From positions 2,068,001 to 2,132,000 of the forward strand of contig OY282368.1 in assembly GCA_958295725.1 (NCBI GenBank): a DNA stretch of 64,000 nucleotides, in the 5' to 3' direction. Positions 1-64,000 of this stretch are shown in pieces; the stretch's first letter is position 1, and each line of letters starts with the position of its first letter. The notes under the pieces were generated by a model. It saw only the letters and a list, made by a program, of their open reading frames with translations, was not told where the DNA came from and did no database searches. The position numbers and the translations under genes were made by a program. The DNA comes from an uncultured Alphaproteobacteria bacterium (lineage in GTDB: Bacteria; Pseudomonadota; Alphaproteobacteria; UBA2966).

Positions 1-2
1 AG

Positions 3-545
3 CAGCTTCATGATGTGGCTAAGAGGATTGTTATGGCGTCGGGCGGCGAGACCGTCGACATTGTCTTACCCGACTATGTAGATAACGAAGGTGTTTCGCC
101 GGTTCTTGCCAAGAATCTGTCCGAACAAACGGAAATAGTAAAGTGGCTATCTGAGCGTATCCGTGAGATAGAAAGGCTCATGAAACAGCTGCCTTCCATC
201 GCGGTTTTAGTGAATAGAGAGGAGGAAGTAAATCCGATAGCGACGGGGCTATCTTCGGCTTTGTTGGATCAGAATATTCGTGTCGTGGCGTGCCCGAATG
301 GTCAAGTCATAGGACTGGAAAGTGATGTGAGGGTTTTTGACGTTCAGTATATCAAAGGGCTGGAGTTCGAGGCTGTATTTTTTATTGGCGTCGACTATCT
401 CGCGCGGAACCATCCAGATGTGTTTGAAAAATATCTCTATGTGGGTGCTACGCGTGCGGCCACATATTTGGGCTTGACCTGCGAACAGGATCTTCCAGAG
501 AATGTGGCGGATCTGGAAGACTTGTTCCAACAGGATTGGCGATAG
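3..545 (+). CDS. UvrD/Rep-type helicase, C-terminal fragment (cut by window start)
   Basis: The frame is open from the window edge, and an in-frame GTG at 15 is probably internal. About 180 residues are visible. The pattern VQYIKGLEFEAVFF followed by YVGATRA is the motif V/VI region of superfamily 1 (UvrD/Rep/PcrA) helicases, where the second RecA-like domain contacts ATP and DNA. Walker A and B lie upstream, outside the window. The Glu/Asp-rich tail ends in QQDWR. The protein is presumably a DNA helicase of repair or of an accessory system; the context needed to choose is missing. Local base composition (about 48% GC) is clearly lower than that of the genes from 765 onward, so this gene may belong to an acquired segment ending near 600. 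Confidence 0.75.
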   Translation, partial: QLHDVAKRIVMASGGETVDIVLPDYVDNEGVSPVLAKNLSEQTEIVKWLSERIREIERLMKQLPSIAVLVNREEEVNPIATGLSSALLDQNIRVVACPNGQVIGLESDVRVFDVQYIKGLEFEAVFFIGVDYLARNHPDVFEKYLYVGATRAATYLGLTCEQDLPENVADLEDLFQQDWR

Positions 546-764
546 AGGGTCGTTAGTCGGAACGGCGCGCATGCAGTTGTGCGCAGTGTACATTGAGGGG
601 ATGTTACAGCAATTCTCGGAATGACGAGATTTTCAATTTGGTGGCCCAAGGCCGCGTGGTGACCGAGAGCTGAAGATCGCTCGCGACGTGGCCGGGAAAT
701 CGCTGACGGTCCAGGCGGAGCGGCGGGGCCGCCCGGCACCGAAGGAAACGGGAGACGCCTTCGA
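546..764. other. Intergenic stretch, nothing recognised
   Basis: This 219-base gap lies between the helicase fragment and the convergent CinA-family gene. It passes from moderate to high GC near 650. I see no convincing gene, RNA or strong hairpin. It may be the junction of an acquired segment with resident chromosome. Confidence 0.4.
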
Positions 765-1274
765 CTATCCACCGGCGGTCGGCGGCTGACCCGCGTCGTC
801 GATGCACCGTTCGAGGAAGTCGAGCGCCGTCCGCGCGAAGACCCACATGTTGGCCACCCGGTCGCCGTCGCCGGTCTCCAGCGTCATCGTCCGCTCCACC
901 GGCCCGACCACCGCGATACAGGAGTGTCCCGGCCTGTCGCCGTGGGAGTTGCCGGCCGGTCCCGATGCGCCCGTCTCGCTCACCGTCCACGTCGTGCCGA
1001 GAATCCCGTTCATGCGGGCCGCCAACAGACGCGCGTAAGGCTCGGTGCTCGAGCGCAGCCCGTCCATCGCCTCTTCCGGAACCCCGAGCAGGTTCCGCCG
1101 CGCCTCGTGCGTGTAGATCACGCCGCCGCCGATGAAGTAGGCCGACGCCCCGGGGATGGCGAGGAGCGCGGCCGAGATCAGGCCCCCGCCGGACGACTCG
1201 GTGACCGAAACCGTCTCTCCCCGTTCCCTGAGCCTGGCGGCCACGGGCCGCGCCATCGATCCCAGATCCCGCAT
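765..1274 (-). CDS. CinA C-terminal / PncC family nicotinamide-nucleotide amidohydrolase
   Basis: This 169-residue protein has the size of stand-alone CinA C-terminal (PncC) enzymes, which deamidate NMN to nicotinate mononucleotide in pyridine-nucleotide recycling. The N-terminal TESSGGG loop corresponds to the family's ESxTGG loop, with Ser where many members have Cys. GVIYTHEARRNLLGV, ETGASGP and a tail ending in ARTALDFL are also family features. The ATG at 1274 is supported by a GGAGG ribosome-binding site five bases upstream. The gene is divergent from the nitroreductase at 1393, leaving about 120 bases for two promoters. The activity is inferred from the family and the substrate has not been shown for this branch. 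Confidence 0.85.
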   Translation of the reverse strand: MRDLGSMARPVAARLRERGETVSVTESSGGGLISAALLAIPGASAYFIGGGVIYTHEARRNLLGVPEEAMDGLRSSTEPYARLLAARMNGILGTTWTVSETGASGPAGNSHGDRPGHSCIAVVGPVERTMTLETGDGDRVANMWVFARTALDFLERCIDDAGQPPTAGG

Positions 1275-1392
1275 CGCGCCCTCCTCTCCCTTGTCGTCGC
1301 GTGACTCCCATCATGACATCGCGTTTACTGACCGCGAACGGACACGGGACGGCGCGCGAGACGGGCCGGCCACAAGGGAACGCCAACAGGTC

Positions 1393-2229
1393 ATGACGCG
1401 GACGATCACGGAGCTATACACCAGACGGTTCGGACACGACATGGAGGCCGCGCCCGACGACGCCGCCGGCGAGGTCGTCGCGGCGCTGCTCTCCCACCGC
1501 ACCCATCGGCGCTTCCTTCCGGATCCCGTGCCGGATGCCTTGCTGGAAACCCTCCTGGCTTGCGCGTATTCCGCGCCTTCGAAGTCGGACCTCCAGCAGA
1601 CGACCGTGGTGCGGGTGATCGACGAGGACAAACGGCAGGATGTCGCCGAACTCGTCCCCGACATGCCGTGGATCGGGGCGGCGCCGGAATTCATGGTGTT
1701 CTGCGGCGATTCCCGGCGTATCCGCCGGATTTGCGAGCGCCGGGGCCGCCCGTTCGCCAACGATCGTCTCGATGCGTTCTTCAACGCCACCGTCGATGCG
1801 GCCATGGCGATGCAGAACCTGATCGTGGCGGCCGAGTCCGAGGGCCTCGGGTGCTGTCCCATCAGCGCCGTCCGCGATCACGCCGCCCGGGTGTCCGAGA
1901 CCCTGCGGCTGCCGGACCGGGTGTTCCCGGTGGCGGGGTTGTGTCTCGGTTACCCGTCGGGCCCGGCCCACGTCAGCATGCGTCTGCCCCTGTCGGCGAC
2001 GGTCCATGTCGATACCTACGACGACGAGGCGCTGGAGCGGGACCTCGACGATTACGACCGCCGCCGCGACGCTCGCTACACGATCCCGGACGCGAAGCAA
2101 AAACACGTCGAGGACTACGGAACGGCCGGGTTCTACGGCTGGTCCGAGGACAAGGCGCGGCAGGTCTCGAAACCCGAGGGGGACGATTTCGGGGCGTTCG
2201 TCCGCCGCCAGGGGTTCGTGCTGGAGTGA
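1393..2229 (+). CDS. Nitroreductase family FMN-dependent NADPH oxidoreductase (NfsA-like)
   Basis: This 278-residue protein matches the nitroreductase fold. It has an N-terminal HRTHRRF segment that binds FMN phosphate, ACAYSAPSKSD near residue 60, a central MAMQNLIVAAESEGLGCC helix, and GLCLGYP, which is typical of the NfsA/FRP branch. Such enzymes reduce nitroaromatics, quinones or flavins with NAD(P)H in the cytoplasm. The C-terminal extension rich in Asp, Arg and Tyr (residues about 205-278) resembles that of NfsA and helps dimerisation. I chose the ATG at 1393 because residues upstream of it in the same frame look non-coding. The physiological substrate cannot be read from the sequence. 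Confidence 0.85.
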   Translation: MTRTITELYTRRFGHDMEAAPDDAAGEVVAALLSHRTHRRFLPDPVPDALLETLLACAYSAPSKSDLQQTTVVRVIDEDKRQDVAELVPDMPWIGAAPEFMVFCGDSRRIRRICERRGRPFANDRLDAFFNATVDAAMAMQNLIVAAESEGLGCCPISAVRDHAARVSETLRLPDRVFPVAGLCLGYPSGPAHVSMRLPLSATVHVDTYDDEALERDLDDYDRRRDARYTIPDAKQKHVEDYGTAGFYGWSEDKARQVSKPEGDDFGAFVRRQGFVLE

Positions 2230-2263
2230 CGGCGGATGAACGGCGGCCTCGCCACCCGTGGTG

Positions 2264-2269
2264 TATAAT
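2264..2269 (+). promoter_or_regulatory. Candidate sigma-70 -10 box for the CBS-E1 gene pair
   Basis: A perfect TATAAT stands 36 bases upstream of the likely GTG start at 2306, in otherwise GC-rich DNA. No good -35 box is visible at the usual distance, so this is only a candidate start for the CBS-domain/E1 transcript. Confidence 0.35.
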
Positions 2270-2305
2270 GCTTCGCCGACGCGCGCCAGGGAGGCGAAAG
2301 GGAAC

Positions 2306-2701
2306 GTGAAAGTCAAGGACGTGCTCGCGATGCGCGAGCCCCGGGTGGTGGCGACCACGCCGGAAAAGACCGTGCGGGACGTCGTCGATCTGCTGACCAG
2401 GGAGGAGGTCGGCGCCGTCATGGTGCGCGACTGGGAGGGCGTCATCGTCGGCATCTTCTCCGAGCGCGACGTGGTGCGCGGCCTGGCTTCGGACCGGGAG
2501 AAACTGCTCTCCATGGAAGTCGGGGAGGTGATGACGACGACGGTCGTGAGTTGCGGCCTCGAAGACGACATCAACGACGTCATCAGGATGATGGCGGAGC
2601 GCCGCTTCCGTCACGTGCCGGTCATCGACGGCCGCAAGATCGAGGGTATCATCAGCCTCCGGGATCTCATCGAGCACAGGGTCCTGCAAGTCCCGGATTG
2701 A
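2306..2701 (+). CDS. Tandem CBS-domain protein
   Basis: This 131-residue protein consists of one CBS pair (Bateman module). The first CBS motif runs from VKDVLAM through VGAVMVRD and IVGIFSERDVV. The second runs from VGEVMT through FRHVPVIDGRKIEGIISLRDL. Such stand-alone pairs bind adenine nucleotides and report energy state. I prefer the GTG at 2306, preceded by an AG-rich ribosome-binding site, over a start at 2258 because the first 16 codons of the longer frame are not CBS-like and would overlap the -10 box. The stop is five bases before the E1 gene start, so the two are probably translated from one message, and the CBS protein might sense adenylates for E1. Confidence 0.85.
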   Translation: MKVKDVLAMREPRVVATTPEKTVRDVVDLLTREEVGAVMVRDWEGVIVGIFSERDVVRGLASDREKLLSMEVGEVMTTTVVSCGLEDDINDVIRMMAERRFRHVPVIDGRKIEGIISLRDLIEHRVLQVPD

Positions 2702-2706
2702 CGATC

Positions 2707-5121
2707 ATGGCGCCGCGACGTTCGGCAAGCCGTCCGCCGAGGAAGCCCGATGGAGGCCCCGACCGGGAGCGCGACGCACTTATCCGGCGGCTCGAAGCGC
2801 TCGATCGCAAGGTCCTGTGGCTGGCGACGTGGATGATCCACAACGCCAACCACGTCCGGCCCAACGAAGACGGCGTGAAGGTCGGCGGGCATCAGGCCTC
2901 CTGCGCCTCCGCCAGCACGCTGTTGACGGCGCTCTACGCGCGCATCCTGCGGCCGGAAGACCGGATCGCGGTCAAGCCGCACGCCTCGCCGGTCATGCAC
3001 GCGATCCACTACCTCTTCGGCCTCCAGACGCGCGAGAACCTGGAGCGGTTCCGGGGGTTCGGCGGCGCCCAGTCGTATCCGTCGCGCACCAAGGACGCCT
3101 GCCCGGTCGATTTCTCCACGGGCTCGGTCGGCCTCGGCGTGGGCGCGACCCTGTTCGCGTCGATGGTCCAGGACTACCTGCGCATGCACGGACTCGTCGA
3201 GCCGAACCAGCCGGCGGGGCGCATGATCGCCCTGATGGGCGACGCCGAGCTCGACGAGGGCAACGTCTTCGAGGCGCTGCTGGAGGGCTGGAAGCACGAC
3301 GTAAGGAACCTGTGGTGGGTCGTCGACTACAACCGGCAGAGTCTCGACGGCGTCATCAACATGTTCCTCTTCCAGAAGATCGAGGATTTCTTCCGCTCCG
3401 TCGGCTGGAACGTCGTCACGCTGAAGTACGGCACGCGCCTGCGCGAGGCCTTCGAGGGGCCGGCCGGCGAGGCGCTCAGGCGCTGGATCGACGACTGTCC
3501 CAACCCGATGTACTCCGCCCTGACGTTCGCCGGGGGCGCGGCCTGGCGCGACCATCTCGAACGCGACCTGAAAGGGACGTCGGGATTGAAGGAGCTTCTC
3601 GACTCCCACGACGACGACGGTCTCCACCGCCTGATGACCAACCTCGCCGGCCACGACATGAGGAGCGTTCTGGAGGCGTTCGAAGCGGTCGACGACGACA
3701 CGCCGCGGTGTCTCATCGCCTACACGATCAAGGGCCTCGGCCTGCCCTTCGCGGGCCACAAGGACAACCACGCCGGCCTCATGAACCCGGAGCAGATGCG
3801 GCGCTTTCGCGAGGCCAACGACATCGCGGAGGGCCGCGAGTGGGAGCCGTTCGAGGGCCTCGAACCAGGTCCGGAAGAGATGACCGAATTCCTGAACGCG
3901 GCGCCCTACCGCAACGTCCGCCGGACCCGCCAGGAGCCCACGGCCATCGCCATTCCCGAGATCGCCGCGCCCGAGGCCGGGCGGACGTCCACGCAGGAGT
4001 CCTTCGGCCGCATCCTCAACGACCTGGGACGGGGCGCTTCCGACGCCGCCAATCGCATCGTGACGACATCGCCGGACGTCACGGTGTCCACCAACCTGGG
4101 CGGCTGGGTCAACCAGCGGGGCCTGTTCGACCGCGAGACGCGCTCGGACCAGTTCCGGCTGGAGCACATCACCTCCGCCCAGAAATGGGAAACGTCCCCC
4201 GGCGGCCAGCACATCGAGCTGGGCATCGCGGAGAACAACCTGTTCCTCCTGCTCTCCATGCTCGGCCTGTCCGAGGACATGTTCGGCGCGCGCCTGCTTC
4301 CCATCGGAACGCTGTACGACACCTTCATCGGCCGGGGGTTGGACGCGCTCAACTACGCCTGCTACCAGGACTCCCGGTTCGTGCTCGTCGGCACGCCGTC
4401 GGGCGTCACGCTGGCGCCGGAGGGCGGCGCCCACCAATCCGTCGGCACGACGCTGGTCGGAATGGCGCAGGACAACCTGCTCACGTTCGAGCCGGCCTTC
4501 GCCGACGAGCTCGCCGTCGCCATGCGCTGGGCCCTGGAGCACATCCAGAAGCCCGATGGGACGTCCGTCTATCTGCGCCTCACCACGCGACCGCTCGAAC
4601 AGCCCCGACGCGCCATGACGCCGGCATTGGAGAAGGACATCCTCGCCGGCGGTTACTGGTACCGGGAGCCCGGACCGGGCGCCGATCTCGCGGTCGCGTT
4701 CTCGGGCGCCGTGGCGCCGGAGGCCATCGAGGCGCACGAGAGCCTGATCGACGATGTTCCCGGCGCGGGGCTGCTCGCGGTCACCTCGGCCGACCGGCTC
4801 CATACGGACTGGCGCGCCACGATGCGGGCGCGCGGCGCCGGGGCGCGCGGGGCGTCCGGCCACGTGGAACGGCTGCTGGGCGCCCTGTCGCCGGACGCGG
4901 CGATCGTCACGGCCATCGACGCCCACCCCGCGACGCTGAGCTGGCTGGGCTCCGTCCACGGACACGCGATCGCGCCCCTGGGGGTCGACCGGTTCGGACA
5001 GTCGGGGAGCGTCGCGGATCTCTATCGGACCCACGGCATCGACGCCGATGCCCTGATCGACGCCGCGGCCGAGGTGCGGTTGCGCCGGTTCGGCGAGCCG
5101 GGCGCTTCCGCCCTCAACTGA
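2707..5121 (+). CDS. Transketolase/AceE-like thiamine-diphosphate enzyme (homodimeric 2-oxoacid dehydrogenase E1 type)
   Basis: This 804-residue enzyme follows the homodimeric pyruvate dehydrogenase E1 (AceE) plan. The N-terminal PP domain carries HASPVMHAIHYLFG near residue 100 and the ThDP motif GDAELDEGN with VVDYN about 25 residues on. The central Pyr domain carries the catalytic-type Glu in HIELGIAENN and GVTLAPEGGAHQS, followed by a C-terminal transketolase domain. It is shorter than Escherichia coli AceE (about 885 residues). Related alphaproteobacterial genes are often annotated simply as transketolase, and no E2 or E3 gene is adjacent, so the oxoacid substrate is open. It lies five bases after the CBS gene, suggesting translational coupling. 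The start is the ATG at 2707. Confidence 0.85.
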   Translation: MAPRRSASRPPRKPDGGPDRERDALIRRLEALDRKVLWLATWMIHNANHVRPNEDGVKVGGHQASCASASTLLTALYARILRPEDRIAVKPHASPVMHAIHYLFGLQTRENLERFRGFGGAQSYPSRTKDACPVDFSTGSVGLGVGATLFASMVQDYLRMHGLVEPNQPAGRMIALMGDAELDEGNVFEALLEGWKHDVRNLWWVVDYNRQSLDGVINMFLFQKIEDFFRSVGWNVVTLKYGTRLREAFEGPAGEALRRWIDDCPNPMYSALTFAGGAAWRDHLERDLKGTSGLKELLDSHDDDGLHRLMTNLAGHDMRSVLEAFEAVDDDTPRCLIAYTIKGLGLPFAGHKDNHAGLMNPEQMRRFREANDIAEGREWEPFEGLEPGPEEMTEFLNAAPYRNVRRTRQEPTAIAIPEIAAPEAGRTSTQESFGRILNDLGRGASDAANRIVTTSPDVTVSTNLGGWVNQRGLFDRETRSDQFRLEHITSAQKWETSPGGQHIELGIAENNLFLLLSMLGLSEDMFGARLLPIGTLYDTFIGRGLDALNYACYQDSRFVLVGTPSGVTLAPEGGAHQSVGTTLVGMAQDNLLTFEPAFADELAVAMRWALEHIQKPDGTSVYLRLTTRPLEQPRRAMTPALEKDILAGGYWYREPGPGADLAVAFSGAVAPEAIEAHESLIDDVPGAGLLAVTSADRLHTDWRATMRARGAGARGASGHVERLLGALSPDAAIVTAIDAHPATLSWLGSVHGHAIAPLGVDRFGQSGSVADLYRTHGIDADALIDAAAEVRLRRFGEPGASALN

Positions 5122-5399
5122 CGCCCGGGAAAGATTCCGCCGTGTAGCGCCGGACCCGGAGGGTGCCCGCCCAGCGGCCGCCCGTGCGCTCATGTTCCTG
5201 TATTGTGCGGGATCGGCCCGGAATCGCCGCGTTCGACTCGTCCGGCAGACCCAGGCAGACGATATCCGGCCGCACCGGGGCAGCGCCTCGCGCGCGAAAA
5301 ACGCCACAGCGCACATGCCTCGATTCGGCTTGGAAACGCCGCCGTGTGCGTGCAATAATACCCGTGCCGTTCGTGTTCTTGGGTCGGAAAGCCGTGCAC
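5122..5399. other. Intergenic stretch before the GPP34 gene
   Basis: This 278-base gap contains no recognisable gene. The last 30 bases are slightly AT-richer around 5353-5362 (AATAAT) and may contain the promoter of the GPP34 gene. No RNA gene is seen. Confidence 0.3.
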
Positions 5400-6050
5400 A
5401 TGCTGAGATTCGCGGAAGAAATCATGCTGCTCCTGCTCGATGACAAGGGTGGGAGATTCATCGACGTGCCCACGGTGTCGCTCGAGCACGCACTGGCCGG
5501 GTCGGTTCTCATGGATTTGGCCCTGGAGCGCCGGATAGACACCGATCCGGAACGTCTCTTCGTGATCGATCCGACGCCGACCGGCGACGACCTGCTGGAT
5601 ACGACGCTTACGCGTATCGTCGAGTCCGCGGAGACGCGCGACTGCGCTCACTGGATCAAGGCGTCGGCTGTCCATGCCGGGGAGATTCGCGAACGCGCGC
5701 TCGCCCGTCTCGTCGAGCACGGCATTCTGCGTCGGGAGGAAGACCGCTTCATGTGGGTGTTCCCGACGCGCCGCTATCCGATCATCGACGACAAGACCGT
5801 CCGGGAGGTCAAGCTGCGGATAATGGGGGTTCTGTTCAGCGACGAGATCCCGGACGCGCGCGACATCATCATCATCTCGCTCTCCGACGTATGCGGCATT
5901 CTCGAGCGGCTGCTGTCCAGTCAGGAGCTGAAGGCCACCGCCCAACGCGTCGATCAGGTTCGCAAGATGGACCTGATCGGCCGGGAAATCTCGGAAACGG
6001 TGTGGGACATCGAATCGTCCCTCGCTGTCGCCATGGTGCCGATGCACTGA
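5400..6050 (+). CDS. GPP34 (GOLPH3/Vps74-like) family protein
   Basis: This 216-residue protein resembles the bacterial GPP34 family, homologues of the eukaryotic Golgi phosphoprotein GOLPH3. The family signature is the N-terminal LLLLDDKGG, then LEHALAGSVLMDLAL, followed by a TLTRIVE helix, a RLVEHGILRREEDRF winged segment and a YPIIDDKTVREVKLRI beta hairpin. Eukaryotic members bind phosphatidylinositol-4-phosphate and glycosyltransferase tails; the role of bacterial members is largely unknown. There is no signal peptide or membrane segment. The ATG at 5400 opens the family-like part; the open frame upstream is Arg-rich and not conserved in character. A GC hairpin separates it from the convergent puuE gene. 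Confidence 0.8.
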   Translation: MLRFAEEIMLLLLDDKGGRFIDVPTVSLEHALAGSVLMDLALERRIDTDPERLFVIDPTPTGDDLLDTTLTRIVESAETRDCAHWIKASAVHAGEIRERALARLVEHGILRREEDRFMWVFPTRRYPIIDDKTVREVKLRIMGVLFSDEIPDARDIIIISLSDVCGILERLLSSQELKATAQRVDQVRKMDLIGREISETVWDIESSLAVAMVPMH

Positions 6051-6073
6051 AGCAGGGCTGTTCCGCCGGGCGG

Positions 6074-6103
6074 CCCGCTCGCGCTCCGGTCGGAGCGCGC
6101 GGG
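6074..6103. terminator. GC-rich hairpin between convergent genes, candidate bidirectional terminator
   Basis: An 8-bp perfect stem (6081-6088 with 6091-6098) is extended by a further 5 bp after a two-base bulge. There is no long T run. Its position between the convergent GPP34 and puuE genes fits a shared terminator. Confidence 0.55.
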
Positions 6104-6121
6104 ACGACGGCAGGCCGGCTG

Positions 6122-7024
6122 CTAAGCGGCGTGGTGTTCATGCCAGTGGCGGGCGATTTCCTCGCGACGGCATAGCCAGACGTCGGGGTGCGCCTCGACG
6201 TGGTCCAGGAAGCGGGCGAGGGCGCCGATGCGGCCGGGCCGGCCGATCATGCGGCAGTGCATGGCGACAGTGAGGAGCTTGGGAGCCCGTTCGCCCTCGC
6301 GATACAGCCAATCGAAAGCGTCCCGCATGTAGGCGAACCAGTGATCGGCGGTGACGAAGCCCTGGCCTCGCGTGAAACGACCGTCGTTGGAGTCGAACGT
6401 GTGGCAGACGACGAGGTGCCGTTTGCCGTCGACGGTCACCCAATAGGGCAGATCGTCGTTGATGGCGTCGCAGTCATAGAGGAAGCCCCCTTCCTCCACG
6501 ACCAGCCGCCGCGTGTTGAGGCTGGGCCGGCCGGTGAACCAGCCGAGCGGTCGTCGGCCCGTGAGTCGCTCGATCGTCTCGACACAGCGAGCGATGTGTT
6601 CGCGCTCTTCGTCCTCCGACATGCCGCGGTAGTCGATCCAGCGCCACCCGTGTCCGACGTAATCGCAGCCCATACGGGCGGTCTCCTCCGCGACCGCCGG
6701 GTTGCGCGCCAGCGCGGCGCCGACCCCGTAGATCGTGAGCGGCAGCCGGCGTTCCGCGAACACCCCGAGGATCCGCCAGACGCCGGCCCGGCTGCCGTAT
6801 TCGTAAGACGACTCGACGTTGAGGTTCCGCTCGCCCGCGAGGGGTCGGGCCGCCACCTCCGAAAGCATCGATTCCGAGTGCGCGTCGCCGTCGAGGACGG
6901 AATACTCGGCCCCTTCCTCGTAGTTGAGGACCATGTTGAGGGCGAGTCGCGCACCGGCGGGCCACCTGGGATCGGGCGGCGCGCGGCCGTAGCCGATGAA
7001 GTCGCGTTCGGGTCCGTCCGGCAT
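6122..7024 (-). CDS. puuE: Polysaccharide-deacetylase-fold allantoinase PuuE
   Basis: This 300-residue protein is the usual length for PuuE, a metal-independent allantoinase with the polysaccharide deacetylase (NodB) fold that opens allantoin to allantoate. Family features visible are DFIGYGR near residue 8, ALNMVLNYEEGAE near 35, the ESSYEYGSRAGVWRIL segment, GHGWRWIDYRGMSEDEE, WFTGRPSLNTRR and the late AMHCRMIGRPGR. The start at 7024 is four bases after the stop of the upstream amidohydrolase, so the two genes form an operon. That partner acts on the allantoate product in related organisms, which supports the assignment. Polysaccharide deacetylase activity is the main alternative, but the YEEGAE/GRPSLNTR signatures favour PuuE. 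Confidence 0.87.
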   Translation of the reverse strand: MPDGPERDFIGYGRAPPDPRWPAGARLALNMVLNYEEGAEYSVLDGDAHSESMLSEVAARPLAGERNLNVESSYEYGSRAGVWRILGVFAERRLPLTIYGVGAALARNPAVAEETARMGCDYVGHGWRWIDYRGMSEDEEREHIARCVETIERLTGRRPLGWFTGRPSLNTRRLVVEEGGFLYDCDAINDDLPYWVTVDGKRHLVVCHTFDSNDGRFTRGQGFVTADHWFAYMRDAFDWLYREGERAPKLLTVAMHCRMIGRPGRIGALARFLDHVEAHPDVWLCRREEIARHWHEHHAA

Positions 7025-7028
7025 GTTC

Positions 7029-8282
7029 CTACGGGAGCCGCTCGTCCAGGATGAGCAGGGTATCGGCGACGATCTGGGCGCCCCGGGCGATGTCCTCCGG
7101 CGTCGCGTTCTCCCGCTCGTTGTGGCTGAGCCCCCGTTCGCAAGGAACGAACACCATCCCGCTCGGGCAGATTTCGGAGACGTAACGCGCGTCGTGGCCG
7201 GCGCCGGACGGCATGTGCTTGTAGGAATAACCCCGCTCCCGGACGGCGGTCTCGATGGCTTCCGGCACGGCGCCCTCGAAAGGGGTGGAGTCGGCGCGGC
7301 GCGTCTCGGCCACCCGGACGTCGCAACGGGACGCCGCGCGTCTGCACACGGGCTCGATCCGGTCTCCCAGCCGGGCCAGCGTCGCATTGTCCGGATGACG
7401 GATATCGACGGTGAAGAATACGCGGCCCGGAACGACGGCGAGCGCGCCCGGCGATACCTCGAACCGGCCGATGGTGAAGCGCATGATGTCGTCGGGATCG
7501 TGGAACAGCTCGCGCAACGCGGTGGCGATCCGTACCGCGTCGACGAACGCATCGCGGCGCATACGCTCGGGCGTGGTGCCGGCGTGCGCTTCATCGCCGA
7601 CGACTTCGACGTCCAGCTTTCGAGTCCCCTGGATGGCGGTGACGATACCGATATCGAGCCCTTCAGCCTCGAGCTCGGGGCCCTGCTCGATATGCGACTC
7701 GACGAAAGCCGCCATAGGGGCTCCCAGTTCGCGCGGCCCGGCCCAGGGGACGGCCTCGCGCAGGGTCTGGACCGCGCTCCTCATCGTGACGCCGTCCCGG
7801 TCCGTGGCCGCGAGCATGACGTCGACCGGGGCCGCGCCGACGTAGACGGCGGAACCGAGGTTCGTCGGGCTGAAGCGCGTGCCTTCCTCGTTGTTCCAGA
7901 TCACGGCTTCGAGCGGTCGGTCAGTGACGATGCCGGCGTCGTCGATCGCCTCGAGCGCCTCGACCGCCGACAGCACGCCCGAAATGCCGTCGAAGCGGCC
8001 TCCGGTCGGCTGCGTGTCGCTGTGGGAGCCGCTGGCGATAGCGGGAGCGTCGGCCGCGCCGGGCCGGCGCATGAACTGGTTTCCGTAGGCGTCGATCTCC
8101 ACCGTGAAGCCACGGTCGCGGGCCCATCCCGCCAATCGTGCGCGCGCCTCGACATCCGCGGGCGTCAGGGCGGCGCGGTTCACGCCACCCTTTTGCGTCG
8201 CGCCGAGCTCCGCCATCTCCGTGTGGCGGCGCCACAATCGATCGCCGTCGACGTCGGCCCGCCGGTCGCCGCCATTCGCCAC
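7029..8282 (-). CDS. M20-family Zn-dependent amidohydrolase (allantoate amidohydrolase / N-carbamoyl-amino-acid hydrolase type)
   Basis: This 417-residue protein is the typical length of the AllC/HyuC family. Zinc-ligand segments are visible: GSHSDTQPTGGRFDG (His and Asp), NNEEGTRF (Glu-Glu), ESHIEQGPELE, the dimerisation-domain motif EAHAGTTPERMRRDA, and GAGHDARY near the C-terminus. The GTG at 8282 is chosen because a GGGAGG ribosome-binding site lies six bases upstream. It is followed by puuE after four bases. Together they suggest allantoin to allantoate to ureidoglycine/ureidoglycolate conversion, releasing ammonia and CO2. Without the partner, N-carbamoyl-L-amino-acid hydrolase would be equally likely. 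Confidence 0.85.
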   Translation of the reverse strand: MANGGDRRADVDGDRLWRRHTEMAELGATQKGGVNRAALTPADVEARARLAGWARDRGFTVEIDAYGNQFMRRPGAADAPAIASGSHSDTQPTGGRFDGISGVLSAVEALEAIDDAGIVTDRPLEAVIWNNEEGTRFSPTNLGSAVYVGAAPVDVMLAATDRDGVTMRSAVQTLREAVPWAGPRELGAPMAAFVESHIEQGPELEAEGLDIGIVTAIQGTRKLDVEVVGDEAHAGTTPERMRRDAFVDAVRIATALRELFHDPDDIMRFTIGRFEVSPGALAVVPGRVFFTVDIRHPDNATLARLGDRIEPVCRRAASRCDVRVAETRRADSTPFEGAVPEAIETAVRERGYSYKHMPSGAGHDARYVSEICPSGMVFVPCERGLSHNERENATPEDIARGAQIVADTLLILDERLP

Positions 8283-8504
8283 GCATGACCTCCCGTGATT
8301 CGGCCGGCCGAACCGGGCGCCGACCGGCCTCGGCCCGAATCTCCCCCCTTCTTGCCGCTTCGCGCAAGCCCCGACCTCCGGGTTTCCGCGTCGCCGGCGC
8401 GGTCGGTCCCGTGACGCCGGGACCACTTCCGTGTATAGGTAAGGATCCGGGAACATTCGGCATTCGCCGACGAGTCGAATCGACAGCGGCAGGGGGGACC
8501 GCCG
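8283..8504. promoter_or_regulatory. Divergent promoter region, amidohydrolase operon / deacylase gene
   Basis: These 222 bases separate two divergently transcribed catabolic genes and must hold both promoters. A ribosome-binding site for the minus-strand gene is clear (8289-8294). A weak -10-like TATAGG for the plus strand occurs near 8434. No operator palindrome stands out. Confidence 0.3.
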
Positions 8505-10178
8505 ATGGCCTACGACCTCTTGATCAGGAACGGAACCGTCGTCGATGGAACGGGCGCGCCCGGCAGGCGTGCCGACATCGCGGTGTCGGGCGGCAGGATC
8601 GCCGAAATCGGCAAGATCGCGGACGGCGCGCGCGAGATCATCGACGCCGGCGATTGCGTCGTGGCGCCGGGGTTCATCGATCCGCATACCCATTACGACG
8701 CCCAGATCTGTTGGGACGGCGCCGTGACTCCGTCGTCCTGGCACGGCGTGACGAGCGTGGTGATGGGCAACTGCGGCGTCGGCATCGCGCCCTGCCGGCC
8801 CGAGGCGCGCGAAATCGCCATGCGGGACCTCGTCAACGTCGAAGGTATCCCGTTCGACGTGCTCGACAGGGGAATCACCTGGGATTGGGAGACGTTCCCG
8901 GAGTTCATGGACGCCGCCGACGCGCGCGCGCCTTCGGTGAACCTCGCGTTCCTGGCGCCCTTGACGCCCTTCCGGCACTACGTGATGGGCGAGGAGTCGA
9001 TGGAACGCGCGGCGAGTCCGGAAGAGACCGGGCGAGTCGCCCGCCTCCTCGGCGAGGCCGTGGACGCCGGCGCATTCGGGTTTTCCACCACCATCCTCAA
9101 CCAGCACGTGGGATACGAGGGTCGCCCCCTCGCCTGCCGTAATGCCGACGACGCCGAGCTCGCGGCCTATGCCCGCGTGCTGCGCCGGCGCGGCAAGGGA
9201 ACCATCGAGATCGCGGCGACGAAACGGATCGGAATCATCGACGACGACCAGTATGCGTTGCTCGACCTGCTGCTGACGGAGAGCGGCCGCCCGGTCACGT
9301 TTCTGGGGCTGGTCGATCGCGATGACGTTCCCGATGCCGCCCGCGACACGTTGGAAAAGACGGCGCCGCTGCTGGAGCGCGGCGTGCGGCCGCAGATCCT
9401 GCCGCTGCCCCTGACGCGCGAATTCAACATGCGCAATCCGTTCTCCTTCGCGGCCTTCCCCTCGTGGAACAAGGTGTTCGCCGACAAGTCGAAGGAAGGC
9501 CAGCGCGCGGTGTACGCCGACCCGGAGTTCCGGAACGCGTTTCGCGGAGAAATGCGGGAGCAGCTCAACTTCTGCGATTTCAACCGGATAACCCTGCACG
9601 AGGTCGGGAACCCGGACCTGAAGCAGCTGGAAGGGCGGACCGTCACGGAGATCGCGAGGGAACGGGGGACCGACGAGGTCGACGCCTTCCTCGACGTCAC
9701 CCTCGAAGACGACGTCGACAACGAGTTCATCTTCACGTCGTTCAACACCCGGATCGACAGCATGACCCGCATCCTCAATCACCCGCACGTCCTGATCGGC
9801 CTCGGGGACGGAGGCGCCCATGTGGACATGCTGTGCGACTCGGGCTACCCGACGTTCCTGCTCGGCGAATGGGTGCGGGAGCGCCAGGCCATGACGCTGG
9901 AACGGGCGGTGCGGAAACTGACATCGGAACCGGCGGACCTGTTCGGGATCGCGGACCGCGGCCGCCTGCGGGAAGGGAACTGGGCGGACATCACGATCTT
10001 CGATCCGCGAAACGTCGGATCGCCCGACTGGAACGAACGCTCCCATGACTTGCCGGGCGGCGCCAAACGCATGTTGCGGCCGTCCCGCGGCATCGAGTGC
10101 GCCATCGTCAACGGAGAACCCGTTTACAGGAATGGCGGGTTGACCGGGGCCGCTTCGGGGCGGGTGCTGCGGTCCTGA
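8505..10178 (+). CDS. N-acyl-D-amino-acid deacylase family amidohydrolase
   Basis: This 557-residue protein belongs to the amidohydrolase superfamily. It starts with a small beta-sandwich (LLIRNGTVVDGTGAPG), then has the metal-binding HTHYDAQ after APGFIDP, the GNCGVG loop typical of D-aminoacylases and N-acyl-D-Asp/Glu deacylases, and a late GLGDGGAHVDMLCDSGY that supplies the catalytic Asp. The C-terminal sandwich includes GNWADITIFDP. Such enzymes remove acyl groups from N-acyl-D-amino acids. Exact specificity cannot be read, and other uncharacterised subfamilies share these motifs. It faces the allantoin operon across a divergent promoter. Confidence 0.85.
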   Translation: MAYDLLIRNGTVVDGTGAPGRRADIAVSGGRIAEIGKIADGAREIIDAGDCVVAPGFIDPHTHYDAQICWDGAVTPSSWHGVTSVVMGNCGVGIAPCRPEAREIAMRDLVNVEGIPFDVLDRGITWDWETFPEFMDAADARAPSVNLAFLAPLTPFRHYVMGEESMERAASPEETGRVARLLGEAVDAGAFGFSTTILNQHVGYEGRPLACRNADDAELAAYARVLRRRGKGTIEIAATKRIGIIDDDQYALLDLLLTESGRPVTFLGLVDRDDVPDAARDTLEKTAPLLERGVRPQILPLPLTREFNMRNPFSFAAFPSWNKVFADKSKEGQRAVYADPEFRNAFRGEMREQLNFCDFNRITLHEVGNPDLKQLEGRTVTEIARERGTDEVDAFLDVTLEDDVDNEFIFTSFNTRIDSMTRILNHPHVLIGLGDGGAHVDMLCDSGYPTFLLGEWVRERQAMTLERAVRKLTSEPADLFGIADRGRLREGNWADITIFDPRNVGSPDWNERSHDLPGGAKRMLRPSRGIECAIVNGEPVYRNGGLTGAASGRVLRS

Positions 10179-10353
10179 GCGCTTCCCCGGAGACGTCACG
10201 AGCTCGGATCCCGTAGCGCGGCGAGCACGGCCCCGCGCTCCTGCGCGAGCTTCTCGGCTATACTTCCGACGAGGTCGATGCCCTGTCGAAAGCGGGCGTG
10301 ATCGGACAGGCGTGGGCCGGGCGGCGACGGCGCGAACGGGGAGGCCAGGAAGC

Positions 10354-11430
10354 ATGGCGCCAAGGGTCGAACCACCCGTCCGTTTCGGCGTCCTGAGCTT
10401 CGCGATGTACCACGCGAACTTCTGGGCGCGCGCGATCGCGGACTCCGGGTTGGCGACGTTCGTCGGGATATGGGACGACAACGCCGAGCGCGGCGAGGCG
10501 GCGGCGAAGGAATACGGGACGGCGTATTGGGCGGATCTCGACGCGCTGCTGGAGGCGTGCGACGCCGTCGCGATCACGTCGGAAACGCTCGGTCACGTGG
10601 AACTCGCGGAACGGGCCGCGGCGAACGGATGTCACATCCTGGTCGAGAAGCCCCTGGCGACGACGATGGAGGGATGCGACCGGATACAGGTGGCGGTCGA
10701 GCGGGCGGGGGTATCGTTCATGCAGAGCTTCCCGAAACGTTTCGACCCCGTGAACCACGAGCTCAAGCGCCTCGTCGACGAAGGGGAACTCGGCCGCGTC
10801 ACGCTGATGCGCATCCGTCACGGTCATCTGTACGGGCTGATGGGCGGCGGCGCCCACTCGGGATGGCCCGAGGATCCCGTGTTGTCGGGCGGAGGGTCGT
10901 TGCTCGACGAGGGCGTCCACGGGGCGGATTTCATCCGCTGGATGCTGGGCGAACCCGATGCCGTCATGGCGACCGTCGCCCATCCCCTGGGGCGCCGGGT
11001 CGAGGATCTGGGCCTCGCCGTCTTCACCTACGACGACGGCGCCATCTGCGAGATCGTGTCGAGCAACGCGTTCGCCGCCGGCGACAACTCGATCGAGATA
11101 TTCGGCACCGGGGGCGCGGCGGTCCTCTCGGGCGTCGACCTGGCGTCCCGCGACGTGACCGACGGGGCGTACCTGAAGATTTGCCGTCTCACCGAGGAGA
11201 ACTTGCGGGATCCCGCGACCCGGCGTTGGGCGGTGTCGGATATCGTCCCGCGATTCAAGACCACGCCCGGGTTCCATCGGCAGAACCCGCTCCGGTTCCT
11301 CGACGCACTGACGACGGGCGCCGAGCCGCCCAATACGATGGAGGACGGGCGGCGTTCGCTGCGGATGATCCTCTCCGCCTACGAGTCCGCGAGGATCGGT
11401 CGGACCGTCCGGATTCCCAGGGATGCATAG
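10354..11430 (+). CDS. Gfo/Idh/MocA family NAD(P)-dependent oxidoreductase
   Basis: This 358-residue protein has an N-terminal Rossmann domain (FGVLSFAMYHANFW replaces the usual GxGxxG start), a DAVAITSETLGHVE strand-helix, the family-defining EKP in HILVEKPLATT, and a C-terminal alpha/beta dimer domain with GGGSLLDEGVHGADFIRWML containing the catalytic-type His. Members oxidise or reduce sugars, inositols and related polyols. The ATG at 10354 follows an AGGA ribosome-binding site, and earlier in-frame codons are Arg-rich and unlike the family. The first glycine motif is degenerate, so cofactor binding may be altered. Confidence 0.85.
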   Translation: MAPRVEPPVRFGVLSFAMYHANFWARAIADSGLATFVGIWDDNAERGEAAAKEYGTAYWADLDALLEACDAVAITSETLGHVELAERAAANGCHILVEKPLATTMEGCDRIQVAVERAGVSFMQSFPKRFDPVNHELKRLVDEGELGRVTLMRIRHGHLYGLMGGGAHSGWPEDPVLSGGGSLLDEGVHGADFIRWMLGEPDAVMATVAHPLGRRVEDLGLAVFTYDDGAICEIVSSNAFAAGDNSIEIFGTGGAAVLSGVDLASRDVTDGAYLKICRLTEENLRDPATRRWAVSDIVPRFKTTPGFHRQNPLRFLDALTTGAEPPNTMEDGRRSLRMILSAYESARIGRTVRIPRDA

Positions 11431-11554
11431 CTCGCGCGGCGGCTCGCGCGCCTCGCCGACGGCCGCGGGCTCCGGCTCCCGGCAATCGCGTCCGGGTTTC
11501 GGTTGCGGTAAACTGTCCCCCGCTCCACACCGCTCCCACGACCCGCGAGACGCC

Positions 11555-12115
11555 ATGAAACCCGCCCGCCTGGCCCTGATCGCCGGCCTCGTCCTCGGAA
11601 CGCTTGCGCCGGGCCGGGGCGCCATCGCCGCCGATGCCGAAAACACCCTCTACATGGACCTCGAATACGGCCGCGTGACGATCGAAATGAGGCCGGATCT
11701 GGCTCCCCGGCACGTCGCGCGGATCAAGCAGCTCGCCCGGAAGGGCTTCTACGACGGGGCGGTGTTCCACCGCGTGATCGAGGGCTTCATGGCCCAGAGC
11801 GGCGATCCGACCGGGACCGGCCGGGGCGGGTCGGGGACGAAGCTGCCGGCGGAGTTCTCGGACCATCCCCATGTCCGCGGCGTGGTCTCGATGGCCCGCG
11901 CCCAGGACCCCGACAGCGCCGACAGCCAGTTCTTCATCGTGTTCGCCCCGGCGCCGCATCTCGACGGCCAATATACCGTCTGGGGCAAGGTGGTCTCGGG
12001 TATGGAGTTCGTCGACCGGATCAAGCGGGGCGACCGGCGGCGCGGCGGCGCGGTCGCCGATCCCGACAGGATCGTCCGGATGCGGGTCGCCAAGGACGTC
12101 GAGCGGGCCAACTGA
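11555..12115 (+). CDS. Exported cyclophilin-type peptidyl-prolyl isomerase
   Basis: This 186-residue protein has a signal peptide (MKPAR then a hydrophobic stretch, likely cleaved after GAIAADA) and a bacterial cyclophilin domain. Active-site motifs FHRVIEGFMAQSGDP, GTGRGGSG, SMARAQDPDSADSQFFI and HLDGQYTVWGKV are all present, including the catalytic Arg of FHRVI and the Gln of QSGDP. It would speed prolyl isomerisation of proteins in the periplasm. I start it at the ATG at 11555 because that gives the signal peptide. A preceding 120-base gap likely holds its promoter. Confidence 0.9.
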   Translation: MKPARLALIAGLVLGTLAPGRGAIAADAENTLYMDLEYGRVTIEMRPDLAPRHVARIKQLARKGFYDGAVFHRVIEGFMAQSGDPTGTGRGGSGTKLPAEFSDHPHVRGVVSMARAQDPDSADSQFFIVFAPAPHLDGQYTVWGKVVSGMEFVDRIKRGDRRRGGAVADPDRIVRMRVAKDVERAN

Positions 12116-12250
12116 GCGTCCGGCCCGAACGGGGAGCTGCCGGCGCCCGTGGAGCGTCGTTGCCAATTCGGGGGCGATGGCGTCTAATTCGAAGCGCGGC
12201 GTGGGTTCCGAGGAACGGCCGCTTTCGAAAGGAACGAGGAAGGAAGACCG

Positions 12251-13303
12251 ATGAGCAACTGGACCAAGAGAGGCGTATCCCGCCGGGACGCCCTCAAGAC
12301 CACGGCGGCCGCCGCAGCGGCCGGCGCGGTCGTTACCGGCTTTCCGGCGCTCGTGCGCTCGGCGCAGCAGAAGAAGTTCCTGAAACCGATCGTCGCGGGC
12401 CTGAACGGCCGACCCGGCGATCCGTCCTACGTATCGATCTCGGAAGTACCGCGGATTCTGGCCGAGAAATACGACATCGAGGTCAAGTTCGAGGTGCATC
12501 ACTCCTCGACGCTAGGTACGGACCTGTCCCAGCTGGAGGCGGTGCAGACCGGCTTCATCGACATCACCAGCAACGTGACGGCGCAGTTCTCGAAGTTCGA
12601 CGATTCGTTCGCGTTCGTCGACCTGCCGTACATCATCACCAGTTGGGACCAGTATCTCCAGGTCGTGAAGAGCGATGTCTGGAAGCGGCAGGCCGCGAAG
12701 TTCGAGGAGAAGGTGCCGGTGAAGGTGCTGCCGCCCGTCGGCGCCGGGGGCTACCGGCTGTTGTGGAACAACGTTCGTCCGCTGCCGGAGCCGGATGCCG
12801 TGCAGGGCCTCAAGTTCCGCACGGTCACCTCGCCGATCGCGATCGAGCTGATGAAGGCGTGGGGCGGCAACCCGACGTCGATCCCGTGGACCGAGACGTA
12901 TACGGCCCTTCAACAGAAGGTCGTGCAGGGCTTCCACGTGCAGCCGATCTGGACCTACAAGTTCAACATGCACGAAGTGCTCAAGTACGCGACGGAGGTG
13001 AAGGCCATCTTCGGAATCCAGTTCCAGGTCATGAACATCAACACCTGGAACGCGATTCCCGAGGACATCCAGGGACCCATGATGATGGCGTTCCAGGAAG
13101 CCGCCGATCTCGGCAACACCGCCGATCGCGATTCGGAAGACGGCTTCAAGGACAAGCTCCGCGAGAAGGGCATGGAGATCTACGCGCCTTCGGCCAAGGA
13201 GTACACGGAATGGCGTTCCCGGGGCGAGGGCATATGGGGCAAGGTCGGCGTGGGCTCGAGCATCGACAAGGGCCTGGTCGACACCGTCGTCGAGATGGGC
13301 TGA
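12251..13303 (+). CDS. TRAP transporter solute-binding protein, DctP family
   Basis: This 350-residue protein has a Tat-type signal (SRRDALK followed by an Ala-rich hydrophobic stretch and a cleavage site near VRSAQQ). The mature part follows the DctP fold, with QLEAVQTGFIDITS, DLPYII and LKFRTVTSPIAIELMKAWGGNPTSIPWTETYTAL, the last region bearing the arginine that normally binds the substrate carboxylate. Such proteins deliver organic acids to a DctQM membrane complex. No dctQ or dctM gene is adjacent, so it is either orphan or works with a complex encoded elsewhere. The start has a purine-rich GGAAGG site, and a strong terminator follows the stop. Confidence 0.87.
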   Translation: MSNWTKRGVSRRDALKTTAAAAAAGAVVTGFPALVRSAQQKKFLKPIVAGLNGRPGDPSYVSISEVPRILAEKYDIEVKFEVHHSSTLGTDLSQLEAVQTGFIDITSNVTAQFSKFDDSFAFVDLPYIITSWDQYLQVVKSDVWKRQAAKFEEKVPVKVLPPVGAGGYRLLWNNVRPLPEPDAVQGLKFRTVTSPIAIELMKAWGGNPTSIPWTETYTALQQKVVQGFHVQPIWTYKFNMHEVLKYATEVKAIFGIQFQVMNINTWNAIPEDIQGPMMMAFQEAADLGNTADRDSEDGFKDKLREKGMEIYAPSAKEYTEWRSRGEGIWGKVGVGSSIDKGLVDTVVEMG

Positions 13304-13326
13304 TCGTTCCCGGTCAACCATGGTTT

Positions 13327-13354
13327 GAAAGGCTCCGCGCCCGCGGGGCCTTTC
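13327..13354 (+). terminator. Rho-independent-type terminator after the TRAP binding protein gene
   Basis: A 12-bp stem (13327-13338 with 13343-13354, one G-T wobble) with a four-base loop is followed by a short pyrimidine tract. It lies 24 bases after the stop codon. Confidence 0.75.
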
Positions 13355-13386
13355 TCTCCTTGGCGAAGGTGACATGGGTCGATATG

Positions 13387-13580
13387 TGATCGGCGGCGGA
13401 AGGGACCGCACGGTCGTTACCGGGGAATCTCGCGAGCACTCGACAGGTATGCGCTTCGATGCCGAAACGCCGGAGCGACAACCCGAAGCGTAGAATCGTT
13501 CCGATCGATGAGGTCGAGCCGGCTTTTCTACGTCGCCTCGCGGGGCAGGCTCACTACACCGGCAGCGCCCACCACAAGCG
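13387..13580. repeat. 194-bp direct repeat, copy 1 (upstream of and into the 5' end of the two-gene module)
   Basis: The same 194 bases recur at 15240-15433, also in plus orientation and equal in length, with about seven substitutions by eye (about 96% identity). Copy 1 covers the upstream region and roughly the first 41 codons of the gene at 13459. The stop codon of the second gene of the module overlaps the first bases of copy 2. Confidence 0.9.
13404..13415. promoter_or_regulatory. Candidate operator palindrome GACCGCACGGTC
   Basis: A near-perfect 12-base inverted repeat lies 44 bases before the start at 13459. In the second repeat copy (15257-15268) a single C-to-T change makes it fully palindromic. 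The position would suit a repressor site, but this is only a guess from symmetry. Confidence 0.35.
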
Positions 13581-13896
13581 GAGCGCCGCCGATTACGACT
13601 TCAGCCCTTCTTCGGCCAACCCACGACCGCACAAGTCGCTCTGCGATGGCAACCGGACCGTCAAGTTGAACGAGGCGAAGGCGCTGTTCCACGAAGGCAT
13701 GAGGCGGGGTATGGTGAGCTCCTATCGTGAGGACGATCTGCCCAAGTACGTCTGGGCGGTCGACGACGAAGACCGCGCGTATGAGGCCAAGATCGAACGT
13801 GGCAGCAAAAACTACCATGGCTACGAGCTGAGCATCGACGACGATATGGGTGGACTGGTTGTCTGGGAGTGGAAACGAAGATGCCCGATCATCTGA
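13459..13896 (+). CDS. Conserved hypothetical protein, first gene of a two-gene module
   Basis: This is a 145-residue, soluble, basic-then-acidic protein with no signal peptide or membrane segment. I recall similar proteins of unknown function sharing YTGSAHHKR, a PRPHKSLCD block, LFHEGMRRGMVS, KYVWAVDDE and NYHGYELS; I cannot assign a fold or activity. The frame overlaps the next gene, which begins before this stop, a sign of translational coupling. The first 41 or so codons lie in a 194-bp repeat that recurs after the second gene. Antitoxin, immunity or small defence component are possible roles by context only. Confidence 0.75.
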   Translation: MPKRRSDNPKRRIVPIDEVEPAFLRRLAGQAHYTGSAHHKRSAADYDFSPSSANPRPHKSLCDGNRTVKLNEAKALFHEGMRRGMVSSYREDDLPKYVWAVDDEDRAYEAKIERGSKNYHGYELSIDDDMGGLVVWEWKRRCPII

Positions 13897-15242
13897 CGAT
13901 TTCGCTCTCCTCCGAGAGCCTCGATATCGGGCCGGCGGAAGAAAGGGCGACTTTCGGCCTTTTCGCTATTACGGCGAACGACAGACTGCTTACGGAGGGA
14001 ATGGATACCGAGTGCCGGGAGATCCGGCATGGCCCATATGTATCCGGCTATCCTCTGGCCGAATGGCTGGCGTGGAACTGGTGGCGAATCAGGTGGGACC
14101 TTGAACGTCCGTCTGACGGGAAAGCCGCGCGCCGCTGGGATTTCGCCCATCGGATGCCGACCGTCGGCGAAGGCTATGCTTGGCCCAACGTCACGATCCA
14201 TTCGGACGGGCTGCGGTCCATTTTCCATTCCGAACCGTCCCGGAACCCTGACACGGCCCTCTTCCGCTATATCGCCGCCGAGCGCCAGACGGTTCCGACG
14301 GACAGCCTCGAGGCCGCGGTTGACGGGTTCGTGGGAGACGTGCTGGCACGGCTTGAAGGTTCGGGGATTCGTGACACCAACCTTCACCGCCTTTGGGATG
14401 AATTGAAAGCGGAGCGGGAAGACGCCGACGTCACGCGCTTCCGGCGACTGGAGGCGCGACTCGGTCGCGACCCGGATGAAGTCGACGAAGACGTCATACG
14501 CTGTCGTCTTGATGACGCGACTGCGCTCGGGGAAGAGGCGCTGGGCGAAGTGGCCGCCGACGCCGCGTTTCACGGCAATGGCCCGGACGGCATGATGTCG
14601 GCGGACGGTATCGCCGACACCGCGGACAAGAACGGTTTCGACGCCAATCCGAGCGATGCCGTTCGGCTGGACGATGCGACGGACATGCCGGGCGCGACAG
14701 AGGCCGAGGCTTGGCGTATGGGGGAACATGCCGGGCGGACGGTCCGTGATCGAGAGGGTCTGGACGGTCAGCCCATTTCGGATGAGCAGCTCGCCGGTCT
14801 CGCGGGCACGACGCGGAACGTGATTTCGGAGAGAAACAAACGCTCCGACCGTATTTCTTTTGTGCTCGTCGACCGGGACGACGACCATGCTCGCGTGGCA
14901 CTCGGGTCGAAGTGGAAAACCGGGCGGCGGTTCGAGCTCGCCCGCTTGATCGGAGATCGTCTTCTCGGCGACTGGATGGGTCGTCCCGCCGAACGACTGT
15001 TTCCCGCGACGCGCACCTACAGCTACCGACAAAGGATGCAACGCGCGTTCGCCGCGGAGTTGCTGAGTCCATTCGCTTCGGTGGACGAAATGTTGGGTGG
15101 CGATTATTCGGAGGAAAAGCAGAACGATGCGGCCGAACGTTTCAACGTCTCGCCGATGACGATTCGGACGCAATTGGTGAACAACCATCGCATCGACCGG
15201 GAGGAGGCGCCGGACATCATCGGCCGTGGGGCCGGTTCATGA
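13881..15242 (+). CDS. Large partner of the two-gene module, ImmA/IrrE-like C-terminus with degenerate zinc site
   Basis: This 453-residue protein (an in-frame GTG at 13869 could add four residues) overlaps the preceding gene by 16 bases. The N-terminal half includes YPLAEWLAWNWWRIRW and GEGYAWPNVTI, which I do not recognise as a named domain. The C-terminal part resembles ImmA/IrrE peptidases in layout: a helix with RRFELARLIGDRLLG, then QRMQRAFAAELLSPF, then AERFNVSPMTIRTQL. The HExxH signature expected in the first helix is replaced by RLIGD, so zinc peptidase activity is doubtful. The middle (residues about 190-300) is acidic and probably flexible. The role is unknown; pairing with the small gene resembles a toxin-antitoxin or defence module. 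Confidence 0.75.
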   Translation: MPDHLTISLSSESLDIGPAEERATFGLFAITANDRLLTEGMDTECREIRHGPYVSGYPLAEWLAWNWWRIRWDLERPSDGKAARRWDFAHRMPTVGEGYAWPNVTIHSDGLRSIFHSEPSRNPDTALFRYIAAERQTVPTDSLEAAVDGFVGDVLARLEGSGIRDTNLHRLWDELKAEREDADVTRFRRLEARLGRDPDEVDEDVIRCRLDDATALGEEALGEVAADAAFHGNGPDGMMSADGIADTADKNGFDANPSDAVRLDDATDMPGATEAEAWRMGEHAGRTVRDREGLDGQPISDEQLAGLAGTTRNVISERNKRSDRISFVLVDRDDDHARVALGSKWKTGRRFELARLIGDRLLGDWMGRPAERLFPATRTYSYRQRMQRAFAAELLSPFASVDEMLGGDYSEEKQNDAAERFNVSPMTIRTQLVNNHRIDREEAPDIIGRGAGS

Positions 15243-15433
15243 TCGGCGGCGGAAGGGACCGTACGGTCATTACCGGGGAATCTCGCAAGCATTCGACAGG
15301 TATGCGCTTCGATACCGAAACGCCGGAGCGACAACCCGAAGCGTAGGATCGTTCCGATGGATGAGGTCGAGCCGGCTTTTCTACGTCGCCTCGCGGGGCA
15401 GGCTCACTACACCGGCAGCGCCCACCACAAGCG
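15240..15433. repeat. 194-bp direct repeat, copy 2 (truncated second module copy)
   Basis: This is the partner of 13387-13580. It includes the upstream region, the palindrome (15257-15268) and about the first 41 codons equivalent to the gene at 13459, then switches abruptly into an IS5-type transposase relic. It looks like the start of a second module copy that was destroyed. Confidence 0.9.
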
Positions 15434-15435
15434 AA

Positions 15436-15755
15436 CTCGCCAGGATTCGCTCGATATCCTTCGTCAAACGGCAGCAGCGCCCCATCCATGCAAAGGTCCG
15501 CTCCACGACGGAATAGTTCATCACCGTCGAATGCCGCGGAAACCCCGTTGGAAGCGCCCGCCACTGGCAGCCCGTCGCGAGAACGTACTGGATGGCATTG
15601 AACACTCCCCGCGCATCCGTCTCCCGCGGACGACCCAGGCGACTCCGCTTGGGAACCAGCGGATCGATCAGCGCCCATTCCTCGTCCGTCACGTCACTTT
15701 CGAAACCCCCAGCGACGCGCCTGTACTTCTCCCGAGTGGTCCAGCTCCAAGACAT
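15436..15755 (-). pseudogene. IS5-family transposase relic with internal deletion
   Basis: The N-terminal part (VTDEEWALIDPLVPK, GRPRETDARGVFNAIQY, GCQWRALPTGFP) is typical of IS5/IS1031-group transposases. It is joined directly to the C-terminal VVERTFAWMGRCCRLTKD motif that normally lies over 100 residues further on, so the catalytic DDE core is missing. The frame then runs into the 194-bp repeat on its antisense strand. It interrupts the second copy of the small gene of the two-gene module and could move only in trans, if at all. Confidence 0.8.
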
Positions 15756-15855
15756 GCAGCCCTCCAAGTCCGGTATCGTGACCAACTCGGAATACCACAT
15801 GGTGAAACCACTCAACACTTATGGATCAGAGTCCGAGGCATGATTACACTCCCGA

Positions 15856-16242
15856 TCAATGAGAATTCCCGAGCATGACTTCGTACAAACTCTTGTCATT
15901 CAGTATGACTTCTCTAATTTTGTTAGCATCTGATCCCAGAGGAATTTTTTCTGAATAAAGATATCGAAGAATCATTTTCTCTATCGTGCTAATAAGAAAT
16001 TTATTATTGTATGCCGGAAATTGGCTTCTACTTGAGAAACCGATACTCTCGAAAAGTCGTAACTTGAGGCAATGCCTGGATATATCGTCATAGGTGTTCG
16101 ATAATACGGTTATCGACCCCGAAAAAGTTTTCTCATTCCCAACCCTTATATATAGGCACTGTGGGTGTTCTTTGAGAAGTTCTAAAATTACGTCTTCTAT
16201 GTCTTCAGCCGAAGTCTCGGAAGGAAGATATTGTGTGATCAC
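15856..16242 (-). pseudogene. Frameshifted tail of the third DUF2927-like repeat
   Basis: These 128 codons continue the third repeat of the upstream gene in another frame. QCLYIRVGNEKTFSGSITVLSN, LFESIGF and ILRYLYSEKIPLGSD match the equivalent parts of repeats 1 and 2 (such as MLKYLYSERLPHGST). A single frameshift near 16240 would join the two. It could be translated separately from the ATG overlapping the upstream stop region, but a broken domain is the simpler reading. Confidence 0.6.
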
Positions 16243-18038
16243 ACTCTTGAATTTTCCAAGAGCGTCCCGTTTGACGTCATCGGTGGCAGAATGGTCATGT
16301 CGACATTGCCGCTATCCTTAAACGATATGTCATAAGGGAACACATTCGAAATTTCTGAAACCGCGCTACGGATATAGTCCCACAATCTCTCGTCGAACGT
16401 CCCTCCAACAGCGACCCGGATATCTCGAGTCCATCGTCTGAGGCGGCCACTGACCTTGATATCTCCAGCAATAATGGAATCCTTGGAGATAACAACGGAA
16501 TCAATAAAAACCCGTGCGAATTCTTCACGCGTTATCGGCAGGAGTTCCTTCGTTACACTCCCTCTCACCGGAACGGTATCAATATCGCTGTCTTGTGATA
16601 CTATCTCGAAAGATACAGCCTCGGTCGCGCCGGCCGGGATCTTGTCCGAGTACAGATATTCCAGAACCGATTTGTCCAATGTGCTCATACGAATCCAGTC
16701 ATGCGACTCTGAAACTGTGCTGAAATTGTTTCCGAACAACCCCATCGTGGTCAAGAGAGAATCCTTTAGACATCTCTTCATATAATTCATATCCGATCGA
16801 TCATTCGACAATATAATGATGGAGATTATCATCTCTTTTTCATTTCCTCCTGGTAAAAGCCAGCACCCGGGACTCTTGCTCAAATGATCTTCGAGGGCAT
16901 GATCTTCGATGACACGCTCCAACGATTTTCCAGGAGGTAGAAATTTTTCAACCAAATTCTTGAATTTCCCACGAACATCCCGCACGGCATCATCGGTGAA
17001 CAGGATGAGAATGTCGGCCGAGTCGTACTCGAGCGATATGTCGTAAGGAATTACACTCGATATCTCCAACACCGCGTTGTCTATATAATTCAGCAACCTC
17101 TCATGAGCCGTTCCCTCCACTCTGATCCTGATGTTCCGGGTCCACCGCCGCAGCGTTGGAGTCCACCGCCGCAGCGTTGGGCTCTCGACACGAAAAATGG
17201 AATCAACGAAGTACTGGGCGAATTCCTCCCGAGTCAACGGTTCGTCCGCTCCATACCAATACCAGAGGACAGCCGATATATCGTCGTCTCGCAATATCGC
17301 TCCCCTGGTCGCGTCCACCGTCGAACCATGCGGGAGTCTCTCCGAATACAAGTACTTCAGCATCAACGAGTCCACGAGGCTTATATGAAAGTGACCGTCT
17401 GGTTTCGAAACCACACTTCTATTGTTTCCTAGAAGTCCAAGTATCTTCAGGAAGTAGTCTTGCAGACACTCCTTCACGATATCTATGTCGTCGGGAGAAT
17501 TTGACAACACCATTGCAGCTCCAACAATTTCTCCCTTGGTGATCACTTCCGAAAGGAAACAATGAGGATCCTTACTCCAAATATCTCCTATTACCTCTAA
17601 GCGTTCAAGTCCGAAAGACGCACCTTTAGCTTCTGTAGATTCCTTGACATTCCTCCAATGAAGAGCATTTGCAAATGGAGATTCATCGCTATCAACGAAC
17701 GCGATGGCAATATTGGTCTTGATGGGAGTATTGACATCATCGATCTTGGTCTTGTCGTCCACGATCGATATATCGTAGGGGAACACGCGAGACATCTCCG
17801 ATATGGCGCTGTCGATATAGTTCAATATCTCGTCGTCGACCGTCGTCCGCACCTGGATGCCGATCCGAATATCCCCCGTCCACTGCCTCAGGGTTCTGTC
17901 CGTCCGCGGATCCTTGGGAAAAACGGTATCGACGAAAAGCCGGGCAAAGTCCTCGCGTGTTATGAGTTTCTCCATTCCCCCGTCGCCCGCATCGGCGGGA
18001 CCTGCCATGGCGAACAGCATTGCCGAAAAGAAAAGCAT
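16239..18038 (-). CDS. Exported protein with tandem DUF2927-like repeats
   Basis: This 599-residue protein has a signal peptide (MLFFSAMLFAMAGPADA) and three copies of a roughly 220-residue unit, starting near residues 23, 264 and 498. Each begins with ITREDFARLFVDTVF or a close variant, then has LRRWTRDIRV, a helix with VSEISNVFPYDIS and, in complete units, LSNS, LGLLGN and YLYSERLPHG. This resembles DUF2927, a family of unknown function found mostly in alphaproteobacteria as one copy per protein. The third unit is cut by a frameshift near 16240. An alternative start is the ATG at 18146. Base composition is much lower in GC than the surroundings, suggesting transfer. Confidence 0.7.
   Translation of the reverse strand: MLFFSAMLFAMAGPADAGDGGMEKLITREDFARLFVDTVFPKDPRTDRTLRQWTGDIRIGIQVRTTVDDEILNYIDSAISEMSRVFPYDISIVDDKTKIDDVNTPIKTNIAIAFVDSDESPFANALHWRNVKESTEAKGASFGLERLEVIGDIWSKDPHCFLSEVITKGEIVGAAMVLSNSPDDIDIVKECLQDYFLKILGLLGNNRSVVSKPDGHFHISLVDSLMLKYLYSERLPHGSTVDATRGAILRDDDISAVLWYWYGADEPLTREEFAQYFVDSIFRVESPTLRRWTPTLRRWTRNIRIRVEGTAHERLLNYIDNAVLEISSVIPYDISLEYDSADILILFTDDAVRDVRGKFKNLVEKFLPPGKSLERVIEDHALEDHLSKSPGCWLLPGGNEKEMIISIIILSNDRSDMNYMKRCLKDSLLTTMGLFGNNFSTVSESHDWIRMSTLDKSVLEYLYSDKIPAGATEAVSFEIVSQDSDIDTVPVRGSVTKELLPITREEFARVFIDSVVISKDSIIAGDIKVSGRLRRWTRDIRVAVGGTFDERLWDYIRSAVSEISNVFPYDISFKDSGNVDMTILPPMTSNGTLLENSRV
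17140..17181. repeat. 21-bp perfect-type tandem duplication inside DUF2927 repeat 2
   Basis: Two adjacent 21-base units differ only in the last base. They duplicate the seven residues PTLRRWT in frame, at the strand that opens the conserved RRWT motif. Confidence 0.85.
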
Positions 18039-18229
18039 CCGCGCCGCACGGCGTGTTCGCAGAAGCGCCCGCGCGAGCCAGCCCTCCCCATCGTTTCCCC
18101 TTCCATCGTCGGATTCCCGGTGAAAACGGCCTGCGGCGCACCTCATCGGCGGCGCCACTCCTCCCATTCCCCCACATTCTCTTGGGTCACGCTGGTGCAG
18201 CTTGCGGTCCGGCTTCCGGCTCTCGAGAA

Positions 18230-18443
18230 CGAAAGGTCCCATCGGCCTCGACGATCCCGGCAGGGCCGATCCACCGCTGGCACAATGCAGACAGTGCCGC
18301 TCGTCATCGACGCCCGGCTCGACCGCCGCCAGCGAAGCGGCGCCCTCCGACGGGTCCGACAGCACCGCCGCGATCTCCTTGCGCTGCGCCGCCGTCAACT
18401 CATCGACATGCGAAAACCGGTCTCGAAACCGCTCGTGATCCAT
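18230..18443 (-). pseudogene. IS1595-type transposase N-terminal relic
   Basis: From the ATG at 18443, about 70 codons match the N-terminus of the plus-strand IS1595 relic at 18590: VDELTAAQRKEIAAVLSD versus VDALTEAQ and EEAREVLSG, then an ERHCLHC zinc-ribbon half. The similarity stops after the first Cys pair, and the frame runs on into unrelated sequence upstream of the DUF2927 gene. The remainder of the transposase is lost. Confidence 0.6.
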
Positions 18444-18503
18444 GTCCCCGACCCCCACGCGAATCGGGGACCATTTTACCACTGTGCCTGCGGTTCACGA
18501 ATC

Positions 18504-18529
18504 GAGCCTTTTGATATAAAAAAAGGCTC
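18504..18529. terminator. AT-flanked hairpin between two head-to-head IS1595 relics
   Basis: A 9-bp perfect stem (18504-18512 with 18521-18529) has an 8-base loop of A and T. A run of T or A adjoins each arm, so it can act as a terminator in both directions. It may be the paired outer ends of the two insertion-sequence relics. Confidence 0.5.
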
Positions 18530-18589
18530 AATTAGCGTTATGTATGCATTCATGCTACACTGCCAGCCTTATCGACAGGAGAGCGGCCA

Positions 18590-19378
18590 GTGAGACGCGA
18601 TCAGTTCCAGAATTGGCTTTCACGTGTGGATGCACTGACGGAGGCATAACGCGAGGAGGCGCGAGAGGTTCTTTCCGGGCGCTCCGAAGCGGATGCGGCG
18701 CTCGCGGCCGTCGAGCTCGGCGTGGACGAGGAACGGCGTTGCCCGCGTTGCGATACGCCCGGCGCGGTGTCCAAGGGCAAGGCGCGCGGGCTACGGTGCT
18801 ATTTGTGCAAGAAGGGATGCGGGCGCACCTTCAACGCGCTGACCGGCACTCCCCTGTCTCGCTTGCGCCACAAGGAGCGCTGGCTGTCGTTCGGCGAAGC
18901 CTTGGCCGAGGGGGAGACGGTGAAGGCTTCGTCCGAACGGTGCGATGTCGCAGTCACGACGGCGTTCCGTTGGCGCCACCGCTTTCTCAAGGCGGTGGCG
19001 ACCGCTCCGGACAAGCTCAAGGGCATCGTCGAGGCCGACGAGACTTACGTTCTGGCCAGCCGCAAGGGGGAGCGGAAGCTCGATCGCAAGGCGCGCCGCC
19101 GGGGCGGCAAGGCCGGCAAGCGCGGCCTGTCGCGGGAGCAGGTCCCGGTTCTGGTCGCCGCCGACCGCAGCGGGGCGACCGCCAGCACGGTCCTGCCGGC
19201 GGCTGACGCCGGCGCTCTGACGAAGGCCCTCGAACCGGTCGTCGACAAGGACGTCCTCTTGGTATCGGACGGCCACAAGGGTTACCCGGCTTGCGCTGCC
19301 GCTCTCGGCGTTCGCCACGAGGTTCTCAAGCAGCCCGTTCAGCTGTTTTCCAGCAATCGTGTTTCCGTAACTATATGA
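18590..19378 (+). pseudogene. IS1595-family transposase, nonsense-mutated and 3'-truncated
   Basis: The frame opens at a GTG (18590) with the family N-terminus and meets an in-frame TAA at 18647 exactly where the sister relic has a Gln codon (TEAQ versus TEA-stop). Past it the protein is well preserved: a zinc ribbon RRCPRC with CYLCKKGCGRTFN, TPLSRLRHKERW, and the ISXO2-like DDE core IVEADETYVL with LVSDGHKGY. It ends prematurely after HEVLKQPVQ, losing the C-terminal part with the final catalytic residue. A shorter frame from 18722 would give 218 residues but is also incomplete. Confidence 0.75.
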
Positions 19379-19500
19379 ATATACGCGGAAATATAGGACA
19401 TCCAAAGAAGCGTGATTCCATCGGACATAACAATCAACACAATGGCAACACGGAGAGGCACTCCAGAACGAGATGCCGATTCCGGCGATCGCGCGACCCG

Positions 19501-19938
19501 TCAGGCCGCCTCGCCGACGGTCACGGTGACGCGCTTCCCCAACCGGCGCAGGGCACGATCGATCGTCGCGGCCTTGGTGCCGTGTCCCGGGTTCAGCATG
19601 CGCCGCACCTCGCTCTCGGCGATGTCGAGGTCGCGAGCAAGACGGCGCTGCGAAACCCCGGCCTGGCGCCAAGCCTCATAGAGCGCCGCCTTCAACGCCA
19701 TCTGCACCGGCGGAACGACCAGGGGCCGCCCCTTGCCGGCGCGCGAAGGCTCGGGCAGGTCCTTTCCCTCCCGAATAGCGGTCGCGATCAGTTCGCGCAG
19801 CAAATCCCTGGCTTCGGCCAGCGCCTCGTCCCGGGTAGCGCCGTCCGTCGCGCCCCAGCCGAAGTCCGGGAACGTGACGACGAACCGGCCGTCTTCGTCG
19901 CGTTCGACCTCGGCGGGATAGTTGTAGGTGTCAGGCAT
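19501..19938 (-). CDS. hicB: HicB-family antitoxin
   Basis: This 145-residue protein has an N-terminal HicB partial RNase-H-like fold (YNYPAEVERDEDGRFVVTFPDFGWGATDG, then EALAEARDLLRELI) and a C-terminal helix-turn-helix (SQRRLARDLDIAESEVRRML) for binding its operator. In the type II HicAB system it neutralises the HicA ribonuclease and represses the operon. The gene starts at the ATG at 19938, just downstream of the hicA remnant on the same strand. Because the toxin is frameshifted, this may be a surviving antitoxin that can cross-neutralise related toxins. Confidence 0.87.
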   Translation of the reverse strand: MPDTYNYPAEVERDEDGRFVVTFPDFGWGATDGATRDEALAEARDLLRELIATAIREGKDLPEPSRAGKGRPLVVPPVQMALKAALYEAWRQAGVSQRRLARDLDIAESEVRRMLNPGHGTKAATIDRALRRLGKRVTVTVGEAA

Positions 19939-19969
19939 ACGTTCGGTCCTCCCAGGCAGTGACGCTTCC

Positions 19970-20194
19970 GTCGTTCCGTCCCCTGGAAATCGTCGCCGTC
20001 GATCCCAAGGTCGGCGAGCATCTTGGCGAGCAGTCCCTTGCCGATCTCCTTCTTCCGATCCTTGACGGTCGTCCTGCGATCGCCCGCGTAGAGCTTCCAT
20101 GCGACCCGGCGCCTTCGGAAGCCACGAAGCGCACTTCCAGATTCCGGCTCCGCGCCCATTTGCGCACCCTCGCGATGAACCGCCGCCCGTTCAT
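19970..20194 (-). pseudogene. hicA: HicA-type mRNA interferase toxin, frameshifted
   Basis: The first frame gives MNGRRFIARVRKWARSR and EGAGSH. The conserved continuation (KLYAGDRRTTVKDRKKEIG, then GLLAKMLADLGI) is in another frame. The family sequence GSHGKLY would be restored by one extra G near 20098, so a one-base deletion broke the gene. The active-site His of GSH sits right at the break. It lies directly upstream of hicB, the standard toxin-first order. The exact 3' end is uncertain, because the tail reads plausibly in two frames. Confidence 0.75.
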
Positions 20195-20263
20195 GCGGTC
20201 ATTGTGCGAACCAACGCCGATACCGGTCAAGGATAGCTGCGTACATTTTCGAGCGCAATATTC

Positions 20264-21202
20264 TGTCCTGGTTCAGGACATATGAGACACGGGGGTCTCT
20301 TTGGCTGTCAGTGAGTGAAGGTACTGGGCGGGGGTGTGTCCGCCAAGGGCTTGGTGCGGTCTGAAGGTGTTGAATTCGTCGGCGAAGGCGTCGATCCATC
20401 GGTTGATGTCGTCGAGGTTGTCGTCGGGCAGGTCCCATGAGGCGTAGAACTCGTATCGCCATGCGCCGTTGTTACGCTCGACGTGTCCGTTGAGCTTGGG
20501 CGATCGGGGCGGGAGTTCGAACAGGTCGATGCCGCGGCGCTGGCATTCGGTCTCGAAGTCGGCCTTGAACTCGGAGCCTCCATCGACCTGGATGGCTTCG
20601 ATGGGGAAGGGCATGTCGGCCTGGAGCTTGTCGAGGAAGCGCCTGGCGTTGTGTGCGGTTGCGCGTCTCCAGGCCTGTGCGCAGGTCCACTTTGCGACGG
20701 GGTCATGGGCGGTGAACTGCTTGATGGCGGGCCGGGCTGTGTGTGGTGAGACGGTGAGGGTGTCGAGTTGGACGATCTCGCCGGGACTTGTGGGCTTGCG
20801 GCCCCTGGGCAGGCGTCTGGCGTATGGTCTGAGGCGCCGGGCGGCGCGCGGTCCGTTGCGGCGCAAGGTCGGGACCGGGGTGACGGCGCCGCGCTCCATG
20901 AGGGTCTTGAGGATGCGGCCCGTGGTGCTCTCGCTTACCGCGTGCCCGTTGCGTCGGAGCAGGACGGCGATCTTGGCCTTGCCCCACATGGGGTAGTCGG
21001 CGCGTGTCTCCCGGACCGCCGTCACCAGCGCCGCCGACCAAGTGGGCCGGCGCGGGGTGTGCGGGCGGCGCGAGCACGGCTTGAGGCGGTTGCGGTCCGC
21101 CAGCCTCTGCCACCGGTAGAGGGTCGATCTCGGCACGCCGACGGCGTTGGCGGCCGCTCGTGCGGTCAGGCCGTCGGCCCGGGCTTGGCGCCAGCGCTCA
21201 AG
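20264..21202 (-). mobile_element. IS481-like element, one end intact, other end replaced by a MITE
   Basis: The terminal sequence TGTCCTGGTTCAGGACATAT begins at 20264 and is shared with the other family members in this window. The transposase frame runs to 21202, where the terminal repeat of MITE copy A starts, so this element has lost the transposase N-terminus and its second end. Confidence 0.75.
20273..21202 (-). pseudogene. IS481/IS3-like transposase with rve integrase core, N-terminally truncated
   Basis: About 309 codons remain, or 287 from an internal ATG at 21136. There is an N-terminal helix-turn-helix (RWRQARADGLTARAAANAVG and PRSTLYRWQRL), a YPMWGKAKIAVLLRRNG segment, and the DDE core with Asp in VQLDTLTV, Asp in IQVDGGSEFKADFE and Glu in SPKLNGHVERNNGAWR. 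The C-terminus ends inside the terminal repeat. The start codon and first residues, known from relics at 27666 and 29077 to read MQTFGLPR, have been cut off at 21203 by MITE copy A. The catalytic core is intact, so an internal start could still yield a protein. Confidence 0.8.
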
Positions 21203-21419
21203 TGTCCTGGTTCAATACATATGAGACGCCGCGTGGACCGCTGGGAACGGCGCGTCAAGCCGCTTCGCGGCTCCTTCGCCGCGCTCCGGCCCTTCGGGTG
21301 ACCCGCCGTTCCCAGCGACCCCGAGGGCAGCCATGGCCATAATCAGACTTCTGGCCACGGCAAGACCGGATACCCACCGGCCCGATGGGCCGTGTCTCAC
21401 ATGTGTCCGAACCAGGATA
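21203..21419. mobile_element. MITE copy A (217 bp) with IS481-like terminal inverted repeats
   Basis: The ends are TGTCCTGGTTC and its inverse (GAACCAGGATA), matching the ends of the IS481-like elements nearby. The body has no gene. Nearly the same body occurs inverted at 23946-24133. Copy A has about 25-30 extra bases around 21338-21370. It is a non-autonomous element likely moved by the IS481-like transposase. Confidence 0.8.
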
Positions 21420-21696
21420 TATTCCGTGTTCGATGGCCCTTCGAACCGGGTTCGACCCGTGCGGCCGCTCCGCGACCGCCGGCCGCGGGTGTCTCCCGGC
21501 ACCTTCGCTCCCGCACACGCGCCGTCCATGGAATCCGGCCCGCGCCTACCCCCGTGACACCGCACCGCCGTCATCGCCGGCCGACGCGCCTCGCGCCGCC
21601 AAGAGCGAGAGCGTGGCCATGAGCGGGGCGGCGGCCGGATATCCGGGCGAGGGCATCCCCGCCGTTCCCCGACCCCGGCATCAAGGAGACGGCGCC
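21420..21696. other. Intergenic stretch after MITE copy A
   Basis: In these 277 bases I see only a plausible AAGGAG ribosome-binding site at its end for the gene at 21697. The continuing frames look like chance openings in GC-rich DNA. Confidence 0.3.
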
Positions 21697-22023
21697 ATGC
21701 ACGCAGCCATCGCGGTTCCCGGCAACTCCCGCACGATCCTGACCCACCTGTTCGGTCGCGGCCTCGAAGACGACCGCTACGTGGTCGAGCGCTTCCAGTC
21801 CATGGCCGACGGCGAGATACGTCGCCGGCCCGGCGGCGAGCCGCCGGTGACGAAGAAGGGCCGGCGCAGGGCGAAGGGGGAGATCGTGTCGCTGAAGGCC
21901 GTGCGGGCGATGCGGCCCGCGCGCAACGAGATCATCGTCTGCACCGGAATGCGCATCCAGGGCGGCGTCCAGTACTGGGGCGACCTCGCCACCGGCCTGT
22001 TCGTGGAGCGCAAGCGGGGCTGA
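21697..22023 (+). CDS. Small hypothetical protein of the accessory element
   Basis: This 108-residue protein has an AAGGAG ribosome-binding site eight bases before the ATG. The first part (TILTHLFGRGLEDDRYVVERFQ) is amphipathic, the middle is very basic (TKKGRRRAKGE), and the end (GMRIQGGVQYWGDLATGLFVER) looks like a beta-rich tail. No membrane segment or known motif is seen. It opens a run of small genes (21697-23570) typical of conjugative-element cargo. The function is unknown. Confidence 0.6.
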   Translation: MHAAIAVPGNSRTILTHLFGRGLEDDRYVVERFQSMADGEIRRRPGGEPPVTKKGRRRAKGEIVSLKAVRAMRPARNEIIVCTGMRIQGGVQYWGDLATGLFVERKRG

Positions 22024-22109
22024 CGGCGTTCCCCGGGGACGTCCCGCCGGCCCCGCGCCGGCCGGGCGTCCCTTGCCTGGACTTCAACCCCGGCCGGGAG
22101 GACGCCGAC

Positions 22110-22688
22110 ATGGCTTACAGGGACCCCGAGGAGGGCCGCGCGCGCGACCGGGAACGGTTCCGGCGGCGCACCGCCGAGCGTATCGCCCAGGGCCTGTGCC
22201 CGAAGTGCGGCAAGGAGCCGCCCGAGCCCGAGCGCCGGCTGTGCGCGCCCTGCGCCGGGAAGCGGCGCGAGGCCGAACGCGTCCGCGACGCGCAGCGCCG
22301 GGCCGCCGGCAAGCCCCGCCACAGGAACCCCGAGACGGAACGCGCGCGCGAGCGGCAGCGCACCGCCGAGCGTATCGCCCGAGGCTCATGCACGCGCTGC
22401 GGCAAGGCCCCGGCCGAGCCGGAACGCACCGTCTGCGCGCCCTGCGCCGAGAAGCGACGTGCGGCCGAACGCGCCCGCTACGCGAAGGCCAAGGCCGCCG
22501 GCAAGCTCTACGGCGGGCGCGACCCGAAGGAGCGGCGGCGCAACGCGCGCGGCACGGCCAGGCGGCTCTATGAAGCGCGTCGCGAGGCCGGCCTGTGCAC
22601 CCGGTGCGGCTTGCGCCCGCCGGTCGAGGGCGGCACGGCCTGCGAGCCGTGCCGCGAGGCGCGGCGCGCGGGCGAACGCCGGCAGTGA
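22110..22688 (+). CDS. Basic protein with three repeated zinc-ribbon units
   Basis: This 192-residue, Arg-rich protein consists of three units, each a basic helix rich in Arg, Glu and Ala (RTAERIAQGL type) followed by two Cys pairs: CPKC...CAPC, CTRC...CAPC and CTRC...CEPC, with 13-16 residues between the pairs. Each unit could bind one zinc ion and contact nucleic acid through the basic helix. I do not recognise a named family. The next gene, 12 bases downstream, carries two units of the same type, so the pair probably arose by duplication and works together. It could be a regulator or a nucleic-acid-binding accessory of the element. Confidence 0.65.
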   Translation: MAYRDPEEGRARDRERFRRRTAERIAQGLCPKCGKEPPEPERRLCAPCAGKRREAERVRDAQRRAAGKPRHRNPETERARERQRTAERIARGSCTRCGKAPAEPERTVCAPCAEKRRAAERARYAKAKAAGKLYGGRDPKERRRNARGTARRLYEARREAGLCTRCGLRPPVEGGTACEPCREARRAGERRQ

Positions 22689-22700
22689 GCCGCGCGGCGG

Positions 22701-23114
22701 ATGGACGGCCTGTGCGGCCGATGCGGGGAGGCCACGTTCGACGGCGCCTCGCGCTGCGGCCGATGCGCCGCGCTGGAGGCCGGGCGCCATCGGCGCAAGA
22801 ACGCCGCCAGCCGCAAGCGCTACGCCAGGCGGCGGGCGCGGGGCCTCTGCACCGACTGCGGAGCCCCCTCGCAGGGGGCGGCAAGGTGCGAACCCTGCGC
22901 GCGCCGGTCCCACGAACGCTCGAACCACTTTCGCGGCATTCCTCTCTGGCCGACCCGGTACACCGTCATCGAGATCGCGACGGGCGAGGACCACGGGACC
23001 TACGACAGCATGGCCGAGGTCGCCGCCTGCCTCGCCTTCGCCAGGCTGTCCTTCGATCGGGTCGAGGTGCTCGGCGACGTCTCGCCGATGGCCGCCTTCA
23101 CCGCATACGAGTGA
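22701..23114 (+). CDS. Zinc-ribbon protein with distinct C-terminal domain
   Basis: In this 137-residue protein, two Cys-pair units (CGRC...CGRC and CTDC...CEPC) flank a basic KNAASRKRYARRRARGL helix and resemble the units of the preceding gene. Residues about 85-137 form a separate small domain (TRYTVIEIATGEDHGTYDS, then MAEVAACLAFARLSFDRVEV), probably alpha/beta. It lies 12 bases after the upstream stop in the same orientation. The function is unknown. Confidence 0.6.
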   Translation: MDGLCGRCGEATFDGASRCGRCAALEAGRHRRKNAASRKRYARRRARGLCTDCGAPSQGAARCEPCARRSHERSNHFRGIPLWPTRYTVIEIATGEDHGTYDSMAEVAACLAFARLSFDRVEVLGDVSPMAAFTAYE

Positions 23115-23399
23115 CCCCCCGCGCCGGGGCGTCCCAACCCCGCCACGGCCGCACGGCGCGTTCCATGAGCCGCCACGCGGGTTGCCCGCCTTGCCCGGCG
23201 CGACCGGAAGAACCGCGGTCCCGACCGCGGGACCAACCAGACACCGGACAATCGCCTCGGCACGTCCGGCGTGCCCGGTCGGCGCGGTTCCCGGGCCGGA
23301 AAGACGAGGAGTGGAAAGCCTGGAAGGGGCGAGCGCCCGGAGCGAGAGGAAGACTCGCGCCCGACGGCGTTCCCGATCCCTCCAACACGGGAGCTTTCC

Positions 23400-23570
23400 A
23401 TGTTCGACGACCTCTTCGAGACACCAACCGCCGTCCGCCTCGCCGACGGCAACGACGACGACTTCCAACCGTCCTTCGCCAGCGACCGGCTACTGGCCGA
23501 GATCGGACTGCCGGTCCGGGCGATCCGCGAACTCCGGGGCCTCTCTCCCGGCACCGGCGCGGACGGATGA
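23400..23570 (+). CDS. Small acidic hypothetical protein
   Basis: This 56-residue frame starts at the ATG at 23400 with a GGAG ribosome-binding site seven bases before it. The sequence (MFDDLFETPTAVRLADG...) is acidic and has no recognised motif. Its position after the zinc-ribbon genes and its site quality are the only support. Confidence 0.4.
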   Translation: MFDDLFETPTAVRLADGNDDDFQPSFASDRLLAEIGLPVRAIRELRGLSPGTGADG

Positions 23571-23945
23571 CGAGAGGGAAAGGGAAGGTTCGAGAAGGTG
23601 AACGGAGAAGGGATCGAGAGAGACCGGACCCGTTCGCCAACCCCACGCCGGCAACCAGGACCACAAGGAGATCGTCATGTCCTTCGGATTGAACCGCAAA
23701 GGCTTGAACACGTCTCCACGAACGAGACAAATAATTAGAAACAAAGGATATTTTATATTCTTTGTTCTTCCCGTGCTCTCGGATGAATCACAGAATCAAC
23801 ACTGTGCCAACACGACGAGCGGGCCACCAACACGGCATTACCTGGGGGCGGGTGGTAAAGGTTCGTCCAAGCGTATCTGTTCGGCGGCCGGGTGATTGAC
23901 GGAACGACGCTGGTTTTGCCCTTGCGGAGCGATCCTGCGAGGGGC
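23571..23945. other. Gap with a truncated gene start and AT-rich insert
   Basis: An ATG at 23677 with a good AAGGAG site begins MSFGLNRKGLNTSP, but after about 14 codons the DNA becomes AT-rich (23720-23790) and the reading frame loses coding character. It looks like the start of a gene cut by an insertion. The AT-rich part holds the hairpin listed next. MITE copy B follows at 23946. Confidence 0.4.
23740..23766. terminator. AT-rich 12-bp hairpin
   Basis: Positions 23740-23751 pair with 23755-23766 with one G-T wobble, around a three-base T loop. This could be a terminator or the end of a degraded insertion. Confidence 0.5.
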
Positions 23946-24133
23946 TGTCCTGGTTCGGACACATGTGAGACACGGTCCATCGGGCCGGTGGGTATATGGC
24001 CATGGCTGCCCTCGGAGTCGTCGGGAACTGCGGGTCACCCGAAGGGCCGGAGCGCGGCGAAGGAGCCGCGAAGCGGCTTGACGCGCCGTTCCCAGCGGCC
24101 CACGCGGCGTCTCATATGTTCCGAACCAGGACA
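23946..24133. mobile_element. MITE copy B (188 bp), inverted relative to copy A
   Basis: The ends are TGTCCTGGTTC and GAACCAGGACA, both matching the IS481-like termini. Its reverse complement matches copy A over almost the whole length apart from one indel. Relaxase homology begins immediately after its last base, so it marks the 5' breakpoint of that gene. Confidence 0.8.
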
Positions 24134-25988
24134 CGACCGGGCGGTGGCGCATCTCGCCGAGCGCGAAGCGGTGTTCTCGCGCACCGATCTGCTGGCCGCC
24201 ATGCTCGCTTGGCGCCCCGGCGCGGTGGCGATCGGCGAGGCCGAGGACGCGGTAACACGATTGGAGAAGACCGGGACGTTACACGCCGCGAACCTGCCCG
24301 TCCCGGGAGACCCGCTCACCACCGACAAGGCGGTCGCCGACGAGAAGGAGACCGTCGCCCTGATGAACGCGGGCCGGGACCGGGGCGCCGCCGTCATGCA
24401 CGGCCGCGCCGTCGACAAGGCGCTGCGCAACGGACCCCTCACGGCCGGTCAGGAGGACGCGGTGAAGCTGATCCTGTCGGCGAAGGACCGGACGGTGGGC
24501 GTCCAGGGCTACACGGGGACCGGAAAGACCGCCATGCTGAACCGCGCCCGCGCGCTCCTGGAGAAGCGCGGGTTCGAGGTCAGGGGCCTCGCCCCGTCGG
24601 CCTCGGCCGCGCGCACCCTGGAGAACGAAGCCGGCATCCGGAGCGAGACCCTGCAACGGTTCCTCGCCCGCAACGCCGGCGTCGCCGAGGGACGGCTCAC
24701 GGCCAGGGGCGAACGCCAGATGCGCGCCGCGTTCAAGAAGACGGTTCTCGTGGTGGACGAGGGCTCGCTTGCCTCCACCGTCCAGGCCCGCGACCTACTC
24801 CGGATCGCCAATGTCTTGCGCATTCCCCGAGTCGTGCTGGTCGGCGACGAGAAGCAGCTCGATGCGGTGGACGCCGGCAAACCGTTCGGGCAGTTGCAGC
24901 GAGCGGGCCTGAAGACGGCGACCATGGACGAGATCATGCGCCAGCGCGACGCGGGTCTGAAGGCCGCTGTCGAGGCGAGCCTCGCGGGCGACGTGAAGAA
25001 GGCCTTCGAGAAGCTCGGTCCCAACGTCGCGGAGGTGAAGGCGGACAACATCGCCGGCGCGGCCGCCGCGCGCTGGCTGAAACTATCGGTCTCCGAGCGC
25101 GAGAACGCCGGGTTGATGGCCCCGAGCCACGCGCTGCGAGAGGAGATCAACGACATCATCCGGGACGGCGCGATCGCGGGACCGGCGCTGGGGACGGAGC
25201 GCCTGGTCTCGCGCGGCTACACCAACGCGGAGAAGGCGCTCGCCGCCAACTACGCGCCCGGCGACGTGGTTGCGTTCCACCGCGCCTACAAGCGACTCGG
25301 GGTCGGGAAGGGCGACGAGTTGCGCGTCGTCGGCATCGACCGGAGCGCTGACGCCGTGAAGCTGATGGGGAAGGACGGCGGGACCGTCTCCTGGGACCCC
25401 TACAGGCTTGCCGGCGGGACCGGCGGGGTCGAGGTCTATCGCTCCGACGCCATCGAGCTCCGCGCGGGCGATCGCATCCGATGGACCCGGAACGACGCGC
25501 GGCACGAGCTCGTCAACAGCGCCACGGCGGAGGTGGCTGCGGTAGGGGATCGGGCGGTGACGCTCCGCCTCGAGGACGGCCGGGTCCTCGACATGCGCAA
25601 GGACGATCCGCAACTGCGTCACGTCGACCGTGCCTGGGCGTCCACCGTCCATGCCTTCCAGGGCCGCACCGTCGATACCGTGATAGCGGCGATGGAAGCC
25701 AATCGCCCCCACCTGACCACGCAGAAGACACTCTACGTCGAGATCAGCCGGGCCCGCGACCGCGCCGAACTGGTGACCGACGACCGGGACGCGCTGCGCG
25801 AGCGGCTGGAGGCCGCCACCGGAGAGCGCGTCGCGGCGCTGGAAGCGGTCGAGCCCGAACGGGAAAAGAGCAGAGGGCCGGAACCCGCCCACGGCCGCGG
25901 CCGGGAGGAAGGTAGGTCGGAACCGGGACACCGGACGCCGGAGCCGGAGAAGGTTCGTGAGCCGCGCGAGGTCGAGATGGAGATGTAG
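24134..25988 (+). pseudogene. MobF-type relaxase/helicase, copy 1, N-terminal relaxase domain missing
   Basis: About 617 codons of the helicase half of a TraA/TrwC-type conjugative relaxase remain. Features are the Walker A GVQGYTGTGKTAML, a Walker B-like TVLVVDEGSLAS, VVLVGDEKQLDAV, the PRHLT-type C-terminal RecD motif LTTQKTLYVEISRARDRAELVT and a Pro/Glu-rich tail. Nothing equivalent to the HxH relaxase domain lies upstream, because MITE copy B abuts the first homologous base. The frame stays open back through the MITE to 23892, which would add a spurious N-terminus. It shares about 1 kb with copy 2 at 31216-32230 in inverted orientation. It could make helicase without nicking. Confidence 0.8.
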
Positions 25989-26090
25989 GCAAAGCCATGA
26001 GCCGGCCTGGACGCGCGTCGGAGAGGAAGCGGGCCCGCGGCGCACCCCGTACCGGACGTTCGTAAGCATGATTGACGAATGTAGTCACGA

Positions 26091-26456
26091 ATGACAACAT
26101 ACGATATGGGTAAGGATACACGACCGGTCGGTTGGATTCGGGCGGCGCGCAAGGTCTATGAAGGTTTTCCGGAGACCGTTCGAGAACGCGTCAACACGGC
26201 TTTGACCATTGCCGCGGAGGGCGGCAAGGCGGACATCGCCAAGCCGCTCAGGGGCCTGGGGTCGGGCGTGATGGAGATCGCGGTGCGTCATCGAACGGAC
26301 GCTTGGCGGGTTGTCTACGTTACCGAGATCGCCGGAAGGCTGTGGGTGCTGCATGCTTTTCGGAAGAAATCCAAAACGGGTGTCCAGACACCGAAAACGG
26401 AGATCGACCTCGTCCGGGCGCGTCTCGGGCGATTGAGGAAGGAACTGCTGCGATGA
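26091..26456 (+). CDS. RelE/HigB-type toxin (phage Gp49-like)
   Basis: This 121-residue protein shows the HigB/Gp49 pattern: VGWIRAARKVYEGFPETVRERV, then ADIAKPLRGLGSGVMEIAVRHRTDAWRVVY and LWVLHAFRKKSKTGVQTPKTEI. These are the signature strands of this ribosome-dependent mRNA interferase family, with the conserved Lys and Arg of FRKKS. The stop overlaps the next start as ATGA, so toxin and antitoxin are translationally coupled in the toxin-first order. Confidence 0.87.
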   Translation: MTTYDMGKDTRPVGWIRAARKVYEGFPETVRERVNTALTIAAEGGKADIAKPLRGLGSGVMEIAVRHRTDAWRVVYVTEIAGRLWVLHAFRKKSKTGVQTPKTEIDLVRARLGRLRKELLR

Positions 26457-26776
26457 AGGATGAGAACATCGAACTGGTCGAGGGAAGCGGTAACGTCTTT
26501 CGCGACTTCGGGGACCCCGAGGCCGATCTGAAGCAGGCCAAAGCCATCCTTGCGGCCCGGGTCATCTCCGTGCTGGACGAGCGCGGCCTCGGCGTGCGGA
26601 AGGCGGCAAGCGTGACCGGTTTCGCGGCCGCGGACTTTTCGCGCGTCCGAAACGCGGACCTCGGACGCTTCACCCTGGACCGGCTGATGAAGATGATCGG
26701 CGCCCTGGACGACCGCATAAGGGTGACGGTCCATGTCGGCCCGCGCGAAGCAAGCCAGGCGGGGATGGCGAAATAG
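26453..26776 (+). CDS. XRE-type antitoxin (HigA-like) of the RelE/HigB pair
   Basis: This 107-residue protein carries a helix-turn-helix DNA-binding domain of the HigA/XRE class: LKQAKAILAARVISVLDERGLGVRKAASVTG, then ADFSRVRNADLGRFTLDRLMKMI and RIRVTV. It begins inside the toxin stop codon (ATGA). By family rule it binds and neutralises the toxin and represses the shared promoter upstream of 26091. Both genes appear intact, unlike the HicAB pair. Confidence 0.85.
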   Translation: MKDENIELVEGSGNVFRDFGDPEADLKQAKAILAARVISVLDERGLGVRKAASVTGFAAADFSRVRNADLGRFTLDRLMKMIGALDDRIRVTVHVGPREASQAGMAK

Positions 26777-26832
26777 GGGAGTGGCGATCATGGACCTGGG
26801 ATGCAGGGAAGCCGCGCGCGTCGCTCGCGGCG

Positions 26833-27150
26833 GTGCATTCCGCCGAAGATCGCGAACGCGCGGAACTGGCGATCCGGGCGCACGACATCGTATTGGACAG
26901 GGGTGAAGCGTCTCTGGGCTCATGCGCTTCATCTGGACGACGCCTGGATGCTGTGCGGCCCGGACAAGGCGAGCCTTCGATTCGGGGGCCGGATGGGATT
27001 CCGCGAGGCGTTCGGGAGCAATGCCGGGCCGCCTTGGCCCGGCTGCGCTGGCGCGGCGACGACGGACGCGAACACGTCCTCCTCCCAACGCCGGCCGGTC
27101 ATACAACCCGGGCCGCCGAGACCTGGGGCGCGACGCCGCAGACCGCATGA
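26833..27150 (+). CDS. Hypothetical protein coupled to the next gene (weak)
   Basis: This 105-residue frame ends in an ATGA overlap with the gene at 27147, which is the main reason to believe it is coding. RERAELAIRAHDIVLDRG and RVREQCRAALARLRWRG-like helices are plausible, but no motif is recognised and the true start is unsure. Confidence 0.35.
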   Translation: MHSAEDRERAELAIRAHDIVLDRGEASLGSCASSGRRLDAVRPGQGEPSIRGPDGIPRGVREQCRAALARLRWRGDDGREHVLLPTPAGHTTRAAETWGATPQTA

Positions 27151-27557
27151 TCGCGAAGATCGGCGCCGCTCCACCTGACCTCACCGCCGCCGCCGGCCAT
27201 CCCTGGCGCAACCCGATCTCCCGCCGCCGCCGCCAGAGCCGACCCGACGCCGGCGACTGGCCCGTCGCCACGATGCCCGGCCGTATCCTCGCGGCGATCG
27301 GCGGCAGATCGCCCACCGTCCGCGTATCCGCTTGGCAGGCCGCCAAGCAGGCCGATCGTCATCCCGACCTCGCGCCCGAGGAGTACGCCCGTGTCCAATG
27401 TATCCTCGACGGGTGCGAGGCGTTCCGGGGGCGCGCCCATCACACCACGGCCTTCCTCGAGACCAACGGCCGCTTCTGGCGCGCCGTCCTCAAGGCGACC
27501 GCCGACGGATCGGAGACCGGTCTCGCCAGCCTGCACAAGGCGAAGCCACGCGATTGA
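27147..27557 (+). CDS. Hypothetical protein, possibly phage- or plasmid-derived
   Basis: In this 136-residue protein the first 45 residues are Arg/Pro-rich. The rest (VRVSAWQAAKQADRHPDL, EYARVQCILDGCEAF and TTAFLETNGRFWRAVLKATADGSETGLASLHKAKPRD) is well structured and ends in a form that reminds me of proteins bearing a small C-terminal nuclease-like domain in phage and plasmid contexts, but I cannot name a family. It starts within the stop of the preceding frame (ATGA). Confidence 0.5.
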   Translation: MIAKIGAAPPDLTAAAGHPWRNPISRRRRQSRPDAGDWPVATMPGRILAAIGGRSPTVRVSAWQAAKQADRHPDLAPEEYARVQCILDGCEAFRGRAHHTTAFLETNGRFWRAVLKATADGSETGLASLHKAKPRD

Positions 27558-27579
27558 GCCGCCGCGCGGCGGCGGCATC

Positions 27580-27666
27580 GGCGTCGCTCAACCCCTGGCG
27601 CCGGATGCCTCGCCAACGGCGGACGGCGCCGCGTGTAATCTGCCGCGGCAGGCCGAAGGTCTGCAT
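27580..27666 (-). pseudogene. N-terminal relic of IS481-like transposase
   Basis: The ATG at 27666 starts MQTFGLPRQITRG followed by AVRRWRGIRRQGLSDA. The same opening is found in the internally deleted element at 29077, which has about 60 extra bases between the two blocks. Only this N-terminal piece is left here. Confidence 0.65.
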
Positions 27667-27750
27667 GGGGGGGCCTCCTTCACGACGAGCGGCGGGACTA
27701 TCTCCACGCGACCCTCCGCCGCGCCGGCGCCGGAAGGTTCCCGGACGGGC

Positions 27751-28649
27751 TCAGCCCGCCGCGCGCGCGTAGGCGACGCCGGCCTCGTCGAGAAGCGCCA
27801 GGATGGATTCCGCGTGGACGCCCACGCCCACGTTGAGAAACTGGTGCGCCACCGGCCCTTTCGGTTGCCCCGGGGGCGCGGGCGGAAGCCAAGCGGCAGG
27901 TGGCGCGTATGCGACTGGATCGCCCAGACCGCGCCGCCGACGTCGAACACCGGCCCGCCGCTCTGCCCCTGGAGGCCCGGCGACGAGGTCTCGATGTACT
28001 TTCCCGGCGCGGCGGTTCCGTCGGCGGCGTCCGTCCCGGGCGGCGGCGCCGACAGGAACCGCGTCAGCATCCCCTCGATCGGGAAAAGCGGGATCGGGAA
28101 CGCCTCCGGCGGCAGGACGAACGCGCCCCGCGCCTCGTCCCAGGCGGGCGCGATCTCGTGGAACGAAAAGCCGAGCCGGCACAGGCTGCGGCCCGGCGCG
28201 TAGTCCGCGTCGGGCGCCTTGAACGCGGGATAATGCGCGACGCCCGCCGGGTCGAACGGCTCCAGCCGTCCCAACGCCAGATCGGAGGCCGGCATCAGGC
28301 GCACGTCCCTCAGCACCGCGCCGTCCGTCCCCCACCAGGCCGAGCAGTCGCGCGCCGAGTCCGGCGGAGGGATGTCGATATGGCGCAGCTTGCGCTTGCG
28401 CGCCTTGTCGAAGGAAGCCGTCGCCTGCTCCAGGTCGCGCGCTTCCGCGCGGTAGGCGCGGAACCGGCCCGCCTCGTCCTCGAAGCGGCGGAGCAGGTCG
28501 AGACCGTGCGCCGCGGTCAGCACCCAGCCGTCGCGGTTGACGACCGTGCAGGCGGCCACGACGCCGCGGCAATCCCCGCGCGCGGTACGGGTCGAAATCA
28601 CCACCGGCCGCGTGAAGGCGCTAGCGAGGCGGAAGGCATGGACGAACAT
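27751..28649 (-). pseudogene. Trypsin-like serine protease, 3' frameshift
   Basis: About 300 codons remain. The catalytic triad segments are all present: GWVLTAAHGLD (His), SDLALGRLEPF (Asp) and QGQSGGPVFDVGG (Ser), with AVWAIQSHTRHLPLGF after it. From about 27885 the family-like end (PVAHQFLNVGVGVHAESILALLDEAGV) is in a different frame, so an indel near 27880-27895 breaks the gene, unless it is a sequencing error. No clear signal peptide is seen at the ATG at 28649, so it is likely cytoplasmic. Similar stand-alone trypsin folds occur in defence and stress modules, but the role here is unknown. Confidence 0.7.
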
Positions 28650-28677
28650 CACGGCGTTTATAGAGGCCCGTGGCGCT

Positions 28678-28978
28678 ATGGAGAAAGCCCCGGCGCGCAT
28701 CGCCGCCGCACCGGCCCAATACCCCGAGGCCGCGTGACGGCGCCACCTCCCCCACGGCCGCGGGCGGGGCCGCTACTGGGTCGCCGGCGACCTCCTCGAC
28801 CTCATCCGCCATCGCATCGGCGCCGGGACGCCGCGCCCCGCCCTCGACGAAGCCCGCGCCTTCCTCACCCTGCCGCGGGACCTCGGGGCGGCCGTCGGCC
28901 GGACGTTCGCGGTCGGGCGTACCATCCGCCGCCGGGAGCGTGCGGGATGGATGGGACGGCGGCGGGCGGACCATGCGC
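28678..28978 (+). pseudogene. Conjugal DNA primase-like relic with in-frame stop
   Basis: AAPAQYPEAA, then a TGA at 28735, then RRHLPHGRGRGRYWVAGD, GDLLDLIRHRIG and ALDEARAFLTLP all read in one frame. HxLPxGRxxGRYW is typical of the zinc-finger/toprim primases of alphaproteobacterial conjugative elements. The stop and the small size show decay, and the piece ends exactly where the IS481-derived element begins at 28979. Confidence 0.5.
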
Positions 28979-29507
28979 TGTCCTGGTTCAGACAGATGTG
29001 AGACGCGGCCCTTGATGTAGGGGTGGGGGTCTCCGACGCTGTTGGTGCTGAACAAGCAGCGTGAAGGAGACCCCCCATGCAGACCTTCGGCCTGCCGCGA
29101 CGGATTACACGAGGAACCGCCCTGGCGTCGCGTCCTTGCGACGCGGAGCATAGCGAAGCGGCGCCAAGGCGCGATGCCGTCCGCCGTTGGCGCGGTGCCC
29201 GGCGCCGGGGGTTGAGCGCCGCCGCCAATGGACGCCCGCCCTGGTCGCGGCGGTCCGACGGATGCCCGAGGACTACCCGATGTGGGGCAAGGCCAAGATC
29301 GCCGTCCTGCTCCGACGCCACGGGCACGCGGTATGGGACCTGCCCAACGACGACCTCGACGACATCAACCGATGGATCGACGCCTTCGCCGACGCGTTTA
29401 ACACCTTCAGACCGCACCAAGCACTCGACGGACACCCCCCCGCCGAGTACCTTGCCAGACACACAGCCGAAGACCCCCCTCCGTCTCATATGCTCTGAAC
29501 CAGGGCA
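28979..29507 (+). mobile_element. Internally deleted IS481-like element (529 bp)
   Basis: It is bounded by TGTCCTGGTTCAGAC at the left and GAACCAGGGCA at the right. Inside, a transposase start at 29077 with a GAAGGAG site (MQTFGLPRRITRG) is followed by WGKAKIAVLLRRHGHAVWDLPNDD, which fuses the N-terminal third of the transposase directly to the C-terminal NRWIDAFADAFNTFRPHQAL. The whole DDE core between them is deleted. A frame change separates the first and last blocks. Confidence 0.8.
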
Positions 29508-29819
29508 CTCGATTGCAACACCACGGTCAAGCCGCTATTATGGCCACCAAGGGGCGGTGGTGAGCTGCAACCCGAAGAAGCTGGGCCGTCAACCTTGGGG
29601 CTCCCACTGCCTCGTATCGTGCTGGCCGGCTCAAATTGACCCCGAGAAACGGCATCAGCCGCCCCCAGCTGCCGAATCTAGGTTCATTCCGAAACAGACA
29701 CTTAGGGGACGAAATCGCATGTCCGGCAAAGCGAAAGCCGAAGCTGAATTTGACGTAAGAGCGGCGGCCCGAGTGCCCGGTGATGCAGGGACTCTGTTTC
29801 CCGAGGCTATAATCTCGCC
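29508..29819. other. Gap with no recognised gene
   Basis: These 312 bases are of mixed composition, less GC-rich than the flanks. I see no RNA gene or repeat. A promoter for the gene at 29820 should lie in the last 100 bases. Confidence 0.3.
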
Positions 29820-31215
29820 ATGAGATACCTGATGATCGTAAACTCGGAATTGAACCATCTGGCCCCCGCTACGGACTTTCGCGAATTCATGCGGGCCTAC
29901 GAAAACAACGAACTCCTCTGTCGAACAATTGGGCAATGCAGATCTTCTGTACAGCGCGACGCAGACCTGCTGTGCATTGAAGGAGTGGACGGGCGCGCAA
30001 CGATCTTCACCGCCACTGTGGACACCGAAGCGCGTTACTTCGAGGGAGGAGGGGAGAGCACTGTATGGGTGCCGTGGGCCGCACTGCCCGATCGGGCGCG
30101 GCAGCAGAGTTTCCGCTTGGTGAGCGAAAACAGCTCCAAGACCGCCTACTACAAGCGGTCGGACAAAGCTCGGATATGGCTCCCCGACGGGATCCTCGAA
30201 CTTGTCAGCGGGGGCGGACTCTTCGAACAAAGTAGCGCGCCTTCCGAGTCCGGTACGGCGGTTCCGGTGCTAAACGTCCGTATCGGGGGACCGCCGGGCG
30301 AGAAGGATGTCGAAAAGCTGCAAGCGCCCAGGATACTGCTTAACCCATTGGTGTTCGAACTCGATACCATGACGGGGATCCAGGAAAAAGAAAATGGATT
30401 ACTGGCAAAGATTGCGACGAAGGCAGAGGTAGATTTCCATCCCGAGCTCGCGCCAGCTGACTGGCTTCGGACCAGGATTCACGCCTCGCTTGCGAGGGAG
30501 TGGGTTGAGCGGCCCGCACGCGGATCAGTCATGCTTTCGGTCCTCCTCGGGCCGAAGGCGGGCACTGGGCGCAAACCATGGGAAATGGCGCTTGCGTTCC
30601 CTGTGCTGGATGCGCTCCACGGGCACTTCGACGTACGGCTTGAGAAGGCCGGGACGATGGAGGTCGAATGGCGAGATGGAGAGGCAGCGGACGGAGATCC
30701 CCTCGTTGCGTACGCCGGTGAGGTGCTGGGAGCGAAATTGGGGCCCGGCCGAGCGGGCATCGCCGTGCCGGAGGAGAGCATGCTGAGGGAGGCGAAGCCG
30801 GCTCAGATCGAGGAGAGCGAGTTCAAATCCGTGATGGGGACCTGTCTCGACGTGACCGGAGGGAGTCTCGCTGGACTGGCGGCAAGGGTAGGGAAGATCA
30901 CCGGCATCGAGCGCAAAATCCTTGAGAAGGAATTGGAAGACGTGAGGGACCGCGCGCAGGACGTTATTGGGCGATGGTGTAAGAATCATGTGCAGCCCCG
31001 GTCGAGGATCGGGATCAGTCTCCCGGAACCGCCGGCATGGATCGGGGACACAGGTTGGAGCTCGGACACGAGGGTTGACTTGAGGGGCGGCGACCGCCGC
31101 GACCTGCCGCGCGGCCGCGCGGCTATATGGTGGCTTCGCCTGCTGGAACCGGATGACGAATTCGTCGAAGTCGAAAGGCTCGAGGCGCACGGCCCGAGAT
31201 GGAAGTCCCAGTTCG
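29820..31215 (+). CDS. Hypothetical protein, 3' end replaced by inverted relaxase sequence
   Basis: About 465 codons precede the junction at about 31216; the frame then continues to 31844 antisense to the relaxase copy. The coding part has no signal peptide, membrane span or known motif. It has moderate GC and a balanced composition: MRYLMIVNSELNHLAPATDF, WVPWAALPDRARQQSFRLV, ARIWLPDGILELVSGGGLF, and a long Lys/Glu-rich helix near EKELEDVRDRAQDVIGRWC. The natural C-terminus is probably lost. The function is unknown. Confidence 0.55.
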
Positions 31216-32573
31216 CGCAGCGCGTGGCTCGGGGCCATCAGCCCGGCGTTCTCGCGTTCGGAGGCCGAGAGTCGGAGCCAGCGCGCGGCGGCCGCGCCGG
31301 CGAGATTGTCGGCCTTCACCTCCGCCACGTTGGGACCGAGCTTCTCGAACGCCCTGCGCACGTCGCCCGCGAGGCTCGCCTCGACGGCGGCCTTCAGACC
31401 CGCGTCGCGCTGGCGCATGATCTCGTCCATGGTCGCCGTCTTCAGGCCCGCGCGCTGCAACTGCGCGAAGGGCTTGCCGGCATCGACGGCATCGAGCTGC
31501 TTCTCGTCGCCGACCAGCACGACGCGCGGAATGCGAGGGTGTCGGCGATCCGCAGGAGATCGCGGGCCTGGACGGTGGAGGCGAGCGAGCCTTCGTCCAC
31601 TACCAGCACCGTCTTCCGAAACGCGGCGCGCATCCGGCGCTCGCCCCTGGCCGTGAGCCGTTCTTCGGCGACGCCGGCGTTGCGGGCGAGGAACCGTTGC
31701 AGGGTCTCGCTCCGGATGCCGGCTTCGTTCTCCAGGGTGCGCGCGGCCGAGGCCGACGGGGCGAGGCCCTTGACCTCGAACCCGCGCTTCTCCAGGAGCG
31801 CGCGGGCGCGGTTCAGCATGGCGGTCTTGCCGGTTCCCGCGTAGCCCTGGACGCCCACCGTCCGGTCCTTCCCGGACAGGATCGACTTCACCGCGTCCTT
31901 CTGCCCGGCCGTGAGGGGTCCGTTGCGCAGCGCCTTGTCGACGGCGCGGCCGCGCATCACGGCGGCGCCCCGGTCCCGGCCCGTGCGCATCAGGGCGATA
32001 GTCTCCTTCTCGTCGGCGATAGCCTTGTCGGTGGTGAGCGGGTCTCCCGGGACGGGCAGGTTCGCGGCGTGCAACGTCCCGGCCTCCTCCAACCGCGTTA
32101 CCGCGTCCTCGGCCTCGCCGATCGCCACCGCGCCGGGACGCCAGGCGAGCATGGCGGCCAGAAGGTCGGTGCGCGAGAACACCGCTTCGCGCTCGGCGAG
32201 ATGCGCCACCGCCCACGCCGCGGCCCGGTCGGCCTCGGCGGCCTTCCCCGAACCCTGCCAGTCCCCGGAAAGGCCGGCGGCGGCGCGGCCGGCCTCTCTG
32301 CCGGTCTCCCATGGCACGGCTTCCGCGGCAAGCGTCCGCGCATCGAAGCCGAGACCGGCTGCTTGTTTTTCCCGACTCTCCCGAAGCGTGTCCTTGTCGA
32401 CGTCGCGCTTGTGGGCGCGGGTCATCAGCGCCGCGCGCTGGGCGAGACCCTGATTCCCGGCAGGGTCGCCGAGACCGTACTTCGCCATCGCCGCCTCGAT
32501 CTCGGCGCGCCGCGTCGAGAACGCCTCGATGGTCGCGCGCGGGACTCCGGCGATCTCGAAGCGCCCGTCGGCG
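31216..32573 (-). pseudogene. MobF-type relaxase, copy 2, middle part (C-terminus lost, frameshifted)
   Basis: This continues the relaxase N-terminus at 33797 after an intervening IS630 element. It reads YADGRFEIAGVPRATIEAFS, the helicase linker (AHLAEREAVFSRTDLLAAML) and Walker A GVQGYAGTGKTAML. A one-base loss near 31536 moves VVLVGDEKQLDAV into another frame relative to copy 1. Homology ends at SHALRE (about 31216), after which the DNA is unrelated, so the last third is missing. It shares about 1 kb with copy 1 in inverted orientation. Confidence 0.8.
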
Positions 32574-32575
32574 TA

Positions 32576-33794
32576 GTGTCGTGTCACACATGATACGTCG
32601 TATTTTTGATGGTAGCTTTCTCGTCGTCCAGCGACGGCGAGGAGGTTGGCATGAAGCGTTACGTGGTGACTTTGGAGAAGGAGGAGCGGGACGAGCTCGC
32701 GGGGATCACGCGCAAGGGTTCGCATCAATCTCAGAGGGTGATCAACGCGCTGGTCCTGCTCAACTGCGACGAAGGCGAGTTCAACGAGCACCGGGCGCGC
32801 GGGGAGGCCATTGCCGGGATCCTGCGCATCAGTGCGCGCAAGGTGGATCGGGTCAAGAAGCGTTTCGTCGAGGAGGGCATGGAGGCGGCGCTCGGCGGTC
32901 GGCAGGGTCGCCGTCCCAGCTACGTGTGCAAGGCAGACGGCGCGTTCGAGGCGCGCTTGGTGGCGCTGAGTTGCGCCGAGCCGCCGGAGGGCCGCTCGCA
33001 GTGGTCGCTGCGGTTGCTGGCGGACCGCGCCGTGGAACTCGGCCACATCGACAGTGTGTCGCACGAGACGGTGCGCCGGGTTCTAAAAAAAACGCAATCA
33101 AGCCGTGGCGGCGCGTCGGCTGGGTGATCCCCCCACAGGGCAACGCGGACTTCGCGGCGGCGATGGAGAGGGTTCTCGACGTCTACCGGCGTCCCTACGA
33201 TGCGGCCTTTCCCGTGGTGTGCATGGACGAGACGCCCCGGCAACTGATCGGCGAGACGCGGAAACCGGTTCCGGCAGCACCGGGGCGGCCGACGCGCGAA
33301 GACTACGAGTATCGGCGCTGCGGAAGCTGCAACGTGTTCATGGCAACCGAACCCCTGGCCGGGCGGCGCATGACCAAGGTGACGGCGCGCAGAACCAAAA
33401 CCGACTGGGCGCTCTTCCTCAACGACATTGCCGAGCGCCACCCCGGCGCCAAGAGAATCACACTGGTGATGGACAACCTGAACACCCACCGCCCCGGTGC
33501 CTTGTACGAGGCCTTTCCGCCGGCCGAGGCCAAGGCCCTGTGGGACCGCTTCGAGTTCGTCTACACGCCCAAACACGGCAGTTGGCTCAACGTCGCCGAG
33601 GTCGAACTCAACGTCATGATCCGTCAGTGCCTCAACCGCCGCATCGCCTCCCTCAAGGTCCTGCGCAACGAGGTCGCAGCCTGGCAGGCGTCCCGAGACC
33701 GCATCCAGGCCAAGGTCAACTGGCAGTTCACTATGGACGATGCCCGCGTGAACCTCAAACGCCTTTATCCGACACTCGATGAATGACAGAACAC
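32576..33794 (+). mobile_element. IS630-family insertion sequence inserted in the relaxase gene
   Basis: The element is 1,219 bp and lies between duplicated TA dinucleotides (32574-32575 and 33795-33796), the target rule of the IS630/Tc1-mariner group. Its ends, GTGTCGTGTCAC and the inverse of the right end GTGTTCTGTCAT, match at 9 of 12 positions. Removing it with one TA rejoins GYRIEKT to YADGRFE in frame. Confidence 0.87.
32651..33786 (+). CDS. IS630-family transposase made by -1 frameshifting
   Basis: Two overlapping frames encode it. The first (32651-33127) has an N-terminal helix-turn-helix (GEAIAGILRISARKVDRVKKRF). The second, read to 33786, has the DDE core: VVCMDETPRQL (Asp), TLVMDNLNTHRPGALYE (Asp), and TPKHGSWLNVAEVELNVM (Glu). 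They join at a run of eight A (33085-33092) after CTA, where a -1 slip gives an uninterrupted protein of about 378 residues. The start has a GGAGG site five bases upstream. All catalytic residues are present, so this copy may be active. Confidence 0.87.
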
Positions 33795-33796
33795 TA

Positions 33797-34456
33797 GGTC
33801 TTCTCGATGCGGTAGCCGAGCGCTCCCAACTCCCTCGCCAGTTCGCTACGGTACATGGCGCCGACCAGCATCTTCGAGGCGTAGAGCTTCTCGTTCGCCA
33901 TCGTGCGCCACTTGCCGTCCTCGCCCCGGACCATGTTGGCGAGCACGGCATGGGTGTGGAGCTGCGGGTCGAGGTTGCGCGAGGTGTCGTGACGGAAGGT
34001 CGCGGCGACCATACCCTGGCCGCCGGCGCGGACCATGCGTCCGGTCTCCGGGTCCTTCATCCGGGTCTCGACGACGTTGGCCTCGATCCAGGCGAGGGTG
34101 CGCTTCACCGCCCGGTCGTGCGCGGCGACGACGCGCCCATCGCCGCCGATCAGGGCGGCGAGCGAGACCGACTTGGGAGCGGAAAAGGTGACGTCTCGTC
34201 CGGGCCGGTGATGGACGTTGCCGTCCTTGTCCTTGCGCCCGAGCCGGCGGCCTGTTCCGTCCGGGACCTCTCCCGCCAGCACATCCTTGAATATGTCCGC
34301 GTCGACGGAGCCTTCGAGGCCGAGCGCCTCGGCTCCCCTTCCGAACCAGGCGCTGCCTTCCTTGTGGGCGGGATCGTCCCTGGCGTAGTAGCCGTCGCGT
34401 TCGTAGTAGGTCACGCCCTGGGCGGGCGAGGCGACGGCGCCGATGGAGGCGACCAT
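33797..34456 (-). pseudogene. MobF-type relaxase, copy 2, N-terminal relaxase domain
   Basis: About 220 codons remain, from the ATG at 34456. It shows the TrwC/TraI relaxase motifs: GVTYYERDGYYARDDP with catalytic-type Tyr residues near the N-terminus, GRDVTFSAPKSVS, and the metal-binding three-histidine segment FRHDTSRNLDPQLHTHAVLANM. It would nick oriT and stay bound to the transferred strand. The gene stops at the IS630 insertion; its continuation lies at 31216-32573. The start is one base after the traD stop, so the two are co-transcribed. Confidence 0.85.
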
Positions 34457-34457
34457 C

Positions 34458-36584
34458 TCAGATACGGATCAGTCCGCTCGCCGGTTTCCCGTCGCCGGGG
34501 GCGGAGCCGTCCCGCGCGTCCGGCCGGTTCGCAACCGGGGAACCATCGCCGGCGTCCCCGCCGTTGCCTTCCGTGGAACGTTCTCCTCTCAGGCTCGGCC
34601 GGAAGGCCTCCGCGTTCTCTTCGCCCGCATCCGTCGTCGTCGGTAACGGGTCGATCTCCTCCGGCCAGCCTTCGTCGCCGCGGCTCATTGCCCCCGTTTC
34701 GAGATCCCGTTCCGCCGCCGTCGGATCGGGTCCCCACAAGTCGACCGCGGCCTCCGCGTCGGCCGCTTGTTCAATTGCATCCTTTGCCTCGTCCGGCCTC
34801 GCCGCCTCGGCTTTCCCGGACGCTGCCGCTTCCCCGGCGCCGGCTTCCCCTTCCGCCCTCGGCACGAACCGCTCGGCGACCTTGGGGCGTTTCGCGTATC
34901 GCAGCTTGATTCGCGCGACCGGCCATGCGCCGGGGAACTTGAGATAGCCGGCGAGGCTGTCGAGGCGGGCGATCTCGGCCGGCAGCACCAAGGGACGCAG
35001 GGCGCGCCTTGCGCCCAGCGTCACCCCGTCGCGCGGGGTCTCGGCGCCGTAGTTGACGCTCTCCGCCATCTCCTCGATCTCCGCCCGCCCCAGGCTCTCC
35101 GCCGACCACTCGGCGGTGTCGCGGTCCGGGGCGGCGAGCACCACGCGGGTGCCGCAGAGCCCGGAGACGGTCTCCGCCCCGTCGCGCCCGTAGAGGTCGC
35201 GCAGCGCCGAGAACACCTGCACCCCGAGCACGAAGCAGCCGCCGAACTGGCGGCTCTCGGCGAGACCGGGCCGCAGGCTCGGGACCTGGTGCAAGGTGGG
35301 CAACTCGTCGAGCACGATCCAGATGCGCCGCCCGTCGTCGCGCGGCAGCGACAGCAGCGCGTTGACGGCGATCTCGAGCCAGGTGGAGATCAGCCCGCGC
35401 AGGCTCGCGTGCTGGTCGCCGCGCGAGGTCAGGAACAGGAACCCGCCTCCATCGTCGTTCCCGATCCAGTCGCGGATGGAGAACGGAGGCCCTTCGTCGG
35501 GGAGCAGTTCGAGGGCGCCGATGTTGGCGGTGAGCATGGCGCGGACCGAGAGCGCGGTCTTGGGGTTGGCGGGATCGACGATGGACTGGGCGACGGTGCC
35601 CTCCATGGCCTGGGCGAGCGTATCGAGGCTGGTCTTGAGCAGATGCTCGACCAGGACCCGGTTGCGGGTCTCGCCCTGCTTCCAGAACACGGCGGCGCCG
35701 TGGGAGAACAGCTGGCGGGCGGCGGTGATCCAGAACGGGTCCACGGCGTCCTTCTGGCGGGGGATGAGGGCGGCGGCCATGGTGTCGAAGTCGCGCGCGT
35801 TGCGGGCTTCGAGGAAGGGCGACCAGCGCGGCGCGCGGGCGTCGAGGGGGTTGAGGAGGACGTCGCACCGGGGATCGAAGAAGGTCTCGGCGTAGCTTCC
35901 CATCTTGTCGTAGAGGACGCAGCGCTCGCCGCGTTGGCGGATCTGCTCGACGAGATCGGCGATGAGGACGGTCTTTCCGGAGCCGGTGGTGCCGGAGACG
36001 ATGGTGTGGCGGGTCTCGGTGCGGCCGGGCCAGGGGATGCCGGCGATGCGGTAGGGCGGTTCGGCGGGCCGTCGAAACGGTAGCGGAAGGCGTGGCGGCG
36101 CGACGCGGCGCCGGAGTTGCCGGGCGGAGACCAGTTCTCCGCCGCGCAGGCGCCGCCCGCGCTTGAGCCTGCCGCCCGCGTAGTGGAGCGCGACAAGGGC
36201 CGCGACGACGATGCCGGCGCCGATCCCCAATCCGAGCAGGGCCGCGTTCAGGAGATCGTCGAGGATGCGCTTGCGCAACGCGATCAGCGGCCGGTGGTTT
36301 GCGATGGCGCTCCAGGTCACGGTCTCGACGCGTCCGTCGGGGTGGCGCACGTCCTTGGGCCGGTGCGGGGGCATGCCGGCATCGATGAGCGTCTCGGCGA
36401 GCACCAGCATGCCGACGGCGTACCATTGGTGGGCGGTGGTGGTGCGCGCGGCCTTCCAGGCGGCGGCGCTGGCGGCGCCGATCAGGGCGGCTATGAGAAC
36501 CATGCCGACGAGCCGCCGCCAGGTGTGCAGGCCCCGCGCGGCGGCGCGGACCCCGCGCCCGGTATCGCCCCCGGCCCCGGTCAC
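34458..36584 (-). CDS. traD: TraD-type type IV coupling protein
   Basis: This 708-residue protein has two N-terminal membrane segments (about residues 26-45 and 110-135), then a VirD4/TraD ATPase. Walker A is GTTGSGKT near residue 205, Walker B is WIVLDELPTL, and there are VLAAPDRDTAEWSAESLG and an acidic, low-complexity C-terminal tail (residues about 590-708) like the F-type TraD tail that contacts relaxases. It connects relaxosome to secretion channel and pumps DNA across the inner membrane. The start overlaps the preceding small frame by ATGA, and the relaxase follows after one base. No other secretion genes are in the window. Confidence 0.87.
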   Translation of the reverse strand: MTGAGGDTGRGVRAAARGLHTWRRLVGMVLIAALIGAASAAAWKAARTTTAHQWYAVGMLVLAETLIDAGMPPHRPKDVRHPDGRVETVTWSAIANHRPLIALRKRILDDLLNAALLGLGIGAGIVVAALVALHYAGGRLKRGRRLRGGELVSARQLRRRVAPPRLPLPFRRPAEPPYRIAGIPWPGRTETRHTIVSGTTGSGKTVLIADLVEQIRQRGERCVLYDKMGSYAETFFDPRCDVLLNPLDARAPRWSPFLEARNARDFDTMAAALIPRQKDAVDPFWITAARQLFSHGAAVFWKQGETRNRVLVEHLLKTSLDTLAQAMEGTVAQSIVDPANPKTALSVRAMLTANIGALELLPDEGPPFSIRDWIGNDDGGGFLFLTSRGDQHASLRGLISTWLEIAVNALLSLPRDDGRRIWIVLDELPTLHQVPSLRPGLAESRQFGGCFVLGVQVFSALRDLYGRDGAETVSGLCGTRVVLAAPDRDTAEWSAESLGRAEIEEMAESVNYGAETPRDGVTLGARRALRPLVLPAEIARLDSLAGYLKFPGAWPVARIKLRYAKRPKVAERFVPRAEGEAGAGEAAASGKAEAARPDEAKDAIEQAADAEAAVDLWGPDPTAAERDLETGAMSRGDEGWPEEIDPLPTTTDAGEENAEAFRPSLRGERSTEGNGGDAGDGSPVANRPDARDGSAPGDGKPASGLIRI

Positions 36585-36868
36585 GGCGCGCCCGCTTCAA
36601 CGGCGCCGGTCTCGGGATCGCGTGCGCCGGCGGCGTTGGCGGCGTGGAGCCGAGGCAGCCAGATCCGGTCGAGCATGCCGACCGCGACGAGGAACACGAA
36701 GGAACCGGGGATCGGGCCGAACGGCATCAGGGGCGGGAGCAATATCGGCCCCCGGCAGGAACAGTCAGCCTTGGCGGGTGGCCAGGACGGTGCGCCAAGC
36801 GCCGAGGACCGGGGCGTGTTACGGATCATGGACAAGAACATGGAATGAACATATGGCTCCCACAACAC
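36581..36868 (-). CDS. Small membrane protein upstream of traD (uncertain)
   Basis: This 95-residue frame overlaps the traD start by ATGA. A hydrophobic, Pro-rich segment (PLMPFGPIPGSFVFLVAVGML) could span the membrane once. The start is uncertain and the first 35 residues look unlike coding sequence, so only the C-terminal half may be genuine or the gene may be truncated. Confidence 0.4.
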   Translation of the reverse strand: MLWEPYVHSMFLSMIRNTPRSSALGAPSWPPAKADCSCRGPILLPPLMPFGPIPGSFVFLVAVGMLDRIWLPRLHAANAAGARDPETGAVEAGAP

Positions 36869-36962
36869 GGTGAAAACGCGGGTTTCCTACGGAATCGCGA
36901 CGGACGCGCGCGGGCGTGCGACGGCGTGCGACCGGGCATGAGAAAAAGTTTCCGGCGCCGGC

Positions 36963-37700
36963 TTGCCCGGCGGGGCGCGGGAGCGCCGTTCGGCGATGCG
37001 CTCTCCCGAGACGCGCCGCCGCCTTGTCGATGCCGGCGAGACCCGCGCGGAACTCGACGACCGGATACGGCGGATATTCGGAGGAGCGACATTCGAGACG
37101 GTCGCTTTCCCGGGCGGGCCGTTCGATGTGCCGGACGAAGTGGGCGACGGACGGCCCAAGCCGATCGTGCTGGCCTATGACGGCGTTGCGATCGGCGCCA
37201 CGAGGGTCCCCGAGTCGATCGACCGCATCCATGCCCGCAAGGGTGCGGAAGGCTCGGCCTTGCGGGCCTTGCGCGACAATCTGGCGTTCGCGGTCGCGGA
37301 CGCGGGCCGCAAGGAGGAACTGCGGCGCAAGGCCGTTCGGCGTCTGGCCCCGCGGGCGTTGAAGAAGCCGAAGCGTCTCGTCGATCCCGCCGAGCATCGG
37401 CAGACCAGGATCCGCGAGCTGGAGGCCCGTTCCGAACAGGAACTCGCGATCACGATCCGGCAATGCTACCGGCACGTCTTCTACCCATCCCGCGATCGCG
37501 TCGGCGCGGGCAACGTCGATCTTGCCCATTCGGCGATCGACGTGCATTCGACGTCGGATCAGCCCGGCGCGGGCCAACGGCAGATCGTTCGGGCGCTGCG
37601 CGATCTGAGAAAGCTGCGGCTTCCCGCTCGATACGGGGTTGCGGCTTTCATGCAGACTGTCGGCGTACGCCCCCGAAGTCAATCGGCATTCATCTGCCGA
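36963..37700 (+). pseudogene. DUF499-type ATPase relic
   Basis: About 245 codons match my recollection of the C-terminal region of large DUF499 ATPases: ADAGRKEELRRKAVRRLA, LKKPKRLVDPAEHRQ, RELEARSEQELAITIRQCYRHVF, YPSRDRVGAGNVDLAHSAID and PGAGQRQIVRALRDLRKL. Full proteins are about 1,000 residues with a P-loop upstream that is absent here, and the sequence loses family character after 37640. DUF499 genes are known in defence-type operons with DUF1156 methylases, so this may be debris of such a system. Confidence 0.55.
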
Positions 37701-37751
37701 CGGCTCGGCAGGTCCGGCGCGGGCCGCCTTCGTATCAGGCTCGTAGAGTAG

Positions 37752-38335
37752 CGCTCCGTGAACCTGAACCCCGGCGGCGAACGGCAGCCGGCCCCGCACG
37801 ATCACGGTGTCGATGTCGTTGTCCGAACTCCCGAAGACCTTGCGCCGCGCCCCCGACCGTGCCTACCGGAGGCGACGGTGAGTGTCCGTTTGCAGGACTT
37901 CGGACATGCGAGGCCATCATGGCGTCGCCGATGCGCGTTTCGTGGGACTCTATCCGGCAGGGACATTGCCGGCCGGCGCCGGGGGCACGGGAGATGGCAG
38001 GGGATGCGCTCCTCGGTCGGCTATCCGCACGATGGACCCGTGGGGGGGAAGCCGGGACGGTCCCGGGGCGCGAGAAAGAGCTTAACGCGGGAACGACGCC
38101 ACCGGACAGTAGATGCAGATCCCGGCGTTTGCAGGCCTGGAGCCGTCATGCGGATCGGAATGACCGCGCACGCCGGCGTCGTCCGCTCCGCACCGAGCGC
38201 ACTGGCGATTCGCAAGAAGGACAGGCGCTCGCCGAGACGCCGCACGGCATGTTCTCCCGCAGAGCGGACGGCGCCGCCGCCCCATCGGTCTGTACGCGCG
38301 AAGGTACTCCCCCGCTTGTCCGTTCCATGATGCTG
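37752..38335. other. Accessory gap with no recognised gene
   Basis: These 584 bases are GC-rich and carry several long but mutually overlapping open frames on both strands, none with a motif I recognise. It probably consists of mobile-element debris between the DUF499 and IS21-like relics. Confidence 0.3.
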
Positions 38336-38339
38336 GCCG

Positions 38340-38455
38340 GTATCCCTACGGATTCCGAGCGAAGCGAGCGGTTTTCGAGGAGGCCGCGGCGGTTCTCGAC
38401 ATTGAGCTTGGCGAACCCAAAATCGTCGAGGACGAGGAGGTCGGTTCGTGGATGT
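38340..38455 (-). pseudogene. Possible IstB (IS21 helper ATPase) relic
   Basis: On the minus strand a short frame reads RTDLLVLDDFGFAKLNVENR followed by RGLLE, which resembles the Walker B region of IstB ATPases. Only about 38 codons are visible and the frame degenerates after them, so this is a weak call. Confidence 0.35.
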
Positions 38456-38528
38456 CTTCAACGCGCCGGGCGAGACGCCCGCGTCCGAAGGACGCGCCGG
38501 GGCCTTTCTGGTTGCGGCGTGGACGTGT

Positions 38529-41500
38529 CTACCACCTGATGCGCAGGTTGAGTCCGACGCCGTGGTCGGGGTCGGCGGCGCCTTCCTCGCGTTCGACCTC
38601 GAGGCCGACGGCGAGGTCCGGCCCCAACTCCAGGCGCGTTCCCAGGCGGTAGCGCCGGTCGCCGCCCTCCTCGTAGCCGAAGCCGCCGTAGGGCGTCGCC
38701 ACCCCGGCCCCGTCCCAGACCCCGAACCCGTACCCCAACTCCGCCTCCAGGCGCGCCGTGCCGGCATCGCCGCCCTCGTCCAGGGAGGACGCGCGCCCCG
38801 CCACGCCTCCGTCCCACAGGCGCCCGAGACCGCTCTCCGAAGCGCCCCAGCCCGGCGCGAGTTCGAACGACAGGCCCCGACCGCCCGGCCCCGGAGAGAG
38901 CCGCGCCGACCCCGACGCCCCCCATTCCTCCACGTCGCCCGCGTGCGCCGCCAGCGTCCGGCCCCGCGCTTCCACCGTCAGGCCCCGCGACGGCAACGCC
39001 CATTCGAGGCCGCCGCCCAACTCGACCCCCATGCCCGTCTCCCCGTCGCCGCCGTCCCAGCGACCGCCCACCTCCAGCGACGGCGTCAGGGTCCCGCCGC
39101 CCGACAGCGTGTAAACCCGGCTCCCTTCCACCGTCAGGCGCAGGCGCCGCGTGTCCACCGTCACCGCCGCGATCGCCTCCCCGTTGTCGTCCACCGAGTA
39201 CTGCGTCGCTTCCCCCGAGCCCTTCAGCGCCAGCGTCAGGCCGCCCGCCGACAGCACCGGAACCGAGACCCCCACCGCCGCGCCCAGGAACGCGCTGTCG
39301 CCCTTCTGGACCCCGAAACGCTCCACCACCTCCGCGTCCACGATCTCGATCTCGCCTTCGCCGTAACCCAGCGTCCCCCACAGACGCGAGCCGCCCGGCG
39401 CCGACCACCCCACATACGGATGCACTGCCGTCATCCGGCTCTCGTGAACGCCCGCGACCGCCGCATCCCCGCTCCGGTCCGTGTACTCGATCGAACCCTC
39501 GAACCACGTCGCCGCGAGACCGCCCCGAAGGCTCTCCCCCAGAGGCCCGTCGACGCCCACGTGCGCCGAGAACAGGTCGCCCGACCAGTCGAGCGCCTCC
39601 TTGTCCAGAGACAACGACCGCCGGCTCCCCCCGCCCCATACGACCGGGCCGCCGGAACCGGAACCGCCGCTCCCGACGCCGCCGCTCCCGTCGCCGTCAC
39701 CGTTGCCGCCGCCCGCGCCCAGCGCGACCGCGAACGTCCGGCCCTCCAGCGCCTTGCGCCACGACAGCCCCTCCTCGTCCCGCGTCCGCTCCTGCGCCTT
39801 CAGCGCCCCCGCCATCGTGTCCGCCATCCCGCCACCCGGTCCCGGACCCTCCAGACGGCCCGACACCGCCTCCACGACGCTCCCCCACGTCGCCCGCGAC
39901 AACTCCGGCAGGACCGACTCGTTGATCCTCTTCAACCGCGCCCGCGCCTCCGCCAGAGCCGGCTTCACCTCGATGGTGAACGCCAGCTCGTCCTCCTCCC
40001 CGTCGATGTCGGTCGCCTTCCAGACGTAGCCCCTTTCCGGGAACACCTCCGTCGGCGTCCCCGACAGCGTCCCCGTCGCATCGACGAAGGTCAGCCCCTG
40101 CGCCAGGACCAACGGCGTCGGACCCAACTCGTGGCGCGTCCTGTCGCCGCCCGTCGCCAGAGGCAGCGTCACCGGATCGATGGCCTCGTCCACCGTGAAC
40201 ACCATCGCCGTCCGGGTGAAGTCGCCCGCGAACTCCGGCTTCGTGTCCGCGTACCTCACATCGAACGGCGAGAACGCCATTACGTTGTCGGCGCAGACCC
40301 TCTCGCCGCCGGTCGCGGCCGGCGTCCCGGCCAGCCTCCAGGCGCTCCCGTCGTAACGCAGCAACAGCAACGTCCGGCCCTTTGCCGCGGCGCGCAGACC
40401 GCGTTCCACCGGCAGGCAGATACGCAGACCCGACGACGGCGCGGAGGAAACGTCGATGTCCACCACCGTCCGCGACCCTTCCGGACCCGGGTTGTAACGG
40501 TCGCTCTCCAGCGGCACGTTTTTCGCGACAGACGCCAACGTCATCGACATCGCCTCGGCCAGGTCCGACGGCAGGCCGATCTCCACGTTCCCCACGACGT
40601 TCTCGGGAACATCCTCCGCCACCGTCACCGTGACGGCCTGGCCGTTGACGGCGTAGTAGGACGTCGTCCCGCGCGCGCCGGTCACCGCGATTCTGGTATC
40701 GCCGTCGTCGTCCACCGCCACCGGCAAGTCGCCCGCCGTCCCGTCGTAGCCGCCGCCCGACGCGCCGTGCGTCAACGTCGCCGTGTCGGCGAAATCGTCG
40801 GCGTCCGCCACCGCCGTCACCGTCACCGTCTGCGCCGCCTCCCAGTTCGTCGCCGTGAACGTCAGGTTCGTGGGAAAGGCTCGCACATCCACGTTGTCGC
40901 TCGCGATCGAGACCGTCACCGTCCCGGTCGGCGACGAGGTCAGCGCCGCCGTGTACGGGGCCGAGCTCCCCGCCGTCACCGCCACCGTCTCCGCCGGGTC
41001 GAACGCGAACCCCTTCTCGTCGTCGTTCCTGATCGTCAGCGTCGCTTCGGTGACCGTGCCCGCACCCTGACTGTTCTCGGCCGTGCCCGAGACCGTCACC
41101 GTCTTGTCCGCCGCGTCCACGTCGTTGTCCACCGCCGTGATCGTCACCGTGCCGGTGCTCGAAATACTCCCCGCCGCGATCACGATCGCCGCGTCGCTCA
41201 GCGTGTAGTCGCCCGCCACCGCCGGGGACACCGGCGACGCCGTCACCGTGATCGTCGTCGCCGCGACCGACCGGCGCGAGAGCGTCGCCGTCACCGTCGC
41301 CACGCCCCCGTTCTCCGAAATCGACGACGGCGATACCGCCAGCGTCACCCCCGGCGCGTCGTCGCCGTCCTTCGTCGTCACCGACACGTCCTCGGCGAGA
41401 CCGTCGTAGTTGGAATCGCCCGAAGACGCGCGCAGCCGGACGTTCCAGGCCACGTCGCCGTCGTCCCAGTCGTCGTCCACGCCCGTCGCCGTCACCGTCC

Positions 41501-44500
41501 GCGCCGTGCTCCAGTCCGTCGCCGTGAAGGTCAGCGACGACGGCGACGCCGCGCCCTCGCTCGTATCCAGACTGGAGACCGTCACCGTCACCGCCGCCGA
41601 AGGCTGCGTCCGCAGCGCCACCGTGAACGTCGCCGTCCCGCCATCCTCCGTCGCCTGACCCGTGACTCCGTTCGTCGGGACGAGCGCCAGCCCGTACTCG
41701 TTGTCCGCGTTCACCGCATAGACCGTGACGTCGTCGAGGCCGTCGTAGTTGGTGTCCACCGTGCTCGTCGTGTTCACCGCCAGCGTGACGGTGTAGTCCT
41801 GGTCGCCGTCGGCGGGATTGGTGGGGGCGTCGTCCACGCCGGTCAGCGTCACCGTCTGCGCCGTGTTCCAGTTCGAGTCCGTGAATGTCAGCGACGACGG
41901 CGACACCATCCCTTCCCCCGTGTCCGAACTCGTCACGCCGAGCGCCACGTTCCCCGTCGGCTTGCTCGACAGCGCCACCGTGAACGCCGCCGTCCCGCGA
42001 TCCTCCGTCGTCCGCAGCCGCGACGTCGCCGACGGCGCCGGCGACACCGCGAACCCCGCCGTGTCGTCATCGGTAATGGTCAGCGACGCCCCGGTGACGG
42101 TCATCGTCTCCGAATTGGCGGCGGCCTGGCTGTTCGCGGCCGTGCCCGCCACCGTCACATCGCTGTCGGCGGCGTCCACGTCGTTGTCCACCGCGGTGAT
42201 CGTCGCCGTGTCCGCGCTCGTCGTCGAACCCGCCGCGATCGCGATCGTCGCCCCCGCCCCCGACGCCACCGAATAGGCGTTCGCCAACGGCGTCACCGTC
42301 ACCGTCGTCGCCGCGCTCGACGGGTGCGAGAGCGTCGCGCTCACCGTCGTCGATCCGCCCTCCAGGATCGACGACGACGCCACCGACAGCGTCACCCCCG
42401 GCGCCGCGTCGTCGTCCGCGATCGTCAGCGTCACGGCGGAGGGGTCCGTGACCCCCTGGGTGTTGGACGCCGAACCCGAGACCGTCACCGACTTGTCCGG
42501 CGCATCCGTCGTGTCGTTCACCGCCGTAATCGTCACCGTCCCCGCGCTCGCCGTCGAACCCGCCGCGATCGTCAACGTGTTCGCACTCGACAGCGTGAAG
42601 CCGCTCCCCGAAGCCGACACCGTCACCGTCGTCGCCGCGCTCGAGGCCAGGTTCAGACGCGCCGTCACCGTCGATACCCCACCGTTCTCCGAGATCGACG
42701 TGGACGACAGGACCAGCGTCGCCAGCGGCGGACCCTCGTCGTCGCGGATCGTCAGCGTCACGGCGGACGGGTTCGCCACGTTGTTGCCGCCCGCCGCCGT
42801 CCCCGAGACCGTCACCCGTATGTTCGGCTCGTCGTCGTTGTTGTTCACCGCCGTGATCGTCACCGTCCCCGCGCTCGCCGTCTGCCCGGCCGCGATGGTC
42901 AGCGTGTTCGCCGTGCTCAGCGTGAAGTCGGTCCCCGACCCCGGCGATGCCGACACCGTGAGCGTCACCGCCGCGCTCGACGCCCCCGACAGCGTCGCCG
43001 TCACCGTCGTCGCGTTGCCCGTCCCGCTCTCGTCGATCGTCGCCGGCGACAGGACCAGCGCCACCGTCGGCAGCGCCTCGTCGTCGGTGATGGTCAGCGT
43101 CACGCTCGACGGCGCCGACACCCCGTTACCCCCGGCCGCCGTCGCCGAGACCGTCACCGACTTGTTCGGCGCATCCGTCGTGTTGTTCACCGCCGTAATC
43201 GTCACCGTCCCCGCGCTCGCCGTCGAACCCGCCGCGATCGTCAACGTGTTCGCACTCGACAGCGTGAAATCCGTCCCCGACCCCGGCGATGCCGACACCG
43301 TGAGCGTCACCGCCGCACTCGACGGGCGGTTCAGCGTCGCCGTCACCGTCGATACGTTCGACGCCCCGCTCTCGTCGATCGACGACGCCGACAACGCCAG
43401 CGTCGCCTCCGGCAACGCCTCGTCGTCGGTGATGGTCAGCGTCACGCTCGACGGCGTCGACACCCCGTTACCCCCGGCCGCCGTCGCCGAGACCGTCACC
43501 GACTTGTCCGGCGCGTCGGTCGCATTGTCCGTCGCCGTAATCGTCACCGTCCCCGCGCTCGCCGTCGAACCCGCCGCGATCGTCAACGTGTTCGCACTCG
43601 ACAGCGTGAAATCCGTCCCCGACCCCGGCGATGCCGACACCGTGAGCGTCACCGCTTCGCTCGACGGGCGGTTCAGCGTCGCCGTCACCGTCGATACGTT
43701 CGACGCCCCGCTCTCGTCGATCGACGACGCCGACAACGCCAGCGTCGCCTCCGGCAACGCCTCGTCGTCGGTGATGGTCAGCGTCACGTCCGACGGCGCC
43801 GCCACCCCGTTACCCCCGGCCGCCGTCGCCGAGACCGTCACCGACTTGTTCGGCGCATCCGTCGTGTTGTCCGTCGCCGTAATCGTCACCGTCCCCGCGC
43901 TCGCCGTCGAACCCGCCGCGATGGTCAGCGTGTTCGCCGTGCTCAGCGTGAAGTCGGTCCCCGACCCCGGCGATGCCGACACCGTGAGCGTCACCGCTTC
44001 GCTCGACGGGCGGTTCAGCGTCGCCGTCACCGTCGATACGTTCGACGCCCCGCTCTCGTCGATCGACGACGCCGACAACGCCAGCGTCGCCTCCGGCAAC
44101 GCCTCGTCGTCGGTGATGGTCAGCGTCACGCTCGACGGCGCCGACACCCCGTTACCCCCGGCCGCCGTCGCCGAGACCGTCACCGACTTGTCCGGCGCAT
44201 CCGTCGTGTCGTTCACCGCCGTAATCGTCACCGTCCCCGCGCTCGCCGTCGAACCCGCCGCGATCGTCAACGTGTTCGCACTCGACAGCGTGAAATCCGT
44301 CCCCGACCCCGGCGATGCCGACACCGTGAGCGTCACCGCTTCGCTCGACGGGCGGTTCAGCGTCGCCGTCACCGTCGATACGTTCGACGCCCCGCTCTCG
44401 TCGATCGACGACGCCGACAACGCCAGCGTCGCCTCCGGCAACGCCTCGTCGTCGGTGATGGTCAGCGTCACGCTCGACGGCGCCGACACCCCGTTACCCC

Positions 44501-47500
44501 CGGCCGCCGTCGCCGAGACCGTCACCGACTTGTTCGGCGCATCCGTCGTGTCGTTCACCGCCGTAATCGTCACCGTCCCCGCGCTCGTCGTCGAACCCGC
44601 CGCGATCGTCAACGTGTTCGCACTCGACAGCGTGAAATCCGTCCCCGACCCCGGCGATGCCGACACCGTGAGCGTCACCGCCGCGCTCGACACCCCCGAC
44701 AGCGTCGCCGTCACCGTCGATACGTTCGACGCCCCGCTCTCGTCGATCGACGACGACGACAACGCCAGCGTCACCGTCGGCGTCGCCTCGTCGTCGGTGA
44801 TGGTCAGCGTCACGCTCGACGGCGCCGCCACCCCGTTACCCCCGGCCGCCGTCGCCGAGACCGTCACCGACTTGTCCGGCGCATCCGTCGTGTCGTTCAC
44901 CGCCGTAATCGTCACCGTCCCCGCGCTCGTCGTCGAACCCGCCGCGATGGTCAGCGTGTTCGCACTCGACAGCGTGAAGTCGGTCCCCGACCCCGGCGAG
45001 GCCGACACCGTGAGCGTCACCGCCTCGCTCGACGCGCGGTCCAGCGTCGCTGTCACCGTGCTCGACCCGGGGTTCGTCCCGTCGTGCTCGTCGATCGTCG
45101 CCGGCGACAACGCCAGCGTCACCTCCGGCAGGTCCTCGTCGTCGGTGATGGTCAGCGTCAGGCTCGACGGCGCCGACACCCCGTTACCCCCGGCCGCCGT
45201 CGCCGAGACCGTCACCGACTTGTCCGGCGCGTCGGTCGCGTTATCGACCGCCGTCACCGTCACCGTCCCCGCGCTCGTCGTCGAACCCGCCGCGATGGTC
45301 AACGTGTTCGCCGTGCTCAGCGTGAAGTCGGTCCCCGACCCCGGCGATGCCGACACCGTCACCGTCACCGCCTCGCTCGACACCCCCGACAGCGTCGCCG
45401 TCACCGTCGATACGTTCGACGCCCCGCTCTCGTCGATCGACGACGGCGACAACGCCAGCGTCACCTCCGGCAGGTCCTCGTCGTCGGTGATGGTCAGCGT
45501 CACGCTCGACGGCGCCGACACCCCGTTACCCCCGGCCGCCGTCGCCGAGACCGTCACGCTCTTGTTCGGCGCATCCGTCGTGTTGTTCACCGCCGTAATC
45601 GTCACCGCGCCCGTGCTCGCCGTCTGCCCGGCCGCGATGGTCAGCGTGTTCGCCGTACTCAGCGTGAAGTCGGTCCCCGACCCCGGCGAGGCCGACACCG
45701 TGAGCGTCACCGCCGCGCTCGACGCGCGGTCCAGCGTCGCCGTCACCGTCGATACGTTCGACGCCCCGCTCTCGTCGATCGACGACGCCGACAACGCCAG
45801 CGTCACCTCCGGCAGGTCCTCGTCGTCGGTGATGGTCAGCGTCACGCTCGACGGCGCCGCCACCCCGTTGCCCCCGGCCGCCGTCGCCGAGACCGTCACC
45901 GACTTGTCCGGCGCATCCGTCGTGTCGTTCACCGCCGTAATCGTCACCGTCCCCGCGCTCGTCGTCGCCCCCGCCGCGATGGTCAGCGTGTTCGCCGTGC
46001 TCAGCGTGAAGTCGGTCCCCGACCCCGGCGATGCCGACACCGTGAGCGTCACCGCTTCGCTCGACGCGCGGTTCAGCGTCGCCGTCACCGTGGAGACATT
46101 GCCCGCCCCGCTCTCGTCGATGCTCGAAGACGACAACGCCAGCGTCACCTCCGGCAGGTCCTCGTCGTCGGTGATGGTCAGCGTCACGTCCGGCGGCGGC
46201 GCCACCCCGTTGCCCCCGGCCGCCGTCGCCGAGACCGTCACCTCCTTGTCCGGCGCATCCGTCGTGTCGTTCACCGCCGTAATCGTCACCGTCCCCGCGC
46301 TCGCCGTCTGCCCGGCCGCGATGGTCAGCGTGTTCGCGCTCGACAGCGTGAAGTCGGTCCCCGTGCCCGGCGCCGCGTCCACCGTCACCGTCACCGCCTC
46401 GCTCGACGCGCGGTCCAGCGTCGCCGTCACCGTCGTCACCCCGCTACTCTCCGAGATCGACGTGGACGACAGCACCAGCGTCACCTCCGGCAGGTCCTCG
46501 TCGTCCGTCAGCGTCAGCGCCCCGCCGCTCACCGCCATGGTCGTCCCGTCGGCCGTCGCCCGGTCGTTCGTTATCGTCGCCGTCACCGTCGTCGAACGAC
46601 CGGCCGTCCCCTGGTGAACGTCGTCGTTCGCCGCCGTGACCAGCACCGTGTCCGCGGCGTTCGCCGTCTCGCCCGCCGCGATGACGATGGTCGTGTCCGA
46701 ACCCACCGTGTAGAAGCCCGTCACCGCCGACACCGTCACCGTCGTCGCCGCGCCCGACGGATGCGACAGCGTCGCCGTCACCGTCGATACACCGCCGTTC
46801 TCCGAGATCGACGACGGCGACAGCGCCAGCGTCACCCCCGGCGCCCCGTCGTCGTCCGTCGTCGTCACCGACACGTCCACGTTCGCCAGCCTGTTGTAGC
46901 CGGCGTCGCCGCTCGACGGATCGAGCCGCACATCCCAGGTCACCGTGCCGTCGTCGATGTCGTCGTCCACCCCGGTCACCGTCACCGTCTGCGTCGTGCT
47001 CCAGTCCGTCGCCGTGAAGGTCAGCGACGACGGCGAGACCGTTCCCTCGCCCGTATCCCGGCTCGTCACCGATACCGTCACCGCCTGCGACGGCGACGGC
47101 GGCGTCAGCAGCGCCACCGTGAAGGTCGCCGTCCCTCCGCCCTCCGTGACCTGCCCCGTCACCGAACCCACGTCCAGCCCGTATTCGTTGTCCGCGTTCA
47201 CCGCGTACACCGTGACCGGGGAGCTCGCGAGCGCGTCGTACTTGGCGTCCAACGTGCTCGTCGTGTTCACCGTCAGGGTGACGGTGTAGTCCTTGTCGGT
47301 GTCGGCGTCGGCGTCGTCCACGCCGGCCAGCGTCACCGTCTGCGCCGTGTTCCAGGTCGTCGCCGTGAAGGTCAGCGACGACGCGGACACCGCCCCTTCC
47401 GTCGTGTCCGAGCTCACCACGCCGAGCACCACGTCTCCCGTCGGCTCGCTCTCCAGCGCCACCGTGAACGTCGCCGTCCCGCCATCCTCCGTCGTCCGCA

Positions 47501-50500
47501 ACCGCGACGATGTCGACGTCGCCGGCGACACCGCGAACCCGGCCGTGTCGTCGTCGGTCACGGTCAGCGTCACGCTCGACGGCGCCGACACCCCGTTGCC
47601 GCCCGAGACCGTCGCCGAAACCGTCACCGTCTCGTCCGTCTCGTCCACCGCGTCGCCCACCGCCGACACCGTCACCGTCCCCGCGCTCGTCGTCGAACCC
47701 GCCGCGATGGTCAACGTGTTCGCACTCGACAGCGTGAAGTCGCCCGCCGCCGCGGTCACGCCCGTCGCCCCCACCGTCACCGTCACGGCCTCGCTCGACG
47801 CCCCCGACAGCGTCGCCGTCACCGTGGATACGCCGCCCGTCTCCGAGATCGACGTCGGCGACAACGCCAGCGCCACCGTCCGCAGGGCCTCGTCGTCCGT
47901 GATCGTGATCGTGGCCGAGTTCACCGTCAGGCTGCCCGACGAGCCGCTCACCGTCACCGTCTCGTCGGTCTCGTCCACCGCGTCGTCCGTCGGCGTCAGC
48001 GTGAATGTGCCGGTCTTGCTCTGTGCCTCCGCGGCGATCGTAATGTCGAAGTCCGTCACCGCCGCGAAGTCCACCGCCGTCGCCGTCCCGCTCCCCGCCA
48101 CGCTCACGGTCACCGCCGTCGCCCCGGCGAACCGGATCGTGCCATCCACCGTGGCGGTCACCGTGATCGTGGTCGCCCCGTCGCCCTCGCCCACGCTGTT
48201 GTCGTTCACCGTCAGCGTGATCGAGGGCGTCGCGTCGTCGTCCGTCAACGTGATCGTGGCCGAGTTCACCGTCAGGCTGCCCGACGAGCCGCTCACCGTG
48301 ATCGTCTCGTTCGTCTCATCGAACGCGTCGTTCGTCGGCGTCAGCGTGAATGTGCCGGTCTTGCTCGCCGCCCCCGCGGCGATCACGATGTCGAAGTCCG
48401 ACACCGCCCCGAAGTCCACCGCCGTCGCCGTGCCGCTACCCCCCACGCTCACGGTCACGGTCGTGGGATCGACGAACCGGCTCGCGCCATCCACCGTGGC
48501 GGTCACCGTGATCGTGGTCGCCCCGTCGTCCTCGGCCACGCTGTTGTCGTCCACCGTCAGCGTGATCGCGGTCGGGGCGTCGTCGTCGTCCGTCAACGCG
48601 ATCGTGGCCGAGCTCACCGTCAGGCTGCCTGACGAGCCGCTCACCGTGATCGTCTCGTTCGTCTCGTCGAACGCGTCGTTCGTCGGCGTCAGCGTGAAGG
48701 TGCCGGTAGCGCTCGCGTCGCCCGCTTCGATCTCGATGTCGAAGTCCGACACCGCCGCGAAGTCCACCGCCGACGCCGTGCCGCTCCCCGCCACGCTCAC
48801 CGTCACCGTCGTGAGCGTGATGAACCGCGTCCCGCCGTCCACCGTGGCGGTCACCGTGATGGTGGTCGCCCCGTCGTCCTCGGCCACGCTGTTGTCGTCC
48901 ACCGTCAAGGTGATCGCGGTCGGCGTCGCGTCGTCGTCCGTCAACGCGATCGTGGCCGAGCTCACCGTCAGGCCGGGCGAGGCGCCGTACACCGTCACCG
49001 TCTCGTCGGTCTCGTCCAGTACGTCGTTCGTCGGCGTCAGCGTGAAGTCGCTGGCGCCGCTCGCCGCCCCCGCGGCGATCACGATCTCGAAGACCGACAC
49101 CGCCGCGAAGTCCACCGCCGTCGCCGTGCCGCTGGTCTCCCTCACGAGCACCTCCACCGTCGTGGCCGCGGCGAACCGGGTGGTCCCGTCCACCGTCGCG
49201 GTCACCGTGATGGTGGTGGCCCCGTCGCCCTCGCTCACGCTGTTGTCACTCACCGTCAAGGTGATCGAGGTCGGCGCCGCGTCGTTGTCCGTCAACGTGA
49301 TCGTGGCCGAGTTCACCGTCAGGCTGCCCGACGAGCCGCTCACCGTCACCGTCTCGTCGGTCTCGTCCACCGCGTCGTTGGCCGGCGTCAGCGTGAAGCT
49401 CCCGGTCTTGCTCGCCGCCCCGGCGGGGATCGTAATGTCGAACGACGACACCGCCGCGAAGTCCACCGCCGTCGCCGTGCCGCTACCCCCCACGCTCACC
49501 GTCACCGTCGTGTCCTCGGCGAACCGGGTGGTCCCGTCCACCGTGGCGGTCACCGTGATCGCGGCCGCCCCGTCGCCCTCGCCCACGCTGTTGTCGTCCA
49601 CCGTCAGCGTGATCGAGGTCGGCGCCGCGTCGTCGTCCGTCAGGCCGATCGTGGCCGCGGTCACCGTCAGACTGCCTGACGCGCCGCTGACCGTGATCGT
49701 CTCGTCGGTCTCGTCCACCGCGTCGTCCGTCGGCGTCAGCGTGAAGCCCGCGGTGTCGCTCGCCGCCCCCGCCGCGATCTCGATGTCGAACGCCTCCACC
49801 GCGGCGAAGTCCACCGCCCCCGCCGTGCCGCTGCCCGCCACGCTCACCCGCACCGTCTTCGCCTCGGCGAACCGGGTCGTTCCGTCCACCGTGGCGGTCA
49901 CCGTGATCGAGGTCGCCCCGTCGCCCTCGCCCACGCTGCTGTCACTCACCGTCAGCGTGATCGCGGTCGGGGCCGCGTCGTCGTCCGTCAGGCTGATCCT
50001 GGCCGAGTTCACCGTCAGGCCGGTCGACGTGCCGCGCACCGTGATCGTCTCGTCGGTCTCGTCCACTACGTCGTTCGTCGGCGTCAGCGTGAAGTTCGCG
50101 GTACCGCTCGCGTCGCCCGCGGCGATCATGATGTCGAACGCCGACACCGTGGCGAAATCCACCGCTGTCGCGGCGCCGCTGCCCGCCACGCTCACCGTCA
50201 CCGTCGTGGCCGAGCCGAGCGTCGTCGAGCCGTCCAACGTGGCGGTCACCGTGATCGTGGTGGCCCCGTCGACCTCGCCGACGCTGTTGTCGTTCACCGT
50301 CAGCGTGATCGAGGTCGGCGTGCCGTCGTCGTCCGTGAGGCTGATCGTGGCCGCGTTCACCGTCAGGCCGGTCGAAGTACCGCTGACCGTGATGGTCTCG
50401 TCGGTCTCGTCGTCCGAGTCGTCCGTCGGCGTCAGCGTGAAGGTTCCGGTACCGCTCGCCGCCCCGGCGGGGATCGTAATGTCGAACGACGACACCGCGG

Positions 50501-53500
50501 CGAAGTCCACCGCCCCCGCCGTGCCGCTCCCCGCCACGCTCACGCTCACCGTCTTGGCCTCGGCGAACCGGGTCGTGCCGTCCACCGTGGCGGTCACCGT
50601 GATCGTCGTCGCCCCGTCGCCCTCGCCCACGTCGCCGTCGTCCACCGTCAGCGTGATCGTGCCCGGCGCGTCGTCGTCGTCCGTGATCGTCCCATCGACC
50701 CTTAGCTCATTGGTGACGACCCCGCTGGGCGACGAGATCGTCGCGTTCGCCGCGTTGCTCCACGTCACCACCACCGTCTCGTTCGACTCGTCCACCGTGT
50801 CGCCCGTCACCAACACGCTAAAGGTCCGGCTGGTCGTCCCCGCCGCGAAGGTCAGCGTGCCGGCGGTGATGGCCGTGTAGTCCGTCCCCGAAGTGGCCGT
50901 CCCCAGGCCCGCGTCCGCATACTGCACCGTCACCTCGCGTCCGGAGGCGGCGCTCAGGGTCACCGTATACGTCAGCGCCGCGGAGCCACTGTCGCCCTCC
51001 GTCACGCTCGGCGAGCTGATCGACAGCGTCGGCGTCGCGTCGTTGTCCGTGATCGTCCCGGTCCCGGTGCCCGCCGTGGTCGAGACCGCCGCGTTCACCG
51101 GATCCTTCAGCCGCACTTTCACCGTCTCGTCCGCCTCGTCCAGAACGTCGCCCGTCACCGCCACGTCGAAGGTCCGGCTGGTCGTCCCCGCCGCGAAGGT
51201 CAGCGTGCCGACGGTGAGCGCCGTGTAGTCCGTCCCGGAAGTCGCGGTGCCGGTCCCGGTGTCGGCGTAGTCCACCGTCACCTCGCGTTCGGAGGCGGCG
51301 CTCAGGGTCGCCGTGAAGGTCAGGTCCGTCGAGCCGCTGTTGCCCTCGGTCACGCTCGGCGAGTCGATGGAGAGCATCGGCGCGGGATCGTCGTCGGTGA
51401 TCGTCAGCGTCGCGTCGGACGGATTCGCCGCCCCGTCGCCGCCCGCGACCGTCGCCGAGACCGTCACCGACTTGTCCGGCGCGTCGGTCGCGTCATCGAC
51501 CGCCGCGACCGTCACGGTTCCGGTGCTCGCCGTATCCCCCATCGCGATGGTGAGCGTATTCGCGCTCGACAGGCCGAAGTCGCCCGACACCGCCGGGGAC
51601 ACCGCCGCCGCCGACACCGTGACCGTCGTCGCCTCGGTCGCCGCCTTGTCCAGCGTCGCCGTCACCGTGGCCACCCCGCCGTTCTCCGAGATCGACGCTG
51701 GCGACAGCGCCAGCGACACGACCGGCTTGTCGTCGTCGATGACCGTGACCGTCACCGCGAGCAGGCGCGTCGCCGGCGTGTCCGCCACGTCCCCGACCCC
51801 ATAGTTGGCCACCGCGTATCTGATCTGCTTGGTCTCGTCCTGGAGGTCGCTGTCCCCGAGGGCCTTGACGGTCACCGTCTGCGGCGTGCTCCAGTCCGAC
51901 GGCGTGAACGAGAGGTTGTACGGGTACGTGTGGGCGGAGTTCAGATCGAGCTCGGAATCGGAGCGATTGAGACCGACCCATGTCGTCGTCGTCATCCCCC
52001 CGGGAGGGGGCTCGGAGTCCAGAACCACGGTGAACGTCGCGCCGGTGGTGTCCTGCTCGGTCACCGTGATGGAGGTGGGGTTGAAGGTCACGCCTGCCGT
52101 GTCGTCGTCGGTCAGCGTCAGCGTCACGTTCGACGGGTCCGCGACACTGTTGCCGCCCGCCGCCGTGCCCGACACCGTCACCGACTTGTCGGCCACGTCC
52201 ACGTCGTTGTCGCTCGCCGTCACCGTCACCGCGCCGGCGCTGGTCGTCGAACCCGACGCGATGGTGAGCGTCTTCGCCGTGCTCAGATCGAAGTCCGCGG
52301 CGACCGCCCCCGTTCCCGCCGCCGCGCCTACCGTCACCGTCACCGCCTCGCTCGACTTGCCGTTCAGCGTCGCCGTCACCGTCGAGACCCCGCCGTCCTC
52401 CGAAATCGATGTCGGCGACAGGACCAGCGTCACGGTGGGCGTAGCTTCGTCGTCCGTGATCGTCAGCGTCGCGTCCGACGGCGCCGCCACCCCGTTACCC
52501 CCGGCCGCCGTCGCCGAGACCGTCACGCTCTTGTCCGGCGCATCCACATCGTTGTCGTTCGCCGTCACCGTCACCGTCCCCGCGCTCGTCGTCGAACCCG
52601 CCGCGATGGTCAGCGTCGTCGCCGTGCTCAGCGTGAAGTCGGTCCCCGACCCCGGCGATGCCGACACCGTGAGCGTCACCGCCGCGCTCGACACATCCGA
52701 CAGCGTCGCCGTCACCGTGCTCGACCCGGGGTTCGTCCCGTCGTGCTCGTCGATCGACGCCGGCGACAGAACCAGCGCCACCGTCGGCAACGCCTCGTCG
52801 TCGGTGATGGTCAGCGTCACGTCCGACGGCGCCGACACCCCGTTACCCCCGGCCGCCGTCGCCGAGACCGTCACCGACTTGTCCGGCGCATCCGTCGTGT
52901 CGTTCACCGCCGTAATCGTCACCGTCCCCGCGCTCGTCGTCGAACCCGCCGCGATGGTCAACGTGTTCGCGCTCGACAGCGTGAAGTCGGTCCCCGACCC
53001 CGGCGATGCCGACACCGTGAGCGTCACCGCCGCGCTCGACGCGCGGTCCAGCGTCGCCGTCACCGTGCTCGACCCGGGGTTCGTCCCGTCGTGCTCGTCG
53101 ATCGTCGCCGGCGACAGAACCAGCGTCACCTCCGGCAGGTCCTCGTCGTCGGTGATGGTCAGCGTCACGTCCGACGGCGCCGACACCCCGTTACCCCCGG
53201 CCGCCGTCGCCGAGACCGTCACCGACTTGTCCGGCGCGTCGGTCGCATTGTCCGTCGCCGTCACCGTCACCGTCCCCGCGCTCGTCGTCGAACCCGCCGC
53301 GATCGTCAACGTGTTCGCACTCGACAGCGTGAAATCCGTCCCCGACCCCGGCGATGCCGACACCGTGAGCGTCACCGCCGCGCTCGACGCACCCGACAGC
53401 GTCGCCGTCACCGTCGAGACGTTCGACGCCCCGCTCTCGTCGATCGACGACGGCGACAACGCCAGCGTCACCTCCGGCAACGCCTCGTCGTCGGTGATGG

Positions 53501-56500
53501 TCAGCGTCACGTCCGACGGCGCCGCCACCCCGTTACCCCCGGCCGCCGTCGCCGAGACCGTCACCGACTTGTCCGGCGCATCCACATCGTTGTCGTTCGC
53601 CGTCACCGTCACCGTCCCCGAACTCGTCGTATCCCCCGCCGCGATGGTCAACGTGTTCGCACTCGACAGCGTGAAATCCGTCCCCGACCCCGGCGATGCC
53701 GACACCGTGAGCGTCACCGCCTCGCTCGACGCGCGGTCCAGCGTCGCCGTCACCGTGCTCGACCCGGGGTTCGTCCCGTCGTGCTCGTCGATCGTCGCCG
53801 GCGACAACGCCAGCGTCGCCTCCGGCAGGTCCTCGTCGTCGGTGATGGTCAGCGTCACGCTCGACGGCGCCGTCGCCCCGTTACCCCCGGCCGCCGTCGC
53901 CGAGACCGTCACCGACTTGTCCGGCGAATCCACATCGTTGTCGTTCGCCGTTACCGTCACCGTCCCCGCGCTCGTCGTCGAACCCGCCGCGATGGTCAAC
54001 GTGTTCGCACTCGACAGCGTGAAATCCGTCCCCGACCCCGGCGATGCCGACACCGTGAGCGTCACCACCGCGCTCGACACCCCCGACAGCGTCGCCGTCA
54101 CCGTCGATACGTTCGACGCCCCGCTCTCGTCGATCGTCGCCGGCGACAACGCCAGCGTCACCTCCGGCGTCGCCTCGTCGTCGGTGATGGTCAGCGTCAC
54201 GTCCGACGGCGCCGCCACCCCGTTACCCCCGTCCGCCGTCGCCGAGACCGTCACGCTCTTGTTCGGCGCATCCGTCGTGTCGTTCACCGCCGTAATCGTC
54301 ACCGTCCCCGCGCTCGTCGTCGAACCCGCCGCGATGGTCAACGTGTTCGCGCTCGACAGCGTGAAGTCCGTCCCCGACCCCGGCGATGCCGACACCGTGA
54401 GCGTCACCGCCTCGCTCGACGCGCGGTCCAGCGTCGCCGTCACCGTGCTCGACCCGGGGTTCGTCCCGTCGTGCTCGTCGATCGTCGCCGGCGACAACGC
54501 CAGCGTCACCTCCGGCAACGCCTCGTCGTCGGTCAGCGTCAGCGCCGCCCCGGTCACCGTCACGGTCTCCGAATTGGCGGCGGCCTGGGCGTTGGCCGCC
54601 GTGCCCGTCACCGTCGTCGAACGCCCGCCGCTGCCCTGGTGCACGTCGTCGTTCATCGCCGTGACCAGCACCGTGTCCGCGGCGTTCGCCGTCTCGCCCG
54701 CCGCGATCTCGATGGTCGTGTCCGAACCCACCGTGTAGAAGCCCGTCACCGCCGACACCGTCACCGTCGTCGCCGCGCTCGACGGATGCGACAGCGTCGC
54801 CGTCACCGTCGAGACGTTGCCCGCCCCGCTCTCGGCGATCGACGACGGCGACAGCGCCAGCGTCACCCCCGGCGCATCCTCGTCGTCGGTAATCGTCAGC
54901 GTCGCGTCGGACGGAGCCGCCGCCCCGTTGCCGCCCGCGGACGTGGCCGAGACCGTCACCGACTTGTCCGGCGCGTCGGCCGCGTTATCGACCGCCGTCA
55001 CCGTCACCGCGCCCGAACTCGTCGTATCCCCCGCCGCGATGGTGAGCGTATTCGCGCTCGACAGGCTGAAGTCGGCCGCCGCCGCCGGGGCCACCGCCGC
55101 CGCCGACACCGTGACCGTCGTCGCCTCGGTGGCCGTCCGGTCCAGCGTCGCCGTCACCGTGGCCACCCCGCCGTTCTCCGAGATCGACGACTCCGACAGC
55201 GCCAGCGACACGATCGGCTTGTCGTCGTCGATGACCGTGACCGTCACCGCGACCTCGTTCGTCACCCCGCCCGCATAGCCGGCCACCGTGTACCTGATCT
55301 CCTTGGTGTCGTTCCGGATGTCGCTGTCCGCGGAGGCCGTGACGGTCACCGTCTGCGCCGTGCTCCAGTTCGTCGGGTCGAACGAGAGGTTGTACGGGTA
55401 CGTGCGGACGCCGTTCAGATCGATCTCGGCGTCGGAGCGACCGAGGCCGACCGTCGTCGTCCCGGAGGGGGGCTCGGAGTCCAGGACCACGGTGAACGTC
55501 GCGCCGGCGGCGTCTTGCTCGGTCACGGTCAGGGCGGTGGGGTCGAAGGTCACGCCCGCGGTGTCGTCGTCCGTGGTGCTCACCCCGACGTTGGCGTTGG
55601 GGACGGTGACGTCGCTGCGGTAGTGGGCGTCTCCCGCCGGCCCGCTGTCGGGATTCAAGACGACGTTCCAGGTCACGTCGCCGTCGTCGACGTCGTCGTC
55701 GACACCGGTCACCGTCACCGTCTGCGCCGTGTTCCAGACGCCCGGCGCGAAGGTCAGCGACGACGGCGACACCGTGCCCTCGCTCGCGTCCCCGCCCGTC
55801 ACCGTCACCGTCACCGCCGCCGTCGGCCGCGTCGCCAGCTTCGCCGTGAAGGTCGCCGTCCCGCCCGCCTCCGTCGCCTGCCCCGTCACCGCGCTCACCG
55901 TCAGCCCGGCGACGTCGTCGTCCTCGTTGGACACCGACACGGTCTGGGTAACCACACGGTTATACGGCAGGTTACCGGCGCCGGTCTCGCCCGGGTCCAC
56001 CGTCACCCGGCAAATCTGGTCGTGGTCGACGACATCGTCGTCCTTGCCCCGCACCGTCACCGTATGCGGCGAATTCCACAGGCTCGCCGCGGCCGCCGAG
56101 GCGTCGCCGCCGGTGGGCGCCATGGCGACGGTCCCGGAGACGCCATACGTCGCGCCGCCGTCCGCCGACACCTCGCATTCGGAGGTGTCCTGGCTGGTAA
56201 CCAGTACATTCACGGTCTGGCTCGGGTTGGACGTCAGGCGCACCGTGAAGCTATCCGTGCCGCCCGCCTCCGTGGTCGCGGTCGAACCGCCGCTCTCGAC
56301 CACGGTCAGCCCACCTTCGTCGTCCGTGACGGTCAGCGTCGCGTCGGGCGGCGCCTTCACGTCGCCGCTCGCCGTTGCCGAGACCGTTACGGTCTTGTCC
56401 GGCGCGTCGGCCGCGTTATCGACCGCCGTCACCGTCACCGTCCCGGTGCTCGCCGTCTCCCCCGTCGCGAAGGTCAGCGTGTTCGCCGTGCTCAGCGTGA

Positions 56501-59500
56501 AGTCGCCCGCCGCCGCCGGGGCCACCGCCGCCGCCGACACCGTGAGGGTCGCCGCCGCGCTCGCCGCCTTGTCCAGCATCGCCGTCACCGTGGCCACCCC
56601 GCCGTCCTCCGAGATCGACGACGGAGACAGCGAGAGCGTCGCCTTGGGCGGCGCGACGATGGGCACCCACTCCGTGTTGTAGTAGATCACGTTGCTACCG
56701 CCCCCCCACTCTCTCGTGAAGAGGATGACGATGCCGTCGTTGTCGATCATCGCCTGCGTGAGCGTGATCGTCACGGACCTCGCGCCCCCGATGTTGTTGA
56801 CGAGATTCATGCACTCGGTGCGGCTCGGCCCGGGGATGCCGGTATGCGCCCGCTGGGAGACCTGCTTGTTGGCGCACGCCCAGACGTCGGTAGTCGATTG
56901 CTGGTAGTTTCCCGTGAACGAGATCGTCTGCGAAGTCGTCTCGGCGACCAGCGACGCCGTGGTGACGTCCCAATTGGTCTGTGGCTGGCCGACGTTGCGC
57001 CACGTCGTCGCGCTGCCGGTCGGCACGGAGTCGTCGTTGTCGGTGATCGTCAACGTCAGGCCCGCCGGGGCCGACACGCCGTTGCCCCCCGATACCGCGC
57101 CCGAGACCGTCACCGTCTTGTCCGACGCCTGGACGTTGTTGTTCACCGCCGTGAGCGTCACCGCCCCCGTGCTCGCGGTCGAGCCCGCGGCGATGACCAG
57201 CGCCCTGTTCGTGCTCAGCGCGTAGTCGGCCGCCGTCGCGCCCGACAACGGCGCCGCCGACACCGTGACCGTCACCGCCTCGCTGGATGCGCCCGACAGC
57301 GCCGCCGTCACCGTGGTCACGCCGCTGCCCTCGGAAATCGACGACGAAGACAGCGCCAGCGTCACCGTCGGCAGCGTCTCGTCGTCGGTCAGCGTCAGCG
57401 TCACGCTCGACGGCGCCGCGACATTGTTGCCGCCCGATACCGTCGCCGAGACCGTCACCGTCTCGTCCGGCTCGTCCGTCGTGTCGTGCTCCGCCGTCAC
57501 CGTCACCGCGCCCGTGCTCGTCGTCTGCCCCGACGCGATGGTCAGCGTCCTCGCCGTGCTCAGCGTGAAGTCGGACCCCGAGATCGGCGTCGTCGACACC
57601 GTCACCGTCACCGCCTCGCTCGACGCCACCGACAGCGTCGCCGTCACCGTCGCCACGCCGCCCGTCTCCGAGATCGACGCGGACGACAGGACCAGCGCCA
57701 CCATCGGGAATGCCTCGTCGTCGGTCAGCGTCAGCGTCACGTCCGGCGGCGCCGCGACGCCGTTGCCGCCCGAAGCCGTCCCCGAAACCGTCACCTGCTT
57801 GTCCGGCGCATCCACCGCGTTCCCTCTCGCCGTCACCGTCACCGCGCCCGTGCTCGCCGTCTGCCCCGCCGCGATCGTCAACGTCGTCGCCGTGCTCAGA
57901 TCGAAGTCCGCGGCCACTGCCCCCGTGCCCGGCGCCGCCGACACCGTGACCGTCACAGCCTCGCTCGACCTGACCGACAGCGTCGCCGTCACCGTCGCCA
58001 CGCCGCCCGTCTCCAAGATCGACGCGGACGACAGGACCAGCGCCACCGTCGGCAGCGTCTCGTCGTCCGTCAGCGTCAGCGCCGCCCCGGTCACGCTCCC
58101 CACCCCCTGGTCGTTGGCCGCCGTCGCCGTCACCGTCGTCGAACGCCCGCCGCTGTGCGCGGCGTCGTCCCCCGCCGTGACCAGCGCCGTGTCCGCGGCG
58201 TTCGCCGTCTCGCCCGCCGCGATCACGATCGTCGCGTCCGACCCCACCGTGTAGAAGCCCAACGCCGCCATCACCGTCACCGTCGTCGCCGCGCTCGACG
58301 GATGCGTGAGCGTCGCCGACACCGTCGCCACCCCGCCGTTCTCCGAAATCGACGCCGGCGATACCGCCAGCGTCACCCCCGGCGCCGCGTCGTCGTCCTC
58401 GATCGTCAGCGTGGCCCCGGTCACGCTCCCCGTCCCCTGGTCGTTGGCGGCCGTCGCCGTCACCGTCGTCGTCCGATCCGGCTCGTCCTTCGCGTTGTCC
58501 GCCGCCGCGACCGCCACCGTGTCCGTGGCGTTCGCCGTCTCCCCGGCCGCGATCACGATCGTCGCGTCCGACCCCACCGTGTAGAAGCCCGTGACCGCCG
58601 TCACCGTCACCGTCGTCGCCGCGCTCGACGGGTGCGTCAGCGTCGCGCTCACCGTCGTCGAGCCGCCGTTCTCCGAAATCGACGACGACGACAACGCCAG
58701 CGTCACCCCCGGCGCCGCGTCGTCGTCCGTCAGCGTCAGCGTCACGTCCGGCGGCGCCGCGACGCCGTTGCCGCCCGAAGCCGTGCCGGAAACCGTCACG
58801 CTCTTGTCCGGCGCATCCACCGCGTTCCCGTTCGCCGTCACCGTCACCGCGCCGGCGCTCGTCGTCGAACCCGCCGCGATGGTCAGCGTATTGTCGCTCG
58901 ACAGGCTGAAGTCGCCCGCCGCCGCGTTCGTCCCCGCCGCCGCGCCCACCGTCACCGTCACAGCCTCGCTCGACACGCCCAACAGCGTCGCCGTCACCGT
59001 CGAGACCCCGCTACTCTCCGAGATCGACGACGGCGACAACGCCAGCGTCACCGTCGGCAGATCCTCGTCGTCCGTCAGCGTCAGCGCCGCCCCGGTCACG
59101 CTCCCCGCCGTCCCCTGGTCGTTGGCGGCCGTCGCCGTCACCGTCGTCGAACGCCCGCCGACGCCCTGGTGAACGTCGTCGTTCGCCGCCGTGACCAGCG
59201 CCGTGTCCGCGGCGTTCGCCGTCTCGCCCGCCGCGATGACGATGGTCGCGTCCGACCCCACCGTGTAGAAGCCCGTCACCGCCGACACCGTCACCGTCGT
59301 CGCCGCGCTCGACGGATGCGACAGCGTCGCCGTCACCGTCGATATCCCGCCGTTCTCCGAGATCGACGCCGGCGATACCGCCAGCGTCACCCCCGGCGCC
59401 GCGTCGTCGTCCGCTATGGTGAGCGTCAGGCCCGACGGGTCCGCCACCCCGCGCCCGCCCGTGACCGCGCCCGAGACCGTCACCGACTTGTCCGGCGAAT

Positions 59501-62500
59501 CCGTCGTGTCGTTCGCCGCCGTGACCGTCACCGCGCCCGCGCTCGCCGTCGAGCCCGCCGCGATCGTCAGCGTCGTTCCCGTCAGCGTGAAATCCGTCCC
59601 CGCCCCCGGCGAGGCCGAAACCGTGATCGTCACCGCCTCGCCCGACGGGTGCGAGAGCGCCGCCGTCACCGTCGCGACGTTGCCCGAACCGCTCTCGTCG
59701 ATGGTCGAGGCCGACAGCGACAGCGACAGCGTCGGCAGCGCGTCGTCGTCGACGATGGTCAGCGTCGCGGCGGGCGGAGACTCGGCCCCGTTGCCCCCCG
59801 ACGCCTCGCCCGAGACCGTCACCCGCTTGTCCGCCGAATCCGTCGTGTCCGGGGCCGCCGTCACCGTCACCGCGCCGGTGCTCGTCGTGTCCCCCGCCGC
59901 GATGGTCAGCGTCGTCCCCGTCAGCGTGAAATCCGTCCCCGCCCCCGGCGAAGCCGACACCGTGATCGTGGTCGCCGCGCTCGAGACGCCGGAGAGCGTC
60001 GCCGTCACCGTCGAAACCCCGCCCGCCTCCGCGATCGACGCCGACGAGAGCGCCAGCCGCGTCGTCGGGGTCGCCTCGTCGTCGATGAGCGTCAGCGTCA
60101 GGCTCGCCGGCGCCGCGATCCCGTTGCCCCCCGTCGCCGTGCCCGAGACCGTCACCGCCTTGTCCGGCGAATCCACCCCGTTGTCGTTCGCCGTGATCGT
60201 CACCGCCCCCGTGCTCGCCGTGGCGCTCGCCGCGATCGTCAGCGTCGCCGCGCTCGACAACGAAAAGTCGCCCGCCGCCGCGCCCGTTCCCGCCGCCGCC
60301 GACACCGTCACCGTCACCGCTTCGCTCGACGTGCCGTTCAGCGCCGCCGTCACCGTCGCCACGCCGCCCGACTCCGAGACCGACGACGACGACAGCACCA
60401 GCGACACCGTCGGCGTGCCGTCGTCGTCGCGGACCGTCAGCGTCGCGTCCGGCGGGTCCGCCGCCCCGAGCCCGAGTGTTCCCGACGCCGACCCCGAGAC
60501 CGTCACGCTCTTGTCCGGCGCGTCGTCCGCGTTGCCGACGGCCGTCACCGTCACGGTCCCCGCGCTCGTCGTCTGCCCCGCCGCGACGGTCAGCGTCGTC
60601 GCGCTCGACAGCGCGAAGTCGCCCGCCACCGCCGGGGCCACCGGCGCCGCCGAAACCGTCACCGTCACCGCGGCGGCCGAGGGGTTCGAGAGCGTCGCCG
60701 TCACCGTCGCCACGCCGCTCGACTCCGAGATCGAGGCCGGAGACAGCGCCAGGGCCGAGCGCGGCCGGGCGTCGTCGTCGGCGATGGTCAGGGTCAGGCC
60801 CGAAGGCGCCACCACCAGACCGTGCCCGCCGGCCACCGTCCCGCCCACCGTCGCGGTCTCGTCCGGCTCGTCCGTCGCGTCGTCCACCGCCGTCACCGTC
60901 ACCGCGCCCGAACTCGTCGTCGCCCCGGCCGCGATCGTCAGCGTCTTGTCGCTCGACAGGCTGAAGTCGCCCGCCGCCGCGGTCGCGTCCGTCGCCGTCA
61001 CCGTCACCGTGATCGCCTCGCCCGAGGTCCCCCCGCTCAGGCTCGCCGTCACCGTCGTCGCATTGCCCGTCCCGCTCTCGGCGATCGTGTCGGGATTCCC
61101 CGCGTCCGGCTCCGACAGGGCCAGCGCCAGCGTCGGAGTCGGGTCGTCGTCCGTGATCGTGCCCACGCCGATGACGGCGCCCCAGAGCTGCGCCGGAGGG
61201 TGGTTCAGCGAGATCCGCACCGTCTCGTCCGGCTCGTCCAGCGCGTCCCCCGTCACCGTCACGTCGATGGTCCGGCTCGTCTCCGACGCGGCGAAGGTCA
61301 GCGTCCCGCCCGCGATGGCCGTGTAGTCGGTCCCGGAGGTCGCGGTGCCCGGGTTCGTCGCGGCGGCCCAGTCCACCGTCACTTGCCGCCCCGGCGCCCG
61401 GTGCAGGGTCACGTCGTATTCCAGGGTCGCCGTCGCGCCCGCCGCGCCTTCCGCCACGCTCGGCGAGGAGATGAAAACCACGATCTCCTCGATCCCGATG
61501 GAGAAGGTCAACCTCCCACTGTCGCCGTCCGCGTCCGTCGCCACCATCGTGTAGTCCGTCGCCCCTTGCACCCCGGTGGGCGTGCCGGAAATGGTTCGCG
61601 TCGCCGCGGCGAAGCTCAGGCCGGCCGGCAGACTCCCCTCGATGGCGTAGGTCACGCCGCCGTCGCCGCCCGTCGCCGCCGGCAGCACCTGCGAGATCGC
61701 GGTGCCCCTCACCCAGCTATAGGCCGGGGTCGAGTCGAAGCTCGGCGTGGTCTGCCGCCCGCGCACCTGGTGGTTCGGGTCGGCCGGCGTCGGCCCGAAG
61801 TCCAGGGTCACGTAGTCGGAAAGAGGGTCGCCGGGTCGGAGGCGCCACTGGAGACTGCGGTGCTCCCTGCCGGCGCCCATCGGATTCGTCGGGAAGGAGA
61901 TGCCGTCGCGGTCCCAGTCGCTCGCCTGCACAGCGTAGCTGAAATCGAGCGTTCTGCTCCTACCGGTGTCGGGATCGCATACCCGGCGGTTGTTGCTCCC
62001 GATCCGGATGGTCAGGCACGCATTGCTCCTCTTGACAGAGATGAGGTCGTGCGTGAAGCTCACCCTCACCTTGATGTTGTCGTTGCTCCCGTGTGGCATG
62101 ACCTTGCCATAGGTCTTGTCCGCGCCCGGGTCCGACCTGATCTCGATCTTCTCGATCCCCGGTTCGTTGATCACCGCCAGGGTGAAGACCAGATCGGCCG
62201 TGCGGTTGAACCCGTCCGTCGCCCGCAACGTGTAGGTGGTCAACGCCAACGCGCTGGGAGAGATCGCCGGGCGCGTCGTGATCGTCGCCGTAGACGAGTC
62301 CAGCGAAAAGTCGCTCGGCAGGGCCGGCGTCACCGAATAGGTGAGGTTGTACACGTCGTCCGCGTTGGCCACCGGCGGCAGCCGGTAGTTCACCGACGCA
62401 GCCACGTAGAAGGTGACGGCCGGGGCCGTCACCCCGGAGAAGCTCGGCGCCGGGTAATCCGCCTGGCTCTGCGCCGCGGCCGGCGCCGCGGCGAAGGCCG

Positions 62501-62564
62501 ACAGGAGGGCGAGGCCCAGGAAGGCCGCGGCGGCGCGGAGGCCTCCGCCCGGCGCGCGCTTCAC
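38529..62564 (-). CDS. Giant Calx-beta-type repeat adhesin with autotransporter beta-barrel (about 8,011 residues)
   Basis: A single uninterrupted 24-kb frame. From the GTG at 62564 there is a signal peptide (VKRAPGGG, hydrophobic AAAFLGLALLSAF, cleavage near AAAQSQ); starts up to 62660 are possible. Next come cadherin-like and putative-Ig modules (to about residue 380, such as LPAGLSFAAATRTISGTPT), then about 60 repeats of 114-116 residues. Three repeat classes are mixed: one with TLALSPSSI and TLTITDDE, one with TLTVDDNSVGEGDGA, and one with TVSPSSLTFTATDWSTAQTV. Asp-rich turns suggest calcium binding. A second Ig-like module and a C-terminal barrel from about residue 7560 end in NLRIRW, as in autotransporters. 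Likely role is cell-surface adhesion. Confidence 0.85.
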   Translation of the reverse strand: MKRAPGGGLRAAAAFLGLALLSAFAAAPAAAQSQADYPAPSFSGVTAPAVTFYVAASVNYRLPPVANADDVYNLTYSVTPALPSDFSLDSSTATITTRPAISPSALALTTYTLRATDGFNRTADLVFTLAVINEPGIEKIEIRSDPGADKTYGKVMPHGSNDNIKVRVSFTHDLISVKRSNACLTIRIGSNNRRVCDPDTGRSRTLDFSYAVQASDWDRDGISFPTNPMGAGREHRSLQWRLRPGDPLSDYVTLDFGPTPADPNHQVRGRQTTPSFDSTPAYSWVRGTAISQVLPAATGGDGGVTYAIEGSLPAGLSFAAATRTISGTPTGVQGATDYTMVATDADGDSGRLTFSIGIEEIVVFISSPSVAEGAAGATATLEYDVTLHRAPGRQVTVDWAAATNPGTATSGTDYTAIAGGTLTFAASETSRTIDVTVTGDALDEPDETVRISLNHPPAQLWGAVIGVGTITDDDPTPTLALALSEPDAGNPDTIAESGTGNATTVTASLSGGTSGEAITVTVTATDATAAAGDFSLSSDKTLTIAAGATTSSGAVTVTAVDDATDEPDETATVGGTVAGGHGLVVAPSGLTLTIADDDARPRSALALSPASISESSGVATVTATLSNPSAAAVTVTVSAAPVAPAVAGDFALSSATTLTVAAGQTTSAGTVTVTAVGNADDAPDKSVTVSGSASGTLGLGAADPPDATLTVRDDDGTPTVSLVLSSSSVSESGGVATVTAALNGTSSEAVTVTVSAAAGTGAAAGDFSLSSAATLTIAASATASTGAVTITANDNGVDSPDKAVTVSGTATGGNGIAAPASLTLTLIDDEATPTTRLALSSASIAEAGGVSTVTATLSGVSSAATTITVSASPGAGTDFTLTGTTLTIAAGDTTSTGAVTVTAAPDTTDSADKRVTVSGEASGGNGAESPPAATLTIVDDDALPTLSLSLSASTIDESGSGNVATVTAALSHPSGEAVTITVSASPGAGTDFTLTGTTLTIAAGSTASAGAVTVTAANDTTDSPDKSVTVSGAVTGGRGVADPSGLTLTIADDDAAPGVTLAVSPASISENGGISTVTATLSHPSSAATTVTVSAVTGFYTVGSDATIVIAAGETANAADTALVTAANDDVHQGVGGRSTTVTATAANDQGTAGSVTGAALTLTDDEDLPTVTLALSPSSISESSGVSTVTATLLGVSSEAVTVTVGAAAGTNAAAGDFSLSSDNTLTIAAGSTTSAGAVTVTANGNAVDAPDKSVTVSGTASGGNGVAAPPDVTLTLTDDDAAPGVTLALSSSSISENGGSTTVSATLTHPSSAATTVTVTAVTGFYTVGSDATIVIAAGETANATDTVAVAAADNAKDEPDRTTTVTATAANDQGTGSVTGATLTIEDDDAAPGVTLAVSPASISENGGVATVSATLTHPSSAATTVTVMAALGFYTVGSDATIVIAAGETANAADTALVTAGDDAAHSGGRSTTVTATAANDQGVGSVTGAALTLTDDETLPTVALVLSSASILETGGVATVTATLSVRSSEAVTVTVSAAPGTGAVAADFDLSTATTLTIAAGQTASTGAVTVTARGNAVDAPDKQVTVSGTASGGNGVAAPPDVTLTLTDDEAFPMVALVLSSASISETGGVATVTATLSVASSEAVTVTVSTTPISGSDFTLSTARTLTIASGQTTSTGAVTVTAEHDTTDEPDETVTVSATVSGGNNVAAPSSVTLTLTDDETLPTVTLALSSSSISEGSGVTTVTAALSGASSEAVTVTVSAAPLSGATAADYALSTNRALVIAAGSTASTGAVTLTAVNNNVQASDKTVTVSGAVSGGNGVSAPAGLTLTITDNDDSVPTGSATTWRNVGQPQTNWDVTTASLVAETTSQTISFTGNYQQSTTDVWACANKQVSQRAHTGIPGPSRTECMNLVNNIGGARSVTITLTQAMIDNDGIVILFTREWGGGSNVIYYNTEWVPIVAPPKATLSLSPSSISEDGGVATVTAMLDKAASAAATLTVSAAAVAPAAAGDFTLSTANTLTFATGETASTGTVTVTAVDNAADAPDKTVTVSATASGDVKAPPDATLTVTDDEGGLTVVESGGSTATTEAGGTDSFTVRLTSNPSQTVNVLVTSQDTSECEVSADGGATYGVSGTVAMAPTGGDASAAAASLWNSPHTVTVRGKDDDVVDHDQICRVTVDPGETGAGNLPYNRVVTQTVSVSNEDDDVAGLTVSAVTGQATEAGGTATFTAKLATRPTAAVTVTVTGGDASEGTVSPSSLTFAPGVWNTAQTVTVTGVDDDVDDGDVTWNVVLNPDSGPAGDAHYRSDVTVPNANVGVSTTDDDTAGVTFDPTALTVTEQDAAGATFTVVLDSEPPSGTTTVGLGRSDAEIDLNGVRTYPYNLSFDPTNWSTAQTVTVTASADSDIRNDTKEIRYTVAGYAGGVTNEVAVTVTVIDDDKPIVSLALSESSISENGGVATVTATLDRTATEATTVTVSAAAVAPAAAADFSLSSANTLTIAAGDTTSSGAVTVTAVDNAADAPDKSVTVSATSAGGNGAAAPSDATLTITDDEDAPGVTLALSPSSIAESGAGNVSTVTATLSHPSSAATTVTVSAVTGFYTVGSDTTIEIAAGETANAADTVLVTAMNDDVHQGSGGRSTTVTGTAANAQAAANSETVTVTGAALTLTDDEALPEVTLALSPATIDEHDGTNPGSSTVTATLDRASSEAVTLTVSASPGSGTDFTLSSANTLTIAAGSTTSAGTVTITAVNDTTDAPNKSVTVSATADGGNGVAAPSDVTLTITDDEATPEVTLALSPATIDESGASNVSTVTATLSGVSSAVVTLTVSASPGSGTDFTLSSANTLTIAAGSTTSAGTVTVTANDNDVDSPDKSVTVSATAAGGNGATAPSSVTLTITDDEDLPEATLALSPATIDEHDGTNPGSSTVTATLDRASSEAVTLTVSASPGSGTDFTLSSANTLTIAAGDTTSSGTVTVTANDNDVDAPDKSVTVSATAAGGNGVAAPSDVTLTITDDEALPEVTLALSPSSIDESGASNVSTVTATLSGASSAAVTLTVSASPGSGTDFTLSSANTLTIAAGSTTSAGTVTVTATDNATDAPDKSVTVSATAAGGNGVSAPSDVTLTITDDEDLPEVTLVLSPATIDEHDGTNPGSSTVTATLDRASSAAVTLTVSASPGSGTDFTLSSANTLTIAAGSTTSAGTVTITAVNDTTDAPDKSVTVSATAAGGNGVSAPSDVTLTITDDEALPTVALVLSPASIDEHDGTNPGSSTVTATLSDVSSAAVTLTVSASPGSGTDFTLSTATTLTIAAGSTTSAGTVTVTANDNDVDAPDKSVTVSATAAGGNGVAAPSDATLTITDDEATPTVTLVLSPTSISEDGGVSTVTATLNGKSSEAVTVTVGAAAGTGAVAADFDLSTAKTLTIASGSTTSAGAVTVTASDNDVDVADKSVTVSGTAAGGNSVADPSNVTLTLTDDDTAGVTFNPTSITVTEQDTTGATFTVVLDSEPPPGGMTTTTWVGLNRSDSELDLNSAHTYPYNLSFTPSDWSTPQTVTVKALGDSDLQDETKQIRYAVANYGVGDVADTPATRLLAVTVTVIDDDKPVVSLALSPASISENGGVATVTATLDKAATEATTVTVSAAAVSPAVSGDFGLSSANTLTIAMGDTASTGTVTVAAVDDATDAPDKSVTVSATVAGGDGAANPSDATLTITDDDPAPMLSIDSPSVTEGNSGSTDLTFTATLSAASEREVTVDYADTGTGTATSGTDYTALTVGTLTFAAGTTSRTFDVAVTGDVLDEADETVKVRLKDPVNAAVSTTAGTGTGTITDNDATPTLSISSPSVTEGDSGSAALTYTVTLSAASGREVTVQYADAGLGTATSGTDYTAITAGTLTFAAGTTSRTFSVLVTGDTVDESNETVVVTWSNAANATISSPSGVVTNELRVDGTITDDDDAPGTITLTVDDGDVGEGDGATTITVTATVDGTTRFAEAKTVSVSVAGSGTAGAVDFAAVSSFDITIPAGAASGTGTFTLTPTDDSDDETDETITVSGTSTGLTVNAATISLTDDDGTPTSITLTVNDNSVGEVDGATTITVTATLDGSTTLGSATTVTVSVAGSGAATAVDFATVSAFDIMIAAGDASGTANFTLTPTNDVVDETDETITVRGTSTGLTVNSARISLTDDDAAPTAITLTVSDSSVGEGDGATSITVTATVDGTTRFAEAKTVRVSVAGSGTAGAVDFAAVEAFDIEIAAGAASDTAGFTLTPTDDAVDETDETITVSGASGSLTVTAATIGLTDDDAAPTSITLTVDDNSVGEGDGAAAITVTATVDGTTRFAEDTTVTVSVGGSGTATAVDFAAVSSFDITIPAGAASKTGSFTLTPANDAVDETDETVTVSGSSGSLTVNSATITLTDNDAAPTSITLTVSDNSVSEGDGATTITVTATVDGTTRFAAATTVEVLVRETSGTATAVDFAAVSVFEIVIAAGAASGASDFTLTPTNDVLDETDETVTVYGASPGLTVSSATIALTDDDATPTAITLTVDDNSVAEDDGATTITVTATVDGGTRFITLTTVTVSVAGSGTASAVDFAAVSDFDIEIEAGDASATGTFTLTPTNDAFDETNETITVSGSSGSLTVSSATIALTDDDDAPTAITLTVDDNSVAEDDGATTITVTATVDGASRFVDPTTVTVSVGGSGTATAVDFGAVSDFDIVIAAGAASKTGTFTLTPTNDAFDETNETITVSGSSGSLTVNSATITLTDDDATPSITLTVNDNSVGEGDGATTITVTATVDGTIRFAGATAVTVSVAGSGTATAVDFAAVTDFDITIAAEAQSKTGTFTLTPTDDAVDETDETVTVSGSSGSLTVNSATITITDDEALRTVALALSPTSISETGGVSTVTATLSGASSEAVTVTVGATGVTAAAGDFTLSSANTLTIAAGSTTSAGTVTVSAVGDAVDETDETVTVSATVSGGNGVSAPSSVTLTVTDDDTAGFAVSPATSTSSRLRTTEDGGTATFTVALESEPTGDVVLGVVSSDTTEGAVSASSLTFTATTWNTAQTVTLAGVDDADADTDKDYTVTLTVNTTSTLDAKYDALASSPVTVYAVNADNEYGLDVGSVTGQVTEGGGTATFTVALLTPPSPSQAVTVSVTSRDTGEGTVSPSSLTFTATDWSTTQTVTVTGVDDDIDDGTVTWDVRLDPSSGDAGYNRLANVDVSVTTTDDDGAPGVTLALSPSSISENGGVSTVTATLSHPSGAATTVTVSAVTGFYTVGSDTTIVIAAGETANAADTVLVTAANDDVHQGTAGRSTTVTATITNDRATADGTTMAVSGGALTLTDDEDLPEVTLVLSSTSISESSGVTTVTATLDRASSEAVTVTVDAAPGTGTDFTLSSANTLTIAAGQTASAGTVTITAVNDTTDAPDKEVTVSATAAGGNGVAPPPDVTLTITDDEDLPEVTLALSSSSIDESGAGNVSTVTATLNRASSEAVTLTVSASPGSGTDFTLSTANTLTIAAGATTSAGTVTITAVNDTTDAPDKSVTVSATAAGGNGVAAPSSVTLTITDDEDLPEVTLALSASSIDESGASNVSTVTATLDRASSAAVTLTVSASPGSGTDFTLSTANTLTIAAGQTASTGAVTITAVNNTTDAPNKSVTVSATAAGGNGVSAPSSVTLTITDDEDLPEVTLALSPSSIDESGASNVSTVTATLSGVSSEAVTVTVSASPGSGTDFTLSTANTLTIAAGSTTSAGTVTVTAVDNATDAPDKSVTVSATAAGGNGVSAPSSLTLTITDDEDLPEVTLALSPATIDEHDGTNPGSSTVTATLDRASSEAVTLTVSASPGSGTDFTLSSANTLTIAAGSTTSAGTVTITAVNDTTDAPDKSVTVSATAAGGNGVAAPSSVTLTITDDEATPTVTLALSSSSIDESGASNVSTVTATLSGVSSAAVTLTVSASPGSGTDFTLSSANTLTIAAGSTTSAGTVTITAVNDTTDAPNKSVTVSATAAGGNGVSAPSSVTLTITDDEALPEATLALSASSIDESGASNVSTVTATLNRPSSEAVTLTVSASPGSGTDFTLSSANTLTIAAGSTASAGTVTITAVNDTTDAPDKSVTVSATAAGGNGVSAPSSVTLTITDDEALPEATLALSASSIDESGASNVSTVTATLNRPSSEAVTLTVSASPGSGTDFTLSTANTLTIAAGSTASAGTVTITATDNTTDAPNKSVTVSATAAGGNGVAAPSDVTLTITDDEALPEATLALSASSIDESGASNVSTVTATLNRPSSEAVTLTVSASPGSGTDFTLSSANTLTIAAGSTASAGTVTITATDNATDAPDKSVTVSATAAGGNGVSTPSSVTLTITDDEALPEATLALSASSIDESGASNVSTVTATLNRPSSAAVTLTVSASPGSGTDFTLSSANTLTIAAGSTASAGTVTITAVNNTTDAPNKSVTVSATAAGGNGVSAPSSVTLTITDDEALPTVALVLSPATIDESGTGNATTVTATLSGASSAAVTLTVSASPGSGTDFTLSTANTLTIAAGQTASAGTVTITAVNNNDDEPNIRVTVSGTAAGGNNVANPSAVTLTIRDDEGPPLATLVLSSTSISENGGVSTVTARLNLASSAATTVTVSASGSGFTLSSANTLTIAAGSTASAGTVTITAVNDTTDAPDKSVTVSGSASNTQGVTDPSAVTLTIADDDAAPGVTLSVASSSILEGGSTTVSATLSHPSSAATTVTVTPLANAYSVASGAGATIAIAAGSTTSADTATITAVDNDVDAADSDVTVAGTAANSQAAANSETMTVTGASLTITDDDTAGFAVSPAPSATSRLRTTEDRGTAAFTVALSSKPTGNVALGVTSSDTGEGMVSPSSLTFTDSNWNTAQTVTLTGVDDAPTNPADGDQDYTVTLAVNTTSTVDTNYDGLDDVTVYAVNADNEYGLALVPTNGVTGQATEDGGTATFTVALRTQPSAAVTVTVSSLDTSEGAASPSSLTFTATDWSTARTVTATGVDDDWDDGDVAWNVRLRASSGDSNYDGLAEDVSVTTKDGDDAPGVTLAVSPSSISENGGVATVTATLSRRSVAATTITVTASPVSPAVAGDYTLSDAAIVIAAGSISSTGTVTITAVDNDVDAADKTVTVSGTAENSQGAGTVTEATLTIRNDDEKGFAFDPAETVAVTAGSSAPYTAALTSSPTGTVTVSIASDNVDVRAFPTNLTFTATNWEAAQTVTVTAVADADDFADTATLTHGASGGGYDGTAGDLPVAVDDDGDTRIAVTGARGTTSYYAVNGQAVTVTVAEDVPENVVGNVEIGLPSDLAEAMSMTLASVAKNVPLESDRYNPGPEGSRTVVDIDVSSAPSSGLRICLPVERGLRAAAKGRTLLLLRYDGSAWRLAGTPAATGGERVCADNVMAFSPFDVRYADTKPEFAGDFTRTAMVFTVDEAIDPVTLPLATGGDRTRHELGPTPLVLAQGLTFVDATGTLSGTPTEVFPERGYVWKATDIDGEEDELAFTIEVKPALAEARARLKRINESVLPELSRATWGSVVEAVSGRLEGPGPGGGMADTMAGALKAQERTRDEEGLSWRKALEGRTFAVALGAGGGNGDGDGSGGVGSGGSGSGGPVVWGGGSRRSLSLDKEALDWSGDLFSAHVGVDGPLGESLRGGLAATWFEGSIEYTDRSGDAAVAGVHESRMTAVHPYVGWSAPGGSRLWGTLGYGEGEIEIVDAEVVERFGVQKGDSAFLGAAVGVSVPVLSAGGLTLALKGSGEATQYSVDDNGEAIAAVTVDTRRLRLTVEGSRVYTLSGGGTLTPSLEVGGRWDGGDGETGMGVELGGGLEWALPSRGLTVEARGRTLAAHAGDVEEWGASGSARLSPGPGGRGLSFELAPGWGASESGLGRLWDGGVAGRASSLDEGGDAGTARLEAELGYGFGVWDGAGVATPYGGFGYEEGGDRRYRLGTRLELGPDLAVGLEVEREEGAADPDHGVGLNLRIRW
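42750..46540 (-). repeat. Tandem 342-bp repeat block 1 within the giant gene
   Basis: An 18-base landmark (CAACGCCAGCGTCGCCTC) and its context recur at about 43391, 43733, 44075 and 44417, exactly 342 bases apart; the related unit with GTCACC follows at 44759. Units are nearly identical over long stretches and encode 114 residues each. Confidence 0.9.
47880..50690 (-). repeat. Repeat block of 345-348 bp (DNSVGEGDGA class)
   Basis: The landmark GTGGCCGAG recurs at about 47911, 48256, 48604 and 48952 (spacing 345-348). It encodes a second repeat class (115-116 residues) with FDITIAAG-like and DETDETVTVSGSSGSL signatures; similarity among units is lower than in block 1. Confidence 0.85.
52430..54540 (-). 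repeat. Tandem near-identical repeat block 2 within the giant gene
   Basis: Units of the same class as block 1 recur here, several with an extra variant (DEHDGTNPGSSTVTATL in place of DESGASNVSTVTATL). Long shared stretches suggest recent duplication or conversion with block 1. Confidence 0.85.
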
Positions 62565-62660
62565 GCCGCCGCCTCGCACGGGGGAGCCATCATGATGTCC
62601 ACCCACTACGCATGGACGCCACCTCGACCGCGGTTCCACACTCGATCCATGACACATCAT

Positions 62661-63030
62661 GGCCCGGCCACATCGACCGCGCCGCCGCCGTGACGAAAAT
62701 GCCGCAAGCGCGGCGCACGAAATACGATTATACCTTGTTTCGTGATCGTTTCAGCCTCGAATCGGCACTTCTCTCCAAATCGGGGCGATCGCCGCGCCCC
62801 GGCGGCCGATGTCCGCGTCGCCTTCGGACGGGACGACGGCGCCGCCGACACGGGCATGGAGGATCACCGCCGGTGACGGAGAGGCGCCCTTCCTTCCATG
62901 AACCCGGCGCATCCGGGGGAAACCCCGAACGTTCCACCGGCCCCCGCCGCGAGCGAGACCGCCGGGACCGGCGTATGCCACCGCCGCGCTGTCGGGCGTG
63001 GGCGGCTAGGAAATGCGTGGCGCGGTTCCT
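62661..63030. other. Gap between the giant gene and the integrase
   Basis: The probable promoter of the giant gene lies in the AT-richer part (about 62720-62760, such as ATACGATTATACC). No tRNA or attachment-site repeat is recognisable with only one side in view, and no other gene is seen. Confidence 0.35.
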
Positions 63031-64000
63031 TCACGCCGCGGCCTGATCGGCGGGAGCGTCCGCGTTCATCAGTGCGTCGATCCGGTCCGCGATCCTCTGC
63101 GCCGGCTCGCGGAGCTGCCCCACCGTCCAGTCCGCGGCGTAGCCCTCGGTTACGTCGCCGGGCCGGGCATGGTTGACCAGCCGTTTGGTCAGAGAGCGCG
63201 GCAGCATCAACTCCCGCTCGGCCACCGTGATGAAGCAGTTGCGCAAGGCATGGAACCAGAACCTCGCACCGCCCGCCCGCTCGATGCGGGCGTAGAGGGA
63301 TTGAAGCTCCTCGACGTGGCCCGACGCGCTCGAAGGCGACGGAAACACCCAGGCGTGCAGGTTCGCCGGCATCGCCTCGCCATGCGCCCGGCGCCGCGCG
63401 AGGATCGCGGCGAGTTGCCGCGTGACCGGCAACTCCAGCGGCTCCCCGGTCCTGGTTTCCTCGACCCTGAAGAGACCCGCCGCCATGTTCACCCGCTCCC
63501 AGCGCAGCGGCATGATCTCGCCCCGGCGCATGCCGGTGTAGAGCCCGAACATCAGCAGGTCGCGGTGCACCGGGTTGCGCACTTCCGCCTCGATGCCGGC
63601 GCGCCAGCGCGGCAGCACCTCGGCCGGCGCCGATATCCTGCGGCGCTTCTTGCGATGGTAGCGCCCGCCGCCGGCCAGCCATTGCTCGACGGGATTGCGC
63701 AAGCCGTCGTGATCGACGCAGGGTCTGCGGTAGACCGAGCGCAGGAAGGACATGGTCTGATTGGCGGGCGTCTCTCCGTGCTTCCCGGTGAGGAAAATGA
63801 AGCGGGCTTCGATGTCCCTGCGGGCGATGGCATCGAGCGGGCGGGCGAGCCAGTCGCCGAGATAGAGGCTGGCGTAGCGTCGATAGCTCCGATGGGTTCC
63901 GACGGCCCGGTCGGGCCCGGCGGCCATGTAGTCCTCGATCGCCTCCGCCAGGGTGGGCATGCCGCGCGCCTCGGCGCGCTCCCCGGCGGGATCGTCGCCT
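63031..64000 (-). CDS. Tyrosine recombinase/integrase, N-terminus beyond window
   Basis: At least 323 codons are visible. The catalytic residues are recognisable: Arg in YTGMRRGEIMPLRW, HxxR in FHALRNCFITVA, and the late His and Tyr in LVNHARPGDVTEGYA. The core-binding domain with SYRRYASLYLGDWLARPL and NQTMSFLRSVYR precedes them. The frame remains open upstream of the ATG at 63960 with Asp/Glu/Arg-rich residues, as in P4-type integrases whose N-terminal arm-binding domain lies ahead, so the gene probably starts outside the window. It could integrate the accessory region into a host site. Confidence 0.87.
   Translation of the reverse strand, partial: GDDPAGERAEARGMPTLAEAIEDYMAAGPDRAVGTHRSYRRYASLYLGDWLARPLDAIARRDIEARFIFLTGKHGETPANQTMSFLRSVYRRPCVDHDGLRNPVEQWLAGGGRYHRKKRRRISAPAEVLPRWRAGIEAEVRNPVHRDLLMFGLYTGMRRGEIMPLRWERVNMAAGLFRVEETRTGEPLELPVTRQLAAILARRRAHGEAMPANLHAWVFPSPSSASGHVEELQSLYARIERAGGARFWFHALRNCFITVAERELMLPRSLTKRLVNHARPGDVTEGYAADWTVGQLREPAQRIADRIDALMNADAPADQAAA

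What the first reader, a model, noticed from the sequence alone, without database searches (positions are those of the whole stretch)
13459..15242. Overlapping two-gene module of unknown function, candidate defence or toxin-antitoxin system
A 145-residue protein and a 453-residue protein overlap by 16 bases in one operon. Neither has an assigned function that I know; the large one has a C-terminus laid out like ImmA/IrrE. It sits at the start of an accessory island that also holds HicAB and HigBA-type pairs and transposase relics. This is my best candidate for an undescribed system in the window.
Basis: partly seen in the sequence, partly recalled or inferred. Interest (0 to 1): 0.75.

Follow-up and report, generated by a model that had tools for sequence, protein, structure and literature searches.

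The report
Candidate toxin–antitoxin pair with dead-protease antitoxin
Two overlapping bacterial genes, found together in hundreds of unrelated bacteria and named in no database searched, look like a small RNA-cutting toxin and a large protector protein built partly from a protease whose cutting site has been replaced by other fixed residues.

Summary
Gene A (13459-13896, 145 aa) overlaps gene B (13869 GTG or 13881 ATG to 15242, 457/453 aa). Neither is named by Pfam, NCBIfam or PADLOC. They are a near-obligate pair: B has at least 456 relatives in species genomes; among the best 80 loci A lies directly upstream in about 65-67; of 20 loci found by searching for intact A, all 20 carry B. In 14 loci A is mutated, truncated or missing while B is intact; the reverse was never seen, which is how toxin and antitoxin genes decay. 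B's C-terminal half has the CapP/IrrE (ImmA) protease fold (Z 9-11.6), but every zinc/catalytic residue is replaced, by a fixed R359/D363/Q388 set in nearly all members. B's N-terminal domain resembles CdiI immunity proteins (Z 6.2). A's weak fold matches are mostly RelE/YoeB/CDI-type RNase toxins (best Z 4.4). Best reading: a RosmerTA-like toxin-antitoxin module with a probable BECR-fold RNase toxin (A) and a large pseudo-ImmA antitoxin/sensor (B). Toxicity, neutralisation and phage defence are untested. The module sits at the left edge of a ~51.6-kb island inserted in a TRAP-transporter operon.

The parts
13459..13896 (+). Gene A, 145 aa: candidate toxin, probable BECR-fold RNase
   Evidence: 64-sequence family with invariant Y33, H39, C62, P95, W99, E109 and near-invariant K40, R56, K59, D63, S87, Y119-H120-G121-Y122, W138; AF2 pLDDT 89.9; weak fold matches mostly RelE/YoeB/CDI toxins
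13869..15242 (+). Gene B, 457 aa from GTG (453 aa from ATG 13881): candidate antitoxin/sensor
   Evidence: 68-sequence family; AF2 pLDDT 95.0, pTM 0.93; in the genomes searched, intact A never occurs without it
13884..14342 (+). B residues 6-158: N-terminal domain resembling CdiI immunity proteins and Whirly/PUR single-strand-binding proteins
   Evidence: VIA-align: 5ffp_A CdiI Z 6.2 (117 aligned), 8cht PURA Z 5.2, 4ntq_B CdiI Z 4.8, 4koq WHY3 Z 3.8
14718..15236 (+). B residues 284-456: ImmA/IrrE/CapP-like domain (zinc-peptidase-like plus HTH parts, without the GAF-like domain)
   Evidence: 7t5t CapP Z 11.6, PprI/IrrE Z 9.1-9.6, Mtb PrpR Z 8.4-8.6; hhalign to true ImmA probability 94%, E 1e-7
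14943..14957 (+). Codons of B R359-L-I-G-D363, at the place of HExxH
   Evidence: R 94/94, D 87/94 (5 E) in the aligned members
15030..15032 (+). Codon of B Q388, at the place of the third zinc ligand (Glu) of ImmA
   Evidence: Q 94/94; register against real ImmA proteins
13376..13580 (+). Left copy of a 205-bp direct repeat: A leader plus first ~40 codons of A; starts where collinearity with same-genus genomes ends
15229..15433 (+). Right copy of the repeat (94%)
15312..15433 (+). Remnant of a second A gene: start codon ATG changed to ATA, cut after ~40 codons at an IS5-type transposase relic (15381-15818, minus strand)

Best explanation
A and B are a two-protein toxin-antitoxin module. A is the toxin, most likely a BECR-fold (RelE/CDI-type) ribonuclease that stops translation. 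B is its large antitoxin: the N-terminal CdiI/Whirly-like domain probably binds A and blocks it, while the C-terminal ImmA/IrrE/CapP-like domain has lost its protease site and kept the pocket as a fixed R/D/Q site, probably to sense a stress or phage-linked ligand (single-stranded DNA is one candidate, by analogy with PprI and CapP) that makes B release A. Shown here: pairing, decay that spares B, folds as predicted models, loss of the zinc site, patchy spread. Inferred: toxicity, RNase activity, which domain binds A, the trigger, and a phage-defence role.
For: Pairing: about 65-67 of 80 loci with intact A directly upstream of B; 20 of 20 intact-A loci have adjacent B. Decay: A broken or missing with B intact in L038, L043, L046, L071, L074, L089, L103, L108, L113, L076, L101, G408, G429, G451; the reverse in none; where B is lost (G359 second locus, window copy 2), A is cut too. 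Folds: A's rows with Z >= 2 are mostly RNase toxins; B N-terminus resembles CdiI, C-terminus CapP/IrrE. Zinc site replaced by R359, D363, Q388. Correlation of A and B distances, r 0.67, 0 of 2000 permutations. Mobility: 8 plasmids, relatives across several phyla, empty site in same-genus genomes. Precedents: ImmA-domain antitoxins in RosmerTA (PMC10440598), ssDNA sensing by PprI/CapP (PMC10904395), an IrrE-like fold without HExxH that binds CoA in PrpR (PMC6765138).
Against: No toxicity data. A's fold matches are weak (best Z 4.4; Foldseek found nothing with E < 1 in PDB), so the RNase assignment rests on the pattern among weak hits. B N-terminus Z 6.2 is under the level the tool calls safe. 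B is three times A's size, unusual for type II antitoxins. The 80 loci were chosen by B score, which favours intact B; the A-first search is smaller (20 loci). Some stops may be assembly errors. Solitary B genes exist (three in tandem in L101), so B may have a function of its own.
Confidence: 0.68

Rival explanations
1. A toxin-antitoxin pair in which A is not a BECR RNase but another enzyme (for example one using H39, C62, E109 and H120) that hits a different target.
For: Invariant H, C and E and a near-invariant YHGY motif look catalytic; Foldseek finds no confident PDB or viral match for A.
Against: Most of A's weak structural matches are RelE/YoeB/CDI toxins, and the helix-plus-strand-meander layout fits BECR (BECR definition in PMC3482391).
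Confidence: 0.2
2. A regulatory or sensing complex, not a toxin system: B is a PrpR/IrrE-like ligand-binding regulator and A its small accessory subunit.
For: B's fold is shared with PrpR, which lost HExxH and binds CoA (PMC6765138); solitary B genes exist.
Against: The sporadic, mobile distribution and the repeated loss of A but never of B alone do not fit a housekeeping regulator; neighbours are not conserved.
Confidence: 0.08
3. B is the toxin/effector and A the antitoxin or immunity protein.
For: The larger gene is often the effector in defence pairs; one B frame runs on into what looks like a nuclease-like tail (L069; read by eye, not tested).
Against: B persists without intact A in 14 loci, while intact A without B was not found; B resembles immunity proteins and a dead protease.
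Confidence: 0.04

Closest known systems
RosmerTA (RmrT toxin / ImmA-domain antitoxin RmrA; PMC10440598)
   Same: Two-gene module, ImmA-fold antitoxin paired with a different small protein, often toxin gene first, linked to phage defence.
   Different: Here the ImmA zinc-protease residues are all replaced, a CdiI/Whirly-like domain is added in front, and the partner A belongs to no named family.
CapP / IrrE / PprI / ImmA metallopeptidases (Pfam PF06114, M78)
   Same: Zinc-peptidase-like plus HTH fold (Z 9.1-11.6; hhalign 94%).
   Different: HExxH and the third ligand are lost; window B is not hit by PF06114 and relatives only weakly (best E 2e-4); no repressor gene beside it.
CdiA-CT / CdiI toxin-immunity pairs (PDB 5t87, 5ffp, 4ntq, 7m5f)
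   Same: A's best structural match is a CDI toxin; B's N-terminus matches CdiI proteins.
   Different: A is a free 145-aa protein with no secretion or filament region, nearly always beside its partner; matches are weak and by fold only.
RelE/YoeB/HigB RNases (classical type II TA)
   Same: Small toxin gene overlapping its antitoxin gene; possible shared BECR fold.
   Different: Antitoxin is a 450-aa multidomain protein, not a small DNA-binding one; no sequence similarity found.
M. tuberculosis PrpR (6cyj, 6cz6; PMC6765138)
   Same: IrrE-like fold whose HExxH is not conserved and whose cavity binds a ligand: a precedent for pseudo-ImmA as sensor.
   Different: PrpR is a transcription factor with an Fe-S cluster and GAF-like domain; neither was recognised in B.

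Membership tests
RosmerTA | Two adjacent genes, one an ImmA-domain antitoxin, the other a toxin | tested here: inconclusive
   Pairing and ImmA fold met; toxin role inferred only
RosmerTA | ImmA domain with protease site | tested here: not met
   HExxH and third ligand replaced in 94 of 94 members
RosmerTA | Toxicity, neutralisation and antiphage activity | not testable with these tools
   needs experiments
ImmA/IrrE (Peptidase_M78) proteases | IrrE-like fold | tested here: met
ImmA/IrrE (Peptidase_M78) proteases | HExxH plus distal Glu zinc site | tested here: not met
ImmA/IrrE (Peptidase_M78) proteases | Score over Pfam gathering cut-off | tested here: not met
   window B not hit by PF06114; 29 of 68 relatives weakly, best E 2e-4
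Type II toxin-antitoxin | Co-oriented, overlapping two-gene operon that spreads as a unit | tested here: met
Type II toxin-antitoxin | Toxin gene not kept without antitoxin gene | tested here: met
   20 of 20 intact A with B; 14 loci with A lost and B kept; 0 reverse
Type II toxin-antitoxin | Small labile, DNA-binding antitoxin | tested here: not met
   B is 453-457 aa; only an internal IrrE-type HTH-like region
Type II toxin-antitoxin | Toxicity and neutralisation | not testable with these tools
   needs experiments
BECR-fold RNases | Helix followed by a 4-stranded meander | tested here: inconclusive
   predicted helix 70-82, short strands at 86-95, strands 97-101, 107-112, 118-124; best Z 4.4
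BECR-fold RNases | RNA cleavage | not testable with these tools
   needs assay
CDI toxin-immunity systems | Toxin at the C-terminus of a secreted CdiA with a CdiB partner | tested here: not met
   A is a separate 145-aa ORF; no large CdiA-type ORF carries it in the window or relatives read

The most novel reading that the evidence does not exclude
A widespread, undescribed toxin-antitoxin/defence class in which an ImmA protease has been turned into a non-proteolytic sensor: a conserved R/D/Q pocket replaces the zinc site and, through a CdiI-like domain in the same protein, holds or frees an RNase toxin when a ligand binds.
Probability: 0.4. Interest if true: 0.78.

Novelty: new variant of a known kind. 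Interest (0 to 1): 0.62.

Why it matters
Hundreds of bacterial species carry this pair as unnamed proteins. If A is a toxin and B its keeper, it adds a toxin family and shows a protease domain rebuilt into a sensor inside an antitoxin. The fixed R/D/Q pocket makes the question of what triggers ImmA-type antitoxins directly testable by mutation and ligand binding.

Tried and rejected
Pfam, NCBIfam and PADLOC on both window proteins gave no real hit; family-wide scans gave only weak M78 for B and nothing consistent for A. PDB sequence searches were empty. Foldseek for A found nothing in PDB or BFVD, so the toxin fold rests on VIA-align's second look. No relatives in 50,697 phages; two in IMG/VR; A in IMG/VR by its own motifs none. 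A hit in G006 is a chance match to a kinase-like protein. Real ImmA proteins (L021-L023) were weak hits and served as the HExxH comparison. Defence enrichment was tested only crudely: 290 PADLOC models hit among 146 neighbour proteins against 69 among 142 random proteins; one protein can hit many models and the genomes differ, so this is not a rate. An automatic count gave two intact-A-without-B cases, L099 and L104; both are B frames called too long upstream, not missing B. L095 has a stop near the A start and is left as ambiguous.

Full report
What is there. Gene A (13459-13896, 145 aa) and gene B (to 15242) lie on the + strand. Neither protein is named: Pfam, NCBIfam and PADLOC gave nothing meaningful.

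It is a real, widespread pair. A profile scan of 84,980 species genomes confirmed 456 relatives of B; the best 80 were kept, mostly from Proteobacteria but also Binatota, Nitrospirales, Acidobacteria, Verrucomicrobia, a cyanobacterium and others, as the record titles state. An A gene with the same orientation lies directly upstream in 73 of 80 by a loose count; with a strict test of intact A it is 63, plus L099 and L104 where only B's start was called too far upstream, plus L077 whose A is complete with another start and L095 which is ambiguous: about 65-67. The median overlap is 22 nt. Distances among A and among B correlate (r 0.67, 0 of 2000 permutations), though shared ancestry of hosts contributes.

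Distribution is sporadic. Full-length B occurs in 7 of 385 genomes sampled from the class, the own genome included (G000, G025, G079, G272, G273, G299, G359; the other three matches in that table are short C-terminal ones, two of them true ImmA proteins), on 8 of 72,556 plasmids, two of them with a truncated B, in no phage record and on two IMG/VR contigs. The own genome has a second, diverged pair at G000:C1 2236141-2237759.

Decay spares B. Searching for A first (class and phylum samples) gave 20 loci with intact A, all with adjacent B. A is damaged or missing while B is intact in L038, L043 and L108 (stops), L046, L071, L074, L089, L103 (truncations), L113 (deletion joining A's start to B), L076 and L101 (no A), and in G408, G429, G451. 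No locus had intact A with broken or missing B. In the two places where B is lost, a second locus of G359 and the second copy in the window, A is cut as well. This is what is expected if A is harmful without B. Caveats: the 80 loci were picked by B score; some stops may be assembly errors; the A-first sample is small.

What B is. The model is confident (pLDDT 95.0, pTM 0.93). Residues 284-456 match Thauera CapP (Z 11.6), PprI/IrrE (Z 9.1-9.6) and M. tuberculosis PrpR (Z 8.4-8.6); hhalign against true ImmA proteins gives 94%. In the register of real ImmA proteins, AHELGH reads ARLLGD in B: first His is R359 (94/94), catalytic Glu is mostly Leu, second His is D363 (87/94, 5 Glu), and the distal Glu ligand is Q388 (94/94). 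So the zinc protease is gone, but the replacement is conserved, which points to a new use of the site and not to decay. Residues 6-158 match CdiI immunity proteins (5ffp_A Z 6.2; 4ntq_B Z 4.8) and PUR/Whirly proteins; this is moderate evidence.

What A may be. The model is good (pLDDT 89.9). Foldseek found no match. In VIA-align's second look 13 entries reached Z 2; most are RNase toxins: 5t87_E CDI toxin (4.4), RelE 2khe, 9g12 and 3g5o, YoeB 7v6w and 7v5y, CDI 7m5f, and 7vd7_A, a toxin-antitoxin complex. Scores are low, so this is a lead. The layout, helix then strand meander, agrees with the BECR fold as defined in PMC3482391. Invariant H39, C62, W99, E109 and near-invariant K40, R56, K59, H120, Y122 look like an active site. 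That the independent matches for A and for B's N-terminus both point to toxin-immunity pairs strengthens each.

Context. Same-genus genomes follow the window up to 13357-13376; in G001 the operon then continues with dctQ/dctM of a TRAP transporter. Here dctM is at G000:C1 2133579, so an island of about 51.6 kb separates them, with the module at its very left edge. GC is 62.3% in the module against 68.3% in the window. A 205-bp repeat (94%) at 13376 and 15229 carries the A leader and 40 codons, so a second A copy was cut at an IS5-type relic.

Neighbours. Some loci sit by defence genes: dptFGH on the Massilia plasmid, SspD and SspB-like (L060), Cas10 and Csx1 (L048), HmaB (L070), a PtuA/AriA-like ATPase (L071), a type II methyltransferase (L052). 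Against random regions, neighbours hit 290 PADLOC models versus 69, a crude sign only; many loci have ordinary neighbours.

Mechanism and comparison. The closest system is RosmerTA, where ImmA-domain antitoxins pair with varied toxins and several defend against phages (PMC10440598). PprI and CapP are activated by ssDNA (PMC10904395), and PrpR is an IrrE-like protein without HExxH that binds CoA (PMC6765138). An older survey already linked COG2856 (ImmA) fusions with RelE and PIN toxins (PMC2701414). From these I infer that B holds A and that its pseudo-ImmA pocket senses a ligand. Membership in RosmerTA is not claimed because the protease site is absent. No paper describing this pair was found in the searches made; subscription journals are mostly not held, so a description may exist.

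Noticed in passing
window 13360-64000 and on to about G000:C1 2132950: A ~51.6-kb island splits a TRAP-transporter operon (dctP | dctQM) that is contiguous in a same-genus genome (G001).
   Followed up: partly
window 42600-61000: Long region of many diverged internal repeats, probably one or more giant repeat proteins near the right side of the island.
   Followed up: no
window 22161-22544: Two tandem 192-nt units (74% alike) inside a small Cys-rich, zinc-ribbon-like ORF.
   Followed up: no
window 21202-21417 and 23948-24134: Two nested inverted-repeat pairs (140 and 57 nt, 91-94%) enclosing about 2.6 kb.
   Followed up: no
L101 4615-8997: Three B genes in tandem with no recognisable A, possible solitary antitoxins.
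   Followed up: partly
L069 6001-8313: B reads on in frame into a ~330-aa tail that looks nuclease-like (PD-(D/E)XK) by eye; not tested.
   Followed up: no
L032 and L033 (Acidithiobacillus caldus plasmids): Truncated B directly upstream of an N-6 DNA methylase gene on two plasmids.
   Followed up: no
G000:C1 2236141-2237759: Second, diverged A-B pair in the same genome (about 32% identical in B).
   Followed up: partly
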